Source: Halomonas sp. QHL1 | GTDB taxonomy: Bacteria; Pseudomonadota; Gammaproteobacteria; Pseudomonadales; Halomonadaceae | Length of the DNA: 64,000 bases | Direction: 5' to 3' | NCBI RefSeq assembly: GCF_001882345.1 | Contig: NZ_MINL01000001.1 | Location: 2,255,705 to 2,319,704, forward strand | Part shown: piece by piece, positions 1 to 64,000 of the stretch | Numbering within the stretch: the first letter of the stretch is position 1 | Layout of the letters: every line of letters starts with the position of its first letter | Notes under the pieces: model-generated | Database searches by the model: none | What the model was told of the DNA's origin: nothing | Seen by the model: only the letters and a program-made list of their open reading frames with translations | Made by a program: the position numbers and the translations under genes

Positions 1-733
1 TGACAATGAGGGCGCGCAGATCGTCAATATCTGCCGCACTGCCCGTCGGCGTGATGCGGAAGCGTTGACCATCCTGTTTAAGATGCCCAGAATCCGCCAC
101 CGCATTTTGGGTATCCAGCAGCTGCTGTAGCCGGGTTAATGGAATATTGAGTGCGCGCAGGCGTTCGCGATCAACTTCGATATAGATGCGCTCTTCGTGC
201 TCACCGCTTAGCGACACCTTCGCGACGCCCTTCACCAAGGCGAGCTCGCGCTTGAGAAAATCAGCATGGTCAGCCAGGTCTGGCATGCTGTAGCCATCGC
301 CCGTCAGGTTGACCATAAAACCAAATACATCGCCAAAGTCGTCATTAACGCGGGATTGACTCGCCCCTGGCGGAAGCGCGGCCTGGGCATCCTGTACTTT
401 ACGCCGCAGCGAATCCCATAATTGCTCCAACTCCTCGTTCTGCACCGTACTTTCGAGCTCAACGGTGATCTGCGATAGACCATCAGAACTCACCGAGCTT
501 ACCCGCTTGATCGATGGCATCGCCTGGATCGACTCTTCCAGTGTCGAAGTGACTTCCTGCTCTACCTCTTCAGGCGTCGCACCTGGGTACTGCGTGGTGA
601 TCAGTGCATTGCGGATGGTAAATTCGGGGAACTCCAGCTGGCCCATGCCTAAAAAAGACAGCGCGCCGCCCGCCAGCAGCACCACGGTCATTAAATAGCT
701 GGCCGCTCGATGGCGTAGAAAGTAGTCGACCAT
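1..733 (-). CDS. RND efflux permease, N-terminal part (cut by window edge)
   Basis: Inner-membrane proton-driven resistance-nodulation-division pump subunit; only the first ~244 residues lie in the window and the gene continues past base 1. The protein begins MVDYFLRHRAASYLMTVVLL, the first transmembrane helix typical of AcrB/MdtB-like permeases. A periplasmic porter region follows, with the family pattern TTQYPGATPEEVEQ and later SGEHEERIYIEVDRERL. The start ATG (731-733) lies one base after the stop codon of the adaptor gene on the same strand, so the two are co-transcribed and form a tripartite pump with an outer-membrane channel encoded elsewhere. Sub-family and substrate cannot be told from this fragment. 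The divergent TetR gene and palindrome upstream of the adaptor probably control both. Confidence 0.9.
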   Translation of the reverse strand, partial: MVDYFLRHRAASYLMTVVLLAGGALSFLGMGQLEFPEFTIRNALITTQYPGATPEEVEQEVTSTLEESIQAMPSIKRVSSVSSDGLSQITVELESTVQNEELEQLWDSLRRKVQDAQAALPPGASQSRVNDDFGDVFGFMVNLTGDGYSMPDLADHADFLKRELALVKGVAKVSLSGEHEERIYIEVDRERLRALNIPLTRLQQLLDTQNAVADSGHLKQDGQRFRITPTGSAADIDDLRALIV

Positions 734-734
734 T

Positions 735-1829
735 TTAAAGCCCCTGCTCTTTTTCCCACGGCGTCACCCTGGTTTCCGCTGTTAAACGGTGGGCTCCGGC
801 AGCCACAATGCGGTCACCCGCCGCCAGCTCTCCACTGACTTCCAGGCCATTCGAGGTTAATCGACCCACATCTACCGGTACCGCTTCAACATTTCCCGGT
901 TCGACGAATCGCCATACCTGGGCCTGTTCAGGATCATCACCGGCATAGCTCACCGCGTTAGCGGGCAGTATCCACAGCGGAGCGCTATTTTCGGTTTGCA
1001 GCGAGCTCAAATCCAACCCCACGTTGGCACTCATGCCGTCTAAAAGGGTGATATCGTCCGGCTGGGGTAGCGTTAGCGTGACTTCATACGCCAAACTCTG
1101 CGCGCTGGCTTGGGTGGTGTAAGAGGCTAGCTGGGCGAGGTAAGGTTTATCGCTATTGCCAAAGCGCACTTCAAACGCCAACGCATCTCCGAAGGGCGTT
1201 CCATTGCTTCGCGGTATGCGCTGCACGATCTGCTCAGGCAGATGAAACACCACGTCTAGCTGCCCTGGTTGCTGAATAACCGCAACCGTTTCCTGCACCT
1301 GAACAATCTGGCGGTTATCCACCGGTACTTGGGCAATCACACCATCGTAAGGGGCGCGCAGTTGGGTGTGCTCTACCTGTTCTTGGGCCTGCTCAAAGGT
1401 GGCCCGGGCGGCCCGCCACTCGCTTTCCGACTGATCAAACTGGGATTGGCTGACCGCCCCACGCTGCAGGGTATAGCGCATGCGTTCTAGCGTTGCCTCG
1501 GCTAGCTCCAAGCGCGAACGAGCGCTGTCCAGCTCGCTTTGCACATTGCGATCATCAATCCGCGCGATCACCTCGCCCTCGCTCACCTGCTGGCCGGGGC
1601 TGACATTAAGCGCCAATAATTCCCCGGCCATACGAAATGACAAATTGCTGCGCGTAGAGGCTTCCACCCGGGCAGGAAACTGCCGTAAGGCCGTAGCATT
1701 TGCCGACTCCAGTGCCATCAATTTCACCGGCCGTGTGGCCTCAGATGACTGCGCCTGGGGTTGCTCACAGCCTGTTAGCACGAGCAGGGCCAGTAAGATG
1801 GGCAGTGAACGGAGAAGAGTAACGGCCAC
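735..1829 (-). CDS. RND efflux membrane-fusion (adaptor) lipoprotein
   Basis: Periplasmic adaptor linking the RND permease to an outer-membrane channel (HlyD/AcrA family). A GTG start at 1829 is preferred: an AAAGGAG ribosome site lies 6 bases upstream, and it gives a 364-residue protein opening directly with a lipoprotein signal (VTLLRSLPILLALLVLTGC, lipobox LTGC). The longer frame adds 28 residues running into the divergent promoter. The lipoyl/barrel-sandwich segment (RIDDRNVQSELDSARSRLELAE), a coiled-coil hairpin and a second half-lipoyl piece (AQVPVDNRQIVQVQETVAVI) are visible. It is the first gene of the operon with the permease. Substrate is unknown; expression is probably controlled by the adjacent TetR repressor. 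Confidence 0.9.
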   Translation of the reverse strand: MAVTLLRSLPILLALLVLTGCEQPQAQSSEATRPVKLMALESANATALRQFPARVEASTRSNLSFRMAGELLALNVSPGQQVSEGEVIARIDDRNVQSELDSARSRLELAEATLERMRYTLQRGAVSQSQFDQSESEWRAARATFEQAQEQVEHTQLRAPYDGVIAQVPVDNRQIVQVQETVAVIQQPGQLDVVFHLPEQIVQRIPRSNGTPFGDALAFEVRFGNSDKPYLAQLASYTTQASAQSLAYEVTLTLPQPDDITLLDGMSANVGLDLSSLQTENSAPLWILPANAVSYAGDDPEQAQVWRFVEPGNVEAVPVDVGRLTSNGLEVSGELAAGDRIVAAGAHRLTAETRVTPWEKEQGL

Positions 1830-1902
1830 GAGAGGCTCCTTTATAGCGGACAGCGCGGATTTCAAACCTGCATTCACAACATGAAGTGAGTAACATGGAA
1901 AT

Positions 1903-1930
1903 TTCACTGACATTCATGAATGTCAGTGAA
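1903..1930. promoter_or_regulatory. 28-bp perfect palindrome, probable TetR operator
   Basis: Arms TTCACTGACATTCA and TGAATGTCAGTGAA meet with no spacer, a perfect inverted repeat. It lies between the divergent adaptor gene and the tetR gene, just upstream of a TATAAT at 1934-1939, so a bound dimer would cover the promoter -35 region. AcrR-type regulators bind similar operators with TACATTxATGAATGTA-like cores. Binding by the neighbouring TetR protein is inferred from position. Confidence 0.75.
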
Positions 1931-1933
1931 GCG

Positions 1934-1939
1934 TATAAT
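1934..1939 (+). promoter_or_regulatory. -10 element for tetR
   Basis: A consensus TATAAT lies 70 bases before the chosen tetR start and just after the operator palindrome. A -35 element would fall inside the palindrome, consistent with autorepression. No clear TTGACA is seen. Confidence 0.5.
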
Positions 1940-2008
1940 AATCACCATGCGGCGACTTTGCTATCTATCAGTGCCAAAATACCGCTAATTCTATTAATAG
2001 GAGCCGCC

Positions 2009-2632
2009 ATGTCCCGTCGTAAAGCTGACGCTGAACGTACCCGAGAAGCGATTCTCGACGCTGCGGAAACTACCTTTCTTGCTCAAGGCGTTTCGCGCAC
2101 CACTCTGGCGCATATTGCTCAGGAGGCGGGAGTAACAAGGGGGGCCATTTATTGGCACTTTGAAGATAAAGCAGCGGTATTCGATGCGCTGCTGGAGCGT
2201 GTAAGACTCCCATTGGATGGCATTGTCGATGATGCAGTTCAGCGGCTCGGCACCACGCCGGTTGAATGCCTTCGCGATATAGCCCAACGCTCACTGGCAG
2301 GAATTTGTCATGATCTTCCGCTACAGCGGGCAGCCACTATTGTGCTCCACCGCTGTGAAAAACTGGAAGATGAGCACCCTCGAATTTGCATGATCACCCA
2401 GCTCCCCAAACATGCTGAAGCACAGGTGGAAGCACTATTTGAGAAAGCACAAGCAGACGGCAACTTACGCGCTGACCTAACCCCAGCCAGCGCACGCCGC
2501 CAATTTCATGGCTTTTTGATTGGTGTTTGCTTTGATTGGCTGCAAGACCCGCAACAGTACTCTCTGGCAGACGAGTGCGACGCCATCGTAGAGACATTAA
2601 TGCGCGGTTTGTTAAACACCCAAAACGCTTAA
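2009..2632 (+). CDS. TetR/AcrR-family repressor of the RND pump
   Basis: Cytoplasmic transcriptional repressor, 207 residues from the ATG at 2009, which has an AATAGGAG ribosome site; the in-frame extension to 1886 would translate through the operator and promoter. The N-terminal helix-turn-helix is clear (REAILDAAETTFLAQGVSRTTL, then TRGAIYWHFEDKAAVFDALL), and the C-terminal half resembles AcrR/TtgR ligand domains (KLEDEHPRICMITQL region). It is divergent from the adaptor-permease operon, the standard arrangement for local efflux repressors. The ligand is unknown. Confidence 0.9.
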   Translation: MSRRKADAERTREAILDAAETTFLAQGVSRTTLAHIAQEAGVTRGAIYWHFEDKAAVFDALLERVRLPLDGIVDDAVQRLGTTPVECLRDIAQRSLAGICHDLPLQRAATIVLHRCEKLEDEHPRICMITQLPKHAEAQVEALFEKAQADGNLRADLTPASARRQFHGFLIGVCFDWLQDPQQYSLADECDAIVETLMRGLLNTQNA

Positions 2633-2646
2633 CGTGACTGACGACA

Positions 2647-3549
2647 CTAGCGTGAAACCATGTTACGCAGGGCCGTAAAGTGTTCAGCTAATACCTCACT
2701 CATCGGCACATCGAGCGTAATATCTTTACCCGGCAACGGCTGTTGAAACCATTGATAGTAAAGCAGCGGCATCTTGGGGCTGGTATATATATGTTCGAGG
2801 GCTTTATTGACCTCTACGGCGAAGGCGTCATCCTCTAAGCGCATCATAAAACCGAGCGGCTCTGCCGAAGTTATGGCCTCTTCTGAAAGCACGTATGCAT
2901 CAGGATCAGTTGACTCGGCAATCATCGTGCTAAGTAACACATCGTCCATCGCAAAGGCGGCTACGCGCCCCTCGGCCACCAAATCAAATGCGTCTTGCAG
3001 TGTTTCCACCGGCACCACCGATAAGTTTAGCTGCTGTTCACGGTTTGCTTGGTTGATCTGGCTGACATTAACGGTGCCCCGCGCCACGCTCACGCTTCGT
3101 CCGGACAAGTCTTCTAGTGTGGTAAAACCACTCGATTTCAGTGCAACATAGCGCACCGATACAAAGTAATGGCTAAGCGCAAACTGCGCGCTGCGCCGAC
3201 GCTCTTCGGTGTTGGTACTGGCATTGCACTCAATATCGATTTCGCCACTATTAAGCAGTTGTATACGGTTGCTCGGCGTGCGCGCCACATAGGTGATATC
3301 AAGCGCTGGAATATCCAATTGCTTCTGCAATTGCCCGGCTAGCAGTTGGCAAATATCGATAGAGTAGCCGACCACATTGCCCTGATTATCTTGATACGAG
3401 AAAGGCGCCGTATCGCCATAGCCGACGCGCAACTCACCCGTTGCCTTTATTCGCTCAAGGGTATTTAAGGATTGCGCTGCATGGGCGGCGCCCCCAGCTA
3501 CCAGCATTACTAGCAAGCTACACCACCCGAATAGTGACCTCCTGCACAT
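2647..3549 (-). CDS. GltI-like periplasmic amino-acid-binding protein (second copy)
   Basis: Periplasmic solute-binding protein of family 3, 300 residues with an N-terminal signal peptide (WCSLLVMLVAGGAAHA). Family features: ELRVGYGDTAPFSYQDNQGNVVGYSIDIC at the start of lobe 1, SGEIDIECNASTNTEERR in the binding cleft, and FAMDDVLL, as in glutamate/aspartate binding protein GltI. The conserved acidic cleft pattern suggests an amino-acid ligand. It lies 21 bases after a paralogous binding protein and is the third gene of an operon headed by a diguanylate cyclase. No permease or ATPase accompanies it, so it may serve signalling or pair with a transporter elsewhere. Confidence 0.85.
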   Translation of the reverse strand: MCRRSLFGWCSLLVMLVAGGAAHAAQSLNTLERIKATGELRVGYGDTAPFSYQDNQGNVVGYSIDICQLLAGQLQKQLDIPALDITYVARTPSNRIQLLNSGEIDIECNASTNTEERRRSAQFALSHYFVSVRYVALKSSGFTTLEDLSGRSVSVARGTVNVSQINQANREQQLNLSVVPVETLQDAFDLVAEGRVAAFAMDDVLLSTMIAESTDPDAYVLSEEAITSAEPLGFMMRLEDDAFAVEVNKALEHIYTSPKMPLLYYQWFQQPLPGKDITLDVPMSEVLAEHFTALRNMVSR

Positions 3550-3570
3550 TATCTCTCTCCTTTATTTTAC

Positions 3571-4485
3571 CTACTGCTCTAGGCTCTGTTCTAAGTGATG
3601 TTCAGGATTGGCAAATATAGCGGCAAGTTCTGGCGCTAACGGCAAATTCAGCACGCGGTTATCCGGGGGAACCGGCTGTAAAAACCACTTAGCATAGAGG
3701 GCCTGGATGCCTTCACTTTGATAAAACTTGCTTAGCTGCTGATTGACCAGTTCAACAAAAACAGGGTCATCGGGCGGCATCATCAGGCCATAAGGTTCGG
3801 CACTACTGAGCGTTGCTTTAGATATATGAAAAGCGCCCGGATCTGTGGCTGAAGACACCAACCCCGCCAGCAAAATCTCATCCATCACAAACGCAGATGC
3901 CTGCCCAGAGGCCACCATCGCAAACGCTTCTTCATGATTTCGGCTTAGCATGACTGAAATATTCAGCCCTTCGGTACGATTGAGCTCGTTAAGCTGGCCG
4001 ATATTAATGGTTCCCGTCGTTGATACCACGCTGCGGCCAGCTAAATCCTGCACGCTATCCATGTGCTGCTCGGCGAGCGATACATAGCGCGTAGCCGTTA
4101 AAAAATTCGGGTAGGAGAAAGCCGCTTGGCGGCGACGCTCAGGGGTGTTGGTGGTAACACCGCACTCGATATCCACATCGCCATTACGGATGAATATAAA
4201 TCGATTGGCAGGGGTCACCGGCACATAGTTAACCTGGATATCTGTTAAACCCAACGCTTCCTCTAAACCTTCAATAACCTGTAGGCAAAGATCAACCGCA
4301 TAGCCGGTTGGTTGACCGTCCACTTCGTAGGAAAAGGGTGCCTCGCTGGCTCGATGCCCAATCGTAATCTCGCCGGTTGACGCAATACGCGACAAGGTAG
4401 GCGAGGACGCTATCTGCTCACCACTAGCAGCGGCTGCGCTTTGCCAACTCAATGCGCCTACAACAAGAACGGCTAACCAGCGCAT
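3571..4485 (-). CDS. GltI-like periplasmic amino-acid-binding protein (first copy)
   Basis: Family 3 solute-binding protein, 304 residues, signal peptide ending near WQSAAAA. It is clearly homologous to the next gene: EITIGHRASEAPFSYEVDGQPTGYAVDLC, GDVDIECGVTTNTPERRR, GTINIGQLNELNRTEGLN and FVMDEILL match the equivalent positions there. The pair looks like a tandem duplication that has diverged. The start codon is three bases downstream of the diguanylate cyclase stop, implying co-translation. The ligand is probably a polar amino acid; this is inferred from the GltI resemblance. Confidence 0.85.
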   Translation of the reverse strand: MRWLAVLVVGALSWQSAAAASGEQIASSPTLSRIASTGEITIGHRASEAPFSYEVDGQPTGYAVDLCLQVIEGLEEALGLTDIQVNYVPVTPANRFIFIRNGDVDIECGVTTNTPERRRQAAFSYPNFLTATRYVSLAEQHMDSVQDLAGRSVVSTTGTINIGQLNELNRTEGLNISVMLSRNHEEAFAMVASGQASAFVMDEILLAGLVSSATDPGAFHISKATLSSAEPYGLMMPPDDPVFVELVNQQLSKFYQSEGIQALYAKWFLQPVPPDNRVLNLPLAPELAAIFANPEHHLEQSLEQ

Positions 4486-4488
4486 GGT

Positions 4489-5937
4489 TCATACCTCCCT
4501 AACAGTATTTGTTGTCATCTTCATCCCAGGGGTGAAGAGCATATAGCGATCGCGCCCTTTTGCCTTAGCGGCATACAGTGCAATATCTGCGTTACGCAAC
4601 AGATCATAGCTATTGTCACCATCGGTGGGTGCTCTCGATATGCCAACACTCACGCCTATTTGGATTGCCTGATTATCGATTTGGAAAGGCTCATGTAGAG
4701 TGGCAACAATGGCGCCCGCCAGCACCTTGGCCTCTTCCTGCGCACTACGCGAAACGCGCTGAATGATGGCGAATTCATCGCCACCTAAGCGCGCCACTAG
4801 ATCGTTTTCTGTCAGCAACCCTTGCACGCGCTGGCTAGCTTCAATCAACAGCGCATCGCCCGCCGCGTGACCCAAGCTATCGTTCACTTCTTTGAAGTGA
4901 TCAAGATCAAACAGCATGACGTTAAATACGTCGCCTTGAAGTAGTGAGTGCACCGCAGCTTTTAAAGCATCATTAAGCTGTATACGGTTGGGTAATTTGG
5001 TTAACTCATCGTGGTGTGCAAGGTGTTGAAAACGCAGAGCCTCATCTTTTACTTCCAGCAAATGCTCACGCTCAATAACCTTCTTGCGCAGGGCATCTAT
5101 GGCGTTTGCCATACGGCCAATTTCATCATTACGATGCTTATAAGGTGTGGTGCTTTGCGTTTGGTTTTTAGCGATATCTGTTAACGCCCTTACCAATACA
5201 GGCACGGGACGAAATAATTGCCGCATTAAAATACTTACCAGCAACGCTGTTGCGACCAGTACCGCTAGAAGCGCCAAAAACGCTTTATAGATTAGATCGT
5301 TGCGCATCTCATAAAGGGATTCTTTCTGGCCAATGGTCGATACCACAACACCCAATAGCCGGCCTTCAGAGGTCACAATCGGAAGTGAGCTAATAAAATG
5401 CTCTTCACTATCAATTCGGGCAAATCCCACGTAAAAGTCAGCTGACTCCGCGATTGATTGCCAAGAATTCACCTCCAGTTTAGCCGGTGTTTCTGTCGGC
5501 GTATTACGGGCATCTGCCATCATCTCAAGTGAGCCTTCCGGCGACTCTGCAAATAGCCAGACATTGTTGCGGGTTTGGGCACTGGCCAATGCTAATACAT
5601 CAACCGGACTAAACCCTGTTTCAAGAACCGACTCCTCATCGCCAATCGCTCGCGGGGAGATAATATGAGTCACCTGCCCTGTATCGTCTGTTTTAACCGC
5701 CACAGAGGTATAGATACGTCGGATGGTGGCACTGACGATCTGGGTGTTCACCTGGGCTTCACGCCACCACTGTTCGCGCGCCCCCCGTTCCACCATAAAA
5801 AAACCCGATAACGCCCCCATCAAATATGCAAACAGCACGCCCAACAGCATAAAAATGACCACTTTTCCAACCAGCGAACGATGCCAGGAAAGTTTAGCGG
5901 TAGGCGATACAGCGTTCGCAAGCTGAGGTTCTTGCAT
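4489..5937 (-). CDS. Membrane diguanylate cyclase with periplasmic sensor
   Basis: Makes cyclic di-GMP from two GTP at the inner membrane. 482 residues: transmembrane helix at about 22-48, a ~170-residue periplasmic region with a Cache-like end (SSLPIVTSEGRLLGVVVSTIG), second helix at about 218-238, HAMP linker (RPVPVLVRALTDIA...NDEIGRMANAI), then a GGDEF domain from ~305. The active motif GGDEF is intact at about 385-389. The inhibitory I-site RxxD that normally precedes it is TEND here, so product inhibition is probably absent. No EAL domain. It is the first gene of an operon with two periplasmic binding proteins three bases downstream, suggesting that those proteins present ligands to its sensor. 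Confidence 0.92.
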   Translation of the reverse strand: MQEPQLANAVSPTAKLSWHRSLVGKVVIFMLLGVLFAYLMGALSGFFMVERGAREQWWREAQVNTQIVSATIRRIYTSVAVKTDDTGQVTHIISPRAIGDEESVLETGFSPVDVLALASAQTRNNVWLFAESPEGSLEMMADARNTPTETPAKLEVNSWQSIAESADFYVGFARIDSEEHFISSLPIVTSEGRLLGVVVSTIGQKESLYEMRNDLIYKAFLALLAVLVATALLVSILMRQLFRPVPVLVRALTDIAKNQTQSTTPYKHRNDEIGRMANAIDALRKKVIEREHLLEVKDEALRFQHLAHHDELTKLPNRIQLNDALKAAVHSLLQGDVFNVMLFDLDHFKEVNDSLGHAAGDALLIEASQRVQGLLTENDLVARLGGDEFAIIQRVSRSAQEEAKVLAGAIVATLHEPFQIDNQAIQIGVSVGISRAPTDGDNSYDLLRNADIALYAAKAKGRDRYMLFTPGMKMTTNTVREV

Positions 5938-6020
5938 TTAGTCGGGATCCTTATTGCTACTACGTGATGACTAAATTAGTAATCGCGCTAAGCAAGCTTC
6001 TTTTGTCAAAGCTTTATTTT

Positions 6021-6037
6021 GTACAAATCTGTTGTAC
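6021..6037. promoter_or_regulatory. Short inverted repeat upstream of codBA
   Basis: GTACAA and TTGTAC arms separated by ATCTG, in the AT-rich 293-base gap between the divergent diguanylate cyclase and codB genes. It also reads as two TTGTAC direct repeats. Could be an operator for either gene; no regulator is encoded next to it. Apart from this and AT-rich promoter-like sequence, nothing else is recognised in the gap. Confidence 0.3.
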
Positions 6038-6233
6038 GAGCCGTATTGAATACTGTTTATATCGGCAAATGAATAAAAATTATTAGCCTTTACTTAATAA
6101 AGTATCATTAAAAAGAGTGAGCATGTTTTAAAAATATATGCATTGCCTTTCTTCTTGGCTAATAATGTTTGGCACATCTTTTGCTAGTGAGTAGTTAGCT
6201 AATCACTTTACTTACCTACGTTAGGAGATTGTG

Positions 6234-7499
6234 ATGCACCACTCTGACTACCCCCTTAGCGAAGTCCCGACCAGCGTCCGCAAGGGCTTGCTATCCTCCT
6301 CGGCAGTACTGCTCGGCTTTACCTTTTTCACCGCCACCATGTGGGCGGGTGGCACCTTAGGCCAGGCCTTTCCGATTGGCCAACTGCTATGGATCATACT
6401 GATTGGCAACCTGCTGCTGGGAGTTTACGCGGCAGCCCTCGCCTATATTGCGTGTAAAAGCGGGCTAAATTCGGTGCTGATGGGACGCTTCTGCTTTGGC
6501 GAGAAAGGCAGCAAACTTTCCGACTTTATTCTCGGTTTTACCCAGATTGGTTGGTACGCCTGGGGCACCGCGACGATTGCCTTAGTGTTAGTACGCACCA
6601 CCGGGATGCCTGAATGGCTGGAAATCCCCTTAATGGTGCTATTTGGGTTTGGTTTCTGCGTGACGGCCATGATCGGCTACAAGGGTATGGACTGGCTGTC
6701 ACGTTTTGCCGTCCCCGCCATGATGCTGTTTATATTGATCAGCCTGTTCACCGGGCTGGTGGATGTGCGCGGTTTTGCAGGATTAAGCCAGCAAACGCCC
6801 ACGGAAAGCATGAGTGTGGCGGCAGCGATTACCGTCATTATCGGTACCTTTATTAGCGGCGGTACCCAAGCGACGAACTGGAGCCGCTTTGCCAAGACGC
6901 CCAAAATTGCGGTGATCGCGACCCTAGCAGCCTTTTTTGTTGGTAACGGCTTAATGGTGCTGACAGGCGCACTCGGTACCATGATTTACCAGCAGGCGGA
7001 TATCGTGGATGTATTGATCGCCCAGGGCTTTGTCACCATCGCCGTGCTGATGCTATTTCTGAATATCTGGACGACCCAGGACAACACCATTTACAACTTC
7101 GCCGTGGCGGGCTGCAATTTACTGCGCACCGAAAAGCGCCGCTTGGTAACGGTAGGCGGCGCGGCGATTGGCGCCGTGCTGGCGGTGGGTGGGATGTACA
7201 ATTTGCTTATTCCTTTTCTGGTCCTGCTCGGCACCTTTATCCCACCCATGGGCGGTGTAATCATGGCGGACTTCTGGCTTAAGCATAAAGGCCGCTACCC
7301 GTCGCTTGCGTCTGCGGCACTGCCCGATTTCAACCGCCGAGGTTTAGCTGCCTATGCCATCGGTGCAGGCGCGGCTTACTTTTCCCCATTACTTCCCCCG
7401 CTGGTGGGCGTGGCAGTGGCGGCAGGAAGCTACGCCGTGCTGCTTCGTTTAAACCACGCTACGCTAAGCGATACGCTTCCCTCTACTGCTAAGCAATAA
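6234..7499 (+). CDS. codB: Cytosine permease
   Basis: Inner-membrane nucleobase:cation symporter-1 family protein, 421 residues and about 12 hydrophobic segments, importing cytosine. The N-terminus (YPLSEVPTSVRKGLLSSSAVLLGFTFFTATMWAGGTLG) and the segment GFTQIGWYAWGT are characteristic of CodB. The start is GTG 6231 or ATG 6234; the AGGAG site at 6223-6227 favours the ATG (six-base spacing). codA follows after 16 bases, giving the classical codBA operon. Confidence 0.9.
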   Translation: MHHSDYPLSEVPTSVRKGLLSSSAVLLGFTFFTATMWAGGTLGQAFPIGQLLWIILIGNLLLGVYAAALAYIACKSGLNSVLMGRFCFGEKGSKLSDFILGFTQIGWYAWGTATIALVLVRTTGMPEWLEIPLMVLFGFGFCVTAMIGYKGMDWLSRFAVPAMMLFILISLFTGLVDVRGFAGLSQQTPTESMSVAAAITVIIGTFISGGTQATNWSRFAKTPKIAVIATLAAFFVGNGLMVLTGALGTMIYQQADIVDVLIAQGFVTIAVLMLFLNIWTTQDNTIYNFAVAGCNLLRTEKRRLVTVGGAAIGAVLAVGGMYNLLIPFLVLLGTFIPPMGGVIMADFWLKHKGRYPSLASAALPDFNRRGLAAYAIGAGAAYFSPLLPPLVGVAVAAGSYAVLLRLNHATLSDTLPSTAKQ

Positions 7500-7515
7500 G
7501 TGAGCCCCTTTTTAT

Positions 7516-8769
7516 ATGAGCATGCAGATTATTAACGCCCGCCTACGCCAGCGCCCTGAGCTTCACCGACTTGAGGTTGAGGACGGCACGTTCACGGCGA
7601 TCACCGCCCAGGACGCGCCGCAAACGGCCATTGAAGGGCAGATTGATGCGGGCGCCAAGCTCGTTTGCGCGCCCTTTATCGAACCCCATATCCATTTAGA
7701 CGCCGCCCTCACCGCGGGTGAGCCAAGCTGGAACCAGAGCGGCACGCTGTTTGAAGGCATTGAGCGCTGGAGCGAGCGGAAGCCCATGCTCACCGAAGCG
7801 GACATTCGCGAGCGAGCGCTCAAAACGCTGAATTTGTTGATTGGCAATGGCGTTCAGTTTGTACGCACCCACGCCGATACCAGTGATCCCAGCCTGATTG
7901 GGCTTAAAACCCTGTGCGCCTTGCGCGACGAGTTGAAAGATAAAATCGATATCCAGGTGGTCGCCTTTCCCCAAGACGGCCTGCTCTCTTACCCCGGCGG
8001 CGAAAAGCTAATGGAGGAGGCATTGGAGTTCGGTGCCGATGTGGTAGGTGGCATTCCCCACTTCGAATACACCCGCGAGCTGGGTGTCGCCTCCATGAAG
8101 CGGGTGATCGAGCTAGCGATTAAATACGACCGCTTAGTGGATGTGCACTGCGACGAGATCGATGACCCTAACTCTCGCTTTCTTGAGGTACTGGCCTGCG
8201 AAGCGCTGTTTAACGATTTAGGCAGCCGCGTTACCGCCAGCCACACCACGGCGATGCACTCTTACGATAACGCCTACTGCTCAAAGCTGTTTCTGCTGCT
8301 CAAGCGATCAGGCATCAACTTTGTTTCCTGCCCCACCGAAAGCATTCACCTGCAGGGACGCTTTGACACTTACCCAAAACGGCGCGGCGTGACCCGTGTG
8401 AAGGAGCTAAATGCAGCGGGCATAAATGTCTGCTTTGCCGAGGACTCTATTTTCGACCCCTGGTACTCACTGGGTAACGGCAAGCTACTGCGCACGCTGG
8501 ATTTTGGCCTGCATATTTGCCAAATGATGGGCTATCAGGACTTCAGCCAGGCGCTTTCGTTGATTACTGATAACAGCGCCCGCACGCTCAATATTGAAGC
8601 GCGTTACGGCATCGAGGTCGGCAAACCCGCCAGCTTCAACCTGCTGGAGGGCGAGGATGACTACAGCGTGCTGCGCAATCAGGGCGAGGTGCTACTTTCA
8701 GTTCGCCACGGAGAGATCATCATGCAACGCGAGCCCGCGAAGATCACCACGCCCCAGTGGCTTGGCTAA
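7516..8769 (+). CDS. codA: Cytosine deaminase
   Basis: Cytoplasmic metal-dependent hydrolase converting cytosine to uracil and ammonia; 417 residues, close to the E. coli enzyme. Metal and catalytic motifs of the amidohydrolase superfamily are present: HIHLDA near 58-63, VDVHCDEIDD in the middle (metal His and acid), SHTTAMHSYDN, and FAEDSIFDPWYSLGNG with the metal-binding Asp. It sits directly behind codB. The uracil produced could feed salvage or, through reductive degradation, the carbamoyl-beta-alanine and beta-alanine genes about 7-11 kb away, although the dihydrouracil steps are not in this window. Confidence 0.93.
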   Translation: MSMQIINARLRQRPELHRLEVEDGTFTAITAQDAPQTAIEGQIDAGAKLVCAPFIEPHIHLDAALTAGEPSWNQSGTLFEGIERWSERKPMLTEADIRERALKTLNLLIGNGVQFVRTHADTSDPSLIGLKTLCALRDELKDKIDIQVVAFPQDGLLSYPGGEKLMEEALEFGADVVGGIPHFEYTRELGVASMKRVIELAIKYDRLVDVHCDEIDDPNSRFLEVLACEALFNDLGSRVTASHTTAMHSYDNAYCSKLFLLLKRSGINFVSCPTESIHLQGRFDTYPKRRGVTRVKELNAAGINVCFAEDSIFDPWYSLGNGKLLRTLDFGLHICQMMGYQDFSQALSLITDNSARTLNIEARYGIEVGKPASFNLLEGEDDYSVLRNQGEVLLSVRHGEIIMQREPAKITTPQWLG

Positions 8770-8787
8770 ACGGGTAAATAATGCGGC

Positions 8788-9237
8788 TTATTTCACATCT
8801 AACAAATAGCCATAAAACGCCGTATTACGCTGCCAGCCCAATGATTCATAAAGGTGCTGGGCGCGCTCGTTCTCGACCTGGGTCATTAGTATCAATCGTG
8901 CGACGCCGTGATCATGGGCCAGCTGGGTGGCGGCTTCCATTAGTGCCCTGCCGGTGCCTTTATCGCGACACTCCGGCAGCACAAACAGATCGTTTAGCGT
9001 CCAACGGGCATTTAGGCCCACCGTGGAAACGCCTGGGTAGAGCTGGACAAAACCGGTGAGGACGCCTTCGCTGTTCTCGCTAACCAGGATGCATGAATCA
9101 CCCAACCCCATGCGTTGGCGCAGAAAGCTGCGCGCCGCGTCTGTATCACTCGGCTGCTGATAAAACTGGCGATAGCCATCCAACAGCCTGGTTAAAGCGT
9201 CAAGATCGTTAATAGTCGCTGAGCGAATCGTGGTCAT
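8788..9237 (-). CDS. GNAT-family N-acetyltransferase
   Basis: Acetyl-CoA-dependent acetyltransferase of unknown substrate, 149 residues from the ATG at 9237, which follows AGGAGG by seven bases. Motif D/A is visible as LNDLFVLPECRDKGTGRALMEAA (pyrophosphate-binding R-x-x-G-x-G/A: RDKGTGRA), followed by LILMTQVENERAQHLYESLGW, the typical GNAT C-terminal strand and helix. It converges on codA with 18 bases between stop codons and diverges from tag. Confidence 0.85.
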   Translation of the reverse strand: MTTIRSATINDLDALTRLLDGYRQFYQQPSDTDAARSFLRQRMGLGDSCILVSENSEGVLTGFVQLYPGVSTVGLNARWTLNDLFVLPECRDKGTGRALMEAATQLAHDHGVARLILMTQVENERAQHLYESLGWQRNTAFYGYLLDVK

Positions 9238-9281
9238 GGTGGTGCCTCCTGACATGCTTACCTATTGAATTAACCGTCTAG

Positions 9282-9311
9282 GTCTAAACATTGAGTAAAC
9301 AATGTTTAGAC
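9282..9311. promoter_or_regulatory. 12-bp perfect inverted repeat between divergent genes
   Basis: Arms GTCTAAACATTG and CAATGTTTAGAC with spacer AGTAAA lie midway between the divergent acetyltransferase and tag genes. Size and symmetry suggest a dimeric-repressor operator acting on one or both promoters. No regulator gene is adjacent. Confidence 0.45.
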
Positions 9312-9351
9312 AATGGAATACAGTATAAACAACGCAATTTGAGACGTTACT

Positions 9352-9957
9352 ATGCCCGATTTTATCGCCCCTGACGGACACCCCCGCTGCCAATGGTGTG
9401 GCGGCGCGGCGGAGTTTCTTCCCTACCACGACAACGAGTGGGGCTTTCCCGTAGACAATGACCAGCGGTTATTCGAGAAGCTGTGCTTGGAGAGCTTCCA
9501 ATCGGGCTTAAGCTGGCGAACAATTCTCAATAAGCGCGAGAACTTCCGCGCCGCTTTTCACCACTTCGATTTCCATCGAGTTGCCCGCTTTGACGAAGAC
9601 GATGTGCAGCGCTTGCTGCAAGATGCAGGGATTATTCGCCATCGCGGTAAAATCGAAGCGGTAATTAATAATGCCCAGCGGGCGCTGGAAATGGTCGAAC
9701 AGGATAACTCGCTGGCCGCGTTCTTATGGCGTTTCGAGCCAGACGCTGATGCACTCGCCGCGCCGCAAACTCAGACCACCTCGCCTGAATCCATCGCCCT
9801 TGCCAAAGAGTTGAAAAAGCGCGGCTGGAAATTCGTCGGCCCGACGACCGCGTTTGCCTTTATGCAGGCGATGGGGCTGCTCAATGATCACTCGCTAACC
9901 TGCGTTACACGAGAGCGGGTGGAGCAATCGCGACAGCAATTTAAGCGGCCAGTATAA
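9352..9957 (+). CDS. tag: DNA-3-methyladenine glycosylase I
   Basis: Base-excision repair enzyme removing 3-methyladenine; 201 residues, usual length for Tag. Family signatures: RCQWCGGAAEFLPYHDNEWGFPV (zinc Cys and the YHDxEWG block), LCLESFQSGLSWRTILNKRENFR (helix-hairpin-helix with catalytic Glu), FVGPTTAFAFMQAMGLLNDHSLTC with the C-terminal His/Cys zinc ligands. A monocistronic gene divergent from the acetyltransferase. Confidence 0.95.
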   Translation: MPDFIAPDGHPRCQWCGGAAEFLPYHDNEWGFPVDNDQRLFEKLCLESFQSGLSWRTILNKRENFRAAFHHFDFHRVARFDEDDVQRLLQDAGIIRHRGKIEAVINNAQRALEMVEQDNSLAAFLWRFEPDADALAAPQTQTTSPESIALAKELKKRGWKFVGPTTAFAFMQAMGLLNDHSLTCVTRERVEQSRQQFKRPV

Positions 9958-10127
9958 AAAAACAGCGGCAAGGAACTATACTTCTTGCACCCCTAGCAAG
10001 CAGTCGCGCCATGAATAGAGGCTGCCTGCGTATTCGCTGGGTGCCTTCTTGTAGTAGGGTATGGTTCTTTACACGCTTATTTCTAAATTGAACAGCACGG
10101 GGACACCATGTTCCCAACGGGGTTAAT

Positions 10128-10850
10128 GTGGCTCAACCGCTCTCTTCGCACACAGAATCCCGCGCTTCGATATGTAAGGCATGGAGCGTCCATGTATTTA
10201 CGGCCAGCGGAGTGCTGCTCGGCACGATGGCGTTGCTTTCACTGATCGACAATAATCCAGTCGCCTGTCTACTCTGGCTAGGCGCGGCGATGATGGTCGA
10301 TGGTTTCGATGGCACCCTGGCACGCAAGTATGAAGTAAAAACTATCCTGCCCCACTTCGATGGCTCGACCCTTGATATGGTCATCGATTACCTTACCTGG
10401 TCTTTTATTCCCGCCCTATTCATCTACTTCTTTATTGAGTTGCCGCCCTATTTAGGGCTGATATCAGTCTTCATCATTTTGTTGTCGTCGATGTTCTGTT
10501 TCTGCAATGTGGATATGAAAAGCCAGGATAACTACTTCGTTGGCTTTCCTGCCGCTTGGAACATCGCTGCGGCCTATTTCTATATTCTCGATTTCCCGCC
10601 TTTCGTCACCTTTGCTGCTATCGTTTTTCTGGCCATCCTCACCGTCACTAAGATGAAATTCCTCCACCCATTTCGGGTGCGCCAGTTTATGCCGCTCAAT
10701 ATCGCTGTCACGTTAGCGTGGTGTGCATGTACAACGTCGTTATTACTCTCCAGCCCCGAGCATGCGGTTTGGGCACTATGGGGATGGGGCATTGCATCCG
10801 TTTACTTCATCGGCATGTGCGTATGGCGTACCGCTCAAGAAGCGTTTTGA
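10128..10850 (+). CDS. pcs: Phosphatidylcholine synthase
   Basis: Inner-membrane CDP-alcohol phosphotransferase predicted to condense choline with CDP-diacylglycerol. 240 residues, with multiple hydrophobic helices. The active-site signature DGFDGTLAR...G...D...D is present, and its flank (LARKYEVKTILPHFDGSTLDMVIDYLTW) matches the Pcs branch rather than phosphatidylglycerophosphate synthase. The start is GTG at 10128; an ATG at 10108 is out of frame. No choline gene is adjacent. The 170 bases upstream show nothing recognisable beyond AT-rich promoter-like sequence. Confidence 0.85.
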   Translation: MAQPLSSHTESRASICKAWSVHVFTASGVLLGTMALLSLIDNNPVACLLWLGAAMMVDGFDGTLARKYEVKTILPHFDGSTLDMVIDYLTWSFIPALFIYFFIELPPYLGLISVFIILLSSMFCFCNVDMKSQDNYFVGFPAAWNIAAAYFYILDFPPFVTFAAIVFLAILTVTKMKFLHPFRVRQFMPLNIAVTLAWCACTTSLLLSSPEHAVWALWGWGIASVYFIGMCVWRTAQEAF

Positions 10851-10871
10851 TTTGGCTGTAGCAGACGACGC

Positions 10872-12314
10872 TCACTTCATCGCCACCGCATGCGCCTGCG
10901 CTTCTTCCACCATCTCGGTGGCAAACTCGCCCACCGTGCGCACGGCGTCTTCGATGGCAGGTGTTAAAGTAAAGGCATAGTTCAGACGCAGGCACTGGCG
11001 GAACTTACCCGAGGCTGAAAATAGCGACCCTGGTGCCACATGGATCGCACGCTGTGCCAAGCACCCGTTAAGGCGCACGCAATCCACGGCGGCGGGTAAC
11101 TCTACCCATAGCAAAAAACCGCCTTGCGGATAGCTAATTCCCGCGCCCTTAGGGAAGTAGCGCTGCACCCAACTGATCATGATATCGCGCTGGCGCTGAT
11201 ACTGGCGGGTAGCATAGCGAAGGTGACGCTCGTAATGCCCTTTGGCGACGAACTCTGCTACGGCCAGCTGCGGCAGCGTGGCCGAGGCGCCGGTTGAAAC
11301 GTACTTCATATGCAGAGCCTGATCACGATAGCGGCCCGGCGCCAGCCAGCCCACCCGCAACCCAGGCCCCACCGTTTTGGAAAAGCCGCTGCACAGCATC
11401 ACGCGCCCGTCGTCATCGAAGGATTTAATGGTGCGCGGCCTTGGCAGGGTAAAGGACAAATCGCCGTAGATATCATCTTCGATAATGGCCACATCGAAGC
11501 GTTGGGCAAGCTGAAACAGCGCCCGCTTGCGCGCTTCCGGCATGGTGTAGCCCAGCGGGTTGTTATAGGTCGGCGTAACCTGTATCGCGCGAATCGGCCA
11601 CTGTTCCAGCGCGAGCTCCAGGGCTTCCAGACTGATGCCGGTTTGCGGGTCGGTGGGGATTTCCAGGGCTTTTAAGCCGTTGGCCTTAAGGATCTGCATG
11701 GTGCCGTAAAAGCTGGGCGAGTCAATGGCCACCACATCGCCGGGCTGGGTTAGCGTGCGCAGTGAGATAGCCAGCGCCTCCTGGCAGCCGGTGGTCACCA
11801 TGATGTCATCCGGGTGCAGCAAGCAGCCAGAGGCGATAGCCAACCGCGCTACCTGTTGGCGCAGCTCGGGGCTGCCGCTCAGCTTGTCGTAGTTGAATCC
11901 GTGCAGATCAGTGCTGCGGTGTAGGCCAGCGAGTATTTTCGACAGCGGTTTCAGCGTCTCATAAGCGAGGTTCGGCACGCCACGCCCCAACAGCAGCCGC
12001 TCGTCATCTCGCTGGGTGGCGACAAGCTCGAGTACCTGATCCCATTGGGAAATATCCAGAGGGCGTTGCGCGGGTCGTGAGACCGACGGCAGTACCGACG
12101 GCGCGCGGCTTGGCAGTACGAAGTAGCCCGACTTGGGTCGCGACTCAATTAACGTCCCATCTACTAACTGCCGGTAGGCCTCCTGGGCCGTCGAGATGCT
12201 AACGTCTAGCTCCTGGCACACTGCGCGAATAGAGGGCAGACGGTCGCCTACACGGTAAATACCGTGCTCGATACGCTCCCGCAAAATAGTAGCAACCTCT
12301 TCATAGCGCGTCAT
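10872..12314 (-). CDS. MocR-type regulator (GntR DNA-binding plus aminotransferase fold), YjiR-like
   Basis: 480 residues from the ATG at 12314, which follows a strong GGAGGAGGG site; a longer frame would start 48 bases upstream. N-terminal GntR winged helix (ATILRERIEHGIYRVGDRLPSIRAVCQELDVSISTAQEAYRQL), then a class I aminotransferase-like domain with the NPLGYTMP, DDIYGDLSF and SGFSKTVGPGLRVGW blocks; the PLP Lys lies in SGFSK. Divergent from a DUF1127 gene, the same neighbourhood as E. coli yjiR-yjiS. Repeated ATACAGA motifs in the shared upstream region are probable binding sites. Confidence 0.88.
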   Translation of the reverse strand: MTRYEEVATILRERIEHGIYRVGDRLPSIRAVCQELDVSISTAQEAYRQLVDGTLIESRPKSGYFVLPSRAPSVLPSVSRPAQRPLDISQWDQVLELVATQRDDERLLLGRGVPNLAYETLKPLSKILAGLHRSTDLHGFNYDKLSGSPELRQQVARLAIASGCLLHPDDIMVTTGCQEALAISLRTLTQPGDVVAIDSPSFYGTMQILKANGLKALEIPTDPQTGISLEALELALEQWPIRAIQVTPTYNNPLGYTMPEARKRALFQLAQRFDVAIIEDDIYGDLSFTLPRPRTIKSFDDDGRVMLCSGFSKTVGPGLRVGWLAPGRYRDQALHMKYVSTGASATLPQLAVAEFVAKGHYERHLRYATRQYQRQRDIMISWVQRYFPKGAGISYPQGGFLLWVELPAAVDCVRLNGCLAQRAIHVAPGSLFSASGKFRQCLRLNYAFTLTPAIEDAVRTVGEFATEMVEEAQAHAVAMK

Positions 12315-12343
12315 GACACCCTCCTCCCCAAAGCTCGACAACA

Positions 12344-12425
12344 ATACAGATATCATTTTCAACGACCATACAGAGGTATAACACGCCTTTCTGTATCCTG
12401 AAAATAATAAAGCCTATATCTGTAT
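12344..12425. promoter_or_regulatory. Four ATACAGA repeats, probable MocR operator
   Basis: ATACAGA occurs at 12344-12350 and 12368-12374 (24 bases apart) and in inverse orientation at 12390-12396 and 12419-12425. They fill the divergent region between the MocR gene and the DUF1127 gene. MocR regulators typically use paired repeats about two helical turns apart; the assignment is by position. Confidence 0.5.
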
Positions 12426-12481
12426 CTAAATAATGGCGCTGAGTAATCTGAATAGGCACACAGCACTTCAGGAGAGCCACC

Positions 12482-12694
12482 ATGCCACGCTTCAGCCTTA
12501 CACAGCTTCGCTATCAGCTAGGTCATCAGCTAAGCCATAAACTCAGCCAGTATCGTCACTACCGGCGTAGCCGTCGTCACTTACTGGCGCTCGATGACAG
12601 GCTACTTGATGATATCGGCATTGACCGTACACAGGCGCTCAAAGAGGGCCGCAAAGCTTTTTGGAAACAGACATCATTTAAAAAGGGTGAGTGA
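12482..12694 (+). CDS. DUF1127 (YjiS-like) small protein
   Basis: Small basic protein, 70 residues, with the C-terminal DUF1127 signature HLLALDDRLLDDIGIDRTQALKEGRK. DUF1127 proteins are short Arg-rich proteins; some members have been linked to RNA binding or to carbon and phosphate metabolism, but the function here is unknown. The ATG is preceded by AGGAGAG. Divergent from a YjiR-like MocR regulator, which probably controls it, and followed by a strong terminator, so transcribed alone. Confidence 0.85.
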   Translation: MPRFSLTQLRYQLGHQLSHKLSQYRHYRRSRRHLLALDDRLLDDIGIDRTQALKEGRKAFWKQTSFKKGE

Positions 12695-12758
12695 TCACGC
12701 AACAGTGATGGGCAAGGGGGAGTTTTACCTTGAGCGCTAGCAAAAAGTTGGCAAAAAC

Positions 12759-12793
12759 GAGTGTCCACGGTATCGCGGACACTCGGCTTTTTT
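12759..12793 (+). terminator. Rho-independent terminator (possibly bidirectional)
   Basis: GAGTGTCC and GGACACTC arms (12759-12766, 12777-12784) with inner CG pairs, followed by a run of T to 12793. On the opposite strand the hairpin is followed by GTTTTTG, so it can also end the heat-shock operon arriving from the right. Confidence 0.8.
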
Positions 12794-12809
12794 AGTCAGT
12801 TGCCTGCTT

Positions 12810-13214
12810 TTATGCCGCCTGCACTTCGATACGGCGCGTGCGGTGGCTATCTTTCTTAGGCAGCATTAACGTCAGCACGCCGTTGACGAGAGTCGCGGAA
12901 ATCGCATCACCGTCCACTTCGCGGCTTAGGTTAAAACGCCGCGCAAAGCGTTGACCACGCACCTCGGCATGCAGCGCACTCAGCCCTTCAGGCATATCCA
13001 AGGCTATCTCACCTTCTAAGCTAAGTACGTTGTTGTCGAGCTCTACTTTCAGCGTTTCATGAGTCACGCCGGGCATATCGGCCACCAGCTTGAGGGCATT
13101 GGGCTCCTCGATGATATCCACCGCTGGCAGCAGGGTTTCGGTTTGCAGTGGGCGTTGCTCCTCGCCACGCTGTGGAAGCGGGGAACGATTAGATGTACGA
13201 ACGACGGTATTCAT
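12810..13214 (-). CDS. Small heat-shock protein, Hsp20/alpha-crystallin
   Basis: ATP-independent holdase chaperone, 134 residues. The alpha-crystallin domain runs from DIIEEPNALKLVADMPGVTHETLKVELDNNVLSLEGE to NGVLTLMLPKK, with the conserved A/V-x-x-x-N-G-V-L-T-L signature and a C-terminal RRIEVQAA. Ribosome site AAGGAGG eight bases before the ATG. Second gene of a two-gene operon with another Hsp20, 36 bases downstream of it. Upstream promoter resembles a sigma32 site. Confidence 0.92.
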   Translation of the reverse strand: MNTVVRTSNRSPLPQRGEEQRPLQTETLLPAVDIIEEPNALKLVADMPGVTHETLKVELDNNVLSLEGEIALDMPEGLSALHAEVRGQRFARRFNLSREVDGDAISATLVNGVLTLMLPKKDSHRTRRIEVQAA

Positions 13215-13250
13215 AGTTTATTCCTCCTTATCAAGGTTAATAAACAGTCA

Positions 13251-13712
13251 TCAGGCCACTTGAACATCTATACGCCGCGGCTTGAGTTCCTCGCGCTTGG
13301 GCAGCACGATCTCAAACACGCCATGGTTATGGCGCGCCTCTGCCCGCTCGGCATCCAGGCCGTCAGGTAGTGCGATGGCACGCACGAACTCACCGCTGAC
13401 ACGTTCACGGCGGAATACCGGGGGCGTACTTCCATCGTCGTTACTGCCCATCACAGGCTCACGCTTGCCACGCAGGGTGAGCACATTGTCTTGAACATCG
13501 ATGGTCAGATCCGAAGGCGCCAACCCCGCTGCAAACACATACACTCTGACCGTATCGTCACTGCGGGCGACATTGATCATGGGGAAGCTGCCCCGTGGCA
13601 CCGCGCGAATATCCGCTGCATTGCCATCAGGTAAGAAGCCATCCAGTAGTTGACGGAACCAGTCCAACTGCTGAGGTGAACCGGTTTCGAAACGCTTAAT
13701 ATCGTCAAACAT
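13251..13712 (-). CDS. Small heat-shock protein, Hsp20 (IbpA-like)
   Basis: 153 residues starting at the ATG at 13712 (MFDDIKRF), eight bases behind AGGAGG; an in-frame GTG at 13721 is too close to that site. The alpha-crystallin domain includes FPMINVARSDDTVRVYVFAAGLAPSDLTIDVQDNVLTLRGKRE and HNHGVFEIVLPKRE, ending RRIDVQVA. The N-terminal arm (SPQQLDWFRQLLDGFLPDG) is typical of class A proteins paired with a second Hsp20. The leader contains an anti-ribosome-site hairpin, and a sigma32-like promoter lies 76 bases upstream. Confidence 0.92.
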   Translation of the reverse strand: MFDDIKRFETGSPQQLDWFRQLLDGFLPDGNAADIRAVPRGSFPMINVARSDDTVRVYVFAAGLAPSDLTIDVQDNVLTLRGKREPVMGSNDDGSTPPVFRRERVSGEFVRAIALPDGLDAERAEARHNHGVFEIVLPKREELKPRRIDVQVA

Positions 13713-13720
13713 TGCGAACA

Positions 13721-13779
13721 CCTCCTAGCTTAAACAGATGGTCGAAGGAGGCCACTACATCAGAGAGCAGCGCCTCCTT
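13721..13779 (-). promoter_or_regulatory. Switchable leader hairpin of hsp20 (possible RNA thermometer)
   Basis: In the leader RNA (minus strand), AAGGAGGC (13779-13772) can pair with GCCUCCUU (13752-13745), and the same GCCUCCUU can instead pair with the ribosome site AGGAGG (13726-13721). The two hairpins exclude each other and the second hides the ribosome site. This fits heat-controlled translation, but only base complementarity was examined. Confidence 0.4.
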
Positions 13780-13787
13780 AATCTGCA

Positions 13788-13815
13788 AAATAGGAGCATT
13801 CAGACGGTTTTCAAG
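13788..13815 (-). promoter_or_regulatory. Sigma32-like heat-shock promoter
   Basis: On the minus strand, CTTGAAA (13815-13809), a 12-base spacer and CTCCTATTT (13796-13788) match the sigma32 pattern CTTGAAA-N11-16-CCCCATnTA closely. It sits upstream of the two hsp20 genes. Confidence 0.65.
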
Positions 13816-13900
13816 GGGTTCAATCGCCATTTTTTTGGCTTTTTTAAGCTGCCAATGGCGACATCAAACCCGGTTTAGAGGCCGGTGCTAAACGCGGCCA

Positions 13901-14953
13901 TCAGGCAACCGTAATGTCTTTGGACAAATAAACATCCTGAATCGCATGCAGCAGTTCAACGCCTTCCTGCATCGGTTTCTGAAACGCCTTACGTCCCGAG
14001 ATCAAGCCCATTCCGCCTGCTCTCTTATTGATCACCGCCGTACGAACCGCTTCGCCGAGATCGGAGTGGCCTTTCGAGCCTCCGCCGGAATTGATCAAAC
14101 CTGCACGGCCCATAAAGCAGTTGGCGACCTGGTAGCGGGCCAAATCAATGGGGTGGTCAGTGGTCAGTTCGCTGTAGACGTTATCGTGGGTATGTCCAAA
14201 ACCCACCGCTCGGTAGCCGCCATTATTCTCAGGCAATTTCTGTTTGACGATATCGGCCTTAAGGGTCGCGGCCATATGATTAGCTTGGCTGGTGAGGTCG
14301 GCTGCGACGTGATAATCGGTGCCATCCTGCTTGAAGGCAGGATTACGCAGGTAGGCCCAAAGCACCGTTACCATGCCCAACTGGTGGGCGCGCTCAAAGG
14401 CCTCGCTAATCTCCATGATTTGCCGACGGCTCTCATGGGAGCCAAAGTAAATCGTCGCCCCCACCGCCACGCATCCCATGTCGTGGGCCTGGTCTACATC
14501 GGCAAATAGCGTCTGATCGTATATCGCCGGATGGCTCAACGTCTCGTTATGGTTAAGCTTGAGCATCATCGGGATCTTGTGGGCATAGCGCCGCGCTACC
14601 GACGACAAAACCCCAAGCGTTGATGCCACGCCGTTGCAGCCACCTTCAAGCGCCAACTCAACGATATTGGCCGGGTCGAAGTAACGCGGATTAGGCGCGA
14701 AAGAGGCGCCCGCTGAGTGCTCAATGCCTTGATCTACGGGCAGCAGGCTGAGATAACCGGTGCCCCCTAAACGGCCGTGATTAAACAAGCTCTGCATATT
14801 GCGCAGCACCGCTGGGCTGCGGTCACTATCTGCCATAACACGGTCAATAAAGTCTGGGCCCGGCAGGTGCAAGCTATTGCGGGGTACGCCCTGGCAAGTG
14901 TGATTAAGCAAACTATCGGCGTCACTGCCGAGCAAGGCGGCTATATCGGTCAT
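13901..14953 (-). CDS. fbaB: Class I fructose-bisphosphate aldolase
   Basis: Schiff-base aldolase interconverting fructose-1,6-bisphosphate with dihydroxyacetone phosphate and glyceraldehyde-3-phosphate. From the ATG at 14953 (AAGGAG six bases upstream) it is 350 residues, the length of E. coli FbaB, and collinear with it: [16 protein letters not shown] at the start, [52 protein letters not shown], and [15 protein letters not shown] 20-residue upstream extension in the same frame has no support. Monocistronic; an unusual 18-bp-spaced repeat lies in its promoter region. Confidence 0.93.
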
Positions 14954-15008
14954 GATGAACTCCTTTATATTTGTATGTAACAAAAAGTAAGTGTATGCCA
15001 AATACTGC

Positions 15009-15080
15009 TTCAATGACGTTTATTGATTCAATAAAGCTTATCGGTTCAATAAAACCTAGCGCTTCAATAGAGCATAGCGG
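15009..15080. repeat. 18-bp-period repeat in the fbaB promoter region
   Basis: TTCAAT recurs at 15009, 15027, 15045 and 15063, exactly 18 bases apart, with conserved flanks (TTCAATAAAGC, TTCAATAAAAC, TTCAATAGAGC). It is a four-unit degenerate tandem repeat about 55-115 bases upstream of fbaB. It could be an array of protein-binding sites on nearly one helix face or a simple slippage repeat. Confidence 0.6.
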
Positions 15081-15146
15081 AAGCACGCGTGTAGTGGTTG
15101 GCAACCCGCTGGAAGTTAGCCTGAAGGCGTCCAGCTCTGCGACGTT

Positions 15147-15767
15147 TTAAGCCGTCAGCCCAATCCCACGCAAGATCACGGAAGTCACCGACTGGACGGC
15201 CTTTTCAAACTGTAGATCGTCCAGCGGTTGGTCGTCATTAAGCAGGTAGATTTGGTAGTCGAAGTCGGCGTAGTGCTGGGTGGAGGCCCAAATCATATAA
15301 AGGAGGTAGGAAGGCTCGACCGGGTTTATCTGCCCCGACTCGACCCATTCGCGAATTTTCGACTCTTTGAGCTTGGCCCATTCATAAAGATTGTCGCGCA
15401 GGCGATCTTTAAGAATGGGTGCGCCCTGCATGACTTCGGCGGCCCATACTTTCGAGCCATGGGCGCGATTGCGGGAGTGGTTCATCTTGGCGCGAATATA
15501 GGTGGAGAGCACCACCCGGGGGTCATCGTAGAGCTCAAAGCACAGCGCGTCCTGCTTCCACACCTCCAAAAGCTCCAGCAACACATCCTGGTAGAGCGCT
15601 TTTTTGGTCGAGAAGTAATAGTGCACGTTGGACTTGGGAATATCGGCTAGTTGGGCTATCTCCCCCATGGAGGCACCTGCGTAGCCTTTCTCGGCAAACA
15701 GCTGCTCGGCCGCGTGTAGAATCTTCTTAACGTTGGTCTGGCGAATTTCGTCCTGAGTTCTTGCCAC
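15147..15767 (-). CDS. TetR-family regulator, RutR-like
   Basis: 206 residues from a GTG at 15767. N-terminal helix-turn-helix: VKKILHAAEQLFAEKGYAGASMGEIAQLADIPKSNVHYYFSTKKALYQDVL. The C-terminal half (YIRAKMNHSRNRAHGSKVWAAEVMQGAPIL, then PSYLLYMIWASTQHYADFDYQI) matches the YcdC/RutR ligand domain, which in E. coli senses uracil. The frame is open up to 15803, but that would overlap the T-tract of the mmsA terminator, favouring the shorter start. It is downstream of the beta-alanine catabolic genes and probably regulates them; the ligand could be uracil, beta-alanine or an intermediate. Confidence 0.85.
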   Translation of the reverse strand: MARTQDEIRQTNVKKILHAAEQLFAEKGYAGASMGEIAQLADIPKSNVHYYFSTKKALYQDVLLELLEVWKQDALCFELYDDPRVVLSTYIRAKMNHSRNRAHGSKVWAAEVMQGAPILKDRLRDNLYEWAKLKESKIREWVESGQINPVEPSYLLYMIWASTQHYADFDYQIYLLNDDQPLDDLQFEKAVQSVTSVILRGIGLTA

Positions 15768-15801
15768 GCTGTACTCGTCCCTTACGTCGAAGATAGGCAC
15801 C

Positions 15802-15833
15802 AAAAAAAATGCACCGTCGCAGAACGACGGTGC
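15802..15833 (-). terminator. Rho-independent terminator of the mmsA operon
   Basis: On the minus strand, GCACCGTCG, a 5-base loop and CGACGGTGC (15833-15811) are followed by a run of T (15809-15802). It lies between mmsA and the TetR gene on the same strand and separates their transcripts. Confidence 0.85.
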
Positions 15834-15862
15834 TGAGAAGATCTCTTATTTACCCTAGGACG

Positions 15863-17359
15863 TCAACTCTGATTGGCAGGGAACGAGAACTCCGCCTGCG
15901 TCGCTTCGCTGACCGAAGGCCAGCGCTGGGAAACCGCTTTGCGGCGGGTGTAGAAGCGCACTGAGTCAGGGCCGTAAGCGTGCAGGTCACCAAACAGCGA
16001 GCGCTTCCAGCCACCAAAGCTGTGGTAGGCCACGGGCACGGGCAACGGTACGTTAACCCCCACCATGCCAACCTCGATAGCGTCGGTAAAGCGGCGGGCA
16101 GCTTCGCCATCGCGGGTGAACAGGCAGGTGCCGTTGCCGTACTCGTGGTCGTTGATCAGCTGCATGGCGTCGTCCAGACTGCCTACCCGCATGACGCAGA
16201 GCACTGGCCCGAAGATCTCCTCCTGATAAATGCGCATGTCAGCGGTGACATTATCGAACAGGCAGCCACCCACGAAATAGCCCTCTTCATAGCCAGGGAC
16301 TTTCAGATCGCGGCCATCGGCGACCAGTGACGCTCCGGCCTTTACGCCATCTTCAATGTAGCCGAGGACTTTATCCCGGTGCTCCGCCGTCACCAGCGGC
16401 CCCATATCCAGATCCCGCTTGGTGCCGGGGCCGACTTTCAGTTGGGCGATTTTAGGGAGTAGGGTTTCGACTAGGCGGTCTGCGGTCTGGTCGCCCACGC
16501 AAACCGCTACTGAGATCGCCATGCAGCGCTCGCCGCAGCTACCAAACGCTGCGCCCATTAAGGTGTTAGCGGCATTTTCCAGGTCGGCATCCGGCAGCAC
16601 CACGGCGTGGTTCTTCGCCCCACCCAGCGCCTGAACACGTTTACCCGCGGCGGAACCGCGCGAATAAATCGCTTCAGCCACCGGCGTTGAGCCAACAAAG
16701 GAAATGGCTTTAACCGCTTTGGCATCCAGCAACGTTTCCACCGCTTCGCGCCCGCCGTGAATCACGTTCATTATGCCTTTGGGTAGCCCGGCTTCTTGAA
16801 GCAGTTCGGCTACGGCCATGGCCGCCGAGGGGTCTTTTTCTGACGGTTTGAGAATGAAGGTATTACCGCAGGCAATTGCCATGGGGTACATCCACAGCGG
16901 CACCATGGCGGGAAAGTTAAACGGGGTGATACCCGCGACCACGCCCAACGGCTGGAAGTTAGACCAGGCATCGATGCCCGGCCCTACGTTGTGGGAGTAC
17001 TCACCTTTTAACAGCTCCGGTACCCCGCAGGCGTACTCGACGTTCTCAATGCCGCGCTTGAGTTCACCCATGGCGTCTTCGGGGGTTTTACCATGCTCTT
17101 CACTGACCAGTTGCACCAGGCGGTTAGCATTATCCTCGAGCAATTGCTTAAAGCGGTACATCACCTGGGCACGCTTAGCGGGCGGCGTATCGCGCCAGGC
17201 GGGGAACGCCGCCTGGGCAGCAGCAATGGCACGCTCTACATCGGTGGCATTGGCATCCGCCACTTGGCGAATCACTTGGCCCGTGGAGGGATTGGTGACA
17301 CCCAGCGTGCGCTTACTTTCAACTAACTCACCGTTAATCAGGTGGGAAACAACACTCAT
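15863..17359 (-). CDS. mmsA: CoA-acylating (methyl)malonate-semialdehyde dehydrogenase
   Basis: NAD-dependent aldehyde dehydrogenase converting malonate semialdehyde (or methylmalonate semialdehyde) and CoA to acetyl-CoA (or propionyl-CoA) and CO2. 498 residues from the ATG at 17359 (CGGAG seven bases upstream). Family features: GITPFNFPAMVPLWMYP, KPSEKDPSAA, GGAKNHAVVLPDAD and catalytic Cys in GSCGERCMAISVAV. Just downstream of a beta-alanine-type aminotransferase (16 bases), whose product is malonate semialdehyde; this supports a role in beta-alanine catabolism rather than valine degradation. Confidence 0.92.
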   Translation of the reverse strand: MSVVSHLINGELVESKRTLGVTNPSTGQVIRQVADANATDVERAIAAAQAAFPAWRDTPPAKRAQVMYRFKQLLEDNANRLVQLVSEEHGKTPEDAMGELKRGIENVEYACGVPELLKGEYSHNVGPGIDAWSNFQPLGVVAGITPFNFPAMVPLWMYPMAIACGNTFILKPSEKDPSAAMAVAELLQEAGLPKGIMNVIHGGREAVETLLDAKAVKAISFVGSTPVAEAIYSRGSAAGKRVQALGGAKNHAVVLPDADLENAANTLMGAAFGSCGERCMAISVAVCVGDQTADRLVETLLPKIAQLKVGPGTKRDLDMGPLVTAEHRDKVLGYIEDGVKAGASLVADGRDLKVPGYEEGYFVGGCLFDNVTADMRIYQEEIFGPVLCVMRVGSLDDAMQLINDHEYGNGTCLFTRDGEAARRFTDAIEVGMVGVNVPLPVPVAYHSFGGWKRSLFGDLHAYGPDSVRFYTRRKAVSQRWPSVSEATQAEFSFPANQS

Positions 17360-17375
17360 GTTTAAACTCCGAAAG

Positions 17376-18749
17376 TTATGCCAGCGAATCCAGGGTGGTC
17401 GCAACCGCGTCGAACAGGCGCTCTAGCTCCGCCTCGGTAGTGCCGAACGGAGGACCAAACTGCAGCGTGTCGCCGCCGTAGCGCACGTAGAAGCCCGCTT
17501 CCCACAGCGCCATGTGCGCATCCCGGGGGCGAATTGTGGGATCACCGTCGCGGGGGGCCAGCTGAACCGCCCCGGCCAGGCCGTAGTTACGAATATCGAC
17601 AACGTGATTGTGGCCTTTCAGGGCGTGCAGCTTCTGCTCAAAGGTGGGCGCAATGGCGCTAACCTGGGCGGGGAAGTTTTCACGTTCCATCATCTCAAGC
17701 GCCGCCAGACCCGCCGCGCAGGCCACCGGATGGGCGCTGTAGGTGTAGCCGTGAGGAAACTCAACGGCGTGCTGAGGGCCGCCCGCGTGCATGAAGGTAT
17801 CGAATATCTCGCTGGAAGCGATCACCGCGCCCATGGGGATCGCGCCGTTGGTGATCTGCTTCGCCACATTCATGATATCCGGCGTCACGCCAAAGGCTTC
17901 CGCACCTGTGGTTGCTCCACTGCGCCCAAAGGCGGTGATCACTTCGTCAAAAATCAGCAGAATGTCATGAGCCGTACAGATCTCGCGCAGCCGATCCAGG
18001 TAGCCTTTTGGCGGCACTATCACCCCCGCCGAGCCGGACATTGGCTCAACAATCACCGCCGCAATGGTGGAGGCATCGTGTAGGGCGATTTGATCGAGCA
18101 ATGCACTGGCAAGCTCGGCGCCGGTTTCCGCTTGGCCACGGGTGAAGGCATGGCCCGCTTGAAGGGTGTGCGGCAGGTGGGTTACATCCATCAACTGGCC
18201 GTAGTGTTTACGGTTACCACCGATCCCCCCCAGGCTGGTGCCGCCAATGTTTACCCCGTGGTAGCCCTTGGCGCGGCCAATCATGCGGGTTTTTTCGGGC
18301 TTACCTTTTAGCCGCCAGTAAGCCTTGGCCATTTTGACCGAAGTATCCGCGGCTTCTGACCCAGAGTTGGTGAAAAACACATGATCAAGCCCAGCGGGCG
18401 TAAGGCTTGCGACCTTTTCCGCCAGCTTAAACGCCAACGGGTGACCAATTTGAAAGCCAGGAGCAAAGTCAAGGCTGCCTAACTGCGCCGCTACGGCTTT
18501 TTGGATCTCTTCGCGGTTATGGCCCGCGCCGCAGGTCCATAGCCCGGAAAGCGAATCGAACAACTTACGGCCCTGGTCATCAATGTAGTAACGCCCTTCC
18601 GCACCGGTGATCACACGCGGATTGGCATGGAAGTCGCGGTTGGCACTAAACGGCATCCAATAGTGGTGATTAAGTGCTGTTTTAGAAGCCGACTCCTGCA
18701 TAGAAGAGCTCGATGCTTCAGGCTTCGTTTTGCTTTTTATTCCAAACAT
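17376..18749 (-). CDS. Class III omega-aminotransferase, probably beta-alanine:pyruvate
   Basis: PLP-dependent transaminase, about 457 residues if started at the ATG at 18749, which has GGAG nine bases upstream; alternatives lie at 18788 and 18764. Motifs: HHYWMPFSANRDFHANPRVI, DGLSGLWTCGAGHNREEI, FTNSGSEAADTSVKMAKAYWR, ILLIFDEVITAFGRSG and the PLP Lys in NVAKQITNGAIPMGAV. The opening HYWMPFSANRxF is characteristic of the omega-amino acid:pyruvate group (beta-alanine). Operon with mmsA, which would consume malonate semialdehyde; divergent from a carbamoylase gene. Confidence 0.88.
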   Translation of the reverse strand: MFGIKSKTKPEASSSSMQESASKTALNHHYWMPFSANRDFHANPRVITGAEGRYYIDDQGRKLFDSLSGLWTCGAGHNREEIQKAVAAQLGSLDFAPGFQIGHPLAFKLAEKVASLTPAGLDHVFFTNSGSEAADTSVKMAKAYWRLKGKPEKTRMIGRAKGYHGVNIGGTSLGGIGGNRKHYGQLMDVTHLPHTLQAGHAFTRGQAETGAELASALLDQIALHDASTIAAVIVEPMSGSAGVIVPPKGYLDRLREICTAHDILLIFDEVITAFGRSGATTGAEAFGVTPDIMNVAKQITNGAIPMGAVIASSEIFDTFMHAGGPQHAVEFPHGYTYSAHPVACAAGLAALEMMERENFPAQVSAIAPTFEQKLHALKGHNHVVDIRNYGLAGAVQLAPRDGDPTIRPRDAHMALWEAGFYVRYGGDTLQFGPPFGTTEAELERLFDAVATTLDSLA

Positions 18750-18943
18750 GCTGTCCAGCTCCATCGCTATGAGACTTGGATTCAGCATGCGCCAGCAAAC
18801 ACGTTTATAAAATTACGCTTTTCTTTTGTTCACGTTAGAGGATTTATACGTATCACTGGCTTGTTTATCTCTACTCTAGCAATGAGCCGAACAATAAACC
18901 GGGGAGACGCCAGCTTCGCCCGTGCTCAATAAAAGGAAGTCAT

Positions 18944-20212
18944 ATGAACTCGCTTACTGAACCGAAAATCGCCATAGCTGACTTACGCACTGACAGCGAT
19001 CGACTTTGGGAATCGCTGATGGAGATGGCCAAGCTAGGCGCCACTGCCAAAGGCGGCGTCAATCGCCAGGCGCTTACCGTTTTAGAACGCCAGGGGCGTG
19101 ACCTATTTATCCAGTGGTGCCGTGCCGAGGGCTGCACGATTCGGATTGATAATATCGGCAATATCTTTGCCCGCCGTGAAGGCAGCGACCCCAGCGCCAA
19201 AACGGTGATGGCAGGCAGTCACCTGGATAGCCAGCCTACCGGCGGCAAGTACGATGGCTGCTTCGGCGTGCTCTCCGGTCTGGAAGTGATTCGCACCCTT
19301 AACCAGCACAACGTCACCACCCAATCCCCTATCGAAGTCGTGGCCTGGACCAACGAAGAGGGCTGCCGCTTTCCGCCCTGCATGATGGGTTCCGGCGTAT
19401 TTACCGGCGAGCTGGAATTTGACGCCATGATGGCGCGCACAGACACCGATGGCGTCACGGTAAGCGATGCTCTGGACGCCATTCACTACCGCGGCAGCGA
19501 TAATGTCTCGCCAAGCGAGATCAAAGCCTACTTTGAACCGCACATTGAGCAGGGCCCGATTCTGGAGGATACCGATACCACCATTGGCGTGGTGATCGGC
19601 GGGCTTGGGCAGAAGTGGTTTGATTTAACCCTGACCGGGCTTGAAGCCCACGCGGGACCCACGCCGATGAATCTACGCCGCGACGCCATGATGGGTGCTG
19701 CGGAAGTTACCCAAGCGCTCAACCGGATTGCCTTTGATCATCAGCCCCACGGGCGAGGTACAGTCGGCTGTATGACGCTGCACCCCGGTTCGCGTAACGT
19801 TATTCCCGGCCAGGTCAAAATGACCTTGGATATGCGCCACTGGGAGCCTGAAGCACTCATTGCAATGGGCCAATCAGTCACCGCTGCCGTGGAAGAAATT
19901 TGCCAACGTCATGGCCTGGAGTATGAATTAACGCCCACGGCGGATTTTGCGCCGGAATACTTCGACAAAGCGTGCGTGGACGCAGTTCGCCAAAGTGCAG
20001 AGAAACTCAATCTATCTCACATGGATATCATCAGCGGCGCCGGTCACGATGCAATGTTTGTGGGCCGCGTAGCCCCTGCAGCGATGATCTTTATTCCCTG
20101 CAAAGATGGCATTAGCCATAACGAAGTTGAGAGCGCCACGCCGGCGCATGTTCATGCAGGCTGTAACGTTCTGCTTCATGCCATGCTGGACGCTGCTGGC
20201 CTAGCGGAATAG
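18944..20212 (+). CDS. Zn-dependent carbamoyl-amino-acid hydrolase, probable beta-ureidopropionase
   Basis: M20-family amidase, 422 residues, ATG preceded by AAGGAAG. Metal-binding motifs GSHLDSQPTGGKYDG, TNEEGCRFPPCMMGS, EPHIEQGPILE and GAGHDAMF, and the dimerisation domain (GLEAHAGPTPMNLRRDA), are complete. This family includes allantoate amidohydrolase, N-carbamoyl-L-amino-acid hydrolase and N-carbamoyl-beta-alanine hydrolase. The divergent beta-alanine aminotransferase/mmsA operon favours carbamoyl-beta-alanine, giving a route to acetyl-CoA with release of CO2 and ammonia. Confidence 0.85.
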   Translation: MNSLTEPKIAIADLRTDSDRLWESLMEMAKLGATAKGGVNRQALTVLERQGRDLFIQWCRAEGCTIRIDNIGNIFARREGSDPSAKTVMAGSHLDSQPTGGKYDGCFGVLSGLEVIRTLNQHNVTTQSPIEVVAWTNEEGCRFPPCMMGSGVFTGELEFDAMMARTDTDGVTVSDALDAIHYRGSDNVSPSEIKAYFEPHIEQGPILEDTDTTIGVVIGGLGQKWFDLTLTGLEAHAGPTPMNLRRDAMMGAAEVTQALNRIAFDHQPHGRGTVGCMTLHPGSRNVIPGQVKMTLDMRHWEPEALIAMGQSVTAAVEEICQRHGLEYELTPTADFAPEYFDKACVDAVRQSAEKLNLSHMDIISGAGHDAMFVGRVAPAAMIFIPCKDGISHNEVESATPAHVHAGCNVLLHAMLDAAGLAE

Positions 20213-20239
20213 ATATTAGGTCACCAATGGGTTGCGCCG

Positions 20240-21637
20240 CTAAACGGTAAAATTCACGTGTGCCCTCGCCAGCTCAGCGAACTGCTTGCGGGAGGGTTTA
20301 AAGCCCACTCCTGGCGGCCAGGCTAACCAAGCGTCAGGCACCATAAAGCCGGGGTGCGCCTCGCGTACCCAGGTGCTTAGCGCTTGTTCCGATACGGCCT
20401 CTCCGTGCCAATCGATAAACGCCACCGGGCGCTCCCCCCACTCGGGGTGGGGCACCGGCACCACCAACGCCTGGGCGACACAGGGGTTGTCGACCAAACG
20501 CTGCTCAATGGCTTCCGGCTGAATATTCTCGCCACCGGAGATAAAACCGTTATCGAGCCGCCCTTCCACCACCAGCGCGCCTTCCGTAGTAAAGTGCCCT
20601 TTGTCACGGGTGGCAAACCAACCCTCATCGTTGAGCGCTGGGTCAACCTCGCCGTCATTCAAATAACCACAGAACAGGGTTTCGCCGCGCAGCTGTATCT
20701 CTCCCTCGACTATTCTGACCTCACGACCCGGCAGCGGCCTACCGACAACGCCCGGCGCGGTGGGAATACCGGTGCAGACCTGGCTGGCCATCTCGGATAG
20801 TCCATAGCTAACCTTCGGCGTCAGCCCCAGTGATGTCATCTTCGACACCAGCGGCGCAGGAATCGCCGCGCCGCCTAGCAGCAGTTCCCGCAACTGCGTG
20901 CGCTTGGGCGTAAAGCCCGCCTTTAGCAGCCGCCAAAGCTGGGTGGGCACCAGTGAAAGGTGAGTGATTGACTGCTGTTCAAGACGCGCGGGAAGCGTGT
21001 GTGGGTCGTCATCAAGAATCACCCGTCCACCGGCGAGAAAAACGCGAAATGGAATAGCGTAGCCACCGATATGAAACAGCGGCAGCGAGAGCAGCCAGCC
21101 ACTGTTTTGATCAACAGGAATAAACGACGCCGAGCCGCGTGCGGAGGCCAAATGATTGGCCACGCGATGCAGCACTGCTTTGGGTGTACCGCTAGAGCCG
21201 GAGGTAAAAATCGTGTTGCACAGCTGGCGACCATCGAGTGCCGGAGGTTCACCTGCCTCAACTTCCTCCACAAAATCGAGGGTAATCGGCGTTAGCTGTG
21301 CGGAGTAATCATTGTCGCTTTCCGTTTGGCAGACGCGGCCAGCCTGCAAGCGCTCAGCTAAATTGAGCTGCTGGGCAACGGGAAACGTAGGGTTAAGCGG
21401 GCAAAAAATCACCCCGGCCCGCAGGCAGGCCCAAGCCAGCAGCAAGGATTCAAGCGAGCCTTTCGCGGGAACCACTAGCCGATCACCTGGCACAAAACCT
21501 TTCCGAGCCAGTTGCTGCGCTAAAGACGCCAGGCGACGATTGAGCGTCCGGTAACTAAGCGTCACCGAGCCCGCCTCTATGGCGATATGCTGCGGGGTCT
21601 CTTTGGCCCAGTAGTGAATGGGGCAGGTGTCTATCAC
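20240..21637 (-). CDS. menE: o-Succinylbenzoate-CoA ligase
   Basis: Acyl-adenylate synthetase that activates o-succinylbenzoate with CoA in menaquinone synthesis; 465 residues. The AMP-binding P-loop TIFTSGSSGTPKAVLHRVANH, LSLPLFHIGGYAIPFRVFLAGGRV, and the C-terminal domain RLDNGFISGGENIQPEAIEQRL are present. The GTG start overlaps the menC stop (GTGA), implying translational coupling. Last gene of the frdABCD-menBCE operon. Convergent with the carbamoylase gene. Confidence 0.93.
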   Translation of the reverse strand: MIDTCPIHYWAKETPQHIAIEAGSVTLSYRTLNRRLASLAQQLARKGFVPGDRLVVPAKGSLESLLLAWACLRAGVIFCPLNPTFPVAQQLNLAERLQAGRVCQTESDNDYSAQLTPITLDFVEEVEAGEPPALDGRQLCNTIFTSGSSGTPKAVLHRVANHLASARGSASFIPVDQNSGWLLSLPLFHIGGYAIPFRVFLAGGRVILDDDPHTLPARLEQQSITHLSLVPTQLWRLLKAGFTPKRTQLRELLLGGAAIPAPLVSKMTSLGLTPKVSYGLSEMASQVCTGIPTAPGVVGRPLPGREVRIVEGEIQLRGETLFCGYLNDGEVDPALNDEGWFATRDKGHFTTEGALVVEGRLDNGFISGGENIQPEAIEQRLVDNPCVAQALVVPVPHPEWGERPVAFIDWHGEAVSEQALSTWVREAHPGFMVPDAWLAWPPGVGFKPSRKQFAELARAHVNFTV

Positions 21638-22578
21638 GCTGAACTTTCCATGTTAGAGAGGCAGTGCACGTTTTCTGTCATCACTTCGCCTGTGGCGGTG
21701 GTCACGCGCTCGGTAAGCCAGTGGCCAGTACCCAGCCCTGGCGGCTCATTGGGCGCCCACTCGCTGGCCAGCCGACTCAACAGCCCAAGACCCAGATCGG
21801 ATTCGAAGCTGGAGGAGATCACCACGCAAAGATTACCCGCCCGTGCCCGTTGAACGAGTGCTTCACAGGCACTTAGCGAGCCGATCAGCGTGGGTTTGAT
21901 TACTAGGGCTTTGAGCTGTGGATGGCAGTACCACTCTTCCCGGCGCGATAGCGTTTCATCCAGAGCAATAGCCACACCGGTGGCTTCCGCCACGGCGATG
22001 GTGTCAGCGAAGGTAGCGCAGGGCTCTTCCAGGTAGTCGATTTGATTTAGGTTTAGACGCTCGCAGAAACGTAGGGCTTCTTCCCGCGTCCAGCCGCCGT
22101 TGGCATCCAGAACCAGTTTGGTGAAGGGCAGCTTAGCGGCAAGCTGTTCGATCAGCGCCAGCTCCTCTGCGATAGCGTAGCGTGCCACTTTCAGCTTGAG
22201 CCGAGATGGCGACGACGCTTGCCAATCGGCAGTTGAAAGAGTCTCTATCAACTTCCTTGGTGCACCCTGGAGCAGTGGGTAGGGCGGCAAAGGCGCAGGA
22301 AGATGGTTTGGCCAAGGGCGCTGGGCGCAGTCGAACCCAAACTGCACCGACGGCAACTTTGGGGAGACTTTCTCGCCTCGGCTCAAAGCAACCAAACAGG
22401 CCAGACTTTCCGCTTCTGCTTCCGCCAGGGTTTCCGTTGAGAAGTCAGGTAGCGGGGCAATCTCGCCCCACTGCCCGTTGATGCAGACCAGCAGCCCCTC
22501 TCTACTCGCCAGTCGCTCGCCTTTAAACGTCAGCGGCTGGCGTAGCGGTAAAGAGTAGCCGTAGAGCGCCAACTGCAT
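21634..22578 (-). CDS. menC: o-Succinylbenzoate synthase
   Basis: Enolase-superfamily dehydratase turning SHCHC into o-succinylbenzoate; 314 residues. Typical MenC blocks: LKLKVARYAIAEELALI (catalytic KxK), KLVLDANGGWTREEALRFCERL (metal Asp), YLEEPCAT (metal Glu), AIALDETL (metal Asp) and ALVIKPTLIGSL (catalytic Lys). Its ATG overlaps the menB stop (TAATG). Membership of the frd operon places it in menaquinone synthesis rather than N-succinylamino acid racemisation. Confidence 0.93.
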   Translation of the reverse strand: MQLALYGYSLPLRQPLTFKGERLASREGLLVCINGQWGEIAPLPDFSTETLAEAEAESLACLVALSRGEKVSPKLPSVQFGFDCAQRPWPNHLPAPLPPYPLLQGAPRKLIETLSTADWQASSPSRLKLKVARYAIAEELALIEQLAAKLPFTKLVLDANGGWTREEALRFCERLNLNQIDYLEEPCATFADTIAVAEATGVAIALDETLSRREEWYCHPQLKALVIKPTLIGSLSACEALVQRARAGNLCVVISSSFESDLGLGLLSRLASEWAPNEPPGLGTGHWLTERVTTATGEVMTENVHCLSNMESSA

Positions 22579-23438
22579 TAAGGGTTACGCGGGTAGCGGG
22601 AGAAGTCCGGGCGGCGCTTTTCGTTGAAGGCGTTACGGCCCTCCTGCCCCTCTTCGGTCATGTAGTAGAGCATGGTGGCATTACCCGCCAGCTCCTGCAG
22701 ACCGGCCTGGCCGTCGCAGTCGGCATTGAGCGCGGCTTTTAGGCAACGCAGCGCCATAGGGCTGTGCTGCAGCATTTCCCGGCACCAGCGCACGCTTTCT
22801 TTTTCCAGCTCTTCCAATGGCACCACGTGGTTGACCAGCCCCATTTCCAGCGCTTGGGCGGCGCTATATTGGCGGCACAAAAACCAGATCTCCCGGGCCT
22901 TTTTCTGGCCCACAATGCGCGCCATATAAGAGGCGCCGTAGCCGCCATCGAAGGAGCCTACTTTGGGGCCTGTTTGACCGAAGACAGCGTTTTCGGCCGC
23001 AATGGTTAGGTCACACATTAGATGCAGCACGTGGCCGCCGCCGATGGCGTAGCCCGCCACCATGGCGACCACCGGTTTGGGGCAGGTACGAATATCGCGC
23101 TGGAAGTCCAGCACGTTGAGGTGGTGGGTGCCCTCTTCATCCTGGTAGCCGCCATAGTCTCCGCGAATGCGCTGGTCACCGCCGGAACAGAACGCTTTAT
23201 CGCCTACACCCGTAAGCAGAATGGCACCAATGGCGCTGTCGTGGCGGGCGCGGTTAAGCGCTTGGGCCATCTCGCTAACCGTCAGCGGGCGAAAGGCGTT
23301 ACGTACCTCTGGCCGGTTGATGGTGATACGCGCAATGCCATCGGCAGTGGTGTGGTACAAAATATCCTGATAGCCATCGGAGCGATCCTGCCACTCTACC
23401 GGCGCATAGAGTTCCGTTTCAGTGAGTCCGTTGATCAT
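22578..23438 (-). CDS. menB: 1,4-Dihydroxy-2-naphthoyl-CoA synthase
   Basis: Crotonase-family ring-closing enzyme, 286 residues as in E. coli MenB. Signatures: [55 protein letters not shown] (oxyanion hole), [55 protein letters not shown] (nearly invariant in MenB, with the catalytic Asp/Tyr region), ending [20 protein letters not shown]. Starts 48 bases after frdD on the same strand, suggesting one transcript. Confidence 0.96.
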
Positions 23439-23485
23439 GCCACTCTCTTTTTATCTGTTGGAGCGAAATGCTGACAGCGAGCCGT

Positions 23486-23881
23486 TTAACCCGGCATACC
23501 TGTGACGACTAGACCCAGCGCCACAATGCTTAACAGCGCAGCCCCACCGTACATCAGTTTTTTGTTAAGTGCGTCATTGCCCACGCTGATATCAAACAGT
23601 CCATGGCGTAGGCGATGAGCGGCATGAAATAGCGGCAAGCAAACTACTGCCCCAACAAACAGAAAACCCGGTACGCTAAACAGCAGCGTTGAGGCCCGCT
23701 CATAGCTCAGCGCCTCGGCGGGCAACAGGCCAAGGGGCAGCAGAACCGCAATAAAGAGAATAACGGCGGGTAGCAAGACGGCAAAACAGACGCCGCCCGC
23801 GCTAAACAGCCCCCACCAGAGCGGTTCATCAAAGGCCTGTTTGTGCTGAGTGCGGTGTTTGTTCATGGCTATTTTTTCCAT
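23486..23881 (-). CDS. frdD: Fumarate reductase membrane anchor D
   Basis: Small three-helix membrane anchor of quinol:fumarate reductase, 131 residues from the ATG at 23881 (GGGGAGGG seven bases upstream). Matches E. coli FrdD: EPLWWGLFSAGGVCFAVLLPAVILFIAVLLPLGLLPAEALSYERA and PLFHAAHRLRHGLFDI. With FrdC it holds FrdAB at the cytoplasmic membrane and binds menaquinol. Begins three bases from the frdC stop. Confidence 0.92.
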   Translation of the reverse strand: MEKIAMNKHRTQHKQAFDEPLWWGLFSAGGVCFAVLLPAVILFIAVLLPLGLLPAEALSYERASTLLFSVPGFLFVGAVVCLPLFHAAHRLRHGLFDISVGNDALNKKLMYGGAALLSIVALGLVVTGMPG

Positions 23882-23883
23882 GT

Positions 23884-24279
23884 TTATGCCCTCCCCAATA
23901 GCCAGAAAAACAGCAGCGTGACCGCTACGACTCCTGCCCACTGCCCGGCAACAATGGCCTGATCAGGCAGGCTATGCCCGGCGATACGAATCGGCATTAC
24001 CCGTGGAAACAGCACAAAGAAAGTGGCGGCGTGAAACAGGCTAGCGGCCAGGGCTAGAAGATTCAGCAACAGCACAATGGGGGAGCCCATAAAGGCGATC
24101 CAACCCTGCCAGCTATCCGCCCCTCGAAGAAGAGCAACCATGCCAGCGAGTAAACAGAGCGTGAAAAACACCAGCGGCAGTACCGTGGCTTCGCGCAGCA
24201 TATAGAGCTTAAAAAAGCGATGTTTCAGCCACCAGTTGCGTTTCAGCGGCGGCAGGCGTTGCGATGATAATTTATCCAT
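23884..24279 (-). CDS. frdC: Fumarate reductase membrane anchor C
   Basis: 131 residues, three hydrophobic helices. Matches E. coli FrdC: RNWWLKHRFFKLYMLREATVLPLVFFTLCLLAGMVALL (with the conserved YMLRE), GSPIVLLLNLLALAASLFHAATFF (conserved His region). Together with FrdD it forms the quinol site. Between frdB and frdD in a tight operon. Confidence 0.92.
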   Translation of the reverse strand: MDKLSSQRLPPLKRNWWLKHRFFKLYMLREATVLPLVFFTLCLLAGMVALLRGADSWQGWIAFMGSPIVLLLNLLALAASLFHAATFFVLFPRVMPIRIAGHSLPDQAIVAGQWAGVVAVTLLFFWLLGRA

Positions 24280-24291
24280 GACGTTCCTCCC

Positions 24292-25059
24292 CTACCCTTT
24301 GAACAGCGCAATGAGTGTGTGCTTGGCCGCTTCGACCTTGCTCTGATTCACAGCAGCGGCTGGGTCAACGTGTTTGGGGCACACCTTGGAGCAGAAGCCC
24401 ACAAACGTGCAGCTCCACACCCCCTCATGACGGTTAAGTTCGGCCATACGCTGCTTCTTACCATGGTCGCGGCTATCCAGGTTGTAACGATGGGCCAGCG
24501 TTAGCGCCGCCGGGCCAAGGAACTCAGGATTAAGCCCGAACTGCGGGCAGGCCGAGTAGCAGAGGCCACAATTAATGCAGTTCGCGAACTGCTTATAGCG
24601 GGCGAGCTGTTCGGGTGACTGCTGATAGGTTTCCGGCGCCTGGGGGTCGTATGGTTTTACTGGGTTGTCATCGATCAGGTAGGGCTTAACCGCCGCCAGG
24701 TGCTCAAGGAATATCTCCATATCCACCACCAGGTCCCGCTGCACGGGGAAGTGGGATAGCGGCTCGATGCGAATCTCACCTTCATAATCGCGCAGGAAGG
24801 TTTTGCAGCCGAGCTTGGGAATGCCGTTAACCATCACGCCACAAGAGCCGCAAATCGCCATCCGGCACGACCAGCGGTAGCTCAAGGTGCTATCGAGCTG
24901 CTCTTTGATATGGTTGAGGGCATCCAACAGAGAAGTGCTGTCGTCCACCGGCAGTTCGTACTGCTGCCAATAGGGTTCTGCCGAGCTGTCGGGCATGTAG
25001 CGTTTGACGCTGATGTGCTTGGTGCTGACGTTCTTAGCATTGATCTGCTCGGTATTCAT
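24292..25059 (-). CDS. frdB: Fumarate reductase iron-sulfur subunit
   Basis: 255 residues. N-terminal [2Fe-2S] ferredoxin domain with [22 protein letters not shown]-terminal clusters [12 protein letters not shown] ([4Fe-4S]) and [17 protein letters not shown] ([3Fe-4S]/[4Fe-4S]). The FrdB-type [16 protein letters not shown] and [18 protein letters not shown] blocks place it with fumarate reductases rather than succinate dehydrogenases. Its start overlaps the frdA stop by four bases. Confidence 0.95.
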
Positions 25060-26843
25060 GCCTTGCCCCCTTTGCCTGCATCGCCATAGGCCCGCTCAGC
25101 TGGTACAGAAAACCGCACATCGACGTCCTGCCAGTGCAGTTCGGCCGGAGCTTCGCCTTGATAGAACACCTGGCTGTGCTTGAGGTAATTAACGTCGTCG
25201 CGTTTCTGCATGCCTTCATCCAGGCGCTGATGAGCACCGCGGGATTCACGGCGCTCCAGGGCACTTAAGCAAGAAGCTTCGGCGATATCCAAGCCATAGC
25301 CAAGCTCGATGCACTCCAGTAGCTCGGTGTTAAATATCTTGCTGGTGTCTTTAACGCGTATTTCATTGAAGCGAGCGCGCAGCTGGCGCATGGTCTCCAG
25401 AGAGTGGCGCATGCCCTCTTCAGTTCGGTAAATACCGCAGCCACTCTCCATGGCCTGCACCATGGCGTGCTTGAGATCGACCCAGTTTTCCCCACTTCCA
25501 GTTCCATCACAGAGGCGCAGCAGCTTGGCTTGCTGACGGTCACCCTGGGCTTCCAGCAGCCGTTCATCGGCCCACTCGGTTTGCGATGCGCGCTTGCTGG
25601 CTTGCTCACCGGCCAAGCGGCCAAATACCAGCAGCTCAGTTAGCGAATTGGAACCTAGGCGGTTAGCGCCGTGCAGCCCCACCGAGGCGCACTCCCCGGC
25701 GGCGTAGAGCCCCGCGATAGAGGTTTCGCACTGGGGGTTGGTTTCAATCCCGCCCATGGTGTAGTGCACCGCCGGGCGAATAGGAATGGGTTCTTTCACC
25801 GGATCAACATTGATATAGGCTTTGGCCAGCTCGCAGATAAACGGCAGGCGCTCCAAAATATACTTTTCACCCAAGTGACGCAGGTCGAGATAAACCACAT
25901 CGCTGTCACCAAACTTGCCTGTGCGTCCCGCCTGCTGCTCCTGCCAGAAGGCTTGGGAGAGTTTGTCTCGCGGCCCCAGCTCCATGTATTTGTTTTCCGG
26001 CTTGCCCAGCGGGGTTTCCGGTCCAAGGCCGTAATCCTGCAGGTAGCGGTAGCCATCTTTATTGAGCAAAATACCCCCTTCGCCCCGGCACGCTTCGGTA
26101 ATCAAAATGCCGGAGCCGGGCAGGCCAGTAGGGTGGTATTGAACAAATTCCATATCCCGCAGCGCCACGCCGTGCCGATAGGCCATCGCCATGCCGTCGC
26201 CGGTGACAATGCCCGCGTTGGTATTGAAGCGGAACAAACGCCCTGCGCCGCCGGTAGCGAGAATGACCGCTTTAGCGCGCAGCAGAGTCAGTTCACCGGT
26301 GGCTATCTGCAGGGCAATCACGCCGATTACAGCGCCCTCGTGAACGGCCAGGTCGAGCACAAAGAACTCATCAAAGCGCTCGATTTCTGGGTACTTCAGC
26401 GAGGTCTGAAACAGGGTATGGAGCATATGGAAGCCGGTTTTGTCGGCCGCGAACCAGGTGCGGGCGGTTTTCATGCCGCCAAAGCGGCGCACCTGTACCT
26501 GGCCATCGTCTTTGCGGCTCCAGGGGCAGCCCCAACGCTCCATCTGCACCAGTTCTTGATAAGCGTGATGGACAAAGTAGTCGACGACGCCTTGCTCAAC
26601 CAGCCAGTCACCGCCTGACACCGTGTCGTCAAAATGCGCCTGATGGGAATCCTCGGCACTGGTAACGGCGGCGGCGCCGCCTTCAGCGGCCACGGTATGG
26701 GATCGCATGGGATACACCTTGGACAGCAGCGCAATGCGCTGGGGGGTGCCCTGCTCCTTGGCCTGCTCGGCAGCACCAATAGCAGCGCGCAAACCTGCTC
26801 CACCCCCACCTACAATGACGATATCGAAATCTCGCTGCTGCAT
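25056..26843 (-). CDS. frdA: Fumarate reductase flavoprotein subunit
   Basis: Catalytic subunit reducing fumarate to succinate, 595 residues from the ATG at 26843 (GGAAGGGG five bases upstream; a longer frame adds 15 unsupported residues). Rossmann motif [14 protein letters not shown], covalent-FAD His in [15 protein letters not shown] (about residue 49), substrate-site blocks [21 protein letters not shown], and [18 protein letters not shown]. First gene of frdABCD-menBCE; the upstream intergenic region carries an FNR-type site, consistent with anaerobic induction. Confidence 0.96.
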
Positions 26844-26960
26844 GACAACCCCTTCCGTTAGCCAGGTCAAAGGTGTTACTGGCGGCAATCTTCGCTGCCG
26901 TCTTGTTTATTCGAACTTACCACGCCCGTTGCAGACCTTGCTCATTAGTCGAAAAGACTA

Positions 26961-26974
26961 TTGACGCACATCAA
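26961..26974. promoter_or_regulatory. FNR/ANR-type binding site between frdA and the dicarboxylate carrier
   Basis: TTGACGCACATCAA matches the FNR/ANR consensus TTGAT-N4-ATCAA at 9 of 10 specified positions. It lies 118 bases from the frdA start and 140 bases from the divergent transporter start, where it could serve either promoter under oxygen limitation. Confidence 0.75.
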
Positions 26975-27113
26975 GTAAGCAGTGAATCGAGTGGGTATTA
27001 CTGTTCCCCTCGTGTCGCAACCCCTACTCTTCAAGCCACTCACTGCAGGCAGATGGCTGCCTACCAAGCGACAAAGAAAACCTTACTGCAAAAATTGAAG
27101 AGAGAGGTGCCGC

Positions 27114-28583
27114 ATGACGTCCAATGCCCAACCCTCACCGCGATGGAAACTGTTAGCGCCGCTAGCAGTCGCTATCATCGTCGCGCTGATACCCACTCCC
27201 CTGGGGCTTGCGCCTCATGCGTGGTTCTTTTTCGCCATTTTCCTCGGCTGTGTCGTTGGCCTTATTCTTGAACCCTTACCGGGTGCAGTGGTGGGCCTGG
27301 TCGGCGTTACCCTGGTGGCACTGCTTTCTCGGTGGGTGCTGTTCTCTCCGGAGCAACTGGCGACTGACGGATTTAATGCCGCGGGCCAAGCCTTCTCATG
27401 GGCGGTGTCAGGCTTTACCAACTCCACCGTCTGGCTAATTTTTGGCGCCTTTATGTTTGCCCTGGGCTATGAAAAAACCGGCTTGGGCAGGCGAATATCG
27501 CTTTGGCTGGTCAAGGCAATGGGGAAGCGCACCTTGACCCTTGGCTACGCAGTGATGATTGCCGATGGCATTCTAGCGCCGTTTACGCCCTCGAACACCG
27601 CGCGCAGTGCGGGCACGATCTATCCAGTCATTCGCAATCTACCGCCGCTTTACGATTCACACCCCAACGACCCCAGCATGAAGCGCATGGGTAGCTTTCT
27701 AATGTGGACGGCGCTGGCCTCTACCTGTGTGACCAGCTCGCTATTTTTGACCGCCCTGGCACCCAATCTATTGGCTATCGCGCTAACCGAGAGCGCGACA
27801 GGTATTAATATCAACTGGGGGCAGTGGTTTATGGCGGTAGCACCTGCCGGCATTGTGCTGCTTATGCTGGTGCCGCTGCTGAGCTACTGGCTATGCGCGC
27901 CCGAAGTGAAAGCGGGTAATGAAATCTCCGACTGGGCGGGACAGGAGTTAACCAAGCTAGGGGCACTGACCCGCCATGAAATAATGCTGGTCGTTATGGT
28001 GGTCACTGCGCTGCTGCTATGGATTTTTGCGGGCGACATTATTTCTGGATCGCTGGTGGGTCTACTGGTGATCTGCGGCATGCTGTTAACTGGCATTGTG
28101 TCCTGGAGCGATATTCTCGATAACCGAGCAGCCTGGAATACCTTTGTGTGGTTTGCCACCCTGGTGGCGCTAGCGGGCGGGCTTAGCCAAGTAGGCTTCG
28201 TTAACTGGTTTGGCAGTGTGGTCGGCGGACAGATAAGCCACTTCGACCCGCTGATGGCCATGGTGGCGCTGGTGGTGATTTTCTATCTACTGCACTACTT
28301 CTTTGCTAGCGTGACGGCCCACGTTACCGCCCTGCTGCCAGTGATTCTGGCGGCAGCTACCGGGATTGCCGGACTGGATATGCAGATGTTTATTCTGCTG
28401 CTGCTACCCACACTTGGCTTTATGGGCATTCTCACCCCCTACGGTACAGGGCCAAGCCCGGTCTACTACGGCAGCGGCTATCTGCCCAGCGCCCTCTTTT
28501 GGCGGCTGGGGGCGATCTTCGGACTGCTATTCCTGGTGGTCTGGCTAGCGATTGGCCTGCCCTGGTTAATGCTAATCAGCTGA
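27114..28583 (+). CDS. DASS-family dicarboxylate carrier (CitT/TtdT-like)
   Basis: Inner-membrane anion transporter of the divalent anion:sodium symporter/antiporter family, 489 residues with 11-12 hydrophobic segments. The signature segments FTPSNTARSAGTIYPVIRNLPPLYDSHPNDP and PYGTGPSPVYYGSGYL are shared with CitT, TtdT and plant oxoglutarate/malate translocators, many of which exchange succinate for another dicarboxylate. Divergent from frdA across an FNR-type site, so it is a good candidate for fumarate/malate uptake with succinate export during fumarate respiration. Substrate inferred, not shown. Confidence 0.85.
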   Translation: MTSNAQPSPRWKLLAPLAVAIIVALIPTPLGLAPHAWFFFAIFLGCVVGLILEPLPGAVVGLVGVTLVALLSRWVLFSPEQLATDGFNAAGQAFSWAVSGFTNSTVWLIFGAFMFALGYEKTGLGRRISLWLVKAMGKRTLTLGYAVMIADGILAPFTPSNTARSAGTIYPVIRNLPPLYDSHPNDPSMKRMGSFLMWTALASTCVTSSLFLTALAPNLLAIALTESATGININWGQWFMAVAPAGIVLLMLVPLLSYWLCAPEVKAGNEISDWAGQELTKLGALTRHEIMLVVMVVTALLLWIFAGDIISGSLVGLLVICGMLLTGIVSWSDILDNRAAWNTFVWFATLVALAGGLSQVGFVNWFGSVVGGQISHFDPLMAMVALVVIFYLLHYFFASVTAHVTALLPVILAAATGIAGLDMQMFILLLLPTLGFMGILTPYGTGPSPVYYGSGYLPSALFWRLGAIFGLLFLVVWLAIGLPWLMLIS

Positions 28584-28591
28584 CCGGTGAG

Positions 28592-29353
28592 TTAGCCAAG
28601 CGTCTGATACCAGGCGTTGAGGTTATGTGAGATGTCATCCGGCTGCTCGGAATGGAGATTGTGGCCCCCCTCTAGCGTGATATGACGCAAACGGGGGGCC
28701 AGGCTGGCTAAACGGGATGCCAAGTGATGAAACTTGGCATCCCGCCGACCTGAAAAATACCCCACCGGTAGCGAGGTATCTTCCAGCCACTGCCAAAGCG
28801 AGGGCTGATGACCGAGGGAGGTCGCCCGCAGCATTTTGGCGACAGCAGGCCCGTGATTAGCGCCGAGACGACGTTGAATCTGCCGAGTCCGCTGGACCTC
28901 CGTTAGATCGGCGAACACCGGCTGCTGATACCAGTCGGCAAGCACATCCTCTAATGGCTCCTGCTCGAAACGTGTTGCCCAGCGTTCATCGTGGGCAATA
29001 CGTGCAGAGCGCTCGTTTGCAGGCAGCCCTGGGTGAGCGCTCTCCAGCCAGAGCGCTTCCAGCCCCGATGGCTGACGGCTGGCATGATAAAGCGCCAAAC
29101 GCCCGCCCAGGGAGTAGCCCAGCAGGCAGTAGCGACTAACGCCTCGATCTATCAATGTGTCGCAAAGCCAGTGGTGAAACGCCTCAAACGAGGCTACCCG
29201 TACTCGGTGATTCTGGCCGTGCCCTGGCAAGTCCAGCGCCAGGCAATCTACCCCATCCAAGCCAGCACTCACCTCCGCCCAGTCGTGGCGGTCGCCCAGC
29301 AAGCCATGCAGCAGTACCAGAGTTGGCGCCTGCGTCTGAAATTTACTGCTCAC
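28592..29353 (-). CDS. menH: SHCHC synthase (alpha/beta hydrolase)
   Basis: Eliminates pyruvate from SEPHCHC to give SHCHC. About 253 residues from a GTG at 29353 with GAGGGGAG four bases upstream; this overlaps the menD end by 11 bases. Alpha/beta hydrolase motifs: [15 protein letters not shown] (oxyanion hole), nucleophile elbow [15 protein letters not shown], catalytic His in [12 protein letters not shown]. Operon with menF and menD identifies it among the many hydrolases of this fold. Confidence 0.9.
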
Positions 29354-31097
29354 GCGTCTCCCCTCGAATCTCTTCACCAAGATCCTTGAGATCATCGGCG
29401 ACCTGCTGATGGGGTACGTTAACCTCGATCAACGTAACGCCCGCCTGCAGTGCCTGGGTGTAGGCCGCCGAGAAGGCATCCAATGAGCTGGGCGCTGAAT
29501 AGCCAAGCCCAAACATCTTCGCCGCATGCTCGAAGTGTAAGCCATGGGGCTGGCGGTAATAGCGCTCCAGCAGTTCGCCCTCTTTGGGCACCGGCAGCAT
29601 ATGGAAAATACTGCCGCCATCGTTATTGAGGATAACCACCACCAGGGGCTGGGAGGCCCGTTTCAGCAACGCCAAGCTGTTGAGGTCATGTAGCGCGCTG
29701 GTATCCCCCAACACGATAGTCGTGGGTTCCGAGCATGTGCAGCTGAGGCCATAGGCCGTTGCGATCAGGCCATCGATACCCGACGCGCCACGATTAGCCA
29801 ATACCCGCAGCGGCTTTTGGCGATGCTTCCCCAGCATATTCATTAGCCGCGCAGGCAGGCTGTTGCCTATAAACAGCTGCCCTTCAGCCAACTGTGCTAA
29901 AAGGTGGCAAACACCCACTTCTGAGAATGCCGTACACCGCTCTTCCACAAGCAGGCTGGTGCGGTGTTGGAGACTACCCAACTGATGCCAAGGCGATTGT
30001 TCTGAGTGCGTTGGCAAATCAGCGACAAAGTCGGCAGGCGAGCATATCAAACGGCGCTTAACGCAGTAGTCAGGATCCAGCCGCTGGGGCAGCGGATCAA
30101 CCAACCAGACATCCTGCCAGGGCTGCTGGGCAATAAATTGGCTTAACCGCTTGGAGATTAACCGACCGCCAAACTGGAGCAGCACTTCTGCCTTGGCGAG
30201 TTCAGCGCTGAAACGCTCATCATGCAGCGCCAGATCAAAGTGAATCAGGTTGTAAGGGTCAAACCGAACCTGGCTCTGTATGTCGGCTAGCAGCGGCCAG
30301 CCGAGTTGCTTGGATAGCTCAACAGCATACTGCGCCTGATGGGAATCATCAACACTGTCTTCAACCCTGCCAACCACAATCAGGCCCCGCTGCTGGGCAA
30401 ACGTTTCCCACTCGTTGTTGAGCGCTGGAACCACCGTACTGGATGACCAATTACTCCACGGCTTTGAAGTCGTCAGCCAATCCCCCAGCGGTGCGAGATA
30501 GTCACTAGCATCCATAGGGCAACTGCCAGGATAAAGCGGTTCGCGATAACGGCAGTTAATATGGATGGGCCCAGGGGTGCGACGCTGCTGGTCGACGGCT
30601 TGGTCAAGGGTGCTGAGTAGAAACGCTGCTTTTATCTCAGCATCTGGCGGCGGCAGGTCGTGGTGAACAGTGGTGTGTCGGGAGAAAATATCCCGCTGGT
30701 CAATCGCCTGGTTGCTGCCGTTATCCAGCAGCTCAATGGGGCGGTCGGCAGAGAGGACGATAAGCGGCACGCCGAGCAGTTTGGCTTCCACCACTGCCGG
30801 GTAGAGGTTCGCGACGGCAGTGCCCGAAGTGGTGATAACCGCCACCGGGCGCTGACTGCCACGGGCAATACCGAGCGCCATAAAGCCTAGCCCACGCTCA
30901 TCAAAGTGGCAGTGGCAGCGCAGCCCGGCGTGTTCGCTGGCGGCCATGGTTAACGGCGATGAGCGAGAGCCCGGCGCCAGCACTACGTCGCGCACGCCTA
31001 AGCGGTAGAGTTCTTCCAGCATCAGCGCCGCCCACACATGATTAAAGGTGGCGTGCTCTTTCGCAATACCGCTCGATGTTAGTGCCGTCATATGCAT
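29343..31097 (-). CDS. menD: SEPHCHC synthase
   Basis: Thiamine-diphosphate enzyme joining 2-oxoglutarate to isochorismate, the committed step of menaquinone synthesis; 584 residues, usual length. MenD blocks: [92 protein letters not shown], and the ThDP/Mg motif [13 protein letters not shown]...[12 protein letters not shown]. Its start shares a base with the menF stop (TAATG). Confidence 0.96.
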
Positions 31098-32422
31098 TAT
31101 CCCATCCCAAGCAGCGACATAATGTCAGCGATTTTAGTATCCAGCTCGCGCCACTCCTCGCCCGGCTGGGAGCCTGCCACAATGCCTGCACCGGCATAAA
31201 GACGAATCGCTTCTGGGCCGATATGGGCACAGCGAATAGCCACCGACAGATCGCTACTGGTGTGGCTGATTCGGCCGAACACGCCCGCATACCAGCCGCG
31301 GCGATGGCGCTCATGGTGGCGAATAAATGCCAGCGCCGACTCGCGGGGAACACCGCCTACCGCCGGGGTAGGCGGCAGCACTGAAAGCAGTTGCTGGTCG
31401 GAGACGTCACTGCGAAGCTCGGCGTGAATCAGACGACGGATATGCTGCACGGAGCGCAGCTTAACAATATGCGCCTCGCCCATATGAAAGTGAGAAGAAA
31501 GCGGCTCAAGCTGGGTCAAAAGCTGCTGATAGACGCACTGGTTTTCCAGGCTGTTTTTCTTATCGGCCAGCAGTTCATTGGCAAGCCCTTGATCTTGCTG
31601 GGCATCCCGCCCGCGGCGCGTGGTGCCCGCCAGTGCTTCGGTCGTTAAATGCCTACCTTCACGCTTATAGAGTTGCTCCGGTGGGCAGCCGATAAACGCC
31701 TCATGCGGGGTCAATTGGACGCCAAAGTGAAAACAGTCGGCGGCACCAGCCTGCCAGCGCGCAAGCAGCGCCCAAGGGCTGGGCGTTTCAGATGTCGTCA
31801 GGTACGTCTCCCGGGAAAGCACTACCTTGGGCGTGTGAGCCAGATGGTCTGGATTAGTGATTTGCACCACCGACGCCGCCCACTCTTGCTGGGAAGGGCG
31901 GTCTTCACGCTGATAAATATGCGGCAGCAAGTGAGGCAGCGGTTGCTCCGCTTCCAGCGCAGCCAAACAGCTGCGAGCCTGGGCTATTTCGGCCTCTGGG
32001 CAGCGGTCGTCAAAGCGCAGATTGAGTGATAGCGTCACCCCAGTTTGTTGGCGCCTAAGCTCTATACGCGGCAGCAAAAAATGGCAGCCAGGAAAGTGCT
32101 GCCACCCAGGCGTATTGGTGTCGAAAGCCATGCCGCCGAAGTAGTCCGGCTGCTCGCCACCCAAATCAGCCAGCGTAGCAAGGTCAGCCTGCAGCGCGGC
32201 TAGTGAACCAAACGCCTTAACAGCCCCCAACGCCGCATACTCAACGGCACCAGCTTCACGGGATTGCCAATAGAGGCGGGGATAAACGCTCTGCACGTTT
32301 AACCACCCCATCAGGTTACCGACCTGACAGGGCGTACTTAGACGTATAAACCCTTTTTGTGCGCTATCACTAAGCGCATCAAGCTGCTGCTTAAGTGCTT
32401 CAATAGGGTGTATAGAGTACAT
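31097..32422 (-). CDS. menF: Isochorismate synthase
   Basis: Converts chorismate to isochorismate, the entry point to menaquinone (or siderophores). 441 residues from the ATG at 32422 behind AAAAGGCG. Chorismate-binding domain in the C-terminal half: [46 protein letters not shown] and [24 protein letters not shown]. First gene of menFDH, so menaquinone rather than siderophore synthesis. Divergent from menA with a 226-base gap containing promoters. Confidence 0.94.
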
Positions 32423-32546
32423 AATTCGCCTTTTAGGCAAGCGTGACTAGCGCCGCATATTTGTATTGTCTAAATAAGTTGCCAATCATCGCGTAAACTC
32501 CTGACACAGAACACCCACAGTGTGGGGTAAGGCGACACGAATAGCT

Positions 32547-32560
32547 TTGACTTAAGTCTA
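32547..32560. promoter_or_regulatory. Palindromic element between menF and menA
   Basis: TTGACTTAAGTCTA contains the perfect palindrome GACTTAAGTC, with the left half matching the TTGAC half of the frd FNR-type site but a poor right half. It could be a weak FNR-type site or another operator; only weakly supported. Confidence 0.2.
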
Positions 32561-32648
32561 CTTTTTAGCACTTAATCATACATTGCTGAATGTTTGGTAA
32601 TTGCCACGCCAGCCACTGTTGAAACGAGAACAGAGGAATATCGACATA

Positions 32649-33575
32649 ATGGAACGACTCGCTAAGCGCCGCCACTACCAAGCCTGGTTGCTAGCCGCTC
32701 GCCCCCGAACACTTCCGCTGGCGTGCGCGTCGATTCTGCTGGGCAGTGGGCTAGCGGCGAGTGCGGATGCTTTTAATGCTGGGGTGCTGTTGCTTGCCCT
32801 GCTGACCGCGATTGCCCTCCAGGTACTCTCCAACCTGGCCAACGATTATGGTGATGCCGCGTCTGGTGCCGATGATCAGGCGCGCATTGGGCCGGTGCGG
32901 GCGGTCTCTTCAGGCTTGCTAAGCCCACAGGCTATGCGCAGAGGGATGGTGGTAACGGGCATTGTTGCAGCGTTATTAGGACTGTTGTTACTGGTGACCG
33001 CCTTTGGCAACCAGTGGGGGCAAATTGCCACCTTTGTACTCCTAGGCGCTGCCGCTTTATTAGCAGCGGTGACCTATACCGTTGGGCTGGGGCACACACC
33101 CTATGGGTATCGGGGATTAGGCGATATTTCAGTCTTTGTGTTTTTTGGACTGCTCGGCGTATTGGGCACCTACTATCTACATGTACAGCAACTAAGTTGG
33201 TTGCCCTTTCTGCCCGCGGCGGCGTGTGGGCTGCTGGCAACCGCGGTGCTCAATGTCAATAACGTACGCGATATAGAAAGCGACGCGCGCAACGGCAAAA
33301 TCACCCTTGCAGTGCGGTTAGGCCGCGCTAACGCGATTAACTACCACTGGGCATTGCTGGGCATGGCGCTGCTGCTAACCTTGATCTATTTGGTTGCCCT
33401 GCCGGTACCGCTGTTGGGGTGGAGCTGCCTGCTGGTGGCCAAACCGCTTTCTGATGCTGCCAGAACATTAAACCTTAGCCGCGATGGCGAGACTCTGACC
33501 GCCATGCTGAAGAAAACAGCCATTTCAACACTGCTTTACAGCGTGCTGCTGTCTATTGGCTTGGCGCTGTTTTAG
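32649..33575 (+). CDS. menA: 1,4-Dihydroxy-2-naphthoate polyprenyltransferase
   Basis: UbiA-superfamily integral membrane enzyme attaching the polyprenyl tail to dihydroxynaphthoate, giving demethylmenaquinone. 308 residues from the ATG at 32649. Family features: AARPRTLPLACASILLGSG at the start, first Asp-rich motif NLANDYGDAASGADDQARIGPVRAVSSG, second NVNNVRDIESDARNGKITLAVRLG. Completes, with menFDHCEB in the window, the path to demethylmenaquinone except for the MenI thioesterase; methylation would use UbiE/MenG encoded elsewhere. Confidence 0.95.
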   Translation: MERLAKRRHYQAWLLAARPRTLPLACASILLGSGLAASADAFNAGVLLLALLTAIALQVLSNLANDYGDAASGADDQARIGPVRAVSSGLLSPQAMRRGMVVTGIVAALLGLLLLVTAFGNQWGQIATFVLLGAAALLAAVTYTVGLGHTPYGYRGLGDISVFVFFGLLGVLGTYYLHVQQLSWLPFLPAAACGLLATAVLNVNNVRDIESDARNGKITLAVRLGRANAINYHWALLGMALLLTLIYLVALPVPLLGWSCLLVAKPLSDAARTLNLSRDGETLTAMLKKTAISTLLYSVLLSIGLALF

Positions 33576-33585
33576 TGAACGCTAA

Positions 33586-33607
33586 CAGCGGGGCAGCCAC
33601 CCCGCTG
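33586..33607. terminator. GC-rich hairpin after menA (possible terminator)
   Basis: CAGCGGGG and CCCCGCTG arms with a six-base loop lie between convergent menA and the small monooxygenase gene. There is no T-tract, so it is only a possible transcription end or mRNA-stabilising hairpin. Confidence 0.35.
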
Positions 33608-33636
33608 ACAGTCGGCTAACGTTAACGACGCGAGCC

Positions 33637-33939
33637 TTACAGCACTACTTCATAACCCTCAAACTTGGGCGGGCCAAGGTAAATGCCTTCGGGCGCTTTG
33701 GCGTTGGCGTGAGCTTTGCGGAACGCATCTGACTTGGTCCAGTCGCGGAAGGCTTCTTCCGACTCCCACACGCTGTGGGAGATAAACACGGTGTGATCTT
33801 CCTGGCTTTCACCCTGCAGCATCTTAAATTGCTTGAAGCCCGGCACTTCATCCAGGTGAGAGTCACGGTTGCGCCACACTTCTAAAAAGTCCTCTTCGCG
33901 GCCTGGGGCAATCCGAAAACGGTTCATGGCGATATACAT
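33637..33939 (-). CDS. Antibiotic biosynthesis monooxygenase (ABM) domain protein
   Basis: Small dimeric ferredoxin-like alpha/beta-barrel protein, 100 residues from the ATG at 33939 (AGGAG eight bases upstream). Sequence MYIAMNRFRIAPGREEDFLEVWRNR...GFKQFKMLQG, VFISHSVWESEEAFRDWTKSDAFRKAH and EGYEVVL follow the ABM/IsdG-like pattern. Relatives include heme-degrading HmoB/IsdG-type proteins and quinol monooxygenases. No heme-specific residue assignment was made, so function is open. Convergent with menA. Confidence 0.8.
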   Translation of the reverse strand: MYIAMNRFRIAPGREEDFLEVWRNRDSHLDEVPGFKQFKMLQGESQEDHTVFISHSVWESEEAFRDWTKSDAFRKAHANAKAPEGIYLGPPKFEGYEVVL

Positions 33940-34077
33940 AATGACGCTCCTGTTCAACGGGTTCTGCTAGGTAAGTGACGCAAATAGTGGCTTGATGGTA
34001 ACGTTCTGGGGTTATGACGAATAGCTCCCATCACGAATAAGCTTCCCGGCGAATAGCCCGCATCGCCCAGGTAACAA

Positions 34078-35658
34078 ATGGCTAAGGCACCCATTCAGGT
34101 CGTTTGGTTCAAACGCGATTTACGCATTCATGATCACGCGCCGCTTTTTAACGCAGCCGCGGCTGGCCCCGTGCTGCCCGTATTCGCGATAGAACCTGAC
34201 CAGTGGCAAGCACCGGACAGCGCGCTGCGCCACTGGCAATTTGCTGCCGACTCGCTGGCTGATCTTTCTCAAGCGCTGATAACGCTGGGTTTGCCGCTGT
34301 GCCTATGGCAAGGCAGCATGCTTGAGCTGCTGGCCGCGTTTAAAACGCACTATGGCGAGCTTGTCCTTCACTCCCACGAGGAGACCGGTAACGCCTGGAG
34401 CTTTGCCCGTGACCTCGACGTCAAAGCATGGTGCCAGCAGCACGACACGCCATGGCATGAAGTGCGCCAGCACGGCGTAGTGCGTGGTTTAACGTCGAGA
34501 GTGGCCGACCGCAACGCATGGGAAAAACAGTGGGAAACGTTAATGACGGCTCCCACCCCCACTGCCCCGCAAAACGCCCAGGCGGCCGAGGGCTGGCAAG
34601 CCTTTCACCATATTGATGTCGAACAGCTTCACAGCCTGACGCTAGGGTTTGATACCACGCCCTGCCCCGAGCGCCAGCCAGGGGGGCGAAGCGAAGGGCG
34701 CGCAGTATGGCGCAGCTTTGTAAGCCAGCGCGGGCGGCGCTATCGCGGCTCGCTTTCCAAACCGCTGCTGGCCTGGGAATTTGGCTCACGGCTTTCGCCT
34801 CACTTGGCCTGGGGCACGCTCTCCATGCGCGAAGTGGTGCAGTCGCTGCGCCGCCAGCGGAAAAAGCATACAGAAGACACACCCTGGTCACGCTCACTGC
34901 GCGCCTTTGCCTCCCGGCTTCACTGGCACTGCCACTTTATTCAAAAGCTCGAAAGTGAGCCGAGCATAGAGTCACAAACGCTGCACCCCGCGCTGCGTGA
35001 CCTGCGGGAGCGCGACCCCGAACACCCCAACCTGATTGCTTGGAAGCGTGGCCAAACCGGCGTGCCATTGGTGGATGCCTGCATGCGCAGCCTGATCGCT
35101 ACCGGTTGGATCAACTTTCGCATGCGCGCCATGTTGCTCTCCCATGCCACCTTTGGCCTTGGGCTGCATTGGTACGAACCTGCCCTGCACTTGGCGCGGC
35201 TGTTTACCGATTTTGAGCCCGGCATTCACTACTCCCAAGTGCAGATGCAGGCAGGCGCCACGGGCACCAATGCCCTGCGGGTGTATAACCCCATCAAACA
35301 GGCGGAGGATAACGACCCTACCGGAGAGTTTGTCGCCCGCTGGGTGCCGGAATTAACGACACTGCCGTTAGAGTGGCGCGCCAAGCCCTGGGCGGTACCG
35401 GAAAGTTTGCGCCAACGATTTGGTTTTCAGCCCGGCGAGCACTACCCGCTGCCCAACGACTTTGAAACCGAAGCTCGGCATTGGAAGAAGATGCTGTATG
35501 AGCTTCGCCGCACGCCAGAGGCCAGAGAAGCCAGCCAAGCCATTGTGGATAAGCTTGCTAGCCAGCGAAGACCACCCACTCAGCGCGCTAAAAAAGCAAA
35601 ACCCGCCAATCGCCAGCAGCTTTCGCTGTTTGATAATGGCGGGTTGGAGGATTTGTAG
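34078..35658 (+). CDS. Cryptochrome/photolyase family protein with clamp-binding-like tail
   Basis: Flavoprotein of the photolyase superfamily, 526 residues. N-terminal Rossmann domain (VVWFKRDLRIHDHAPLFNAAAAGPVLPVFAIEPD), then the FAD-binding domain: RGRRYRGSLSKPLLAWEFGSRLSPHLAWGTLS, WHCHFIQKLESEPS, LVDACMRSLIATGWINFRMRAMLLSH, LFTDFEPGIHYSQVQMQAGATGTNALRVYNPIKQ. The last block is the usual active-site region. Whether it repairs CPDs, 6-4 products or acts as a cryptochrome cannot be decided; it resembles the short cryptochrome-like group. The C-terminus carries QLSLF (514-518), a canonical sliding-clamp-binding pentapeptide. It ends in the first copy of a 3' repeat. Confidence 0.88.
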   Translation: MAKAPIQVVWFKRDLRIHDHAPLFNAAAAGPVLPVFAIEPDQWQAPDSALRHWQFAADSLADLSQALITLGLPLCLWQGSMLELLAAFKTHYGELVLHSHEETGNAWSFARDLDVKAWCQQHDTPWHEVRQHGVVRGLTSRVADRNAWEKQWETLMTAPTPTAPQNAQAAEGWQAFHHIDVEQLHSLTLGFDTTPCPERQPGGRSEGRAVWRSFVSQRGRRYRGSLSKPLLAWEFGSRLSPHLAWGTLSMREVVQSLRRQRKKHTEDTPWSRSLRAFASRLHWHCHFIQKLESEPSIESQTLHPALRDLRERDPEHPNLIAWKRGQTGVPLVDACMRSLIATGWINFRMRAMLLSHATFGLGLHWYEPALHLARLFTDFEPGIHYSQVQMQAGATGTNALRVYNPIKQAEDNDPTGEFVARWVPELTTLPLEWRAKPWAVPESLRQRFGFQPGEHYPLPNDFETEARHWKKMLYELRRTPEAREASQAIVDKLASQRRPPTQRAKKAKPANRQQLSLFDNGGLEDL

Positions 35659-35695
35659 CGGTTATGCTTGGATATGGCTAACTAAGCTCTTCGCC
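35595..35695. repeat. Direct repeat copy A (photolyase 3' end)
   Basis: The segment from 35598 to 35646, covering the last codons of the photolyase gene, is about 85% identical to 37164-37207 when aligned by eye. Weaker similarity continues past the stop codon to about 35695, where the minus strand reads EELS-stop, like the LEALS-stop end of gabT at copy B. The two copies bracket the AT-rich patch at 35.7-37.1 kb. Between the photolyase stop and 35924 no gene is seen. Confidence 0.6.
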
Positions 35696-35924
35696 ATAAG
35701 GCGTGGCCGCATCGGGGGAGATCACGGCATAGAATCTGCGATATGAGAAAGCCCTGTCATTCTTCATATTGCTGATGTTCTCAGCGAAATGATTTAGCAA
35801 TGCCGCCAGGCGTTACCCGTCCTGCGTCTCGCTTGAAGAGCAGCCGACATGTGCTTCCTCAACTGACAGGAAAGTACCTAACGTTTGGTTAAGGGGCGAG
35901 CTTTAGACCGTCCCAGCGAGCGAT

Positions 35925-36398
35925 TTATATTTTCTGGTACAAGCTTGTAACTTCCAGCTGGGCTAGCTTTTGAAAAACTGAGACCTTATTCCTAACAGCC
36001 TGCACCATGCGATCTACTTGCTCAATGTCCTGTTCATTTTTCCTAAGAAACATAAAGGAGCCCACATCAGACATGACATTAAATACTGAAATTCTTAACT
36101 CATCGTTAGATATGATTTGCACTTCATTAAAAGCCCGCATGTAGCTTTTATATTCTTCTGCATCAGGTGAGCCGCTTTTGAATAAATGACACTGTATAAG
36201 TTCTTGAGACCGAGCAAGAAACTCTACATATTTAGACTTCTTTTCTTCTTGAAGGCTATAAAAGCGATTTTTAGCGTCTTTGCTTTCTTCATGGGACTGA
36301 GTTTTTACTAAAACAAAGTATCCTGAAACTGCAGAGATCAAGGCTCCAAGGCCAATCTTTACAGCAGTATCAAGCACTGAAACTAAAGTTAAGTCCAT
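35925..36398 (-). CDS. Hypothetical membrane-anchored protein, AT-rich
   Basis: 157 residues, no family recognised. One hydrophobic segment at about 9-31 (LDTAVKIGLGALISAVSGYFVLV), then a charged, probably helical or coiled-coil cytoplasmic portion (HEESKDAKNRFYSLQEEKKSKYVEFLARSQELIQC...). Base composition is visibly more AT-rich than neighbours, suggesting recent acquisition. Lies downstream of a DUF4160 gene on the same strand, separated by an attC-like hairpin, as in integron cassettes. A GTTAGGT motif follows its stop by about 50 bases on the minus strand. Function unknown. Confidence 0.65.
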   Translation of the reverse strand: MDLTLVSVLDTAVKIGLGALISAVSGYFVLVKTQSHEESKDAKNRFYSLQEEKKSKYVEFLARSQELIQCHLFKSGSPDAEEYKSYMRAFNEVQIISNDELRISVFNVMSDVGSFMFLRKNEQDIEQVDRMVQAVRNKVSVFQKLAQLEVTSLYQKI

Positions 36399-36424
36399 CC
36401 TTGGTTCCTGATTCGGGATAAAAT

Positions 36425-36497
36425 ATAGTGCCTCAATAACCGGCGCAGCTTTACTGCGTCCGGCGCCGTAGGCGCGAAGTTAATTGAATTGTTACGC
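36425..36497 (-). other. attC-like hairpin between two accessory genes
   Basis: Reading the minus strand: GCGTAAC-AATTC-AATTAAC overlapping the DUF4160 stop codon, a long GC-rich hairpin (GCGCC...GGCGC and CGGACGCAG/CTGCGCCG), then GGTTATTGAG and GCACTAT. The position after the stop, the TAACAATTC start, and imperfect arm pairing with one extra base in the left arm resemble an integron attC. The terminal R'-like box GCACTAT deviates strongly from GTTRRRY, so the site may be decayed or a coincidence. Confidence 0.35.
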
Positions 36498-36869
36498 GTC
36501 ACCTGACAATTCCGCTACTAGTGGCTCATGCGGCGCACCAGCTTGCAATGCATTCCAGATTTCTAAAACCTTTTCACGATTTCGCTCTAGCCAACTAGAG
36601 ACATCGCTATCATATTTTTTAGATAAACTACCTTCAATTCGCTCGCTTGACCCTATGGCATAGCTAGCGGCATGTTGCTGTCTTCCGTAGTCAATATGAA
36701 TATGGGGAAGGCTGTGCCCTTTTTCTTGGTAAATTTTGATCTTCATGTTCTTTCTCTTCGCCAAGAGAATTTCCATGAATCCATTACCTGCCGAGCGGCT
36801 TGGCTCAGTTAATAGGTCTTTCTGAGCAAAGAGTCTTTGCAACTCATTAAATTCTTCATCAAGACTCAT
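36492..36869 (-). CDS. DUF4160 protein, accessory
   Basis: 125 residues. The central segment MKIKIYQEKGHSLPHIHIDYGRQQHAASYAIGSSERIEGSL followed by SWLERNREKVLEIWNAL is the DUF4160 signature (Hx(I/V)HI pattern). DUF4160 genes are widespread in mobile and toxin-antitoxin-like settings; the biochemical role is unknown. Compared with most members it has a ~40-residue N-terminal extension; an internal start at MKIKIY is possible. AT-rich like its downstream partner. Confidence 0.8.
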   Translation of the reverse strand: MSLDEEFNELQRLFAQKDLLTEPSRSAGNGFMEILLAKRKNMKIKIYQEKGHSLPHIHIDYGRQQHAASYAIGSSERIEGSLSKKYDSDVSSWLERNREKVLEIWNALQAGAPHEPLVAELSGDA

Positions 36870-37160
36870 GCATCACCCATAGACGTGTAACAGGTATTAG
36901 ACAGCGCTTTCTATGATTGGATGAACGCGCCGACATGATTATTCACACAATGCAGCCTAAAAAACCCTTCCAACCCTATGATTCTTTTAATTATTAACAG
37001 GCTGCATATCCAAAACACACATGCCTGCTGCATTTCTTGGCACCGCCGCCTTGGGCGGCTAACTATCTTTCTGCTTCTCTCATCCGCCGTACCGAACCCA
37101 GCTTAGCACAGGGCGCTTAGGGCGCCTGACTATCTCAACTTCGGGCTTTCAACGCCTATA
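36870..37160. other. AT-rich to mixed non-coding stretch
   Basis: No gene is supported. It contains two GC-rich segments, GCCGCC...GGGCGGCTAACTATC near 37048-37066 and GGGCGC...GGCGCCTGACTATC near 37111-37133, that resemble each other at their ends. They look like degraded hairpin elements, possibly remnants of cassette recombination sites. Nothing more definite is seen. Confidence 0.4.
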
Positions 37161-37206
37161 AAAAAACCCGCCATCGTCAACAGCTTTCACTGTTGACGAT
37201 GGCGGG
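37160..37206 (-). terminator. Rho-independent terminator of the gab operon
   Basis: On the minus strand a 17-bp perfect stem (CCCGCCATCGTCAACAG with its complement, 37206-37190 and 37183-37167) with a six-base loop is followed by seven T (37166-37160). It is 21 bases past the gabT stop. Confidence 0.9.
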
Positions 37207-37240
37207 TTAGGTGATGCTTTGAAGGTATTAGCTAAGCGCT
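37161..37240. repeat. Direct repeat copy B (gabT 3' side)
   Basis: Counterpart of the photolyase 3'-end copy at 35595-35695. The core AAACCCGCC...CAGCTTTC...GGCGGGTT is shared, with small substitutions and two single-base gaps. Here it is non-coding and forms a perfect 17-bp hairpin used as the gabT terminator. Confidence 0.6.
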
Positions 37241-38502
37241 TCCAAAGACTGCTCGATAATACTCAAGCCTTCTTCCAGTACCGCAGAAGAAACCGTCAGC
37301 GGTACCAGAATACGAATGCTGTTGCCGTAGAAGCCACAGGAAAGCAGGATCAAGCCTTTCTCGCGGGCTTTGGCACAGAGCGCACCGGTGAGCGCTGTAT
37401 CGGGTTTCCCTTCGCTATCAAGCAGTTCGAACGCTGCCATGGCACCGAGCTGGCGGCCGTGGGCCACGGCGGGGAAGCGCTCTTCCCACACCGCGAAACG
37501 CTCTGCCAGCATTTTGCCCATCTGCTCGCTGCGGGCCAGGATGTTCTCTTCTTCGATCGCTTCGATCACCGCCAGGGCCGCCGCGCAAGAAAGCGGGTTG
37601 CCGCTGTAGGTGCCGCCTAGTGAGTTAGGGCCAGAGGCGTCCATCACCTTGGCGCTACCCACCACCGCCGAAAGCGGCATGCCGTTGGCCAGGCTTTTGG
37701 CGGTGGTCAGAATATTCGCCTCAATGCCGCTGTGTTCGAGGGCAAACAGCTTGCCGGTGCGGGCAAAGCCGGACTGCACTTCGTCGGCAATCAGCAGAAT
37801 ACCGTGCTCGTCACACAGCGCGCGCAGCGCTTTCAGGTAATCCGGTGACGCAATATAGAAGCCGCCTTCGCCTTGTACCGGCTCAATCACGATGGCCGCC
37901 GTGCGGTGGGGGGCGATATCGGTTTTGAACAGCGTGCGAATGGCGTTCAGCGAGGCTTCTTCGCTAATGCCGTGCAGCGGATTCGGGAACGGTGCGCGGA
38001 ACACGTCGCCCGGCATCGGGCCGAAGTCGTTCTTGTAGGGCAGCACTTTGCCGGTCATCGCCAGGGTCATCATGGTACGACCATGGAAGGCACCGTCGAA
38101 GGTGATGATGCCGGTGCGGCCAGTGGCGGCGCGGGCAATCTTCACGGCGTTTTCTAGCGCTTCGGCACCGGTATTCACCAGCATCGCCTTGCGCTCTGAG
38201 CCGCGCACGGGGCTTAGTTCGCAGAGTTTTTGGCACAGCTGCACGTAGGGCGCGTAGGAGATGACCGCGGCGCTGGTGTGCATAACTTTCTTGAGCTGCG
38301 CTTCAACGGCGGCGACAATTTTAGGGTGACGGTGGCCCAGGTTTAGCACACCGATACCGCCGGCGAAATCGATCCAGCGGTTGCCGTCGGCATCCCACAG
38401 CTCAGCGTTTTCAGCGCGCTCGGCAAACTGGGTCGTCGGCGTGGCGGCACCGTTGGCCACATAGCGGTTTTTCAGGTCATTCAGTTCTTGGTTAGTCATC
38501 AT
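37228..38502 (-). CDS. gabT: 4-Aminobutyrate aminotransferase
   Basis: PLP enzyme transferring the GABA amino group to 2-oxoglutarate, giving succinate semialdehyde; 424 residues. Family blocks: VTNGAATPTTQFAERAENAELWDADGNRWIDFAGGIGVLNLGH (opening), NTGAEALENAVKIARAATGR, ITFDGAFHGRTMMTLAMTGK, VQGEGGFYIASPDYLKALRALCDEHGILLIADEVQSGFARTGK and PLP Lys in TTAKSLANGMPLSAVVG. Two start ATGs are adjacent (38502, 38499). Last gene of the permease-gabD-gabT series, followed by a strong terminator. Confidence 0.94.
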   Translation of the reverse strand: MMTNQELNDLKNRYVANGAATPTTQFAERAENAELWDADGNRWIDFAGGIGVLNLGHRHPKIVAAVEAQLKKVMHTSAAVISYAPYVQLCQKLCELSPVRGSERKAMLVNTGAEALENAVKIARAATGRTGIITFDGAFHGRTMMTLAMTGKVLPYKNDFGPMPGDVFRAPFPNPLHGISEEASLNAIRTLFKTDIAPHRTAAIVIEPVQGEGGFYIASPDYLKALRALCDEHGILLIADEVQSGFARTGKLFALEHSGIEANILTTAKSLANGMPLSAVVGSAKVMDASGPNSLGGTYSGNPLSCAAALAVIEAIEEENILARSEQMGKMLAERFAVWEERFPAVAHGRQLGAMAAFELLDSEGKPDTALTGALCAKAREKGLILLSCGFYGNSIRILVPLTVSSAVLEEGLSIIEQSLEALS

Positions 38503-38510
38503 CGTTCTCT

Positions 38511-39962
38511 TTATAAGCCGCCAACGCAGACGTATTTCAGTTCAGTAAATTCATCAAGACCGTGGTGTGAGCCTTCACGGCCCAGACCGGACTCTTTTAC
38601 ACCGCCAAACGGCGCCAGCTCGGTGGAGATCAACCCTTCATTCACGCCGACCATGCCGTACTCTAACTGCTCCATGGTGTGCCAAATGCGGCGATAATCC
38701 GTGGCATAGAAGTAGGCTGCCAAGCCAAATGGCGTATCGTTAGCCATCGCGATGGCTTCTTCATCGCGATGGAAGCGGAACACTGGTGCTACCGGGCCGA
38801 AGGTCTCCTCATCGGCCACGGCCATCTTGGTGGTGACATCGGCCAGCACTGTAGGTGTATAGAAGCGCTCGCCCGCCGCGTGAGGTTTACCGCCGCATAG
38901 CAACCGCGCGCCCTGATTCAACGCGTCGTCCACATGGCGCTGAACCTTATCGACCGCCGCTTGGTTGATCAGCGGGCCGATGATGCTACCTTCCGCAAGG
39001 CCATCACCGACTTTTAGCGCGTTCACTCGCTCGGTCAGCTTGCTGACGAATGCGTCGTAAATACCGTCCTGAACCAGGAAGCGGTTGGTGCAGACGCAGG
39101 TTTGCCCGGCATTACGGAATTTGGAGGCGATGGCGCCATCAACCGCGGCATCCACATCGGCGTCGTCAAACACAATAAAGGGCGCGTTGCCACCCAGCTC
39201 CATGGCGGTTTTCTTCACCGTGCTGGCGCACTGTGCGAGCAAGTGCTTACCCACTGGGGTAGAGCCAGTAAACGAAACTTTGCGCACCCGTGAATCAGTG
39301 GTGAGCACTTCACCCACGGCGGCCGGTTTTGAGGCGGTAATGACGTTAATGGTGCCCGCAGGCAGGCCCGCTTCCAGAGCTAGGTAGGCAGCGGCAAGCG
39401 CGGTGAGCGGCGTGGCTTCAGCAGGCTTGATAACCACGGTGCAGCCAGCGGCCAGGGCCGGGGCGCACTTACGGGTAATCATCGCCAGCGGGAAGTTCCA
39501 CGGGGTAATCGCCGCGACAACTCCCACCGGCTCGCGCAGCACCAGCAGGCGCTTATCCGCGCCGTGGCTGGGCAGGGTTTCCCCGGCCATGCGCTTGGCT
39601 TCTTCAGCGAAGAACTCAATAAACGAGGCGCCGTAGGTGACTTCGCCTTTGGCTTCCGCCAGCGGTTTGCCCTGTTCCAGGGTCATCAAGCGGGCCAGGT
39701 CATCGGCGTGCTCATTAATCAGTTCAAACCAGCGACGCAGCAGCGCTGAGCGCTGTTTCACTGGGGTGGCGCGCCAGTCAGCGCCAGCATTGTAGGCGGC
39801 GGCCACAGCATCGCGGGTATCGTCGGCGCCCATATCGGCCACCCGGGCAATGGTTTCACCGGTAGCGGGATTATCCACCGCAAAGGTTTGTTGGCCTTTA
39901 CGCCACTCGCTGCCTACCAAGGCAGGAACCGCATCGTGCAACCACTGTTCGATAAAGCTCAT
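38511..39962 (-). CDS. gabD: Succinate-semialdehyde dehydrogenase
   Basis: NAD(P)-dependent aldehyde dehydrogenase oxidising succinate semialdehyde to succinate; 483 residues as in E. coli GabD. Motifs: ITPWNFPLAMITRKCAPALAAGCTVVIKPAE, SFTGSTPVGKHLLAQ, catalytic Glu in MELGGNAPFIVFDDADVD and Cys in FRNAGQTCVCTNRFLVQ. GAGGAG ribosome site six bases before ATG. Eight bases before gabT, consistent with one transcript for GABA use. Confidence 0.94.
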   Translation of the reverse strand: MSFIEQWLHDAVPALVGSEWRKGQQTFAVDNPATGETIARVADMGADDTRDAVAAAYNAGADWRATPVKQRSALLRRWFELINEHADDLARLMTLEQGKPLAEAKGEVTYGASFIEFFAEEAKRMAGETLPSHGADKRLLVLREPVGVVAAITPWNFPLAMITRKCAPALAAGCTVVIKPAEATPLTALAAAYLALEAGLPAGTINVITASKPAAVGEVLTTDSRVRKVSFTGSTPVGKHLLAQCASTVKKTAMELGGNAPFIVFDDADVDAAVDGAIASKFRNAGQTCVCTNRFLVQDGIYDAFVSKLTERVNALKVGDGLAEGSIIGPLINQAAVDKVQRHVDDALNQGARLLCGGKPHAAGERFYTPTVLADVTTKMAVADEETFGPVAPVFRFHRDEEAIAMANDTPFGLAAYFYATDYRRIWHTMEQLEYGMVGVNEGLISTELAPFGGVKESGLGREGSHHGLDEFTELKYVCVGGL

Positions 39963-39999
39963 GGCTATCTCCTCAATTATGTATGTGGGCGATGATTGA

Positions 40000-41412
40000 C
40001 TAGTCGATCTTCATATGACGGTCGCTGTAATCACGCCCGTAGGTGCGCAGTGCATGCACATAAAGCACGATGCCCAGCGCCGCCCAGCCAGCAAAGATGG
40101 TCCACTCCGCGCCACTAAGCGCCGCGGGGCTACCCGGTAGGTAAAGGCACGCCATAGCAAAGGAAAGAATGATCGCCAAGGTGCCGCACAGCTTGCCGTT
40201 GCTGACTTTGAACGGGCGTGGCATATCCGGCTCGCGCACCCGCAGTACCACGAAAGAGATCGCCACAAACAGGTAGGCAATCACAATGCCTAAGCCACCG
40301 GCGTTAACGATCCACACCAGTGCTGGGCGGCCAAAGAAGGGTGCCAAGCAAGAGAGAAAGCCCATCATAAAGATGGCATTGGTTGGGGTTCTGTAGCGAG
40401 GATGCAGCTTGGCGAACGGCGCAGGCAGCATGCCCGCTTTAGCGAGGGCATAAATCGCCCGGGAGCCGCCAATATAGAAGGCGTTCCAGCTAGTAATGAT
40501 GCCTGCAATACCCGCTATGACCATTAAGTTGCTGGCCCACCCGGCATTGAATAGGCTGCCCATGGCATCCGGCACGCTGAGCGAGCTTGCCGCCAATTCC
40601 TCACTGTTCAGCGCAAGGCTGGTCGCTAGAATAATCAGCGCGTACCACACCACCGCCAGAATGACTGACATCATCAGTACTTTGCCGATGGCTTTATAAG
40701 GTAGGTTGATCTCTTCGGCGGCCTGGGGAATAACGTCAAAACCCACAAACAGGAACGGCACCATGACCAGCACGGCGACAATACCTGCGAATACGCCGGA
40801 GTCGGCCTGGGTGAACAGCGGCATCATGTTGATGGTTTCGCCTTCAAACAGCGAACCGGTCACAAACATCACCCCCACCACCAGAATCAACCCAGTCACT
40901 ACCTTTTGCAGCAGCGCAGCAGTGGTTACGCCGAAGTAGTTAATAATCATCATGGCCAGCGAGCCGCCCACGCCTACCGCAACCCAGGTGGCTTTCACTT
41001 CCCACCCGGCAATTGTCCAGAGGTGGCCAACAGCATAGTTGGGCGCTAGGTGTTCGATCACCGTGGGAAGTGCGACGGCTTCAAAGGCCACTACGCTTAA
41101 GTAGCCTAAAATAATCGCCCAGGTACACAAGAAAGAGGATAAGTGACCCAGGGCACGGTAGCTGTAGACGTGCTCGCCACCCACTTTAGGCATCGCAGCG
41201 GCAAGCTCCGCATAAGTAAGGCCGACCAAGACAATCGCTAAGCCGCCGATAATAAAGGCTATAATGGCGCCCAGGCTGCCAGCGGATTGAATCGCGGTAC
41301 CGGTAAGCACAATCCAGCCCCAGCCGATCATCGCGCCGAAAGCCAGCGCTAGTACATCGCCACGGGCAAGTACCCGGACGAGCCCTTCCTGTTCTGATGT
41401 GGGTGTGGTCAT
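40000..41412 (-). CDS. APC-superfamily amino-acid permease, probable GABA importer
   Basis: Inner-membrane transporter, 470 residues and about 12 hydrophobic segments. The first helix region GDVLALAFGAMIGWGWIVLTGTAIQSAGSLGAIIAFIIGGLAIV has the unwound GxG pattern of the APC superfamily; EINLPYKAIGKVLMMSVILA is also typical. First gene of the gab operon and divergent from a GabR-like regulator, so GABA or a related omega-amino acid is the likely substrate. It resembles the general amino-acid permease group rather than E. coli GabP proper. Confidence 0.85.
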   Translation of the reverse strand: MTTPTSEQEGLVRVLARGDVLALAFGAMIGWGWIVLTGTAIQSAGSLGAIIAFIIGGLAIVLVGLTYAELAAAMPKVGGEHVYSYRALGHLSSFLCTWAIILGYLSVVAFEAVALPTVIEHLAPNYAVGHLWTIAGWEVKATWVAVGVGGSLAMMIINYFGVTTAALLQKVVTGLILVVGVMFVTGSLFEGETINMMPLFTQADSGVFAGIVAVLVMVPFLFVGFDVIPQAAEEINLPYKAIGKVLMMSVILAVVWYALIILATSLALNSEELAASSLSVPDAMGSLFNAGWASNLMVIAGIAGIITSWNAFYIGGSRAIYALAKAGMLPAPFAKLHPRYRTPTNAIFMMGFLSCLAPFFGRPALVWIVNAGGLGIVIAYLFVAISFVVLRVREPDMPRPFKVSNGKLCGTLAIILSFAMACLYLPGSPAALSGAEWTIFAGWAALGIVLYVHALRTYGRDYSDRHMKID

Positions 41413-41567
41413 TGTAAATTGTCCTGCGAGTTATTGGATGTTGTCGTAGGCGCTCAGGGGCGCAGTATCCTGATCCTGTTTTAGCCGTCTCGCTTTAAGC
41501 AGGCGCGTTTTAAACGGTCTTGCTAAATAGGATAGCCACAAGCTAGCAGGCGGGAGAGAAAACACGA

Positions 41568-41623
41568 ATGCACCACTTTTGTGTTTAACTAGACCACTTT
41601 TTATATGCACCGAAAGGGTGCAT
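41568..41623. promoter_or_regulatory. Repeat-rich operator between gab operon and GabR-like gene
   Basis: ACCACTTTT at 41572-41580 and 41593-41601 form a direct repeat with 21-base spacing. ATGCACC at 41568-41574 and 41605-41611 is repeated directly, and inverted as GGTGCAT at 41617-41623. GabR-type regulators use direct repeats about two turns apart. Located in the 278-base divergent gap, the rest of which shows no other feature. Confidence 0.55.
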
Positions 41624-41690
41624 TATTTTCATATGGCTTTCGTCTAAGTACCCGCCGTTAGCGGGTTAAGCGTGATTAAGGGGTGTCCAG

Positions 41691-43109
41691 ATGGATCGCA
41701 AGGAGGTCGTGCACCAACTTGTACAACTTTATGCACTCCAGCCGGAACGGTTGAGTAAGCAGGTTCGTATAGAGCAAGCATTGCGCCAGGCCATTACCCA
41801 GCAGTGGCCTTCCGGCCTGCGGCTGCCCTCCCATCGCCAGTTGGCGGATGCCCTCGGCGTTGCCCGCCAGACCCTGGCGCTGGCGATTCATACGCTACTC
41901 GAAGAGGCACTGCTGAAAACCGCCCATGGCCAAGGCACCTGGACGTGCCGGCCCGTGACCACAAGCCTTTCCCCACGTGGCAATGCCCAGCTCTCTTCAC
42001 GCGCCCAGCGAGTGCTGGAGGGCCCTGGCGCTAGCATGATCCAAAGCGGCGCCTTCGTGCCCGGCATTCCCGATATCGCCCAGTTTCCGATGCGTAAATG
42101 GCGGCAGCTCTACGCCAGTGTGACGGTGCCGCAAAACGCCCTGCTGCTCTCCTACTCCACCGGTGGCTACGGCCCGTTGAAGCGCGCGATACGCGATTTT
42201 TTGGCGCGCTGGCGCAATATCAATTGCGACACGGAGCAGATCATCATCACCGACGGCACCCATAACGGCATTGAGCTATGCGCCGTGGCGCTGGCCGATG
42301 TGGGCGACACCGTTGCCATGGAGTCGCCCTGCTACTGGGGAGCGCGCAATGTCTTTACCGCCGCAGGTTTGGAAATTAAGCCAGTGCCGTGGCTGCCAGG
42401 TCAGGGGCACGTCCTTCCGCCTGCTCCTGAACCGGTAAAACTGGCCTACTTAACCGGCTCGCACCACTACCCACTCAGCGTGCCTACCAGCGCGGTGGAT
42501 AAACAGCGCTTATGCGTTGCCTTAGCGCCTGCTTATATTGTCGAAGATGATTACGAGTTTAACCGCGACGACCACCCCAACCTGCTTTTCGACCCACACT
42601 CGGAGCGCCACTTGCTGGTGGGCTCGTTTTCCAAGATGATGTTTCCAGGACTGCGCTTAGGCTATTTAGTGGTACCGCGTCATTTAGCCGGGCCAATGAA
42701 CCGCCTGCGCAGTGAGCTTTTTCGTGAAGGTCGCATGCTGGATCAGGCCGTGCTGGCGCAGTTTATTTTTGATGGTGATCTAGATGCCTGGTGTCGGCGC
42801 ATTCAGCGCGACTACTTAGGGCGCCAGCAGGTGCTGCATGATCAACTACGCTCGCTGCCGCAGGTACGTAGCGTTTCGCCGCCGAGCAGCGCCATTAGTC
42901 TGTGCGTGGAATTTGAACCGGACGTTAACGATGTAGGGATCGCTCAATCACTGCTGAAAGAGCATTTGATCGTGCGCCCATTAAGCCCAGTGTGTGCACC
43001 AACAGATCCGCGGGTTGGCTTGGTGATGGGTGTTGGGATGCTGTCAGGAGAAACGCTGGTGCGTGAAGCGCAGCGCCTGCGTCGCAGCCTGGAAGCGCTG
43101 CTGCGCTAG
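41691..43109 (+). CDS. GabR-like MocR regulator
   Basis: 472 residues. N-terminal GntR winged helix (RIEQALRQAITQQWPSGLRLPSHRQLADALGVARQTLALAIHTLLEEALL), a linker, then an aminotransferase-fold domain (GGYGPLKRAIRDFLARWR, ITDGTHNGIELCAVALADVGDTVAMESPCYWGARNVF, YIVEDDYEFNRDDHP, PLP Lys in LVGSFSKMMFPGLRLGYLVVP). Divergent from the gab permease-gabD-gabT operon, the same logic as GabR, where PLP-bound regulator reacts with GABA and activates catabolic genes. Function by context. Confidence 0.88.
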   Translation: MDRKEVVHQLVQLYALQPERLSKQVRIEQALRQAITQQWPSGLRLPSHRQLADALGVARQTLALAIHTLLEEALLKTAHGQGTWTCRPVTTSLSPRGNAQLSSRAQRVLEGPGASMIQSGAFVPGIPDIAQFPMRKWRQLYASVTVPQNALLLSYSTGGYGPLKRAIRDFLARWRNINCDTEQIIITDGTHNGIELCAVALADVGDTVAMESPCYWGARNVFTAAGLEIKPVPWLPGQGHVLPPAPEPVKLAYLTGSHHYPLSVPTSAVDKQRLCVALAPAYIVEDDYEFNRDDHPNLLFDPHSERHLLVGSFSKMMFPGLRLGYLVVPRHLAGPMNRLRSELFREGRMLDQAVLAQFIFDGDLDAWCRRIQRDYLGRQQVLHDQLRSLPQVRSVSPPSSAISLCVEFEPDVNDVGIAQSLLKEHLIVRPLSPVCAPTDPRVGLVMGVGMLSGETLVREAQRLRRSLEALLR

Positions 43110-43180
43110 GCGCTACTGATAGAACATGGGTAATGGCTCATTTGTTACTAATTTGTCATACGGAAGCTCTTCTCAACACC

Positions 43181-43225
43181 TTACCCACAAGCTTTCCATG
43201 ACTTATCCACAAGAATATATTCACA
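43181..43225 (+). promoter_or_regulatory. Cluster of three DnaA-box-like 9-mers
   Basis: TTATCCACA at 43203-43211 is a perfect DnaA box (TTATnCACA). TTACCCACA at 43181-43189 and ATATTCACA at 43217-43225 each deviate at one base. All three have the same orientation within 45 bases, directly upstream of the lipoprotein transglycosylase gene. Confidence 0.45.
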
Positions 43226-43234
43226 AGGACTTTT

Positions 43235-43915
43235 ATGCGTTCCCCTGTTGATGATTTTGGCGTTGTCTCTTCGGTCGCTTTTTCTAGGCTACGTCTGTGG
43301 GTATCGCTAGCGTTCGTGCTACTGCTCTCTGGCTGCGCCACCTTTGCCCCTAACCCGCCCCAGGATCAAAGCAACATCTGCGAGATATTCCGCGAACAGC
43401 CTAGCTGGTACGACTACGCCCAGGAGTCAGAAGAGAAGTGGGGCACACCAATTGCCACCCAGATGTCGTTTATTCAGCAGGAGTCTTCGTTTCGTAGCCA
43501 TATCCGCCCAGACCGCAAATATTACCTAGGCTTTATCCCCGGCCCACGCCCCTCCTCCGCCAAAGGCTACGCCCAGGCCCAAGACCCGGTGTGGGGCGAG
43601 TACCAAGACCAGGCGGGCAGCCTGTTTGCCCGGCGAACCCATATGAAGCACGCCACGGACTTTATTGGCTGGTATAACCGGCGCTCCCAGCAGCAGGCGG
43701 GTATATCGCTAAGCAATCCTGAGCACCTCTACTACGCCTATCACGAAGGCGCAGGCGGCTACCAGCGAGGCACTTACCGCGGCAAGCCTCAGGTATTGAG
43801 TGCGGGCAGACAAGTGGCGTCGCGCGCTAATCGTTACCAATCCCAGCTCAACGCTTGCGAAGCGGAGTTCCAGTGCCGCAAGTTTTACCAGGTCTGGCCA
43901 TTCTGCCGTAGTTAA
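43235..43915 (+). CDS. Lipoprotein with lytic transglycosylase (SLT) domain
   Basis: Predicted outer-membrane-anchored murein hydrolase, 226 residues. An N-terminal hydrophobic stretch ends in the lipobox LLSGC (Cys near 34), preceded by an unusually long ~20-residue polar N-terminus. The catalytic-type Glu lies in MSFIQQESSFRSHI, followed by PSSAKGYAQAQDPVWGEY and YYAYHEGAGGYQRGTY, the pattern of EmtA/SLT_3-like transglycosylases. An AAGGAC site precedes the ATG. DnaA-box-like 9-mers lie immediately upstream. Confidence 0.85.
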   Translation: MRSPVDDFGVVSSVAFSRLRLWVSLAFVLLLSGCATFAPNPPQDQSNICEIFREQPSWYDYAQESEEKWGTPIATQMSFIQQESSFRSHIRPDRKYYLGFIPGPRPSSAKGYAQAQDPVWGEYQDQAGSLFARRTHMKHATDFIGWYNRRSQQQAGISLSNPEHLYYAYHEGAGGYQRGTYRGKPQVLSAGRQVASRANRYQSQLNACEAEFQCRKFYQVWPFCRS

Positions 43916-43925
43916 GGGATAGACG

Positions 43926-44666
43926 ATGTCACTATGGATTGGTGTAGCCCTGGTTAGCGTGGTGTTTTTTACCTCCATGCTCTCTGGGGTATTTGGTATG
44001 GCAGGCGGCTTGGTACTGCTATGGTTTTTGCTGCTGATCTTTCCCGCGGGTACGGCGATGGCCGTGCACGGAGTGATACAGCTCACGGCGAATGGTTCGC
44101 GAGCCTGGCTATCACGGCGCTACATTGTCTGGCGCATTGTCGCTTTTATGACGCTAGGTGTAGTAAGCGCCGCAGGTCTACTGCTGCTATTCAACTACAG
44201 CCCTAATGCCGCTAGCGTATCGATTTTGATCGGTTTGATGCCCATCTTGGTGTGGATGCCCAAGCGCTGGTTTCACCTGGACGCTAACCGCGCCAGCCAC
44301 GCACTGTGCTGCGGTATCGCGTCTGGTGGTTTAACGATAGCGGCAGGGGTTTCCGGGCCGCTGATTGATATCTTCTTTGTGCGCTCACGTATGGATCGCC
44401 GCCAAGTCGTGGCGACCAAGGCGATGATTCAGGTAGTCGCCCACAGCATTAAAATTATTTTCTATCTGGGCGCTGCGATGGCACTGAGCGCCGGAGAATG
44501 GGGCATCGTCTTGCTGGCAGCCCCCTTTGCCATGCTCGGCACTCAAGCGGGGAACCGCATTTTACATCGCCTCACAGATGCCAATTTCCGCACCTGGACC
44601 CGCTGGATCGTAACCGGCATTGGTATTTTCTACCTTGCGCAAGGGATCTTCCTGCTCACCCGCTAG
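43926..44666 (+). CDS. TauE/SafE-family membrane transporter
   Basis: Inner-membrane protein of 246 residues and about eight hydrophobic helices, built of two similar halves (SGVFGMAGGLVLLWFLLLIFPAGTAMAVHGVIQL and GGLTIAAGVSGPLIDIFFVRSRMDRRQVVATKAMIQV). Family members export sulfite, sulfoacetate or other organic acids; the substrate here is unknown. Begins 11 bases after the transglycosylase stop, so possibly co-transcribed. Confidence 0.88.
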   Translation: MSLWIGVALVSVVFFTSMLSGVFGMAGGLVLLWFLLLIFPAGTAMAVHGVIQLTANGSRAWLSRRYIVWRIVAFMTLGVVSAAGLLLLFNYSPNAASVSILIGLMPILVWMPKRWFHLDANRASHALCCGIASGGLTIAAGVSGPLIDIFFVRSRMDRRQVVATKAMIQVVAHSIKIIFYLGAAMALSAGEWGIVLLAAPFAMLGTQAGNRILHRLTDANFRTWTRWIVTGIGIFYLAQGIFLLTR

Positions 44667-44735
44667 CGTTGAGTGAGATAAACGCGGGCTTCCCGTTGAT
44701 GCCTATACTGACCGTAGCCATCAACGGAGGTCGCT

Positions 44736-45923
44736 ATGGATTATCATCACTACCGAGAAGCCCTTACTGAAACTCTTGCCCAGAGTGAAGTGCCCTTTCC
44801 CGCTGCCGAATATGAGGCGCGTCTAGATAAGGTGCGCCATGCCATGGCTCAGGGCGAACTGGAGGCGCTGCTGCTGACCGACCCCGCCGATATTAATTAC
44901 CTCACTGGCTACCACACCTTTGAAGTCTCGGTGCACGCCTGTTTGGTCTGCACGCAAGAGAAACTAGTGCTGCAAGTTGCCTCAATTGAAACCGGCGCGG
45001 CGGTGGTCACCGCCCGAGTCGATGAGATTATCGGCTACCGCTGGGAAAACCTGGATGAAATCATCACGCCGCTGGCAGATCTGCTGACCCACTGCCAGCA
45101 AATCGGTATAGATGGCTGGAGCAGCGGGCTGCGCTTCGGCGTTATTGATGCACTGATGCAGACCATTGGCCGCGAACGCTTCAGCGAAGCAGGCGCGTTA
45201 GTCGACGCCATTCGAATTGTGAAAAGCCCTGCCGAACTGAAGATGCTGCAGGAGAGCGCGCGAATTACCGCCCTAGGCTTAGAAACCGCAATTCAGAGCA
45301 TTCGCCCCGGTATGACCGATAACGATGTTGCCGCTGTGGGAGCCAAAGCGCTGCTCGAAAACGGCAGCGAGTTTATGAGCCTGCAGCCGATTGTGACCAG
45401 CGGGCACCGTATTGGCGTGATACACGTTAATCATAAGCGGCGTGTCATTCAGCCTAACGAGCCAGTGTTCTTAGAGTTTGGATCCACTTATCAACGCTAC
45501 ACGGCCCCCATGATGCGCACTGCGGTGACGGGCGCTCCCAACACGGCCCTCGCAGCCACCCGCGACCTTTGTCGTTCGATATTTGAAGCCCTTTGCGACG
45601 CCATGCGGCCCGGCAATAGCTTTGATGCTGCCGCTCAAGCCGCCGATGCTGTTCTCTCCCCGCATCGTGACCAGTATTTCTTCTCTGGCGTGTTTGGCTA
45701 CGCCGTAGGGGCGCAGTTTCCGCCTAGCTGGGTCGAGGGCACCGGGTTTATCGCCAAAGGCCAGGCCCGCACCTTTGAAGCTAATATGGTCTTTCACCTA
45801 CCGCTCTGCCTGCGGGTACCCGGTCAGTGGGGCATCGGAATAAGCGACACCGTGGTGGTAACCGAACAGGGGGCCAAGCCGCTGACCAATAACGACTGGC
45901 AGCTGTTTGAGGCGCCCTCATAG
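44736..45923 (+). CDS. M24-fold (creatinase/Xaa-Pro peptidase-like) hydrolase lacking metal ligands
   Basis: 395 residues, ATG five bases after GGAGG. N-terminal creatinase-like domain (FPAAEYEARLDKVRHAMAQGELEALLLTDPADINYLTGYHTFE) and a C-terminal pita-bread fold. The five metal ligands of M24 peptidases appear lost: DxG is EFG (LEFGSTYQRYTAPMMRT, the second Asp replaced by Pro), the HGxG region is GYAVG, and FEANMVFHLP replaces the E-x-GM Glu block. This resembles metal-free creatinase and ectoine hydrolase DoeA/EutD. Substrate unknown; ectoine is conceivable in a halophile, but no other ectoine catabolic genes are nearby. Confidence 0.8.
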   Translation: MDYHHYREALTETLAQSEVPFPAAEYEARLDKVRHAMAQGELEALLLTDPADINYLTGYHTFEVSVHACLVCTQEKLVLQVASIETGAAVVTARVDEIIGYRWENLDEIITPLADLLTHCQQIGIDGWSSGLRFGVIDALMQTIGRERFSEAGALVDAIRIVKSPAELKMLQESARITALGLETAIQSIRPGMTDNDVAAVGAKALLENGSEFMSLQPIVTSGHRIGVIHVNHKRRVIQPNEPVFLEFGSTYQRYTAPMMRTAVTGAPNTALAATRDLCRSIFEALCDAMRPGNSFDAAAQAADAVLSPHRDQYFFSGVFGYAVGAQFPPSWVEGTGFIAKGQARTFEANMVFHLPLCLRVPGQWGIGISDTVVVTEQGAKPLTNNDWQLFEAPS

Positions 45924-46056
45924 CGATTGCATTGACACTTCTATTGAGTAGCGCTATCGTCATCACAGATGCAAATGAGAAACACTCTCTTTATTTTATC
46001 GAGTAGATGATGGGATCTGTGCCCATCGGTAGCCACCAGTGTGAGGTATCAGTGGG

Positions 46057-46428
46057 ATGACTAGCGAACAGCGACAACTTCGCCAAACGGTCATGTTTTT
46101 GCGCACCTCTTTTGAAGCGGTTCAGCACTCTATTGCTGGCCGCCTGGAAGACCCGCTGCCCTGCTGGCTCGATACCAGTATGCTCAATATGCTATCGCGG
46201 GAGCTCACTCGCTGCTGCCAACAAGCCAAGCCGCTGTTCGCCCCACCGGTCACCGAACAGCTGTTTATCGCCTCCCAGCAGTGCGAGCTGCTGCTCAAAC
46301 AGTGCCCCGGTGTACTCAGTAGCGCCGTTTGCCACCGCCAGCTAGCCGCTATTATGTTGCCGCTCGCCACCGCGCTTCAGCAGATCGACACCCCTGCCAA
46401 GCGGCGTTGGCCCTGGCAGCGGCGCTAG
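46057..46428 (+). CDS. Hypothetical protein
   Basis: 123 residues, no family recognised. Mostly helical by composition, without signal peptide or membrane segment, several Cys (CWLD, RCCQQ, QCELLLKQCPG, VCHRQ), and a Trp/Arg-rich C-terminus (RRWPWQRR). A strong terminator follows 19 bases after the stop. The ATG at 46057 has a weak ribosome site. Considered real because of position, length and terminator. Confidence 0.6.
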   Translation: MTSEQRQLRQTVMFLRTSFEAVQHSIAGRLEDPLPCWLDTSMLNMLSRELTRCCQQAKPLFAPPVTEQLFIASQQCELLLKQCPGVLSSAVCHRQLAAIMLPLATALQQIDTPAKRRWPWQRR

Positions 46429-46447
46429 CAACAAGCCGATTTAACTT

Positions 46448-46475
46448 CCCCCGCTTTTTCTAAAGCGGGGGTTTT
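46448..46475 (+). terminator. Rho-independent terminator
   Basis: CCCCCGCTTT and AAAGCGGGGG (46448-46457, 46462-46471) with a four-base loop followed by TTTTGCTTTT. Ends the hypothetical gene upstream. Confidence 0.9.
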
Positions 46476-46594
46476 GCTTTTAGGGCTAGGCACACAGAGT
46501 AACGGCCTGAAAATACTAGGGTTGGCGTTAACTAGTAAACTGGTCTATTCTGGTGCGTACTATTTCATCGAAGCATTCAAAAGGAGCTTAATTG

Positions 46595-47713
46595 ATGGCT
46601 TTCGAAACACTGTTTAACCCCATCCAAGTGGGTAGCCTATCGATTCCTAACCGCGTGATTATGGCGCCGCTGACGCGTGCGCGTACACCCGATAGCGTTC
46701 CGGGTAAGATGCAAGAAGCTTATTACGGTCAACGCGCTGGCTCGGGACTAATCATCAGCGAAGCTACCAACATCTCTCCTACTGCCCGTGGTTATGTGTA
46801 TACGCCCGGCATTTGGACGGATGAGCAGGAAGCCGGCTGGGAAGGCGTGGTCAATGCGGTACACGCTAAAGGTGGCCGTATTGCCTTACAGCTTTGGCAC
46901 GTTGGGCGTGTTTCTCATGAAATGGTTCAACCTGACGGCCAACAGCCCGTTGCGCCGAGTGCGCTGAAAGGTGAAGGCGCCCAGTGTTTCGTAGAGTTCG
47001 AAGATGGCACCGCCGGTCAGCATCCCACCAGCACACCACGCGCGCTGGAAACCGACGAGATCCCCGGCATTGTCGAAGACTACCGCCAAGCGGCCGAGCG
47101 TGCCAAGCGTGCCGGTTTCGATATGGTCGAAGTACACGCGGCAAACGCCTATCTGCTTAACCAGTTCCTGGCGACCGGCACCAATCAGCGTACCGACCAA
47201 TACGGCGGCTCGCTGGAAAATCGTGCACGCTTCCCGCTGGAAGTGGTCGACGCCGTGATTGGCGTCTATGGCGCTGATCGAGTGGGCATCCGCATGACGC
47301 CGTTTATCGAACTGTTTGGCTTGACCGACGACGAGCCTGAAGCGATGGCGTTCTACATGGCCGAACAGCTTTCCAAGCGTGGCCTCGCCTACCTCCACCT
47401 GAACGAACCCAACTGGGCCGGTGGCGATATCACCTTCCCTGACGGTTTCCGCGAGCAGATGCGTGAGCGCTTTAGCGGCAGCCTCATCTACTGCGGTAAC
47501 TACGATGCAGAGCGCGCTGAAGCACGCATTGGTGAAAACACCACCGACGCTGTTGCCTTTGGCCGCCCCTATATCGCTAACCCGGATCTACCGGAACGCT
47601 TCCGTGTTAATGCGACGCTCACCGAGCCGAACTACGAAACGTTCTACGGCGGTGATGAAAAGGGCTATACCGACTATCCATTTATGGATAACGGCCATGA
47701 TCGTAGAAGTTAA
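46595..47713 (+). CDS. Old-yellow-enzyme family ene reductase (NemA-like)
   Basis: FMN-dependent NAD(P)H oxidoreductase reducing activated C=C bonds, maleimides or nitro compounds; 372 residues from the ATG at 46595 (AAGGAG eight bases upstream; the adjacent TTG is less likely). OYE blocks: LFNPIQVGSLSIPNRVIMAPLTRAR, LQLWHVGRVSH, GFDMVEVHAANAYLLNQFLATGTNQRTDQYGGSLENRARFPLEVVDAV (His/Asn active-site pair), and AFGRPYIANPDLPERF. No NemR-type regulator adjacent. Followed by its own terminator. Confidence 0.93.
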   Translation: MAFETLFNPIQVGSLSIPNRVIMAPLTRARTPDSVPGKMQEAYYGQRAGSGLIISEATNISPTARGYVYTPGIWTDEQEAGWEGVVNAVHAKGGRIALQLWHVGRVSHEMVQPDGQQPVAPSALKGEGAQCFVEFEDGTAGQHPTSTPRALETDEIPGIVEDYRQAAERAKRAGFDMVEVHAANAYLLNQFLATGTNQRTDQYGGSLENRARFPLEVVDAVIGVYGADRVGIRMTPFIELFGLTDDEPEAMAFYMAEQLSKRGLAYLHLNEPNWAGGDITFPDGFREQMRERFSGSLIYCGNYDAERAEARIGENTTDAVAFGRPYIANPDLPERFRVNATLTEPNYETFYGGDEKGYTDYPFMDNGHDRRS

Positions 47714-47752
47714 GACACGGTTCATTTAGCGGATTGCTAAGTCCTTAAGACT

Positions 47753-47782
47753 AAAAAGCATCACTTCGGTGATGCTTTTTTT
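47753..47782 (+). terminator. Rho-independent terminator after the ene reductase
   Basis: GCATCAC-TTCG-GTGATGC hairpin with a UUCG tetraloop (47758-47775), flanked by A and T runs, so it may act in both directions. Confidence 0.92.
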
Positions 47783-47821
47783 ATACCTACTTATAGCAAA
47801 ACGCTGCTAGGCTATTGATTC

Positions 47822-47837
47822 TTTCGTTTGAACGAAA
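47822..47837. promoter_or_regulatory. Palindrome just upstream of tspO
   Basis: TTTCGTT-TG-AACGAAA lies ten bases before the tspO start and abuts the ribosome site AAAAGG. It may be an operator or an mRNA hairpin restricting translation. Confidence 0.35.
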
Positions 47838-47846
47838 AGGTGTTGA

Positions 47847-48314
47847 ATGCTTAGTTCGTTATTTGCACTAATGGTATCTCTTCTGCTGGTTGGCCTTACC
47901 GCCACAACTGGCGCACGCTTTCGGCCCGATAGTTGGTACCGCGAACTAAGTAAACCAAACTGGACACCACCGGATATCGCTTTCCCTATCGCCTGGGGCA
48001 TACTTTATTTATTGATGGCGATAGCGGCGTGGCGTATCTATATGGCCGATGACTCAGCATTGCGCACGGCAAGCTTATTGGCTTATGCGCTACAGCTTTT
48101 GGCCAATGCCGCCTGGTCGTGGCTTTTCTTTGGGCGTAAACAAATTGTCGCTGCACTGGCAGATATCATGGTGTTACTGGCATTAATTACTATCGCCATT
48201 GCACTGTTTTTCCAGGTTAGCACGCTAGCCGCGTGGCTTATGGTGCCCTACTGGCTCTGGGTAGCACTTGCACTAGCCCTTAATGCGACTATTTTACGGT
48301 TAAATAAAGCCTGA
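47847..48314 (+). CDS. tspO: TspO/MBR family tryptophan-rich sensory protein
   Basis: Five-helix membrane protein binding porphyrins and tetrapyrroles, 155 residues. TspO signatures: RPDSWYRELSKPNWTPPDIAFPIAWGILYLLMAIAAWRIY, LLANAAWSWLFFGRKQ, ALADIMVLLALITIAI and LMVPYWLWVALALALNATILRLN. In other bacteria TspO modulates stress and tetrapyrrole handling. Monocistronic or followed by the ZipA-like gene after 32 bases. Confidence 0.93.
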   Translation: MLSSLFALMVSLLLVGLTATTGARFRPDSWYRELSKPNWTPPDIAFPIAWGILYLLMAIAAWRIYMADDSALRTASLLAYALQLLANAAWSWLFFGRKQIVAALADIMVLLALITIAIALFFQVSTLAAWLMVPYWLWVALALALNATILRLNKA

Positions 48315-48346
48315 GCGCTGATTAATAAAAAAAGGGTTTTGAGAGT

Positions 48347-48946
48347 ATGGATCGCACCACCACTATAATAGTACTCGCCTTCGCTTCACTGGTGTTAGGC
48401 GCGATGGCAACAGCGATATTTATTTACATCATTGTGCCCTGGCGTCGACGACGGCGTGCAGAGAAAGCCGAAGCCGCTACCCCTCGTCCGGTACAAACAG
48501 GCAACTCTGACAAAGAGCAGGAACCTGAGCCCCCCGTATCGTCCAAGAAAACTAAAAACGTTAAGCAGCACTCGCTATTTATTATCTTTGATCAGCCAAG
48601 TGAAGATTCAGACGAGCGCCTTACCCATTGGCTACGGGAAAAAGGCGCCCGCTACGACGCTCTCAAAAAGATATTGTTAATCGACGGTCAGCAGCCATCT
48701 AACCCCGTCACGGTCGCCAATGCCTTTCCACCTGGGGAAATGCCTGACCTACTGCGTGGGGAAACCCATGAACCCATCAGGGGTATTAGCCTGTTAGTGA
48801 AACCACCGCTACGTAAGCGACGTAATCAACAAATGCATGTCTATGTAGAACTCGCCAAAGAAATGCAGACACTGTTTAGCGGTAAAATGCTCGATGCCGA
48901 ACGAGAATCTACTACGGACGACACCTTTGAACGAATTATTGGCTAG
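48347..48946 (+). CDS. Single-pass membrane protein with ZipA C-terminal-like domain
   Basis: 199 residues with the layout of ZipA: N-terminal transmembrane helix at about 6-30, a basic stop-transfer patch (PWRRRRRAEKAE), a Pro/Glu/Lys-rich linker to about 72, and a compact C-terminal domain. In that domain, VTVANAFPPGEMPDLLRGE, GISLLVKPPL and VYVELAKEMQTLFSGKMLDAERESTTDDTFERI line up with the FtsZ-binding ZipA domain segments (SLANMVKPGTFDL, GVTLFMQLPGP, LAELLGGELLDEQR-type) as I recall that family. It is shorter than ZipA. Alternative: an unrelated protein with similar layout. Confidence 0.55.
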   Translation: MDRTTTIIVLAFASLVLGAMATAIFIYIIVPWRRRRRAEKAEAATPRPVQTGNSDKEQEPEPPVSSKKTKNVKQHSLFIIFDQPSEDSDERLTHWLREKGARYDALKKILLIDGQQPSNPVTVANAFPPGEMPDLLRGETHEPIRGISLLVKPPLRKRRNQQMHVYVELAKEMQTLFSGKMLDAERESTTDDTFERIIG

Positions 48947-48960
48947 CGAATTGAGTCTCG

Positions 48961-50547
48961 CTACACAACGCCTTGGCTGCGCAGGTAGTCGTCATAGCTG
49001 CCGCTGAAATCGACAATACCTTCCGGCTGCATATCAATAATGCGCGTGGCCAGTGAAGAGACGAATTCGCGGTCGTGGCTAACGAACAGCAGCGTGCCAG
49101 GGTAATTCTCCAGCGCCAGGTTCAACGCCTCGATGGACTCCATATCCAAGTGGTTCGTCGGCTCATCCATCAGCATCACGTTGGGCTGAGTAAGGATTAA
49201 CTTACCGAACAGCATACGCCCCTGCTCGCCGCCGGAAATCACCTTCACCGACTTACCGATATCATCGCTGGAAAACAGCATCCGCCCCAGGGCACCACGA
49301 ACCACCTGCTCGCCACCTTGAGTCCATGCCGACATCCACTCAAACAGAGTGGCATCGACGGCAAAATCATCGCTGTGATCCTGGGCGAAAACCCCGATCT
49401 CCGCGGCTTCGGTCCACTTCACTTCGCCAGCGTCTGGGTGCAACTCGCCCGCCAAGGTTTTAAGCAGCGTGGTTTTGCCGATGCCGTTGGGGCCGATGAT
49501 GGCAATACGCTCGCCGGCTTCCACGGTCATGGAGAGGCGTTCGAACAACGACGGGCCATCGTAGGCTTTGGTAATGCCATCCACATTGACGGCATTACGG
49601 TGAATTTTCTTGTTCTGGTCGAAGCGGATAAACGGACTGACACGGCTGGAAGGCTTGATGTCTTCCAACTTGATTTTGTCGATCTGACGCGCCCGCGAAG
49701 TAGCCTGCTTGGCCTTCGAGGCGTTGGCAGAGAAGCGGCTTACGAACTGCTGCAGCTCAGCAATCTGGGCTTTTTTCTTGGCGTTATCCGAGTGCTGACG
49801 CTCGCGAACCGCAGTGGCGGCGGTCATGTAATCATCGTAGTTACCCGGGAACAGGGTAATTTCGCCGTAATCCAGATCCGCCATATGGGTGCAGACGCTA
49901 TTTAGGAAATGGCGGTCGTGGGAGATGATGATCATGGTGCTGCTGCGCGCTTTGAGAATATCTTCCAGCCAGCGGATGGTGTTGATATCCAGGTGGTTGG
50001 TGGGCTCATCCAGCAGCAGTACATCCGGGTCAGAGAACAGCGCTTGGGCCAGCAGCACGCGCAATTTCCAACCGGGAGACACTTCGCTCATCGGTCCGGT
50101 GTGCTGCTCGATGGGGATACCCAAGCCGAGCAGCAGCTCGCCCGCGCGGGACTCAGCGGTGTAGCCATCCAGCTCGGCAAAGCGTACTTCCAGATCAGCA
50201 ACGGCCATGCCGTCCTCTTCGCTCATTTCTGCCAGCGAGTAAATACGCTCGCGCTCGGCAGCCACCGACCAGAGCTCTACATTGCCCATGATCACGGTGT
50301 CGATGACGCGCTCGTTTTCAAACGCAAACTGATCCTGACGCAGCTTACCCAACCGCGTACTGCTATCCAGCATCACCTGGCCGGAAGAGGGCTCCAAATC
50401 GCCACCGAGAATTTTCATAAAGGTGGATTTGCCACAGCCGTTCGCACCGATCAGGCCGTAACGGTTGCCGTTATTGAATTTAACGGAGACATTTTCAAAC
50501 AGGGGCTTAGCCCCAAACTGCATGGTGATATTGGCGGTAGCGATCAC
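48961..50547 (-). CDS. ybiT: ABC-F ATPase, YbiT subfamily
   Basis: Cytoplasmic, ribosome-associated ATPase without membrane domain; 528 residues with two nucleotide-binding domains. Walker [14 protein letters not shown] and [12 protein letters not shown], signature/Walker [33 protein letters not shown] and [32 protein letters not shown], and a P-site linker region rich in Lys/Arg ([21 protein letters not shown]). Nearly collinear with E. coli YbiT (starts [24 protein letters not shown]). Converges on the ZipA-like gene. Confidence 0.95.
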
Positions 50548-50658
50548 GGAAGAGCCCTGGTTAGCGCACTGTCTGTAATGACAGTTTTACAATAAATAGA
50601 AAGGCTCGCGATTCTACGCGCTATTGGGCGTGTATTCACCCATCAAACCCTGGTGGCG

Positions 50659-51513
50659 TCAGGCGATTGCCGGGATATCGAGCAGAAAGCGTTGATCATC
50701 AAACGATTGGCGTAGCCGAGTGGCAAGAATATCGACAGTACCGGGATGCTCACCGACAAGTGCGGTGGTCTCCACGCTAAGGTCTGGGTAGCGCTGTTCA
50801 GCGGCCGCGCAAATTTCGGCAATATCGCCGCCCTCCCCGGCGTGGCGCCCCGGCGAAAGAAACAGCATCGCCAAGATAACCGGACCTCTCTTGAACTCGG
50901 GCGATACCAGCAAGTTTTCCAGCAGCGGCTCGTTAAAGCGGTACTCATCACCCTCGCGGCGCTCCATGGAGGCCGCAGCAACACACGCTACGTCATCGCC
51001 TAACAGCACGCTAAGCTGTCCCGCCAAGCGGTTACGTACGGCAGTAACTTCAGGAATCGGACTGCCGTGATCCACCAGCGCCACGTGAGGCTTAGTATCT
51101 GGCTGAAGCTTGTCTCGCACGTTGTCGGCCAGCAGATGAGCTAACCGCAGGTCGTTATCACCAAACTCATCCACCAAGGGCTGGGCCACCCGCACCTTAA
51201 CGTGGGGAAAGCGCGCTTGCATCGCTGTCATTCGTTCAGGCAGGTAGCCGGTGAGTGCTTTGCTCGGACCGAAAAAGAACGGCAGCACGATAATCTCCGT
51301 TGCCCCCTGTTCGGCACTGCGCTCAGCGGCGGGGCCAAGGGTAGTGGCAGGGATTCCACCCACCTCTTCCGCAGGAATCTTGTTGGAGTGCAGCAGCGAG
51401 GCCGCCTGTACGGTTTCGCCTAACAACTCGCTAAGCGAAGCCGCCACGTGGCGTAAATTCAGCGTTGCCTGCGCTCGTAGCGAGCCGTTATCCACTAGAA
51501 AAATCGCGCGCAT
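50659..51513 (-). CDS. Two-domain CbiX/sirohydrochlorin chelatase-like protein
   Basis: 284 residues made of two CbiX-type halves. The second half keeps the metal-binding His residues (ALVDHGSPIPEV and MLFLSPGRHAGEGGDI); in the first they are replaced (FLVDNGSLRAQA and PFFFGPSKALTGYLPE), so only the C-terminal half looks catalytic. Family members insert Co, Ni or Fe into sirohydrochlorin or related tetrapyrroles; metal and substrate are unknown here. Diverges from chaC. Confidence 0.8.
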   Translation of the reverse strand: MRAIFLVDNGSLRAQATLNLRHVAASLSELLGETVQAASLLHSNKIPAEEVGGIPATTLGPAAERSAEQGATEIIVLPFFFGPSKALTGYLPERMTAMQARFPHVKVRVAQPLVDEFGDNDLRLAHLLADNVRDKLQPDTKPHVALVDHGSPIPEVTAVRNRLAGQLSVLLGDDVACVAAASMERREGDEYRFNEPLLENLLVSPEFKRGPVILAMLFLSPGRHAGEGGDIAEICAAAEQRYPDLSVETTALVGEHPGTVDILATRLRQSFDDQRFLLDIPAIA

Positions 51514-51616
51514 GCTTGCCTCTACTAATTAGGGTTGAGTGGGCCGTGTGAGCTGTCGGGTCAGAGATCACCAGTGACATGGTAAGATGGCTGCTTTACC
51601 ACGGGTGTCGCCCACA

Positions 51617-51658
51617 ATGCTATTTGATGACGATATGTTGCTTGATAACGATGATTGA
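51617..51658 (+). CDS. Possible acidic leader peptide before chaC
   Basis: A 13-codon frame (MLFDDDMLLDNDD) ends in TGA overlapping the chaC ATG (ATGATTGA). Position would allow translational coupling. No good ribosome site, so support is weak. Confidence 0.2.
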   Translation: MLFDDDMLLDNDD

Positions 51659-52223
51659 TACCACCGCGCTTAACCAGCAAAGAAACTTCTTCGAAGGCCA
51701 TGCGGCGATATGGTTATTCGGCTACGGCTCGCTGATTTGGAAGGCTGACTTTACCTACCTGGAGCGCCGCCCGGCCTATATACACGGCTGGGAGCGGCGC
51801 TTTTGGCAGGGCTCCCATGATCACCGCGGCACGCCTGAAGCGCCTGGGCGGGTGGCAACGCTAATCCGCGCCAAAGATTCGATTTGCCACGGCATGGCCT
51901 ATCGCATTACGCCGGAAGTGCTCGCACCGCTGGATGTGCGGGAGAAGAACGGCTATCTGCGGGAAAAAGTACCGCTGACGTTTGTTGATGAGAAAGGCAA
52001 TGGGATCGAACAGAGCGAAGGGCTTATTTATCTGGCCAGCGATGACAACCCGGCCTTTTTGGGCGACGCACCACTTGTGGAGATCGCCCAGCAAATTGCC
52101 AATGCCCATGGCCCCAGCGGCCCCAACCGCGACTACTTGGTCAACCTAGCCAAGGCGCTGCGGGAGCTTGGCGCCAAAGACGCTCATATTTTTGCCCTGG
52201 AGCAGCAGCTGAGCCGTTTTTAA
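51651..52223 (+). CDS. chaC: Gamma-glutamylcyclotransferase (ChaC-like)
   Basis: Degrades glutathione to 5-oxoproline and Cys-Gly; 190 residues from the ATG at 51651. ChaC signatures: IWLFGYGSLIWKADFTYLERRPAYIHGWERRFWQGSHDHRGTPEAPGRVATL with the YGSLIW substrate loop, ITPEVLAPLDVREKNGY (catalytic Glu region) and NRDYLVNLAKALRELGAKD. The frame is open to 51579, but that start lacks similarity. Converges on the HPP gene with two bases between stops. Confidence 0.9.
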   Translation: MIDTTALNQQRNFFEGHAAIWLFGYGSLIWKADFTYLERRPAYIHGWERRFWQGSHDHRGTPEAPGRVATLIRAKDSICHGMAYRITPEVLAPLDVREKNGYLREKVPLTFVDEKGNGIEQSEGLIYLASDDNPAFLGDAPLVEIAQQIANAHGPSGPNRDYLVNLAKALRELGAKDAHIFALEQQLSRF

Positions 52224-52225
52224 CA

Positions 52226-52753
52226 TCACCAGTAGCGTGGATATCGGCGATGCCGGGCAAGGTTATTGACCAGAATAGCGATTACCAGCATCACTATACT
52301 GCCCGCACCGATTGGCAACAGCGGATACCACCACCCCAGCTGATGAACGCTGGCGCCCCCGCCGACCGCAATCAGGGCCGCCGCGGCTCCCGGTGGGTGA
52401 ACCGTATGGGTTAGCTGCATACCCAGCACCGACAGTGATACGGCCAAAGCCATTGAGAGGGGTGTCGCCCCCAGCAGTTGATAGCAAGCAACGCCAATAC
52501 CCGCGGAGAGCACGCTGCCAAACAGCACGTGACTGGGCTGGGCAAAAGGGCTTTCAGGAGCTGCATAGATGAGCACCGAAGTTGCGCCGAAGGAGCCTAC
52601 GATAAGCAGTTGTTGTGACAGCCACGCCGAGCTTAACCAGCAAATAACCGCCATACCGGTAAAGGCCCCGACCCAAGACCAAAAAGCATCCTGCCAGCCT
52701 ACCCGGGCGCGCTTAACTGGCTGCCCCCGCATCTTGCCAAGATAAGTTTTCAT
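52226..52753 (-). CDS. HPP-family integral membrane protein
   Basis: About 175 residues from the ATG at 52753, with four to five hydrophobic helices. HPP motif in LTHTVHPPGAAAALIAVGG; SFGATSVLIYAAPESPFAQPSHVLFGSVLSAGIGVACYQLLG is also typical. Some HPP proteins transport nitrite in chloroplasts and cyanobacteria; the role here is unknown. A longer frame adds 24 hydrophobic residues from 52825 without a better ribosome site. Confidence 0.88.
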   Translation of the reverse strand: MKTYLGKMRGQPVKRARVGWQDAFWSWVGAFTGMAVICWLSSAWLSQQLLIVGSFGATSVLIYAAPESPFAQPSHVLFGSVLSAGIGVACYQLLGATPLSMALAVSLSVLGMQLTHTVHPPGAAAALIAVGGGASVHQLGWWYPLLPIGAGSIVMLVIAILVNNLARHRRYPRYW

Positions 52754-52960
52754 GGCACTCGCTTTGCACAAAATGAGTGCAAATGATGACAAGATGCACC
52801 AAATAAGCAAATGACAATCCATCATGCCCTTGATGAAACTGACTCAAGGGCAAAACAATTGAGCATCATTAGCGCATAGAAGATCTAATCAAGGTTAGAA
52901 ATTGGGCGGGTCATTATTTATGAACAATTTTATAAACAATCACATGGATCGATCGTCATA

Positions 52961-53257
52961 CTATGTAGTGGGATCAAACAGTTTAACTTCGCGTATATCG
53001 ACCTGCTCCCAGACACGCTCAGTCATATAAGGCTCTTGCGCCAGCCAAGCCTCTAAATCTTCTCGAGTGGCAAATCTGAAATGTGCATTAGAACCGATCA
53101 TTTTGCCTCCATCGTTCAGCAGCACCCCACCACTGACGAAGTTACCCGACTGATAGAGCTTGCGTATGCCTTCCAGGTGAAGCTCCCGACAAGACAAACG
53201 TCGATCTAAGGCACCCTCATCGGTGTAATCGTAGGCTACCAATGCATATTGCTTCAT
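52961..53257 (-). CDS. YciI-like protein
   Basis: 98 residues, dimeric alpha/beta-barrel fold of the YCII family. Contains YALVAYDYTDEGALDRRLSCRELHLEGIRKLYQSGNFVSGGVLLNDGGKMIGSNAHFRFATREDLEAWLAQEPYMTERVW, with the conserved R-x-x-H (RELH) and ...DPY-like block. Function in the family is mostly unknown. AGAGGAGT precedes the ATG. Confidence 0.9.
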   Translation of the reverse strand: MKQYALVAYDYTDEGALDRRLSCRELHLEGIRKLYQSGNFVSGGVLLNDGGKMIGSNAHFRFATREDLEAWLAQEPYMTERVWEQVDIREVKLFDPTT

Positions 53258-53278
53258 TTGCCACTCCTCTTGATATGT

Positions 53279-53587
53279 CTACATCATCAACCAAGAAAGA
53301 ATAAACAGCCCCAATATCGTGCGCAAAATACCGCCGATCAAAGAGCCGCGCAGAAACGCGCGCAAACCGCCCCACAGGATCAGCAGTCCGATTACTAAGA
53401 CGGCAATGCTGAAAAACGAATCATTGATCCCTAGCGAACGAGTTAAGCCGTCGATGAAATCGCCGAACGCCCCAAAGAAGTTGGTAAAAATGCCTAACAG
53501 AAACTCCACTACCACGCGGATGGCTTCGCCGATCGTTTCGCCGATTTCGTCAAAAAAGCCGTTTGTCTGCATTGCGTATGGCTGCAT
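53279..53587 (-). CDS. Small membrane protein of unknown function
   Basis: 102 residues (start 53587 or an internal ATG at 53572). An amphipathic N-terminal half (EIGETIGEAIRVVVEFLLGIFTNFFGAFGDFIDGL) followed by two hydrophobic stretches, SIAVLVIGLLILWGGLRAFL and LIGGILRTILGLFILSWLMM. No family recognised. Same strand as the YciI gene and 21 bases upstream of it, so possibly co-transcribed. Confidence 0.6.
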   Translation of the reverse strand: MQPYAMQTNGFFDEIGETIGEAIRVVVEFLLGIFTNFFGAFGDFIDGLTRSLGINDSFFSIAVLVIGLLILWGGLRAFLRGSLIGGILRTILGLFILSWLMM

Positions 53588-53785
53588 CGATAGTACCCAA
53601 GAATGAGAAGAATAAGCGGCATTGTCGGTTAAATACGCTGACTGAGCAAAGCAGGAGACATTCTCCTACTCTCTCCCTCACTTTTTCGCGCCTTCCACGC
53701 CAAGCAACTACTCTCTCATAAGCGTTACAAAATATAAGAGCTATCAATAAACACCATTAACGTCGCTACGCGCTAGGTTCTTGCC

Positions 53786-55459
53786 ATGCCCAACCACTAT
53801 CCTCTTGCCGATCAACTTCAAGCTACCACCCATCAAGTGGAAAACCAGCCGCCGACGCTTGAAAACTACAATAGTTACACAGCTGATCGCGCGCTTCAGG
53901 AAGGCGTTAAACGTGAAAGCGGCTCTGACGACGACACCTCGCTCATGACATTTGGTCAGTGGGCGGGCTCCGTCGAGGCGATTGCCTTGGGATTTGACGC
54001 CAACCGTTACTCACCCCAGTTGGTGACTCATGACCGGCAAGGCCATCGAGTCGATTTGATCGAGTTTCATTCCGCCTATCATCAGTTGATGCAAACGGCG
54101 ATAGAGCATGGTCTGCACGCCAGCCCCTGGCGAAACCCTCGGCCCGGTGCGCATGTTAATCGGGCCGCCAACTACTTTTTACAAGCCCAGGTAGAAGCAG
54201 GTCATGGCTGCCCGATCACCATGACCTTTGCTGCCCTGCCCCCACTGCGCCATCAACCCAGCCTGCTTGAGAGCTGGGGCGATAAAATCACCGCGCCCCA
54301 TTACGACCCGCGCAACGTCCCCTATTTCGAGAAACAGGGCCTCACTCTCGGGATGGCAATGACCGAAAAGCAGGGCGGCTCCGATGTGCGTTTGAACACC
54401 ACTCGCGCCTACCCGATTGATCAAGGTGGGCCAGGCGAAGCCTACGAACTGGTGGGGCATAAATGGTTTGTCTCCGCGCCAATGTGCGATGCCTTTTTGG
54501 TACTCGCCCAGGCCCCAGGCGGCTTAAGCTGTTTTTTGCTGCCGCGCTGGCGGCCCGACGGCAGCAAGAACCCGCTCCACATCCAGCAGCTAAAGCGCAA
54601 AATGGGCAACGTATCGAATGCCTCCAGCGAGACAGAGCTACGGGGTGCCTTTGCCTGGATGGTGGGCGATGAAGGCCGCGGCGTGCGCACCATTATTGAG
54701 ATGGTCGCCATGACCCGCTACGACTGCATGATTGGCTCCGCTGCCGGGATGCGCCAAGCCACCGCCCAGGCAATTCACCACGCCTCTCATCGGTATGCCT
54801 TTGGGGCGCGCCTAAGCGAGCAGCCGCTGATGCAAAATGTGCTCGCTGATTTGGCCATTGAGAGCGAAGCCGCCACCACCTTAATGCTGCGCATGGCCCG
54901 GGCCATGGATCATCAGGACAACGAGCATGAGCGCCTGCTTTCGCGCATCGCCACCCCCGTCGGCAAGTACTGGATCTGTAAGCGCACGCCCCACCACGCT
55001 TACGAAGCAATGGAGGTGATTGGCGGTAGCGGCGTAATGGAAACCCACATAATGGCGCGCCTGTTCCGCGAGTCGCCCATCAACGCCATTTGGGAAGGCA
55101 GCGGTAACGTGCAGTGTTTGGATATCCTACGCGCGATTGAAAAACAGCCCGAAGTGCTCGACGCCTACTTCGCCGAGCTTGCCAAAGCGCAAGGCGCTGA
55201 TACGTATCTTGACCGTTTTATTCAGCAATTACAGCGGCAGATGCAGGATACCCAAGCGCTCCAATACCGCGCTCGCCAGTTGGCGGACGGCATGGCCCTG
55301 GCGTTACAGGGCGCCCTGCTGGTCCAACACGCACCCGCCTATGTGGCCGACGCATTCTGCGCTGGTCGGCTTACCGACCGCAGTGGCCTCAATACAGGCA
55401 CGTTGCCCACCGGGCTGGATTGCGCGGCAATTATCGAGCGTGCTCAGCCCTTGGAATGA
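53786..55459 (+). CDS. AidB-like acyl-CoA dehydrogenase family protein
   Basis: FAD flavoprotein of the acyl-CoA dehydrogenase superfamily, 557 residues. Matches the AidB group by length and blocks: ALQEGVKRESG, GMAMTEKQGGSDVRLNTTRAYP, LVGHKWFVSAPMCDAFLVLAQAPGGLSCFLLPR, RKMGNVSNASSETELRGAFAWMVGDEGRG and EVIGGSGVMETHIMARLFRESPINAIWEGSGNVQCLD. E. coli AidB is induced by alkylating agents and binds DNA. No Ada protein is adjacent; tag is 44 kb away. Confidence 0.9.
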   Translation: MPNHYPLADQLQATTHQVENQPPTLENYNSYTADRALQEGVKRESGSDDDTSLMTFGQWAGSVEAIALGFDANRYSPQLVTHDRQGHRVDLIEFHSAYHQLMQTAIEHGLHASPWRNPRPGAHVNRAANYFLQAQVEAGHGCPITMTFAALPPLRHQPSLLESWGDKITAPHYDPRNVPYFEKQGLTLGMAMTEKQGGSDVRLNTTRAYPIDQGGPGEAYELVGHKWFVSAPMCDAFLVLAQAPGGLSCFLLPRWRPDGSKNPLHIQQLKRKMGNVSNASSETELRGAFAWMVGDEGRGVRTIIEMVAMTRYDCMIGSAAGMRQATAQAIHHASHRYAFGARLSEQPLMQNVLADLAIESEAATTLMLRMARAMDHQDNEHERLLSRIATPVGKYWICKRTPHHAYEAMEVIGGSGVMETHIMARLFRESPINAIWEGSGNVQCLDILRAIEKQPEVLDAYFAELAKAQGADTYLDRFIQQLQRQMQDTQALQYRARQLADGMALALQGALLVQHAPAYVADAFCAGRLTDRSGLNTGTLPTGLDCAAIIERAQPLE

Positions 55460-55557
55460 GCCCCGTGGAATAAGCGTTCACGACCATGGTCGACTTCCAT
55501 GCTAAAACTGATCGCGTTAGAACTAATGCTGTAAAACAATAAGCAGCAACGTGATAG

Positions 55558-55752
55558 CGGGAGAGCTTGGCGCATCAACACACAATGACGCCAGCGCCGA
55601 AGGAGCAACAGCCCCGGAAACTCTCAGGCAACCGGACCGCTATTACCATCACTTTCCGAAGAGCGGCTGATGACTGCGTCACTCAGCCCACCGAAGGAGC
55701 AAGCGCACCCAACGGATGCGTGAATCTCTCAGGTTCCATGACGGAAGGGGTA
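55558..55752 (+). promoter_or_regulatory. Tandem glycine riboswitch
   Basis: Two successive glycine-aptamer signatures: GGGAGAG near 55559, GCGCCGAAGGAGCAA (55594-55608) and CTCTCAGGCAA (55621-55631) for the first; CACCGAAGGAGCAAGC (55689-55704) and ATCTCTCAGGTTCC (55724-55737) with ACGGAAGGGG for the second. It precedes the DadA-type gene, whose true start is 55816; the open frame through the riboswitch is not coding. A hairpin of GGGGTACGCC and GGCGGGATTCCCC may be the expression platform. Confidence 0.92.
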
Positions 55753-55815
55753 CGCCCAGCAGCAGCTACGCCGTTAGGCGGGATTCCCCGACGCTCATAC
55801 AATCTGGAGAGAGTT

Positions 55816-57090
55816 ATGCAACGCATTGCCGTTATCGGTGGTGGTATCACCGGCATTACCAGCGCCTACGCCCTAGCTAAACGTGGTTATGATGTCACCG
55901 TGTTTGAAAAGCATCGCTATGCGGCGATGGAGACGTCGTTTGCCAACGGCGGCCAGCTCTCTGCGTCAAATGCGGAAGTGTGGAACCACTGGCCGACCGT
56001 GATCAAAGGCCTGCGCTGGATGCTTAGAAACGATGCCCCACTGCTGGTCAATCCCCGTCCAAGCTGGCACAAGCTCAGTTGGTTTGGCGAATTTATCGCC
56101 TCAATCCCCCGCTACTCTGCCAACACCACTGAAACAGCGCGACTAGCCATTGCGGCGCGCGAGCACCTGTTTCAGTGGGCAAAAGACGAGCAGATCGACT
56201 TTGACCTCAAGCAGAAAGGCATTCTGCATATTTACCGCGACAAAGCGGGCTATGACCATGCTGCCAAGGTGTCTCAACTGCTCAGCAAAGGCGGCCTGGA
56301 GCGCCGGGCGGTCACTCCCGACGAGATGCGCACCATCGAACCCACCCTGGCGGGCAACTACTACGGCGGTTTCTTTACCGAAAGCGATGCCACCGGCGAT
56401 ATTCATAAGTTTACCCATGGCCTGGCACAAGCCGCCGAGCGCCGCGGCGTAACGCTTAAATATGGCCACAGCGTGCAGGATATCGGCGCCGATCAACAGC
56501 ACGCCTGGATCACCGCCACGCTTGAAGGCGAGGCTAACGCTGAACCGGTGCGCGAAACCTTTGATAGCGTGGTGGTATGCGCAGGCGTAGGCAGCCGCGC
56601 TCTGGCCGCCAAGCTAGGCGACCGAGTCAATATCTACCCGGTCAAAGGCTATTCGATTACCGTGCAGCTCGATGACGCCGCCTCCCAACAAGCTGCCCCT
56701 ACCGTCAGCCTGCTCGATGATGAAACCAAACTGGTGACCAGCCGCCTGGGCGATGACCGCTTCCGGATCGCTGGCACCGCCGAGTTTAACGGCTTTAACC
56801 GTGATATCCGCGACAACCGCATCCGCCCGCTAATTCGCTGGGTCGAAGAGTGCTTCCCAGGTGTTAGCACCCGCCGCGTGGTGCCCTGGGCGGGCCTGCG
56901 CCCGATGCTGCCTAACATGCTACCCAAAGTCGGCCGCGGTAAACTGCCCACGGTTTTCTATAATACCGGCCACGGCCACCTGGGCTGGACGCTCTCTGCG
57001 ATTACCGCTGATATGCTGGCGGATGCGGTTCAAGCGTCTACTAAAGAGGAACGAGCTAGGGATATTCCTGGCGTGCGTGCAGGACGTTAA
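55816..57090 (+). CDS. DadA-type D-amino-acid dehydrogenase / glycine oxidase-like FAD enzyme
   Basis: FAD-dependent oxidoreductase deaminating D-amino acids (or glycine) at the membrane, 424 residues from the ATG at 55816 behind GGAGAGAG. Rossmann motif RIAVIGGGITGITSAYALAKRGYDVTVFEK, DadA-like ETSFANGGQLSASNAEVWNHW, YPVKGYSITV and GHGHLGWTLSAITADMLAD. A tandem glycine riboswitch directly upstream suggests induction by glycine, so glycine or a glycine-derived substrate is possible. Its last 35 bases overlap the convergent toxin gene. Confidence 0.9.
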   Translation: MQRIAVIGGGITGITSAYALAKRGYDVTVFEKHRYAAMETSFANGGQLSASNAEVWNHWPTVIKGLRWMLRNDAPLLVNPRPSWHKLSWFGEFIASIPRYSANTTETARLAIAAREHLFQWAKDEQIDFDLKQKGILHIYRDKAGYDHAAKVSQLLSKGGLERRAVTPDEMRTIEPTLAGNYYGGFFTESDATGDIHKFTHGLAQAAERRGVTLKYGHSVQDIGADQQHAWITATLEGEANAEPVRETFDSVVVCAGVGSRALAAKLGDRVNIYPVKGYSITVQLDDAASQQAAPTVSLLDDETKLVTSRLGDDRFRIAGTAEFNGFNRDIRDNRIRPLIRWVEECFPGVSTRRVVPWAGLRPMLPNMLPKVGRGKLPTVFYNTGHGHLGWTLSAITADMLADAVQASTKEERARDIPGVRAGR

Positions 57091-57331
57091 CGATTTCAAT
57101 ACAGCCCGATGCTAAACGGTAAACCACGATATAGTTGGGGTGGACCACGGCTTCACGCGTACCGACAACGCGACCTGGGCGGTACAAATAGGGATGCTGT
57201 GGTAGCGCCTCGGTCGCTTCTTCAATGGCTTGATAAAGTGCTTCGGCGGCGTAGGGGTTACGTTTGCTGAGATAGTCGAGGATCGCCCACAGCGATTCGC
57301 GGGCTTGGGGGCGCCACTCAACTAGGAGCAT
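57056..57331 (-). CDS. ParE/RelE-family toxin
   Basis: 91 residues of the RelE/ParE fold: VEWRPQARESLWAILDYLSKRNPYAAEALYQAIEEATEALPQHPYLYRPGRVVGTREAVVHPNYIVVYRLASGCIEIVNVLHARQEYP. The GTREAVV-NYIVVY-I-VLHARQ pattern fits ParE (gyrase-targeting) members best. The start overlaps the antitoxin end by 14 bases; the 3' end overlaps the dadA coding region. Confidence 0.9.
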   Translation of the reverse strand: MLLVEWRPQARESLWAILDYLSKRNPYAAEALYQAIEEATEALPQHPYLYRPGRVVGTREAVVHPNYIVVYRLASGCIEIVNVLHARQEYP

Positions 57332-57503
57332 CGCGACGTTTAGCGATCAGTTCACGCATTTCACCCATCACGTCATCGTGGGGAATTGAAGGCCTGGGAT
57401 CATCCAGGCTGGCTTGTACGCGCTCGCGGAACCAGCGTTGATAGCTGTCAGACTGCTCCTGCGTCTCAAATTCGCTGATGATCGGATCCAGTGGGGTGCT
57501 CAT
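57318..57503 (-). CDS. Antitoxin partner of the ParE-like toxin
   Basis: 61 residues, acidic and helical (SEFETQEQSDSYQRWFRERVQASLDDPRPSIPHDDVMGEMRELIAKRR). The C-terminal PSIPHDDVMGEMRELI is typical of antitoxins paired with ParE/RelE toxins (toxin-neutralising helix); the N-terminal DNA-binding type cannot be assigned with certainty. Upstream of and overlapping the toxin gene by 14 bases. RBS GGAGG lies upstream of the ATG. Confidence 0.85.
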   Translation of the reverse strand: MSTPLDPIISEFETQEQSDSYQRWFRERVQASLDDPRPSIPHDDVMGEMRELIAKRRDAPS

Positions 57504-57658
57504 AAAGCGCCTCCTGTGTGTGTTTGAGTTAGTCTAGTGCAACGCAGCCCTCGCTGTCAGCCTAGATACCCAGTTAGCGATGTAAAACAGGCATCGAAAC
57601 CAGGCCCTGATTTAAGTGATATCTAAGTAGACTCAACTGGGAACAATACTTTACTTAC

Positions 57659-58426
57659 TCACACAGCTGGCACTTCAAGTTCCAGGAAGCGCCGTACCCG
57701 GTCGGTTTTAGGGTTCTCGAAGAACTCACTGGGGTGAGATTTTTCAATAATGATGCCTTTATCCAGGAAGACCACTTGATCGGAGACCGCCCGAGCAAAC
57801 TCCATTTCGTGGGTCACCAGCACCATGGTGTAGCCCTCTTTGGAGAGGTCTTTGATCACCCCAAGCACTTCCCCCACCAACTCGGGGTCGAGGGCTGAAG
57901 TGGGCTCATCGAACAGCATCACCTTGGGCTGCATGGCGAGAGCCCGCGCAATCGCCACCCGCTGCTTTTGCCCGCCGGAAAGCGTGTAGGGGTACTGTTC
58001 GCGTTTGTCGGCCATACCGACTTTTTCGAGCAGCGCCATGGCCCGCTCATCGGCCTCGGTTTTGCTTAGCCCCTGAACATGAATAGGCGCCTCGGTGACA
58101 TTGCGCAGCACGCTTAAATGAGGCCATAGGTTAAAGCCCTGGAACACCATGCCCAAGCGCGCGCGCATGCCTGCCAGCTCACGACGCGACATTGGTTTTC
58201 CTGTATCACTCACGCCGATACGGTCTCCGTCGATACGGATGTCGCCCCGGTCGGGTTGCTCAAGCCAGTTAATGCAGCGTAGCAGGGTAGATTTACCCGA
58301 ACCCGATGAGCCCAAAATACTCACCACTTCGCCGGACTGCACTTCTAGCGACACATCCCGCAGCACTTCGGTGCCATCGAAGCTTTTGGAAAGATTACGA
58401 ATACTAACAGCGGCGGTCTCAGGCAT
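57659..58426 (-). CDS. Polar amino-acid ABC transporter ATPase
   Basis: 255 residues from the ATG at 58426, which overlaps the permease stop by eight bases. Walker [28 protein letters not shown] signature, Walker [16 protein letters not shown]-loop VTHEMEFAR. Belongs to the GlnQ/HisP group. Last gene of a binding protein-permease-permease-ATPase operon importing an unidentified amino acid or derivative. Confidence 0.94.
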
Positions 58427-59084
58427 TTTCGAATCCTCGCTTGGCGCCAAAACGGCCAATCATTTTGATAAACAGTTCTAAACCAATACTGATCAGCCAG
58501 TAGAAGCCGATCACCACGATGAACGCTTCCATGGGAATGAAGTAGGTGCTCGACAGGCTGCTCGCCGCCGCTGTGAGTTCGCGCACGGTGATAATCACCA
58601 GAAAGGCAGTGTCTTTGAGCAGGATAATCAGTTGATTGCCCAGCAAGCCGCGGGTTTTCAAAATCAGCTGCGGCAAGATAATGCGCATAAACATTTGGGG
58701 CTGCGAAAATCCTTGGGCGATGGCTGCCTCTACCTGCCCTTGGGCGAAGGTAGCCCGGCAGCCGCGCAGAATTTCCGCGAAGTATGCACCGTGGTACATC
58801 ACCAGGGCGATAATCCCGGCCGTCCAGGCACTCATGCGGATGCCTGCACTGGGCAGGCCGTAATACAGCAGGTAGGCCAGGATCAAAAATGGCAGCATGC
58901 GCATGCCATCGATAAAAATCCGCAGCGGAATCTTTAACCGTGGGCGAGAACCCTCCAATAAAAACACCATGGCGCTACCCATTAGAAAAGCCAGCACAGC
59001 GGATAAACCAAATAGCTTTAAGGTGTTATAAAAACCGCTTAAAAATACGTCATAAGACGACCAAAGAATGTCCCAATTACTCAT
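58419..59084 (-). CDS. Amino-acid ABC transporter permease 2
   Basis: 221 residues, about five helices, HisM/GltK-like. The EAA loop is visible as EILRGCRATFAQGQVEAAIAQGFSQPQMFMRIILPQL, and SGFYNTLKLFGLSAVLAFLMGSAMVFLL starts the first helix. Forms a heterodimeric channel with the adjacent permease. Confidence 0.92.
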   Translation of the reverse strand: MSNWDILWSSYDVFLSGFYNTLKLFGLSAVLAFLMGSAMVFLLEGSRPRLKIPLRIFIDGMRMLPFLILAYLLYYGLPSAGIRMSAWTAGIIALVMYHGAYFAEILRGCRATFAQGQVEAAIAQGFSQPQMFMRIILPQLILKTRGLLGNQLIILLKDTAFLVIITVRELTAAASSLSSTYFIPMEAFIVVIGFYWLISIGLELFIKMIGRFGAKRGFENA

Positions 59085-59105
59085 AAAGGCTCCCTAATGG
59101 CCGGG

Positions 59106-59753
59106 TTAGACGGCCAATCGACTGGCTTTGCGCTCAGCCAGGCGTTGAAGCCAGACCAGCAGGCTGATGATCAGCATATACAGCACCGCGGCCGCTAAAA
59201 TCGGCGGCAGAGGGTCGTAGGTCACCGCTGAAATGCGGTTGGTCACGCGGGTCAGGTCGACAACACCGATGACCGCAATGGCGGGGCTGCCTTTGATTAG
59301 AAACGACATCTCATTGACTAAGCCCGGCAGGCTGGTAATGGTGATTTGCGGCAGCATAATGCGGCGAAAATAGACCCACGGCGTCATGCCAATGGCCAGG
59401 GCCGCCTCACGCTGCTCTTTGGAGAAGTTGTTAAAGGCAGAGCGCCAAATTTCGGCGTTAAAGGCGGTGGTATTGAGGGTTAGCGCAATAATACCGGCCA
59501 CATTGCGGTTGAGATTAATGCCCATGGTCGGTGCGGTTAGGAAGATAAACAGCACCAGCGTTACCAGCGGCGTGGCCCTTGCTAAGCTAATATAAACGCC
59601 TAGCAGCTGATGCAGAACGGGGATTTTGGCCACTCTTAACAAGGCAATCAGCAACCCCATTACCACACCGATGGCAATGGATATGCCGGATATCCAAAGC
59701 GTTGTCCAGGCGCCCTGGATGAGAAGCCCCCATGCGCTACTGTCCATGCTCAC
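59106..59753 (-). CDS. Amino-acid ABC transporter permease 1
   Basis: 215 residues, about five helices, HisQ-like. LIQGAWTTLWISGISIAIGVVMGLLIALLRV at the start; EAA loop IWRSAFNNFSKEQREAALAIGMTPWVYFRRIMLPQI. Begins 59 bases after the binding-protein gene, with a hairpin in the gap. Confidence 0.92.
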   Translation of the reverse strand: MSMDSSAWGLLIQGAWTTLWISGISIAIGVVMGLLIALLRVAKIPVLHQLLGVYISLARATPLVTLVLFIFLTAPTMGINLNRNVAGIIALTLNTTAFNAEIWRSAFNNFSKEQREAALAIGMTPWVYFRRIMLPQITITSLPGLVNEMSFLIKGSPAIAVIGVVDLTRVTNRISAVTYDPLPPILAAAVLYMLIISLLVWLQRLAERKASRLAV

Positions 59754-59771
59754 CCCCTAATTCGCGATAAG

Positions 59772-59796
59772 AAAACCGCCGCCCAGGCTGGGCGGC
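59772..59796 (-). terminator. Intra-operonic hairpin after the binding-protein gene
   Basis: On the minus strand, GCCGCCCA-GCC-TGGGCGGC (59796-59778) is followed by GGTTTTC. A leaky terminator or 3'-stabilising hairpin here would give more binding protein than permease, as in many ABC operons. Confidence 0.6.
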
Positions 59797-59812
59797 AGGC
59801 GAATGTGATGGC

Positions 59813-60670
59813 TTACATTTCGGCCATTTCGTGGAACTCTTCCACTGAGGTGATAGGTGTTACCGGCAGGTCATCAAATGACTCGCCAAACCACTTTTCC
59901 TGCAGCTCGGCTAGACGGCCAGAATCACGCAGGTGGCTCATAAAGTCGGTGATATAGGTCAGCAGCTCGGGGCTGTCTTTAGGCATTGGCCAGGCCACGA
60001 AGCCTGGGCCGGAAACGGCTTGGCCCGCCTCAAAGACGTCAGAGCGCTCACGGATCAGGTCGTTAACCGGCACGATTGAGTTAATCACGTAATCGACACG
60101 GCCGTTGGCGAGATCCGCATAGATTTCTGGATAGGCCTCATACTCCATTACGTCGCCCAGCTCGCCACCGCTCTCTTCCAGCATGACCTCGAGTTCTGGC
60201 AGGCGCGATAGCAGTGCACTGCCCGCCTGAACGCCCAACGTCATGCCGCTTAAATCTTCAATGCTGTTGATACGATCATCGCCCGCCCGTTTGATGTAGA
60301 AGTGCTGGGCAGAGGCGAACGGCGGTGCGTAGTTAAAGACACGCAGGCGTTCATCGGTCACCGAGGCGCCGGTAAGTGCCATATCGTACTGGCCCGATGA
60401 AACCGACGCCAAGAGCCCTGTCCACGGCAGAATATCCTGGCGGACTTCAAAGTCAGCGTAGTCTTCCAGCTCAATCAATATATCTTTGATAAAGCCATCA
60501 GGGTCGCTACCACTCATAAAGTTGAACGGCGCGTAGTTATCTTCGGTGGCCACGCTCATGTAGCCACGGCTCTCTATTTCTTCTAAGTCCGCAGCAGACA
60601 CGGCTAATGACACGCCTAAAGCAAGGACACCAACGCTTAGCGCGGAGGTTAAAACAGCTACTTTTTTCAT
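59813..60670 (-). CDS. Polar amino-acid ABC transporter binding protein
   Basis: Periplasmic family 3 solute-binding protein, 285 residues with a signal peptide (VLTSALSVGVLALGVSLAVSAADL). RGYMSVATEDNYAPFNFMSGSDPDGFIKDILIELEDYA, LASVSSGQYDMALTGASVTDERLRVFNYAPPF and LSGMTLGVQAGSALLSRLPEL follow the family pattern. Ligand unknown; acidic surface composition fits a halophile. First gene of the ABC operon, divergent from a MocR regulator. Confidence 0.92.
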   Translation of the reverse strand: MKKVAVLTSALSVGVLALGVSLAVSAADLEEIESRGYMSVATEDNYAPFNFMSGSDPDGFIKDILIELEDYADFEVRQDILPWTGLLASVSSGQYDMALTGASVTDERLRVFNYAPPFASAQHFYIKRAGDDRINSIEDLSGMTLGVQAGSALLSRLPELEVMLEESGGELGDVMEYEAYPEIYADLANGRVDYVINSIVPVNDLIRERSDVFEAGQAVSGPGFVAWPMPKDSPELLTYITDFMSHLRDSGRLAELQEKWFGESFDDLPVTPITSVEEFHEMAEM

Positions 60671-60767
60671 CGCCTTATACCCCTAGAGTGGACAATCATC
60701 GCTAACAAAACGGTTACAAGTTGAAAGTGACTTCACCCTAGTTTTTTATCCTCCTCTCGATTAGAGC

Positions 60768-60796
60768 CAGTTGGCGTAAAGTGAAAGGACAGTTGG
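60768..60796. promoter_or_regulatory. CAGTTGG direct repeats, probable MocR operator
   Basis: CAGTTGG at 60768-60774 and 60790-60796, 22 bases apart, lies in the 196-base divergent gap between the ABC operon and the MocR gene, within 100 bases of the regulator start. The assignment follows the two-turn repeat habit of MocR proteins. Confidence 0.45.
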
Positions 60797-60866
60797 TTAT
60801 CACAAAGCTGGCACGAAAGATGCTTAGGTTTAAGAAAGAGAGGGTTTGTTTGAGAGGGAGGAGTGC

Positions 60867-62354
60867 ATGACAACGCTGTGCCTTGAGGTCGATCCTAATG
60901 CTTCCACCTGCCTGCAAGAACAGCTGCGCGAAACGCTGTTAGAAGCGATTCGTATGGGGAGTTTACCCAGCGAGGACGCGCTGCCCTCATGCCGCAAGCT
61001 GTCGCAACAGCTGGGGATTTCGCGTAATACGGTGGCGATTGTTTACGAAAAGCTGGTCGAGGATGGCTATTTAATAAGTCGTCCCCGTAGCGGCTACTAT
61101 TTGCACCCTGATTATAACGAGCCTCACTCAACGCTTAATTCATCACTAACAGCGTTAACCGAGCACAATAAAGACGCCATAAGCGCACCAAACTGGCACA
61201 AACGGATTACTCAACGCCCTACTAACTACCAAGGAATTCTCAAACCCGGTAATTGGTCGGAATATGCCTATCCGTTTATTTATGGCCAGTTAGATACGCG
61301 ACTTTTTCCGTTAGCCCAGTGGCGCGATGTTTCTCGGCGCTTATTGAGTTCGCAACGCGATAAACCCTGGCTGCGGGATCGTGTTGACCAGGACGACCCG
61401 CTCCTGATTGAGCAATTGCGCAAACGTATTTTGCCGCGCCGGGGAATTTTTGCTCGCTCAGAAGAGATTCTGATCACCATGGGAACGCAAAATGCGCTCT
61501 ATCTGATCGCGCAACTGCTCTGCCATCGGGGCACCCGCGTAGCCCTGGAATCCCCCGGTTACCGCGAGGCAATGAATGTGTTTGCTCAGCGCGGCGCCAG
61601 CCTGCAGTACCAAACCGTGGATACGCAAGGAATGTGTCTTGAGGGGTCTCAGCAGTGTGACTATCTGTATGTCATGCCCAGTCATCAGGTGCCCACCGGG
61701 GTGACCATGAGCCGCGAGCGGCGCGAGGCTTTGCTGGCCCAGCTACCCCATCGCGACCAAATCGTGATTGAGGATGACTACGACGCCGAGATTCATGGCG
61801 ACCAGTTCGCGCTGCCAGCGCTCAAAGCCAGCGCGCAGAGCGCCCGAATCATCTACATGGGCAGCTTATCCAAAGCGCTCTCGCCGGGGCTGCGCATGGG
61901 TTATGTAGTAGCCGATGCCGAAGTGATCGACGAGCTGCGAGCGCTGCGACGCATGATGTACCGGCACCCTCCCGCGGCGTTGCAACACCAGCTGGCCCAG
62001 TTTATTTCTCAAGGCTATTACGAGCGCTACCTCAAACTTCACGTAGAGGAAATCGACCGGCGGCGGGACGCGATGCGCATTGCCATTGATCAGGCCTTGC
62101 CCGGCTGCCTCAGCCATAGCAGCAATCGCTCCAGCGCCTTCTGGATGGAAGCGGATGCTAGCATCGATACTCAGCGGCTAGCCTGGCATGCCGCACAGCG
62201 GGGTGTGCTGATTGAATCCGGCTTCCAGCACTTCTTCGATGCCGCCCCGCCACGGCGCTTTTTCCGCTTAGGGTTTGGCGCCATCGAGAGTGAGCGTATC
62301 GACCCAGGCATACAGCGCCTGGGCCTCGCCTACGATAACGCCCTGAGTACTTAA
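60867..62354 (+). CDS. MocR-type regulator (GntR/aminotransferase)
   Basis: 495 residues from the ATG at 60867 behind GGGAGGAG. Winged helix: LQEQLRETLLEAIRMGSLPSEDALPSCRKLSQQLGISRNTVAIVYEKLVEDGYLISRPRSGYYL; aminotransferase domain with ITMGTQNALYLIAQLLCHRGTRVALESPGYREAMNVF, DQIVIEDDYDAEIHGD and PLP Lys in YMGSLSKALSPGLRMGYVV. Lies between an amino-acid ABC operon and a class III aminotransferase gene; it probably controls one or both. Related types include TauR, PdxR and EnuR; the exact one is not assignable. Confidence 0.88.
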   Translation: MTTLCLEVDPNASTCLQEQLRETLLEAIRMGSLPSEDALPSCRKLSQQLGISRNTVAIVYEKLVEDGYLISRPRSGYYLHPDYNEPHSTLNSSLTALTEHNKDAISAPNWHKRITQRPTNYQGILKPGNWSEYAYPFIYGQLDTRLFPLAQWRDVSRRLLSSQRDKPWLRDRVDQDDPLLIEQLRKRILPRRGIFARSEEILITMGTQNALYLIAQLLCHRGTRVALESPGYREAMNVFAQRGASLQYQTVDTQGMCLEGSQQCDYLYVMPSHQVPTGVTMSRERREALLAQLPHRDQIVIEDDYDAEIHGDQFALPALKASAQSARIIYMGSLSKALSPGLRMGYVVADAEVIDELRALRRMMYRHPPAALQHQLAQFISQGYYERYLKLHVEEIDRRRDAMRIAIDQALPGCLSHSSNRSSAFWMEADASIDTQRLAWHAAQRGVLIESGFQHFFDAAPPRRFFRLGFGAIESERIDPGIQRLGLAYDNALST

Positions 62355-62362
62355 CCTATCAT

Positions 62363-63709
62363 CTAGCGTGATGCCGTATAGTTTTTCAACACGCGATCCA
62401 GGATGGCTAAACCTTCCTCTACTTCAGCGGCCGTCACGATACACGGCGGTACCACATGGATGCGGTTCTCAACGGTAAAGACCAGCAGGCCGTTTTCCAT
62501 CAATTGCTGCTTGAGTTTCAACACCTCCGCCCCTGGCAGTGGCGTTTTGTAAACCGGATCGCTGACGAGTTCCAAAGCATGAAACACACCAACACCCCGC
62601 CAATCACCGATGATGGCATAGCGCTCGGCAAGCTGTTGCAACCCTGCGGCCAACGGCCCATTACCCATCGCGTCAGCGTTTTCAACCACGCCCTCAGCTT
62701 CCATCGCATCCAGGGTCGCAACTATCGCCGCCATTGCCAGCGGGTGACCGGAATACGTTAGGCCGCCGACAAAAAAGTGGTCATCGAAATAGCGTGAGAT
62801 GGGTTCAGAAATAATCACGCCCCCGGCAGGCACATAGCCCGAGTTCACCCCTTTGGCGAAGACGATTAAGTCCGGTGCCATGTCGTAATGCTCAAAGGCG
62901 AACCAGCGCCCAGTGCGACCGAAGCCAGCCATTACTTCATCGAGAATCAGCACAATGCCGAACTCATCGGCGAGTTTTCTAACGCCCTGAAGATACGCTT
63001 TCGGAGGTAACAGCACGCCAGCAGTACCGGGAATGGTCTCCAGCAGGATGGCCGCCACCGCGTTCGCACCTTCGCACTCAATCACCCGGCGCAGGTGTTG
63101 CAGCGCCCGCTCACACTCCTCCTCTTCATTGCGCGCCCAAAACTCGCTGCGATAGAGGTAAGGGTTGAAGAAGTGCACGTGGCCACTGGCATACTCGTTG
63201 GGCACCCGCCGCCAGTCACCGGTGGCGGCAATCGCTGAACCGGTATTGCCGTGATAAGAGCGGTAGGCGGATAGTATTTTGCTTCGCCCGGTATAAAGGC
63301 GCGCCATACGGATGGCGTTCTCGTTGGCATCGGCCCCCGCATTGGTGAAAAACACCTTACTAAAGCCAGCGGGCGCTTTGGCGATAATACGCTTGGCCGC
63401 CTCACCCCGGGCTAAGTTGGCATGGGCTGGGGCGATGGTACACAGGCTCGCGGCCTGGGCTTGAATCGCGCTTACCACCTTGGGATGCTGATGGCCGATA
63501 TTGGTATTGACTAACTGGCTACTAAAATCCAGATACGAGCGCCCCACATAGTCCCACACGCGACACCCTTCAGCCCCTGCAATCACCATGGGGTCTAAAC
63601 TGCCTTGCTGCGCCCAGGAGTGGAACACATACTGGCGGTCTAAGGTGTGTACATAAGTATTATCCACACCGCTTTCGGGTGGATGTGAAGCGGCAATATT
63701 GGTATTCAT
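62363..63709 (-). CDS. Class III aminotransferase of unknown substrate
   Basis: PLP-dependent transaminase, about 448 residues from the ATG at 63709; the frame is open 42 residues further but without similarity. Motifs: GRSYLDFSSQLVNTNIGHQHPKVVSAIQAQA, VFFTNAGADANENAIRMARLYTGRSKILSAYRSYHGNTG, FGIVLILDEVMAGFGRTGRWFAFEHYDMAPDLIVFAKGVNSGYVPAGGVI (PLP Lys in FAKG). Convergent with the MocR regulator gene (stops 8 bases apart). Amino-donor substrate unknown; taurine, hypotaurine and diamine transaminases share this type. Confidence 0.87.
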   Translation of the reverse strand: MNTNIAASHPPESGVDNTYVHTLDRQYVFHSWAQQGSLDPMVIAGAEGCRVWDYVGRSYLDFSSQLVNTNIGHQHPKVVSAIQAQAASLCTIAPAHANLARGEAAKRIIAKAPAGFSKVFFTNAGADANENAIRMARLYTGRSKILSAYRSYHGNTGSAIAATGDWRRVPNEYASGHVHFFNPYLYRSEFWARNEEEECERALQHLRRVIECEGANAVAAILLETIPGTAGVLLPPKAYLQGVRKLADEFGIVLILDEVMAGFGRTGRWFAFEHYDMAPDLIVFAKGVNSGYVPAGGVIISEPISRYFDDHFFVGGLTYSGHPLAMAAIVATLDAMEAEGVVENADAMGNGPLAAGLQQLAERYAIIGDWRGVGVFHALELVSDPVYKTPLPGAEVLKLKQQLMENGLLVFTVENRIHVVPPCIVTAAEVEEGLAILDRVLKNYTASR

Positions 63710-63956
63710 AGCAAGTACCCTAATTAATCCGTTAACAAAAAGCGTGCTTGCCAGCCTAGTGAGTCCGCCGGTTAGGCTGTAGGGCCAGTCGTTACGAGCC
63801 AACGGGACAGGCGTAGTGGAAAACAGCGATGTCACAATGGCAGCCGCTAACTGGCTCTAAAGGCTTGAACCAGCGTTGCTTACAGTGATGTAAGAACGCG
63901 CCCATCGCCTTTAATTATTTGCCTTTAAATAGCTTGAATAACGTGGAGATACTGCA

Positions 63957-64000
63957 ATGCCTAGCGTACTTATTACCGGAGCGACGTCAGGGTTTGGCAA
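63957..64000 (+). CDS. Short-chain dehydrogenase/reductase, N-terminus only
   Basis: The last 44 bases encode MPSVLITGATSGFG, the glycine-rich NAD(P)-binding motif (TGATSGFG) of SDR enzymes, reminiscent of YdfG. GGAG lies eight bases before the ATG. The gene continues beyond the window. Divergent from the aminotransferase gene. Confidence 0.8.
   Translation, partial: MPSVLITGATSGFG

Follow-up and report, generated by a model that had tools for sequence, protein, structure and literature searches.

A fumarate reductase and menaquinone gene block in Halomonas sp. QHL1, and relatives that keep menA and frd without the genes for DHNA synthesis

Genes and features of the block

The stretch of DNA analysed here (the window) comprises 64,000 nt of contig NZ_MINL01000001.1 of Halomonas sp. 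QHL1, and contains at 20240-33575 a block of 12 genes for a fumarate reductase, a DASS-family carrier and menaquinone synthesis (Table 1). All genes named in a first-pass annotation of this DNA were recovered in place, with the named NCBIfam families as best matches. FrdA, FrdB, FrdD, MenB, MenC, MenD, MenF, MenH, MenA and the carrier each score above one or more curated NCBIfam cut-offs; MenE and FrdC (136.0 of 143 bits) stay just below theirs, and FrdC passes the Pfam cut-off for Fumarate_red_C. The block contains MenF, MenD, MenH, MenC, MenE (just below cut-off), MenB and MenA, the enzymes of the classical (o-succinylbenzoate) menaquinone pathway. MenI, the thioesterase for the CoA ester of 1,4-dihydroxy-2-naphthoate (DHNA), and UbiE (methyltransferase) are both absent from the block, so that its earlier description as self-contained is supported in part.

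Table 1. Features of the block and its flanks in the window.
Feature	Position	Strand	Evidence
Flank: hydantoinase/carbamoylase-family amidase	18944..20212	+	same flank at the men-less G254 locus
menE, o-succinylbenzoate--CoA ligase	20240..21637	-	NCBIfam menE best curated-scale match, 321.8 of 330 bits
menC, o-succinylbenzoate synthase	21634..22578	-	NF003473, 239 of 236 bits
menB, DHNA-CoA synthase	22578..23438	-	TIGR01929, 474 of 342.7 bits
frdD	23486..23941	-	NF003977, 103 of 60 bits; E. coli FrdD 1kf6_D, E 1.8e-23
frdC	23884..24279	-	PF02300 over cut-off; 1kf6_C, E 7e-25
frdB, iron-sulphur subunit	24292..25059	-	NF009051, 405.7 of 333 bits; 1kf6_B, E 5e-105
frdA, flavoprotein	25056..26888	-	NF006686, 1003 of 854 bits; 1kf6_A, E 2e-259
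FNR/ANR-like box TTGACGCACATCAA	26961..26974	+	frdA/carrier intergenic region; 1 mismatch
DASS-family carrier	27114..28583	+	TIGR00785, 474 of 198.6 bits
menH	28592..29395	-	TIGR03695, 257.7 of 208.6 bits
menD	29343..31097	-	TIGR00173, 448 of 244 bits
menF, isochorismate synthase	31097..32440	-	TIGR00543, 312.7 of 224.8 bits
menA, DHNA polyprenyltransferase	32601..33575	+	TIGR00751, 295 of 102 bits; both Asp-rich motifs
Flank: hmuQ heme-degrading protein	33637..33957	-	NF053649, 153.9 of 130 bits; same flank in many relatives
Flank: photolyase/cryptochrome-like gene	34078..35658	+	photolyase/cryptochrome families match best, none above its cut-off

The seven genes frdA-frdB-frdC-frdD-menB-menC-menE follow each other in this order, and the reported TAATG (menB/menC) and GTGA (menC/menE) overlaps are present; the frdA/frdB overlap is ATGA and not GTGA as given before. 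The second minus-strand run, menF-menD-menH, with a TAATG overlap of menF and menD, and the plus-strand location of menA and the carrier agree with the previous description. frdD and menB are separated by 47 bases, a gap for which a terminator scan listed nothing. The listed start of frdD is a GTG; its true start is likely further in, at an ATG, and that of frdA is probably the ATG at 26843.

FrdABCD consists of four subunits, two of them small membrane anchors, and is nearest to the E. coli quinol:fumarate reductase (1kf6). FrdB-Lys228, FrdC-Arg28/Glu29 and a Trp of FrdD, which we take to be the menaquinone-site residues of E. coli-type FrdABCD, are identical to E. coli in alignments. The nearest solved chains to the carrier are 6wtw, 6wu1 and plant dicarboxylate transporters 1 and 2.1. 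6wtw and the plant transporters are DASS exchangers, and the carrier, judged by its sequence, is probably a C4-dicarboxylate exchanger, its substrate being predicted. A TTGAT-N4-ATCAA box with up to two mismatches lies between frdA and the carrier gene in 41 of 42 genomes, compared with 12% of letter shuffles. This FNR-like box suggests that one regulator is probably common to the reductase and menaquinone genes.

The enzymes, the order of the men genes and the type of FrdABCD are the same in E. coli. There, menFDHBCE is contiguous and frd lies about 2 Mb away, in agreement with the separate loci stated in the first-pass annotation, whereas in Halomonas frd and the carrier gene split menH from menB. 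Aeromonas caviae (NZ_AP026896.1) likewise has a contiguous menFDHBCE, with menA divergent from menF as in the block (MenD 63% and MenB 84% identical), and no frd or carrier match was found within 12 kb on either side of its menD.

Conservation of the arrangement in the family

MenD was found in 37 and FrdA in 55 of 275 genomes of the family, and 36 of the 37 MenD genomes also have FrdA. This association holds after correction for the tree (9.1 pairs with and 0 against, median p 0.004). Thus, the proposed link between the reductase and the menaquinone pathway is seen both in the single gene run and in co-occurrence across the family. The same men-frd order is present in 29 of the 33 MenD-positive genomes in which the locus was read, and the arrangement is therefore not due to chance. 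Variants among the 29 lack menA at the locus (G031), the carrier (G237) or, in the stretch read, menE (G269), have extra genes between carrier and frdA (G246) or have menA about 6.5 kb from menF (G258 and G238). The other four comprise a locus that is split over contigs but compatible (G253), a rearranged one (G191) and two with more distant men genes located away from frd (G192 and G093). Outside the 33, the four MenD-positive genomes G193, G199, G220 and G242 show a MenD-FrdA distance similar to that in the window.

Apparent losses in H. sulfidaeris BAA-803 (G266, L057/L101) and H. olivaria TYRC17 (G223, L058/L100) were rejected and neither was counted. We put their frameshifts down to faulty assembly, given that G266 has an rpoB broken in a like manner and that completeness is low in both genomes (74 and 86); rpoB of G223 is intact.

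Relatives without the DHNA-making genes

From the sequence of the window alone, the first-pass annotation could not reveal the relatives that retain menA and frd but are devoid of the genes for DHNA synthesis. Four Vreelandella genomes (G254, G241, G195 and G235) keep menA, carrier and frd without menFDH and menBCE; the carrier of G235 looks truncated. MenB and MenF exceed the cut-offs in only three of 39 genomes tested, all MenD-bearing (G000, G031 and G093), so that no hidden copy above cut-off was found in the men-less genomes of this set. MenB-like proteins just below the cut-off (321-326 of 342.7 bits) are present in G254, G098, G212, G039 and G047; they may be BadI-like, since BadI is matched by the MenB of the window as well. 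The futalosine pathway was considered as a quinone source in men-less FrdA genomes and rejected: PF02621 exceeds its cut-off in none of the 24 genomes searched (19 FrdA genomes without men genes and five men-bearing). Matches of about 24 bits, below the threshold, occur in G067 and G098. Altogether, MenA is kept while MenD, MenB, MenF and the futalosine pathway are absent in eight genomes (the four Vreelandella, G212, G231, G232 and G072). In the family's remaining MenA2 genomes (see below) the test covered MenD, MenB and MenF, and in f141 MenD alone.

In the MenA tree, which lacks G665, the four men-less Vreelandella have a MenA orthologous to that of full loci, and both Asp-rich motifs are retained. 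For six pairs that include men-less members dN/dS is 0.11-0.14, and for three men-bearing pairs it is 0.10-0.14; these pairwise values include the time before the loss. The MenA tree unites G241, G254 and G195 (support 80 and 91), contrary to rpoB and FrdA, and the number of losses of the DHNA-making genes is therefore unsure. Among men-less genomes frd and MenA are associated in the raw counts (11/19 versus 19/219, Fisher p 8e-7), but this link fails after tree correction (3.3 pairs for and 0.8 against, median p 0.38).

In most of the remaining MenD-less genomes that have MenA, the protein belongs to a second clade (MenA2). A gene of the BASS (sodium/bile-acid-type) family adjoins MenA2 in 21 of 24 loci from two families, and MenD is present in two of these 24 genomes. 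No BASS gene was found within the 19 kb read at the menA loci of G254, G241 and G195. MenA loci of G141, G243, G245 and four MenD-bearing genomes were left out of the reading. Outside the family, BASS is located next to MenA in three of 11 MenD-less and none of 19 MenD-bearing loci (Aeromonas counted as MenD-bearing, five genomes with too little flank omitted). Three BASS proteins exceed the cut-off for the SBF domain PF01758, and in one of them (L112) the residues aligned with the presumed Na+ sites of 3zux are identical to 3zux, in keeping with uptake. This neighbour of MenA2 is a candidate DHNA importer, a specificity guessed from gene neighbourhood.

Proposed fumarate respiration and alternative explanations

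In our view the block is likely a unit for anaerobic fumarate respiration, and it is likely that some relatives have lost the DHNA genes and salvage DHNA. The locus might have arisen from an Aeromonas-like menA/menFDHBCE set by placement of a DASS-frdABCD cassette between menH and menB. Under anoxic conditions, a regulator of the FNR/ANR type would switch on frdABCD-menBCE and, divergently, the carrier gene. MenFDHCBE would produce DHNA, MenA would prenylate it, and the resulting menaquinone, or demethylmenaquinone if methylation does not take place, would feed FrdABCD, while the carrier would take up external C4-dicarboxylates in exchange for succinate. Some lineages would then have lost the DHNA-making genes, rather than others having regained them, and kept menA and frd. 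These lineages, as well as MenD-less relatives with the MenA2-BASS pair, might import DHNA that other bacteria produce. A single gene run would thus tie a terminal reductase to its quinone. Against this proposal, Halomonas is described with Q-9, and a literature search gave no title on quinone measurement for these bacteria. The locus suggests that an anaerobic quinone may have escaped notice in the quinone profiles of Halomonas-type species, if these were obtained from oxic cultures.

A broader version is put forward tentatively, and we regard it as somewhat less than probable: Halomonadaceae and a second gammaproteobacterial family would practise naphthoquinone salvage, MenA2 acting together with a divergent BASS protein that imports DHNA, for fumarate (or nitrate) respiration on a menaquinone whose ring is made by neighbours. 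The window's frd-men block would be the self-sufficient form, and the men-less relatives would derive from it through one or perhaps several deletions that removed precisely the genes for DHNA synthesis. A similar dependence has been described for Lactiplantibacillus plantarum, a DHNA-dependent quinone auxotroph that has late men genes and no DHNA synthesis and contains menaquinones after growth with DHNA (PMC10746273). Late men genes without DHNA synthesis are the common trait; L. plantarum is a lactic acid bacterium with extracellular electron transfer, whereas the bacteria studied here are gammaproteobacteria with fumarate reductase, and MenA2 has a candidate importer encoded beside it. Exchange of quinone precursors was hypothesised by Ravcheev and Thiele (2016), who expect that transport genes exist and leave their annotation to the future (PMC4746308). 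The MenA2-BASS pair offers a concrete candidate for such a transport, and loci with and without DHNA synthesis represent natural experiments on the sharing of quinone precursors among respiratory bacteria.

The BASS protein next to MenA2 might instead be an exporter or carry an unrelated compound such as pantoate, its pairing with MenA2 being neutral linkage, a serious possibility that we nevertheless do not think probable. The BASS subfamily is broad, and the proteins match both the narrower TIGR00841 (150-164 of 326 bits) and PanS below the cut-offs. Three MenA2 loci have no BASS neighbour, in G099 just a piece of BASS is matched, and the pair persists in the MenD-bearing G031 and G093. Neutral linkage does not readily account for a pairing that recurs across two families and is missing from the MenD-bearing loci outside the family, and the conserved putative Na+ sites argue against export.

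It is unlikely that FrdABCD of the men-less genomes uses ubiquinone or another quinone (e.g., rhodoquinone), with the MenA relatives prenylating a substrate other than DHNA. In nine of the 55 FrdA genomes no MenA exceeds the cut-off, which counts against the salvage reading, and a different UbiA-family gene (UbiA4) is located near frd in G147, G153, G171 and five loci of a second family. The orthology, Asp-rich motifs and low dN/dS of the men-less Vreelandella MenA argue for a retained substrate. In addition, MenA2 is the sole MenA match in G031 and G093, which have the other men genes, and must therefore act on DHNA there if these pathways work.

Inheritance of the locus

Within the window's genus, the FrdA tree resembles the rpoB tree in its main features. 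These trees and the MenA tree are single-gene "quick" trees with long-branch warnings; the rpoB tree has 77 rows, with 15 genus members left out, G238 and G245 without an rpoB match and G266 with a broken one. The block flanks are common to many, not all, relatives, no tRNA is present in the 64,000-nt window, and the composition of the block is ordinary, without odd G+C; thus the marks of a mobile island (tRNA site, foreign composition, variable flanks) were not found, and recent transfer is not supported in the genus. A recently transferred, self-contained respiratory island, which would fit the patchy presence of MenD and FrdA, the 18 MenD changes needed on the rpoB tree and the displaced FrdA sequences described below, is improbable given these trees, flanks and composition, the occurrence of the block in 17 of the 19 genomes sampled from the clade of the window, and a DNA search of 72,556 plasmid records, in which the sole match was a 1.83 Mb non-mobilizable Halomonas replicon. 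The locus in the genus is mainly inherited and often lost.

Local recombination is indicated by G235, in which FrdA is nearly identical to that of G272 while MenA is far from it (dS 0.065 versus 1.275), and by G195, whose FrdA clusters with G237 and not with its rpoB neighbours. FrdA of G212, G231 and G232, which belong to the window's genus, clusters with other genera, showing that a frd-carrier piece without men has moved; the suggestion that the module is transferable therefore holds for this piece.

Make-up and assembly of the block

The block (positions 20240 to 33575) consists of menA, menFDH, a carrier of the DASS family, frdABCD and menBCE. The first-pass annotation had described fumarate reductase and menaquinone genes packed together, which is right: all 12 genes were found, on the strands stated and with tight junctions. 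The 4.16 Mb genome belongs to group g1 (the genus, 82 genomes) of family f1 (the family, 275 genomes) and, as g1 includes Vreelandella titanicae BH1 (G267) and V. boliviensis LC1 (G201), is a Vreelandella (former Halomonas). The solved chains nearest to FrdABCD are those of the E. coli enzyme (1kf6), and the alignment shows identical residues at the menaquinone site. For the carrier, the closest solved sequences are 6wtw and dicarboxylate transporters of plants. The enzymes themselves are known; what is new is their arrangement as a linked frd-men unit. Judged by titles, open-licence papers offered nothing relevant on menaquinone in connection with Halomonas, Vreelandella, menD or fumarate reductase.

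In E. coli menFDHBCE are contiguous and frdABCD is located at another place, whereas here frdABCD lies among the men genes. Aeromonas caviae also has an uninterrupted menFDHBCE run, with menA divergent from it, and MenD and MenB are 63% and 84% identical to the window proteins. Because the men genes are contiguous in both species, the block reads as a men set of the Aeromonas kind into which a carrier-frdABCD cassette was inserted, separating menH from menB. Several further genera of the family have this cassette on its own, with no men genes. In genome G191 it is found between menF and menD instead; therefore, cassette and men genes came together on more than one occasion, or were rearranged repeatedly.

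Between frdA and the carrier gene, an FNR-like box with no more than two mismatches is present in 41 of the 42 genomes whose frdA-carrier region could be cut out (the exception is G191), and 30 of them have at most one mismatch; letter shuffles of this region gave 12% and 1%, respectively. Since such boxes (at most two mismatches) are commoner than chance across the window (1-64000; 42 versus 18 expected), a mere match is insufficient and the weight lies on position and conservation.

Distribution and inheritance

MenD, an enzyme of DHNA (1,4-dihydroxy-2-naphthoate) synthesis, is over the cut-off in 37 of the 275 family genomes (32/82 in the genus), FrdA in 55 (40/82) and MenA in 66. FrdA is present in 36 of the 37 MenD genomes. 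On the rpoB tree (77 genomes) MenD requires 18 changes and FrdA 16; tree-corrected pairs associate FrdA with MenD (9.1 pairs in favour, 0 opposed; median p 0.004) and likewise with MenA (10.5 in favour, 0.7 opposed; median p 0.006). In men-less genomes, those without DHNA-making men genes, the FrdA-MenA association is visible in the raw table (11/19 versus 19/219) and is not significant after tree correction (3.3 in favour, 0.8 opposed; median p 0.38).

The annotation had also proposed a self-contained, possibly transferable module for fumarate respiration. The function is well supported by gene content alone, the origin only partly. The block is present in 17 of 19 sampled genomes of the window's clade, and the FrdA sequences from Vreelandella blocks cluster in a single supported group, which agrees in its main features with the rpoB tree. 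FrdA of three genomes of the genus (G212, G231, G232) clusters with other genera, showing that the men-less cassette was transferred. In G235 FrdA is nearly identical to that of G272 and MenA is not, which indicates recombination; FrdA of G195 groups with that of G237. Neither a tRNA nor odd G+C marks the block, and its sole DNA-level match among 72,556 plasmid records is a 1.83 Mb replicon of Halomonas sp. PA16-9.

Men-less relatives of the block

The gene order in G254 is photolyase-hmuQ-menA-carrier-frdABCD-amidase-aminotransferase, which is that of the window except that menFDH and menBCE are missing, leaving gaps of ~60 and ~110 bases at the two sites. The flanks of G241 are identical in kind, but a few other genes lie between frdD and the aminotransferase gene; G195 has one flank in common. 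G235 retains menA, a carrier that appears truncated, and frd, next to nitrate reductase and molybdenum cofactor genes. All four retain the FNR-like box and both Asp-rich motifs of MenA. MenA dN/dS, which as a pairwise value also spans time preceding loss, ranges from 0.107 to 0.143 across six pairs that include men-less members, versus 0.104-0.135 for three pairs of men-bearing genomes. Only three of 39 tested genomes (G000, G031, G093), each with MenD, have MenB and MenF over the cut-off.

These loci suggest that men-less relatives may salvage DHNA made by other bacteria, which, if true, is the surprising part and is directly testable. On the other side stand nine of the 55 FrdA genomes, which lack MenA over the cut-off.

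The number of losses, two or at least three, depends on the tree. Both rpoB and FrdA pair G241 with G248 (full block) as sisters and put G254 outside this pair, and the rpoB tree places G235 and G195 in the sister group of G272 (full block); if nothing but loss was at work, this requires three or more losses. In the MenA tree, G241, G254 and G195 are instead united next to G248 (support values 80 and 91), which would allow two losses, with recombination.

G214 (L123/L217) encodes a MenA 88% identical to that of the window and a shortened menF-like frame (322 aa), with other genes between them and neither FrdA nor MenD over the cut-off; this resembles what is left of a block in decay. In G269 (L048/L219, deposited as H. 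ventosae NRS2HaP1) menE is absent after menC in the stretch read.

MenA2, its neighbours and other prenyltransferases

A second MenA clade, MenA2, was read at loci of 20 family genomes and four genomes of a second family, f141; 23 of the 24 members form one supported clade, and the other, G665, is absent from the MenA tree. The next neighbour of MenA2 is a divergent gene of the BASS (sodium/bile-acid-type transporter) family in 18/20 loci of f1 and 3/4 of f141 (in G099 it matched only as a piece); G194, G239 and G646 have no such neighbour. MenD is over the cut-off in only two MenA2 genomes, G031 (menFDH-carrier-frd-menBCE with menA absent there) and G093 (a more distant men set). MenA2, adjoining BASS, is the sole MenA match in both, an argument for MenA2 as a prenyltransferase of DHNA.

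Among MenA loci with enough flank, BASS adjoins MenA in 16/26 MenD-less versus 2/31 MenD-bearing cases in the family (Fisher p 9e-6, kinship ignored) and in 3/11 versus 0/19 outside it, with Aeromonas counted as MenD-bearing. The BASS proteins match PF01758, and one aligned with 3zux has identical residues at the Na+ site. Its pairing with MenA2 makes BASS a candidate DHNA importer. The menA surroundings of G254, G241 and G195, read over 19 kb, contain no BASS gene. On a DHNA importer, open-licence papers, judged by titles, offered nothing relevant.

In G194 (L207) and G239 (L117) MenA2 is located inside a nitrate reductase/narI-moaA cluster, and in G235 (L073) the block's menA lies inside a narI-moaA cluster; these clusters link the prenyltransferase to nitrate respiration too. 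Two small genomes of family f151 (L242, G423; L243, G535) have a MenA match, no MenD over the cut-off and no BASS neighbour, and are possible other DHNA users.

UbiA4, a different UbiA-family prenyltransferase, follows frd in G147 and G153 and lies past an aspartate ammonia-lyase gene in G171. Six f141 loci have a UbiA-family gene by the frd genes: five UbiA4 (L255, L257, L258, L264, L266; adjoining frdA, genomes MenD-less) and a weaker MenA-like match in G759. At L079 (G153), L087 (G147) and L083 (G171) an aspartate ammonia-lyase gene (~630 aa; with an N-terminal cNMP-binding domain in L079) accompanies the prenyltransferase beside frdABCD, and the DASS carrier is also there in L079 and L087. 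This arrangement would place fumarate formation from aspartate next to its reductase.
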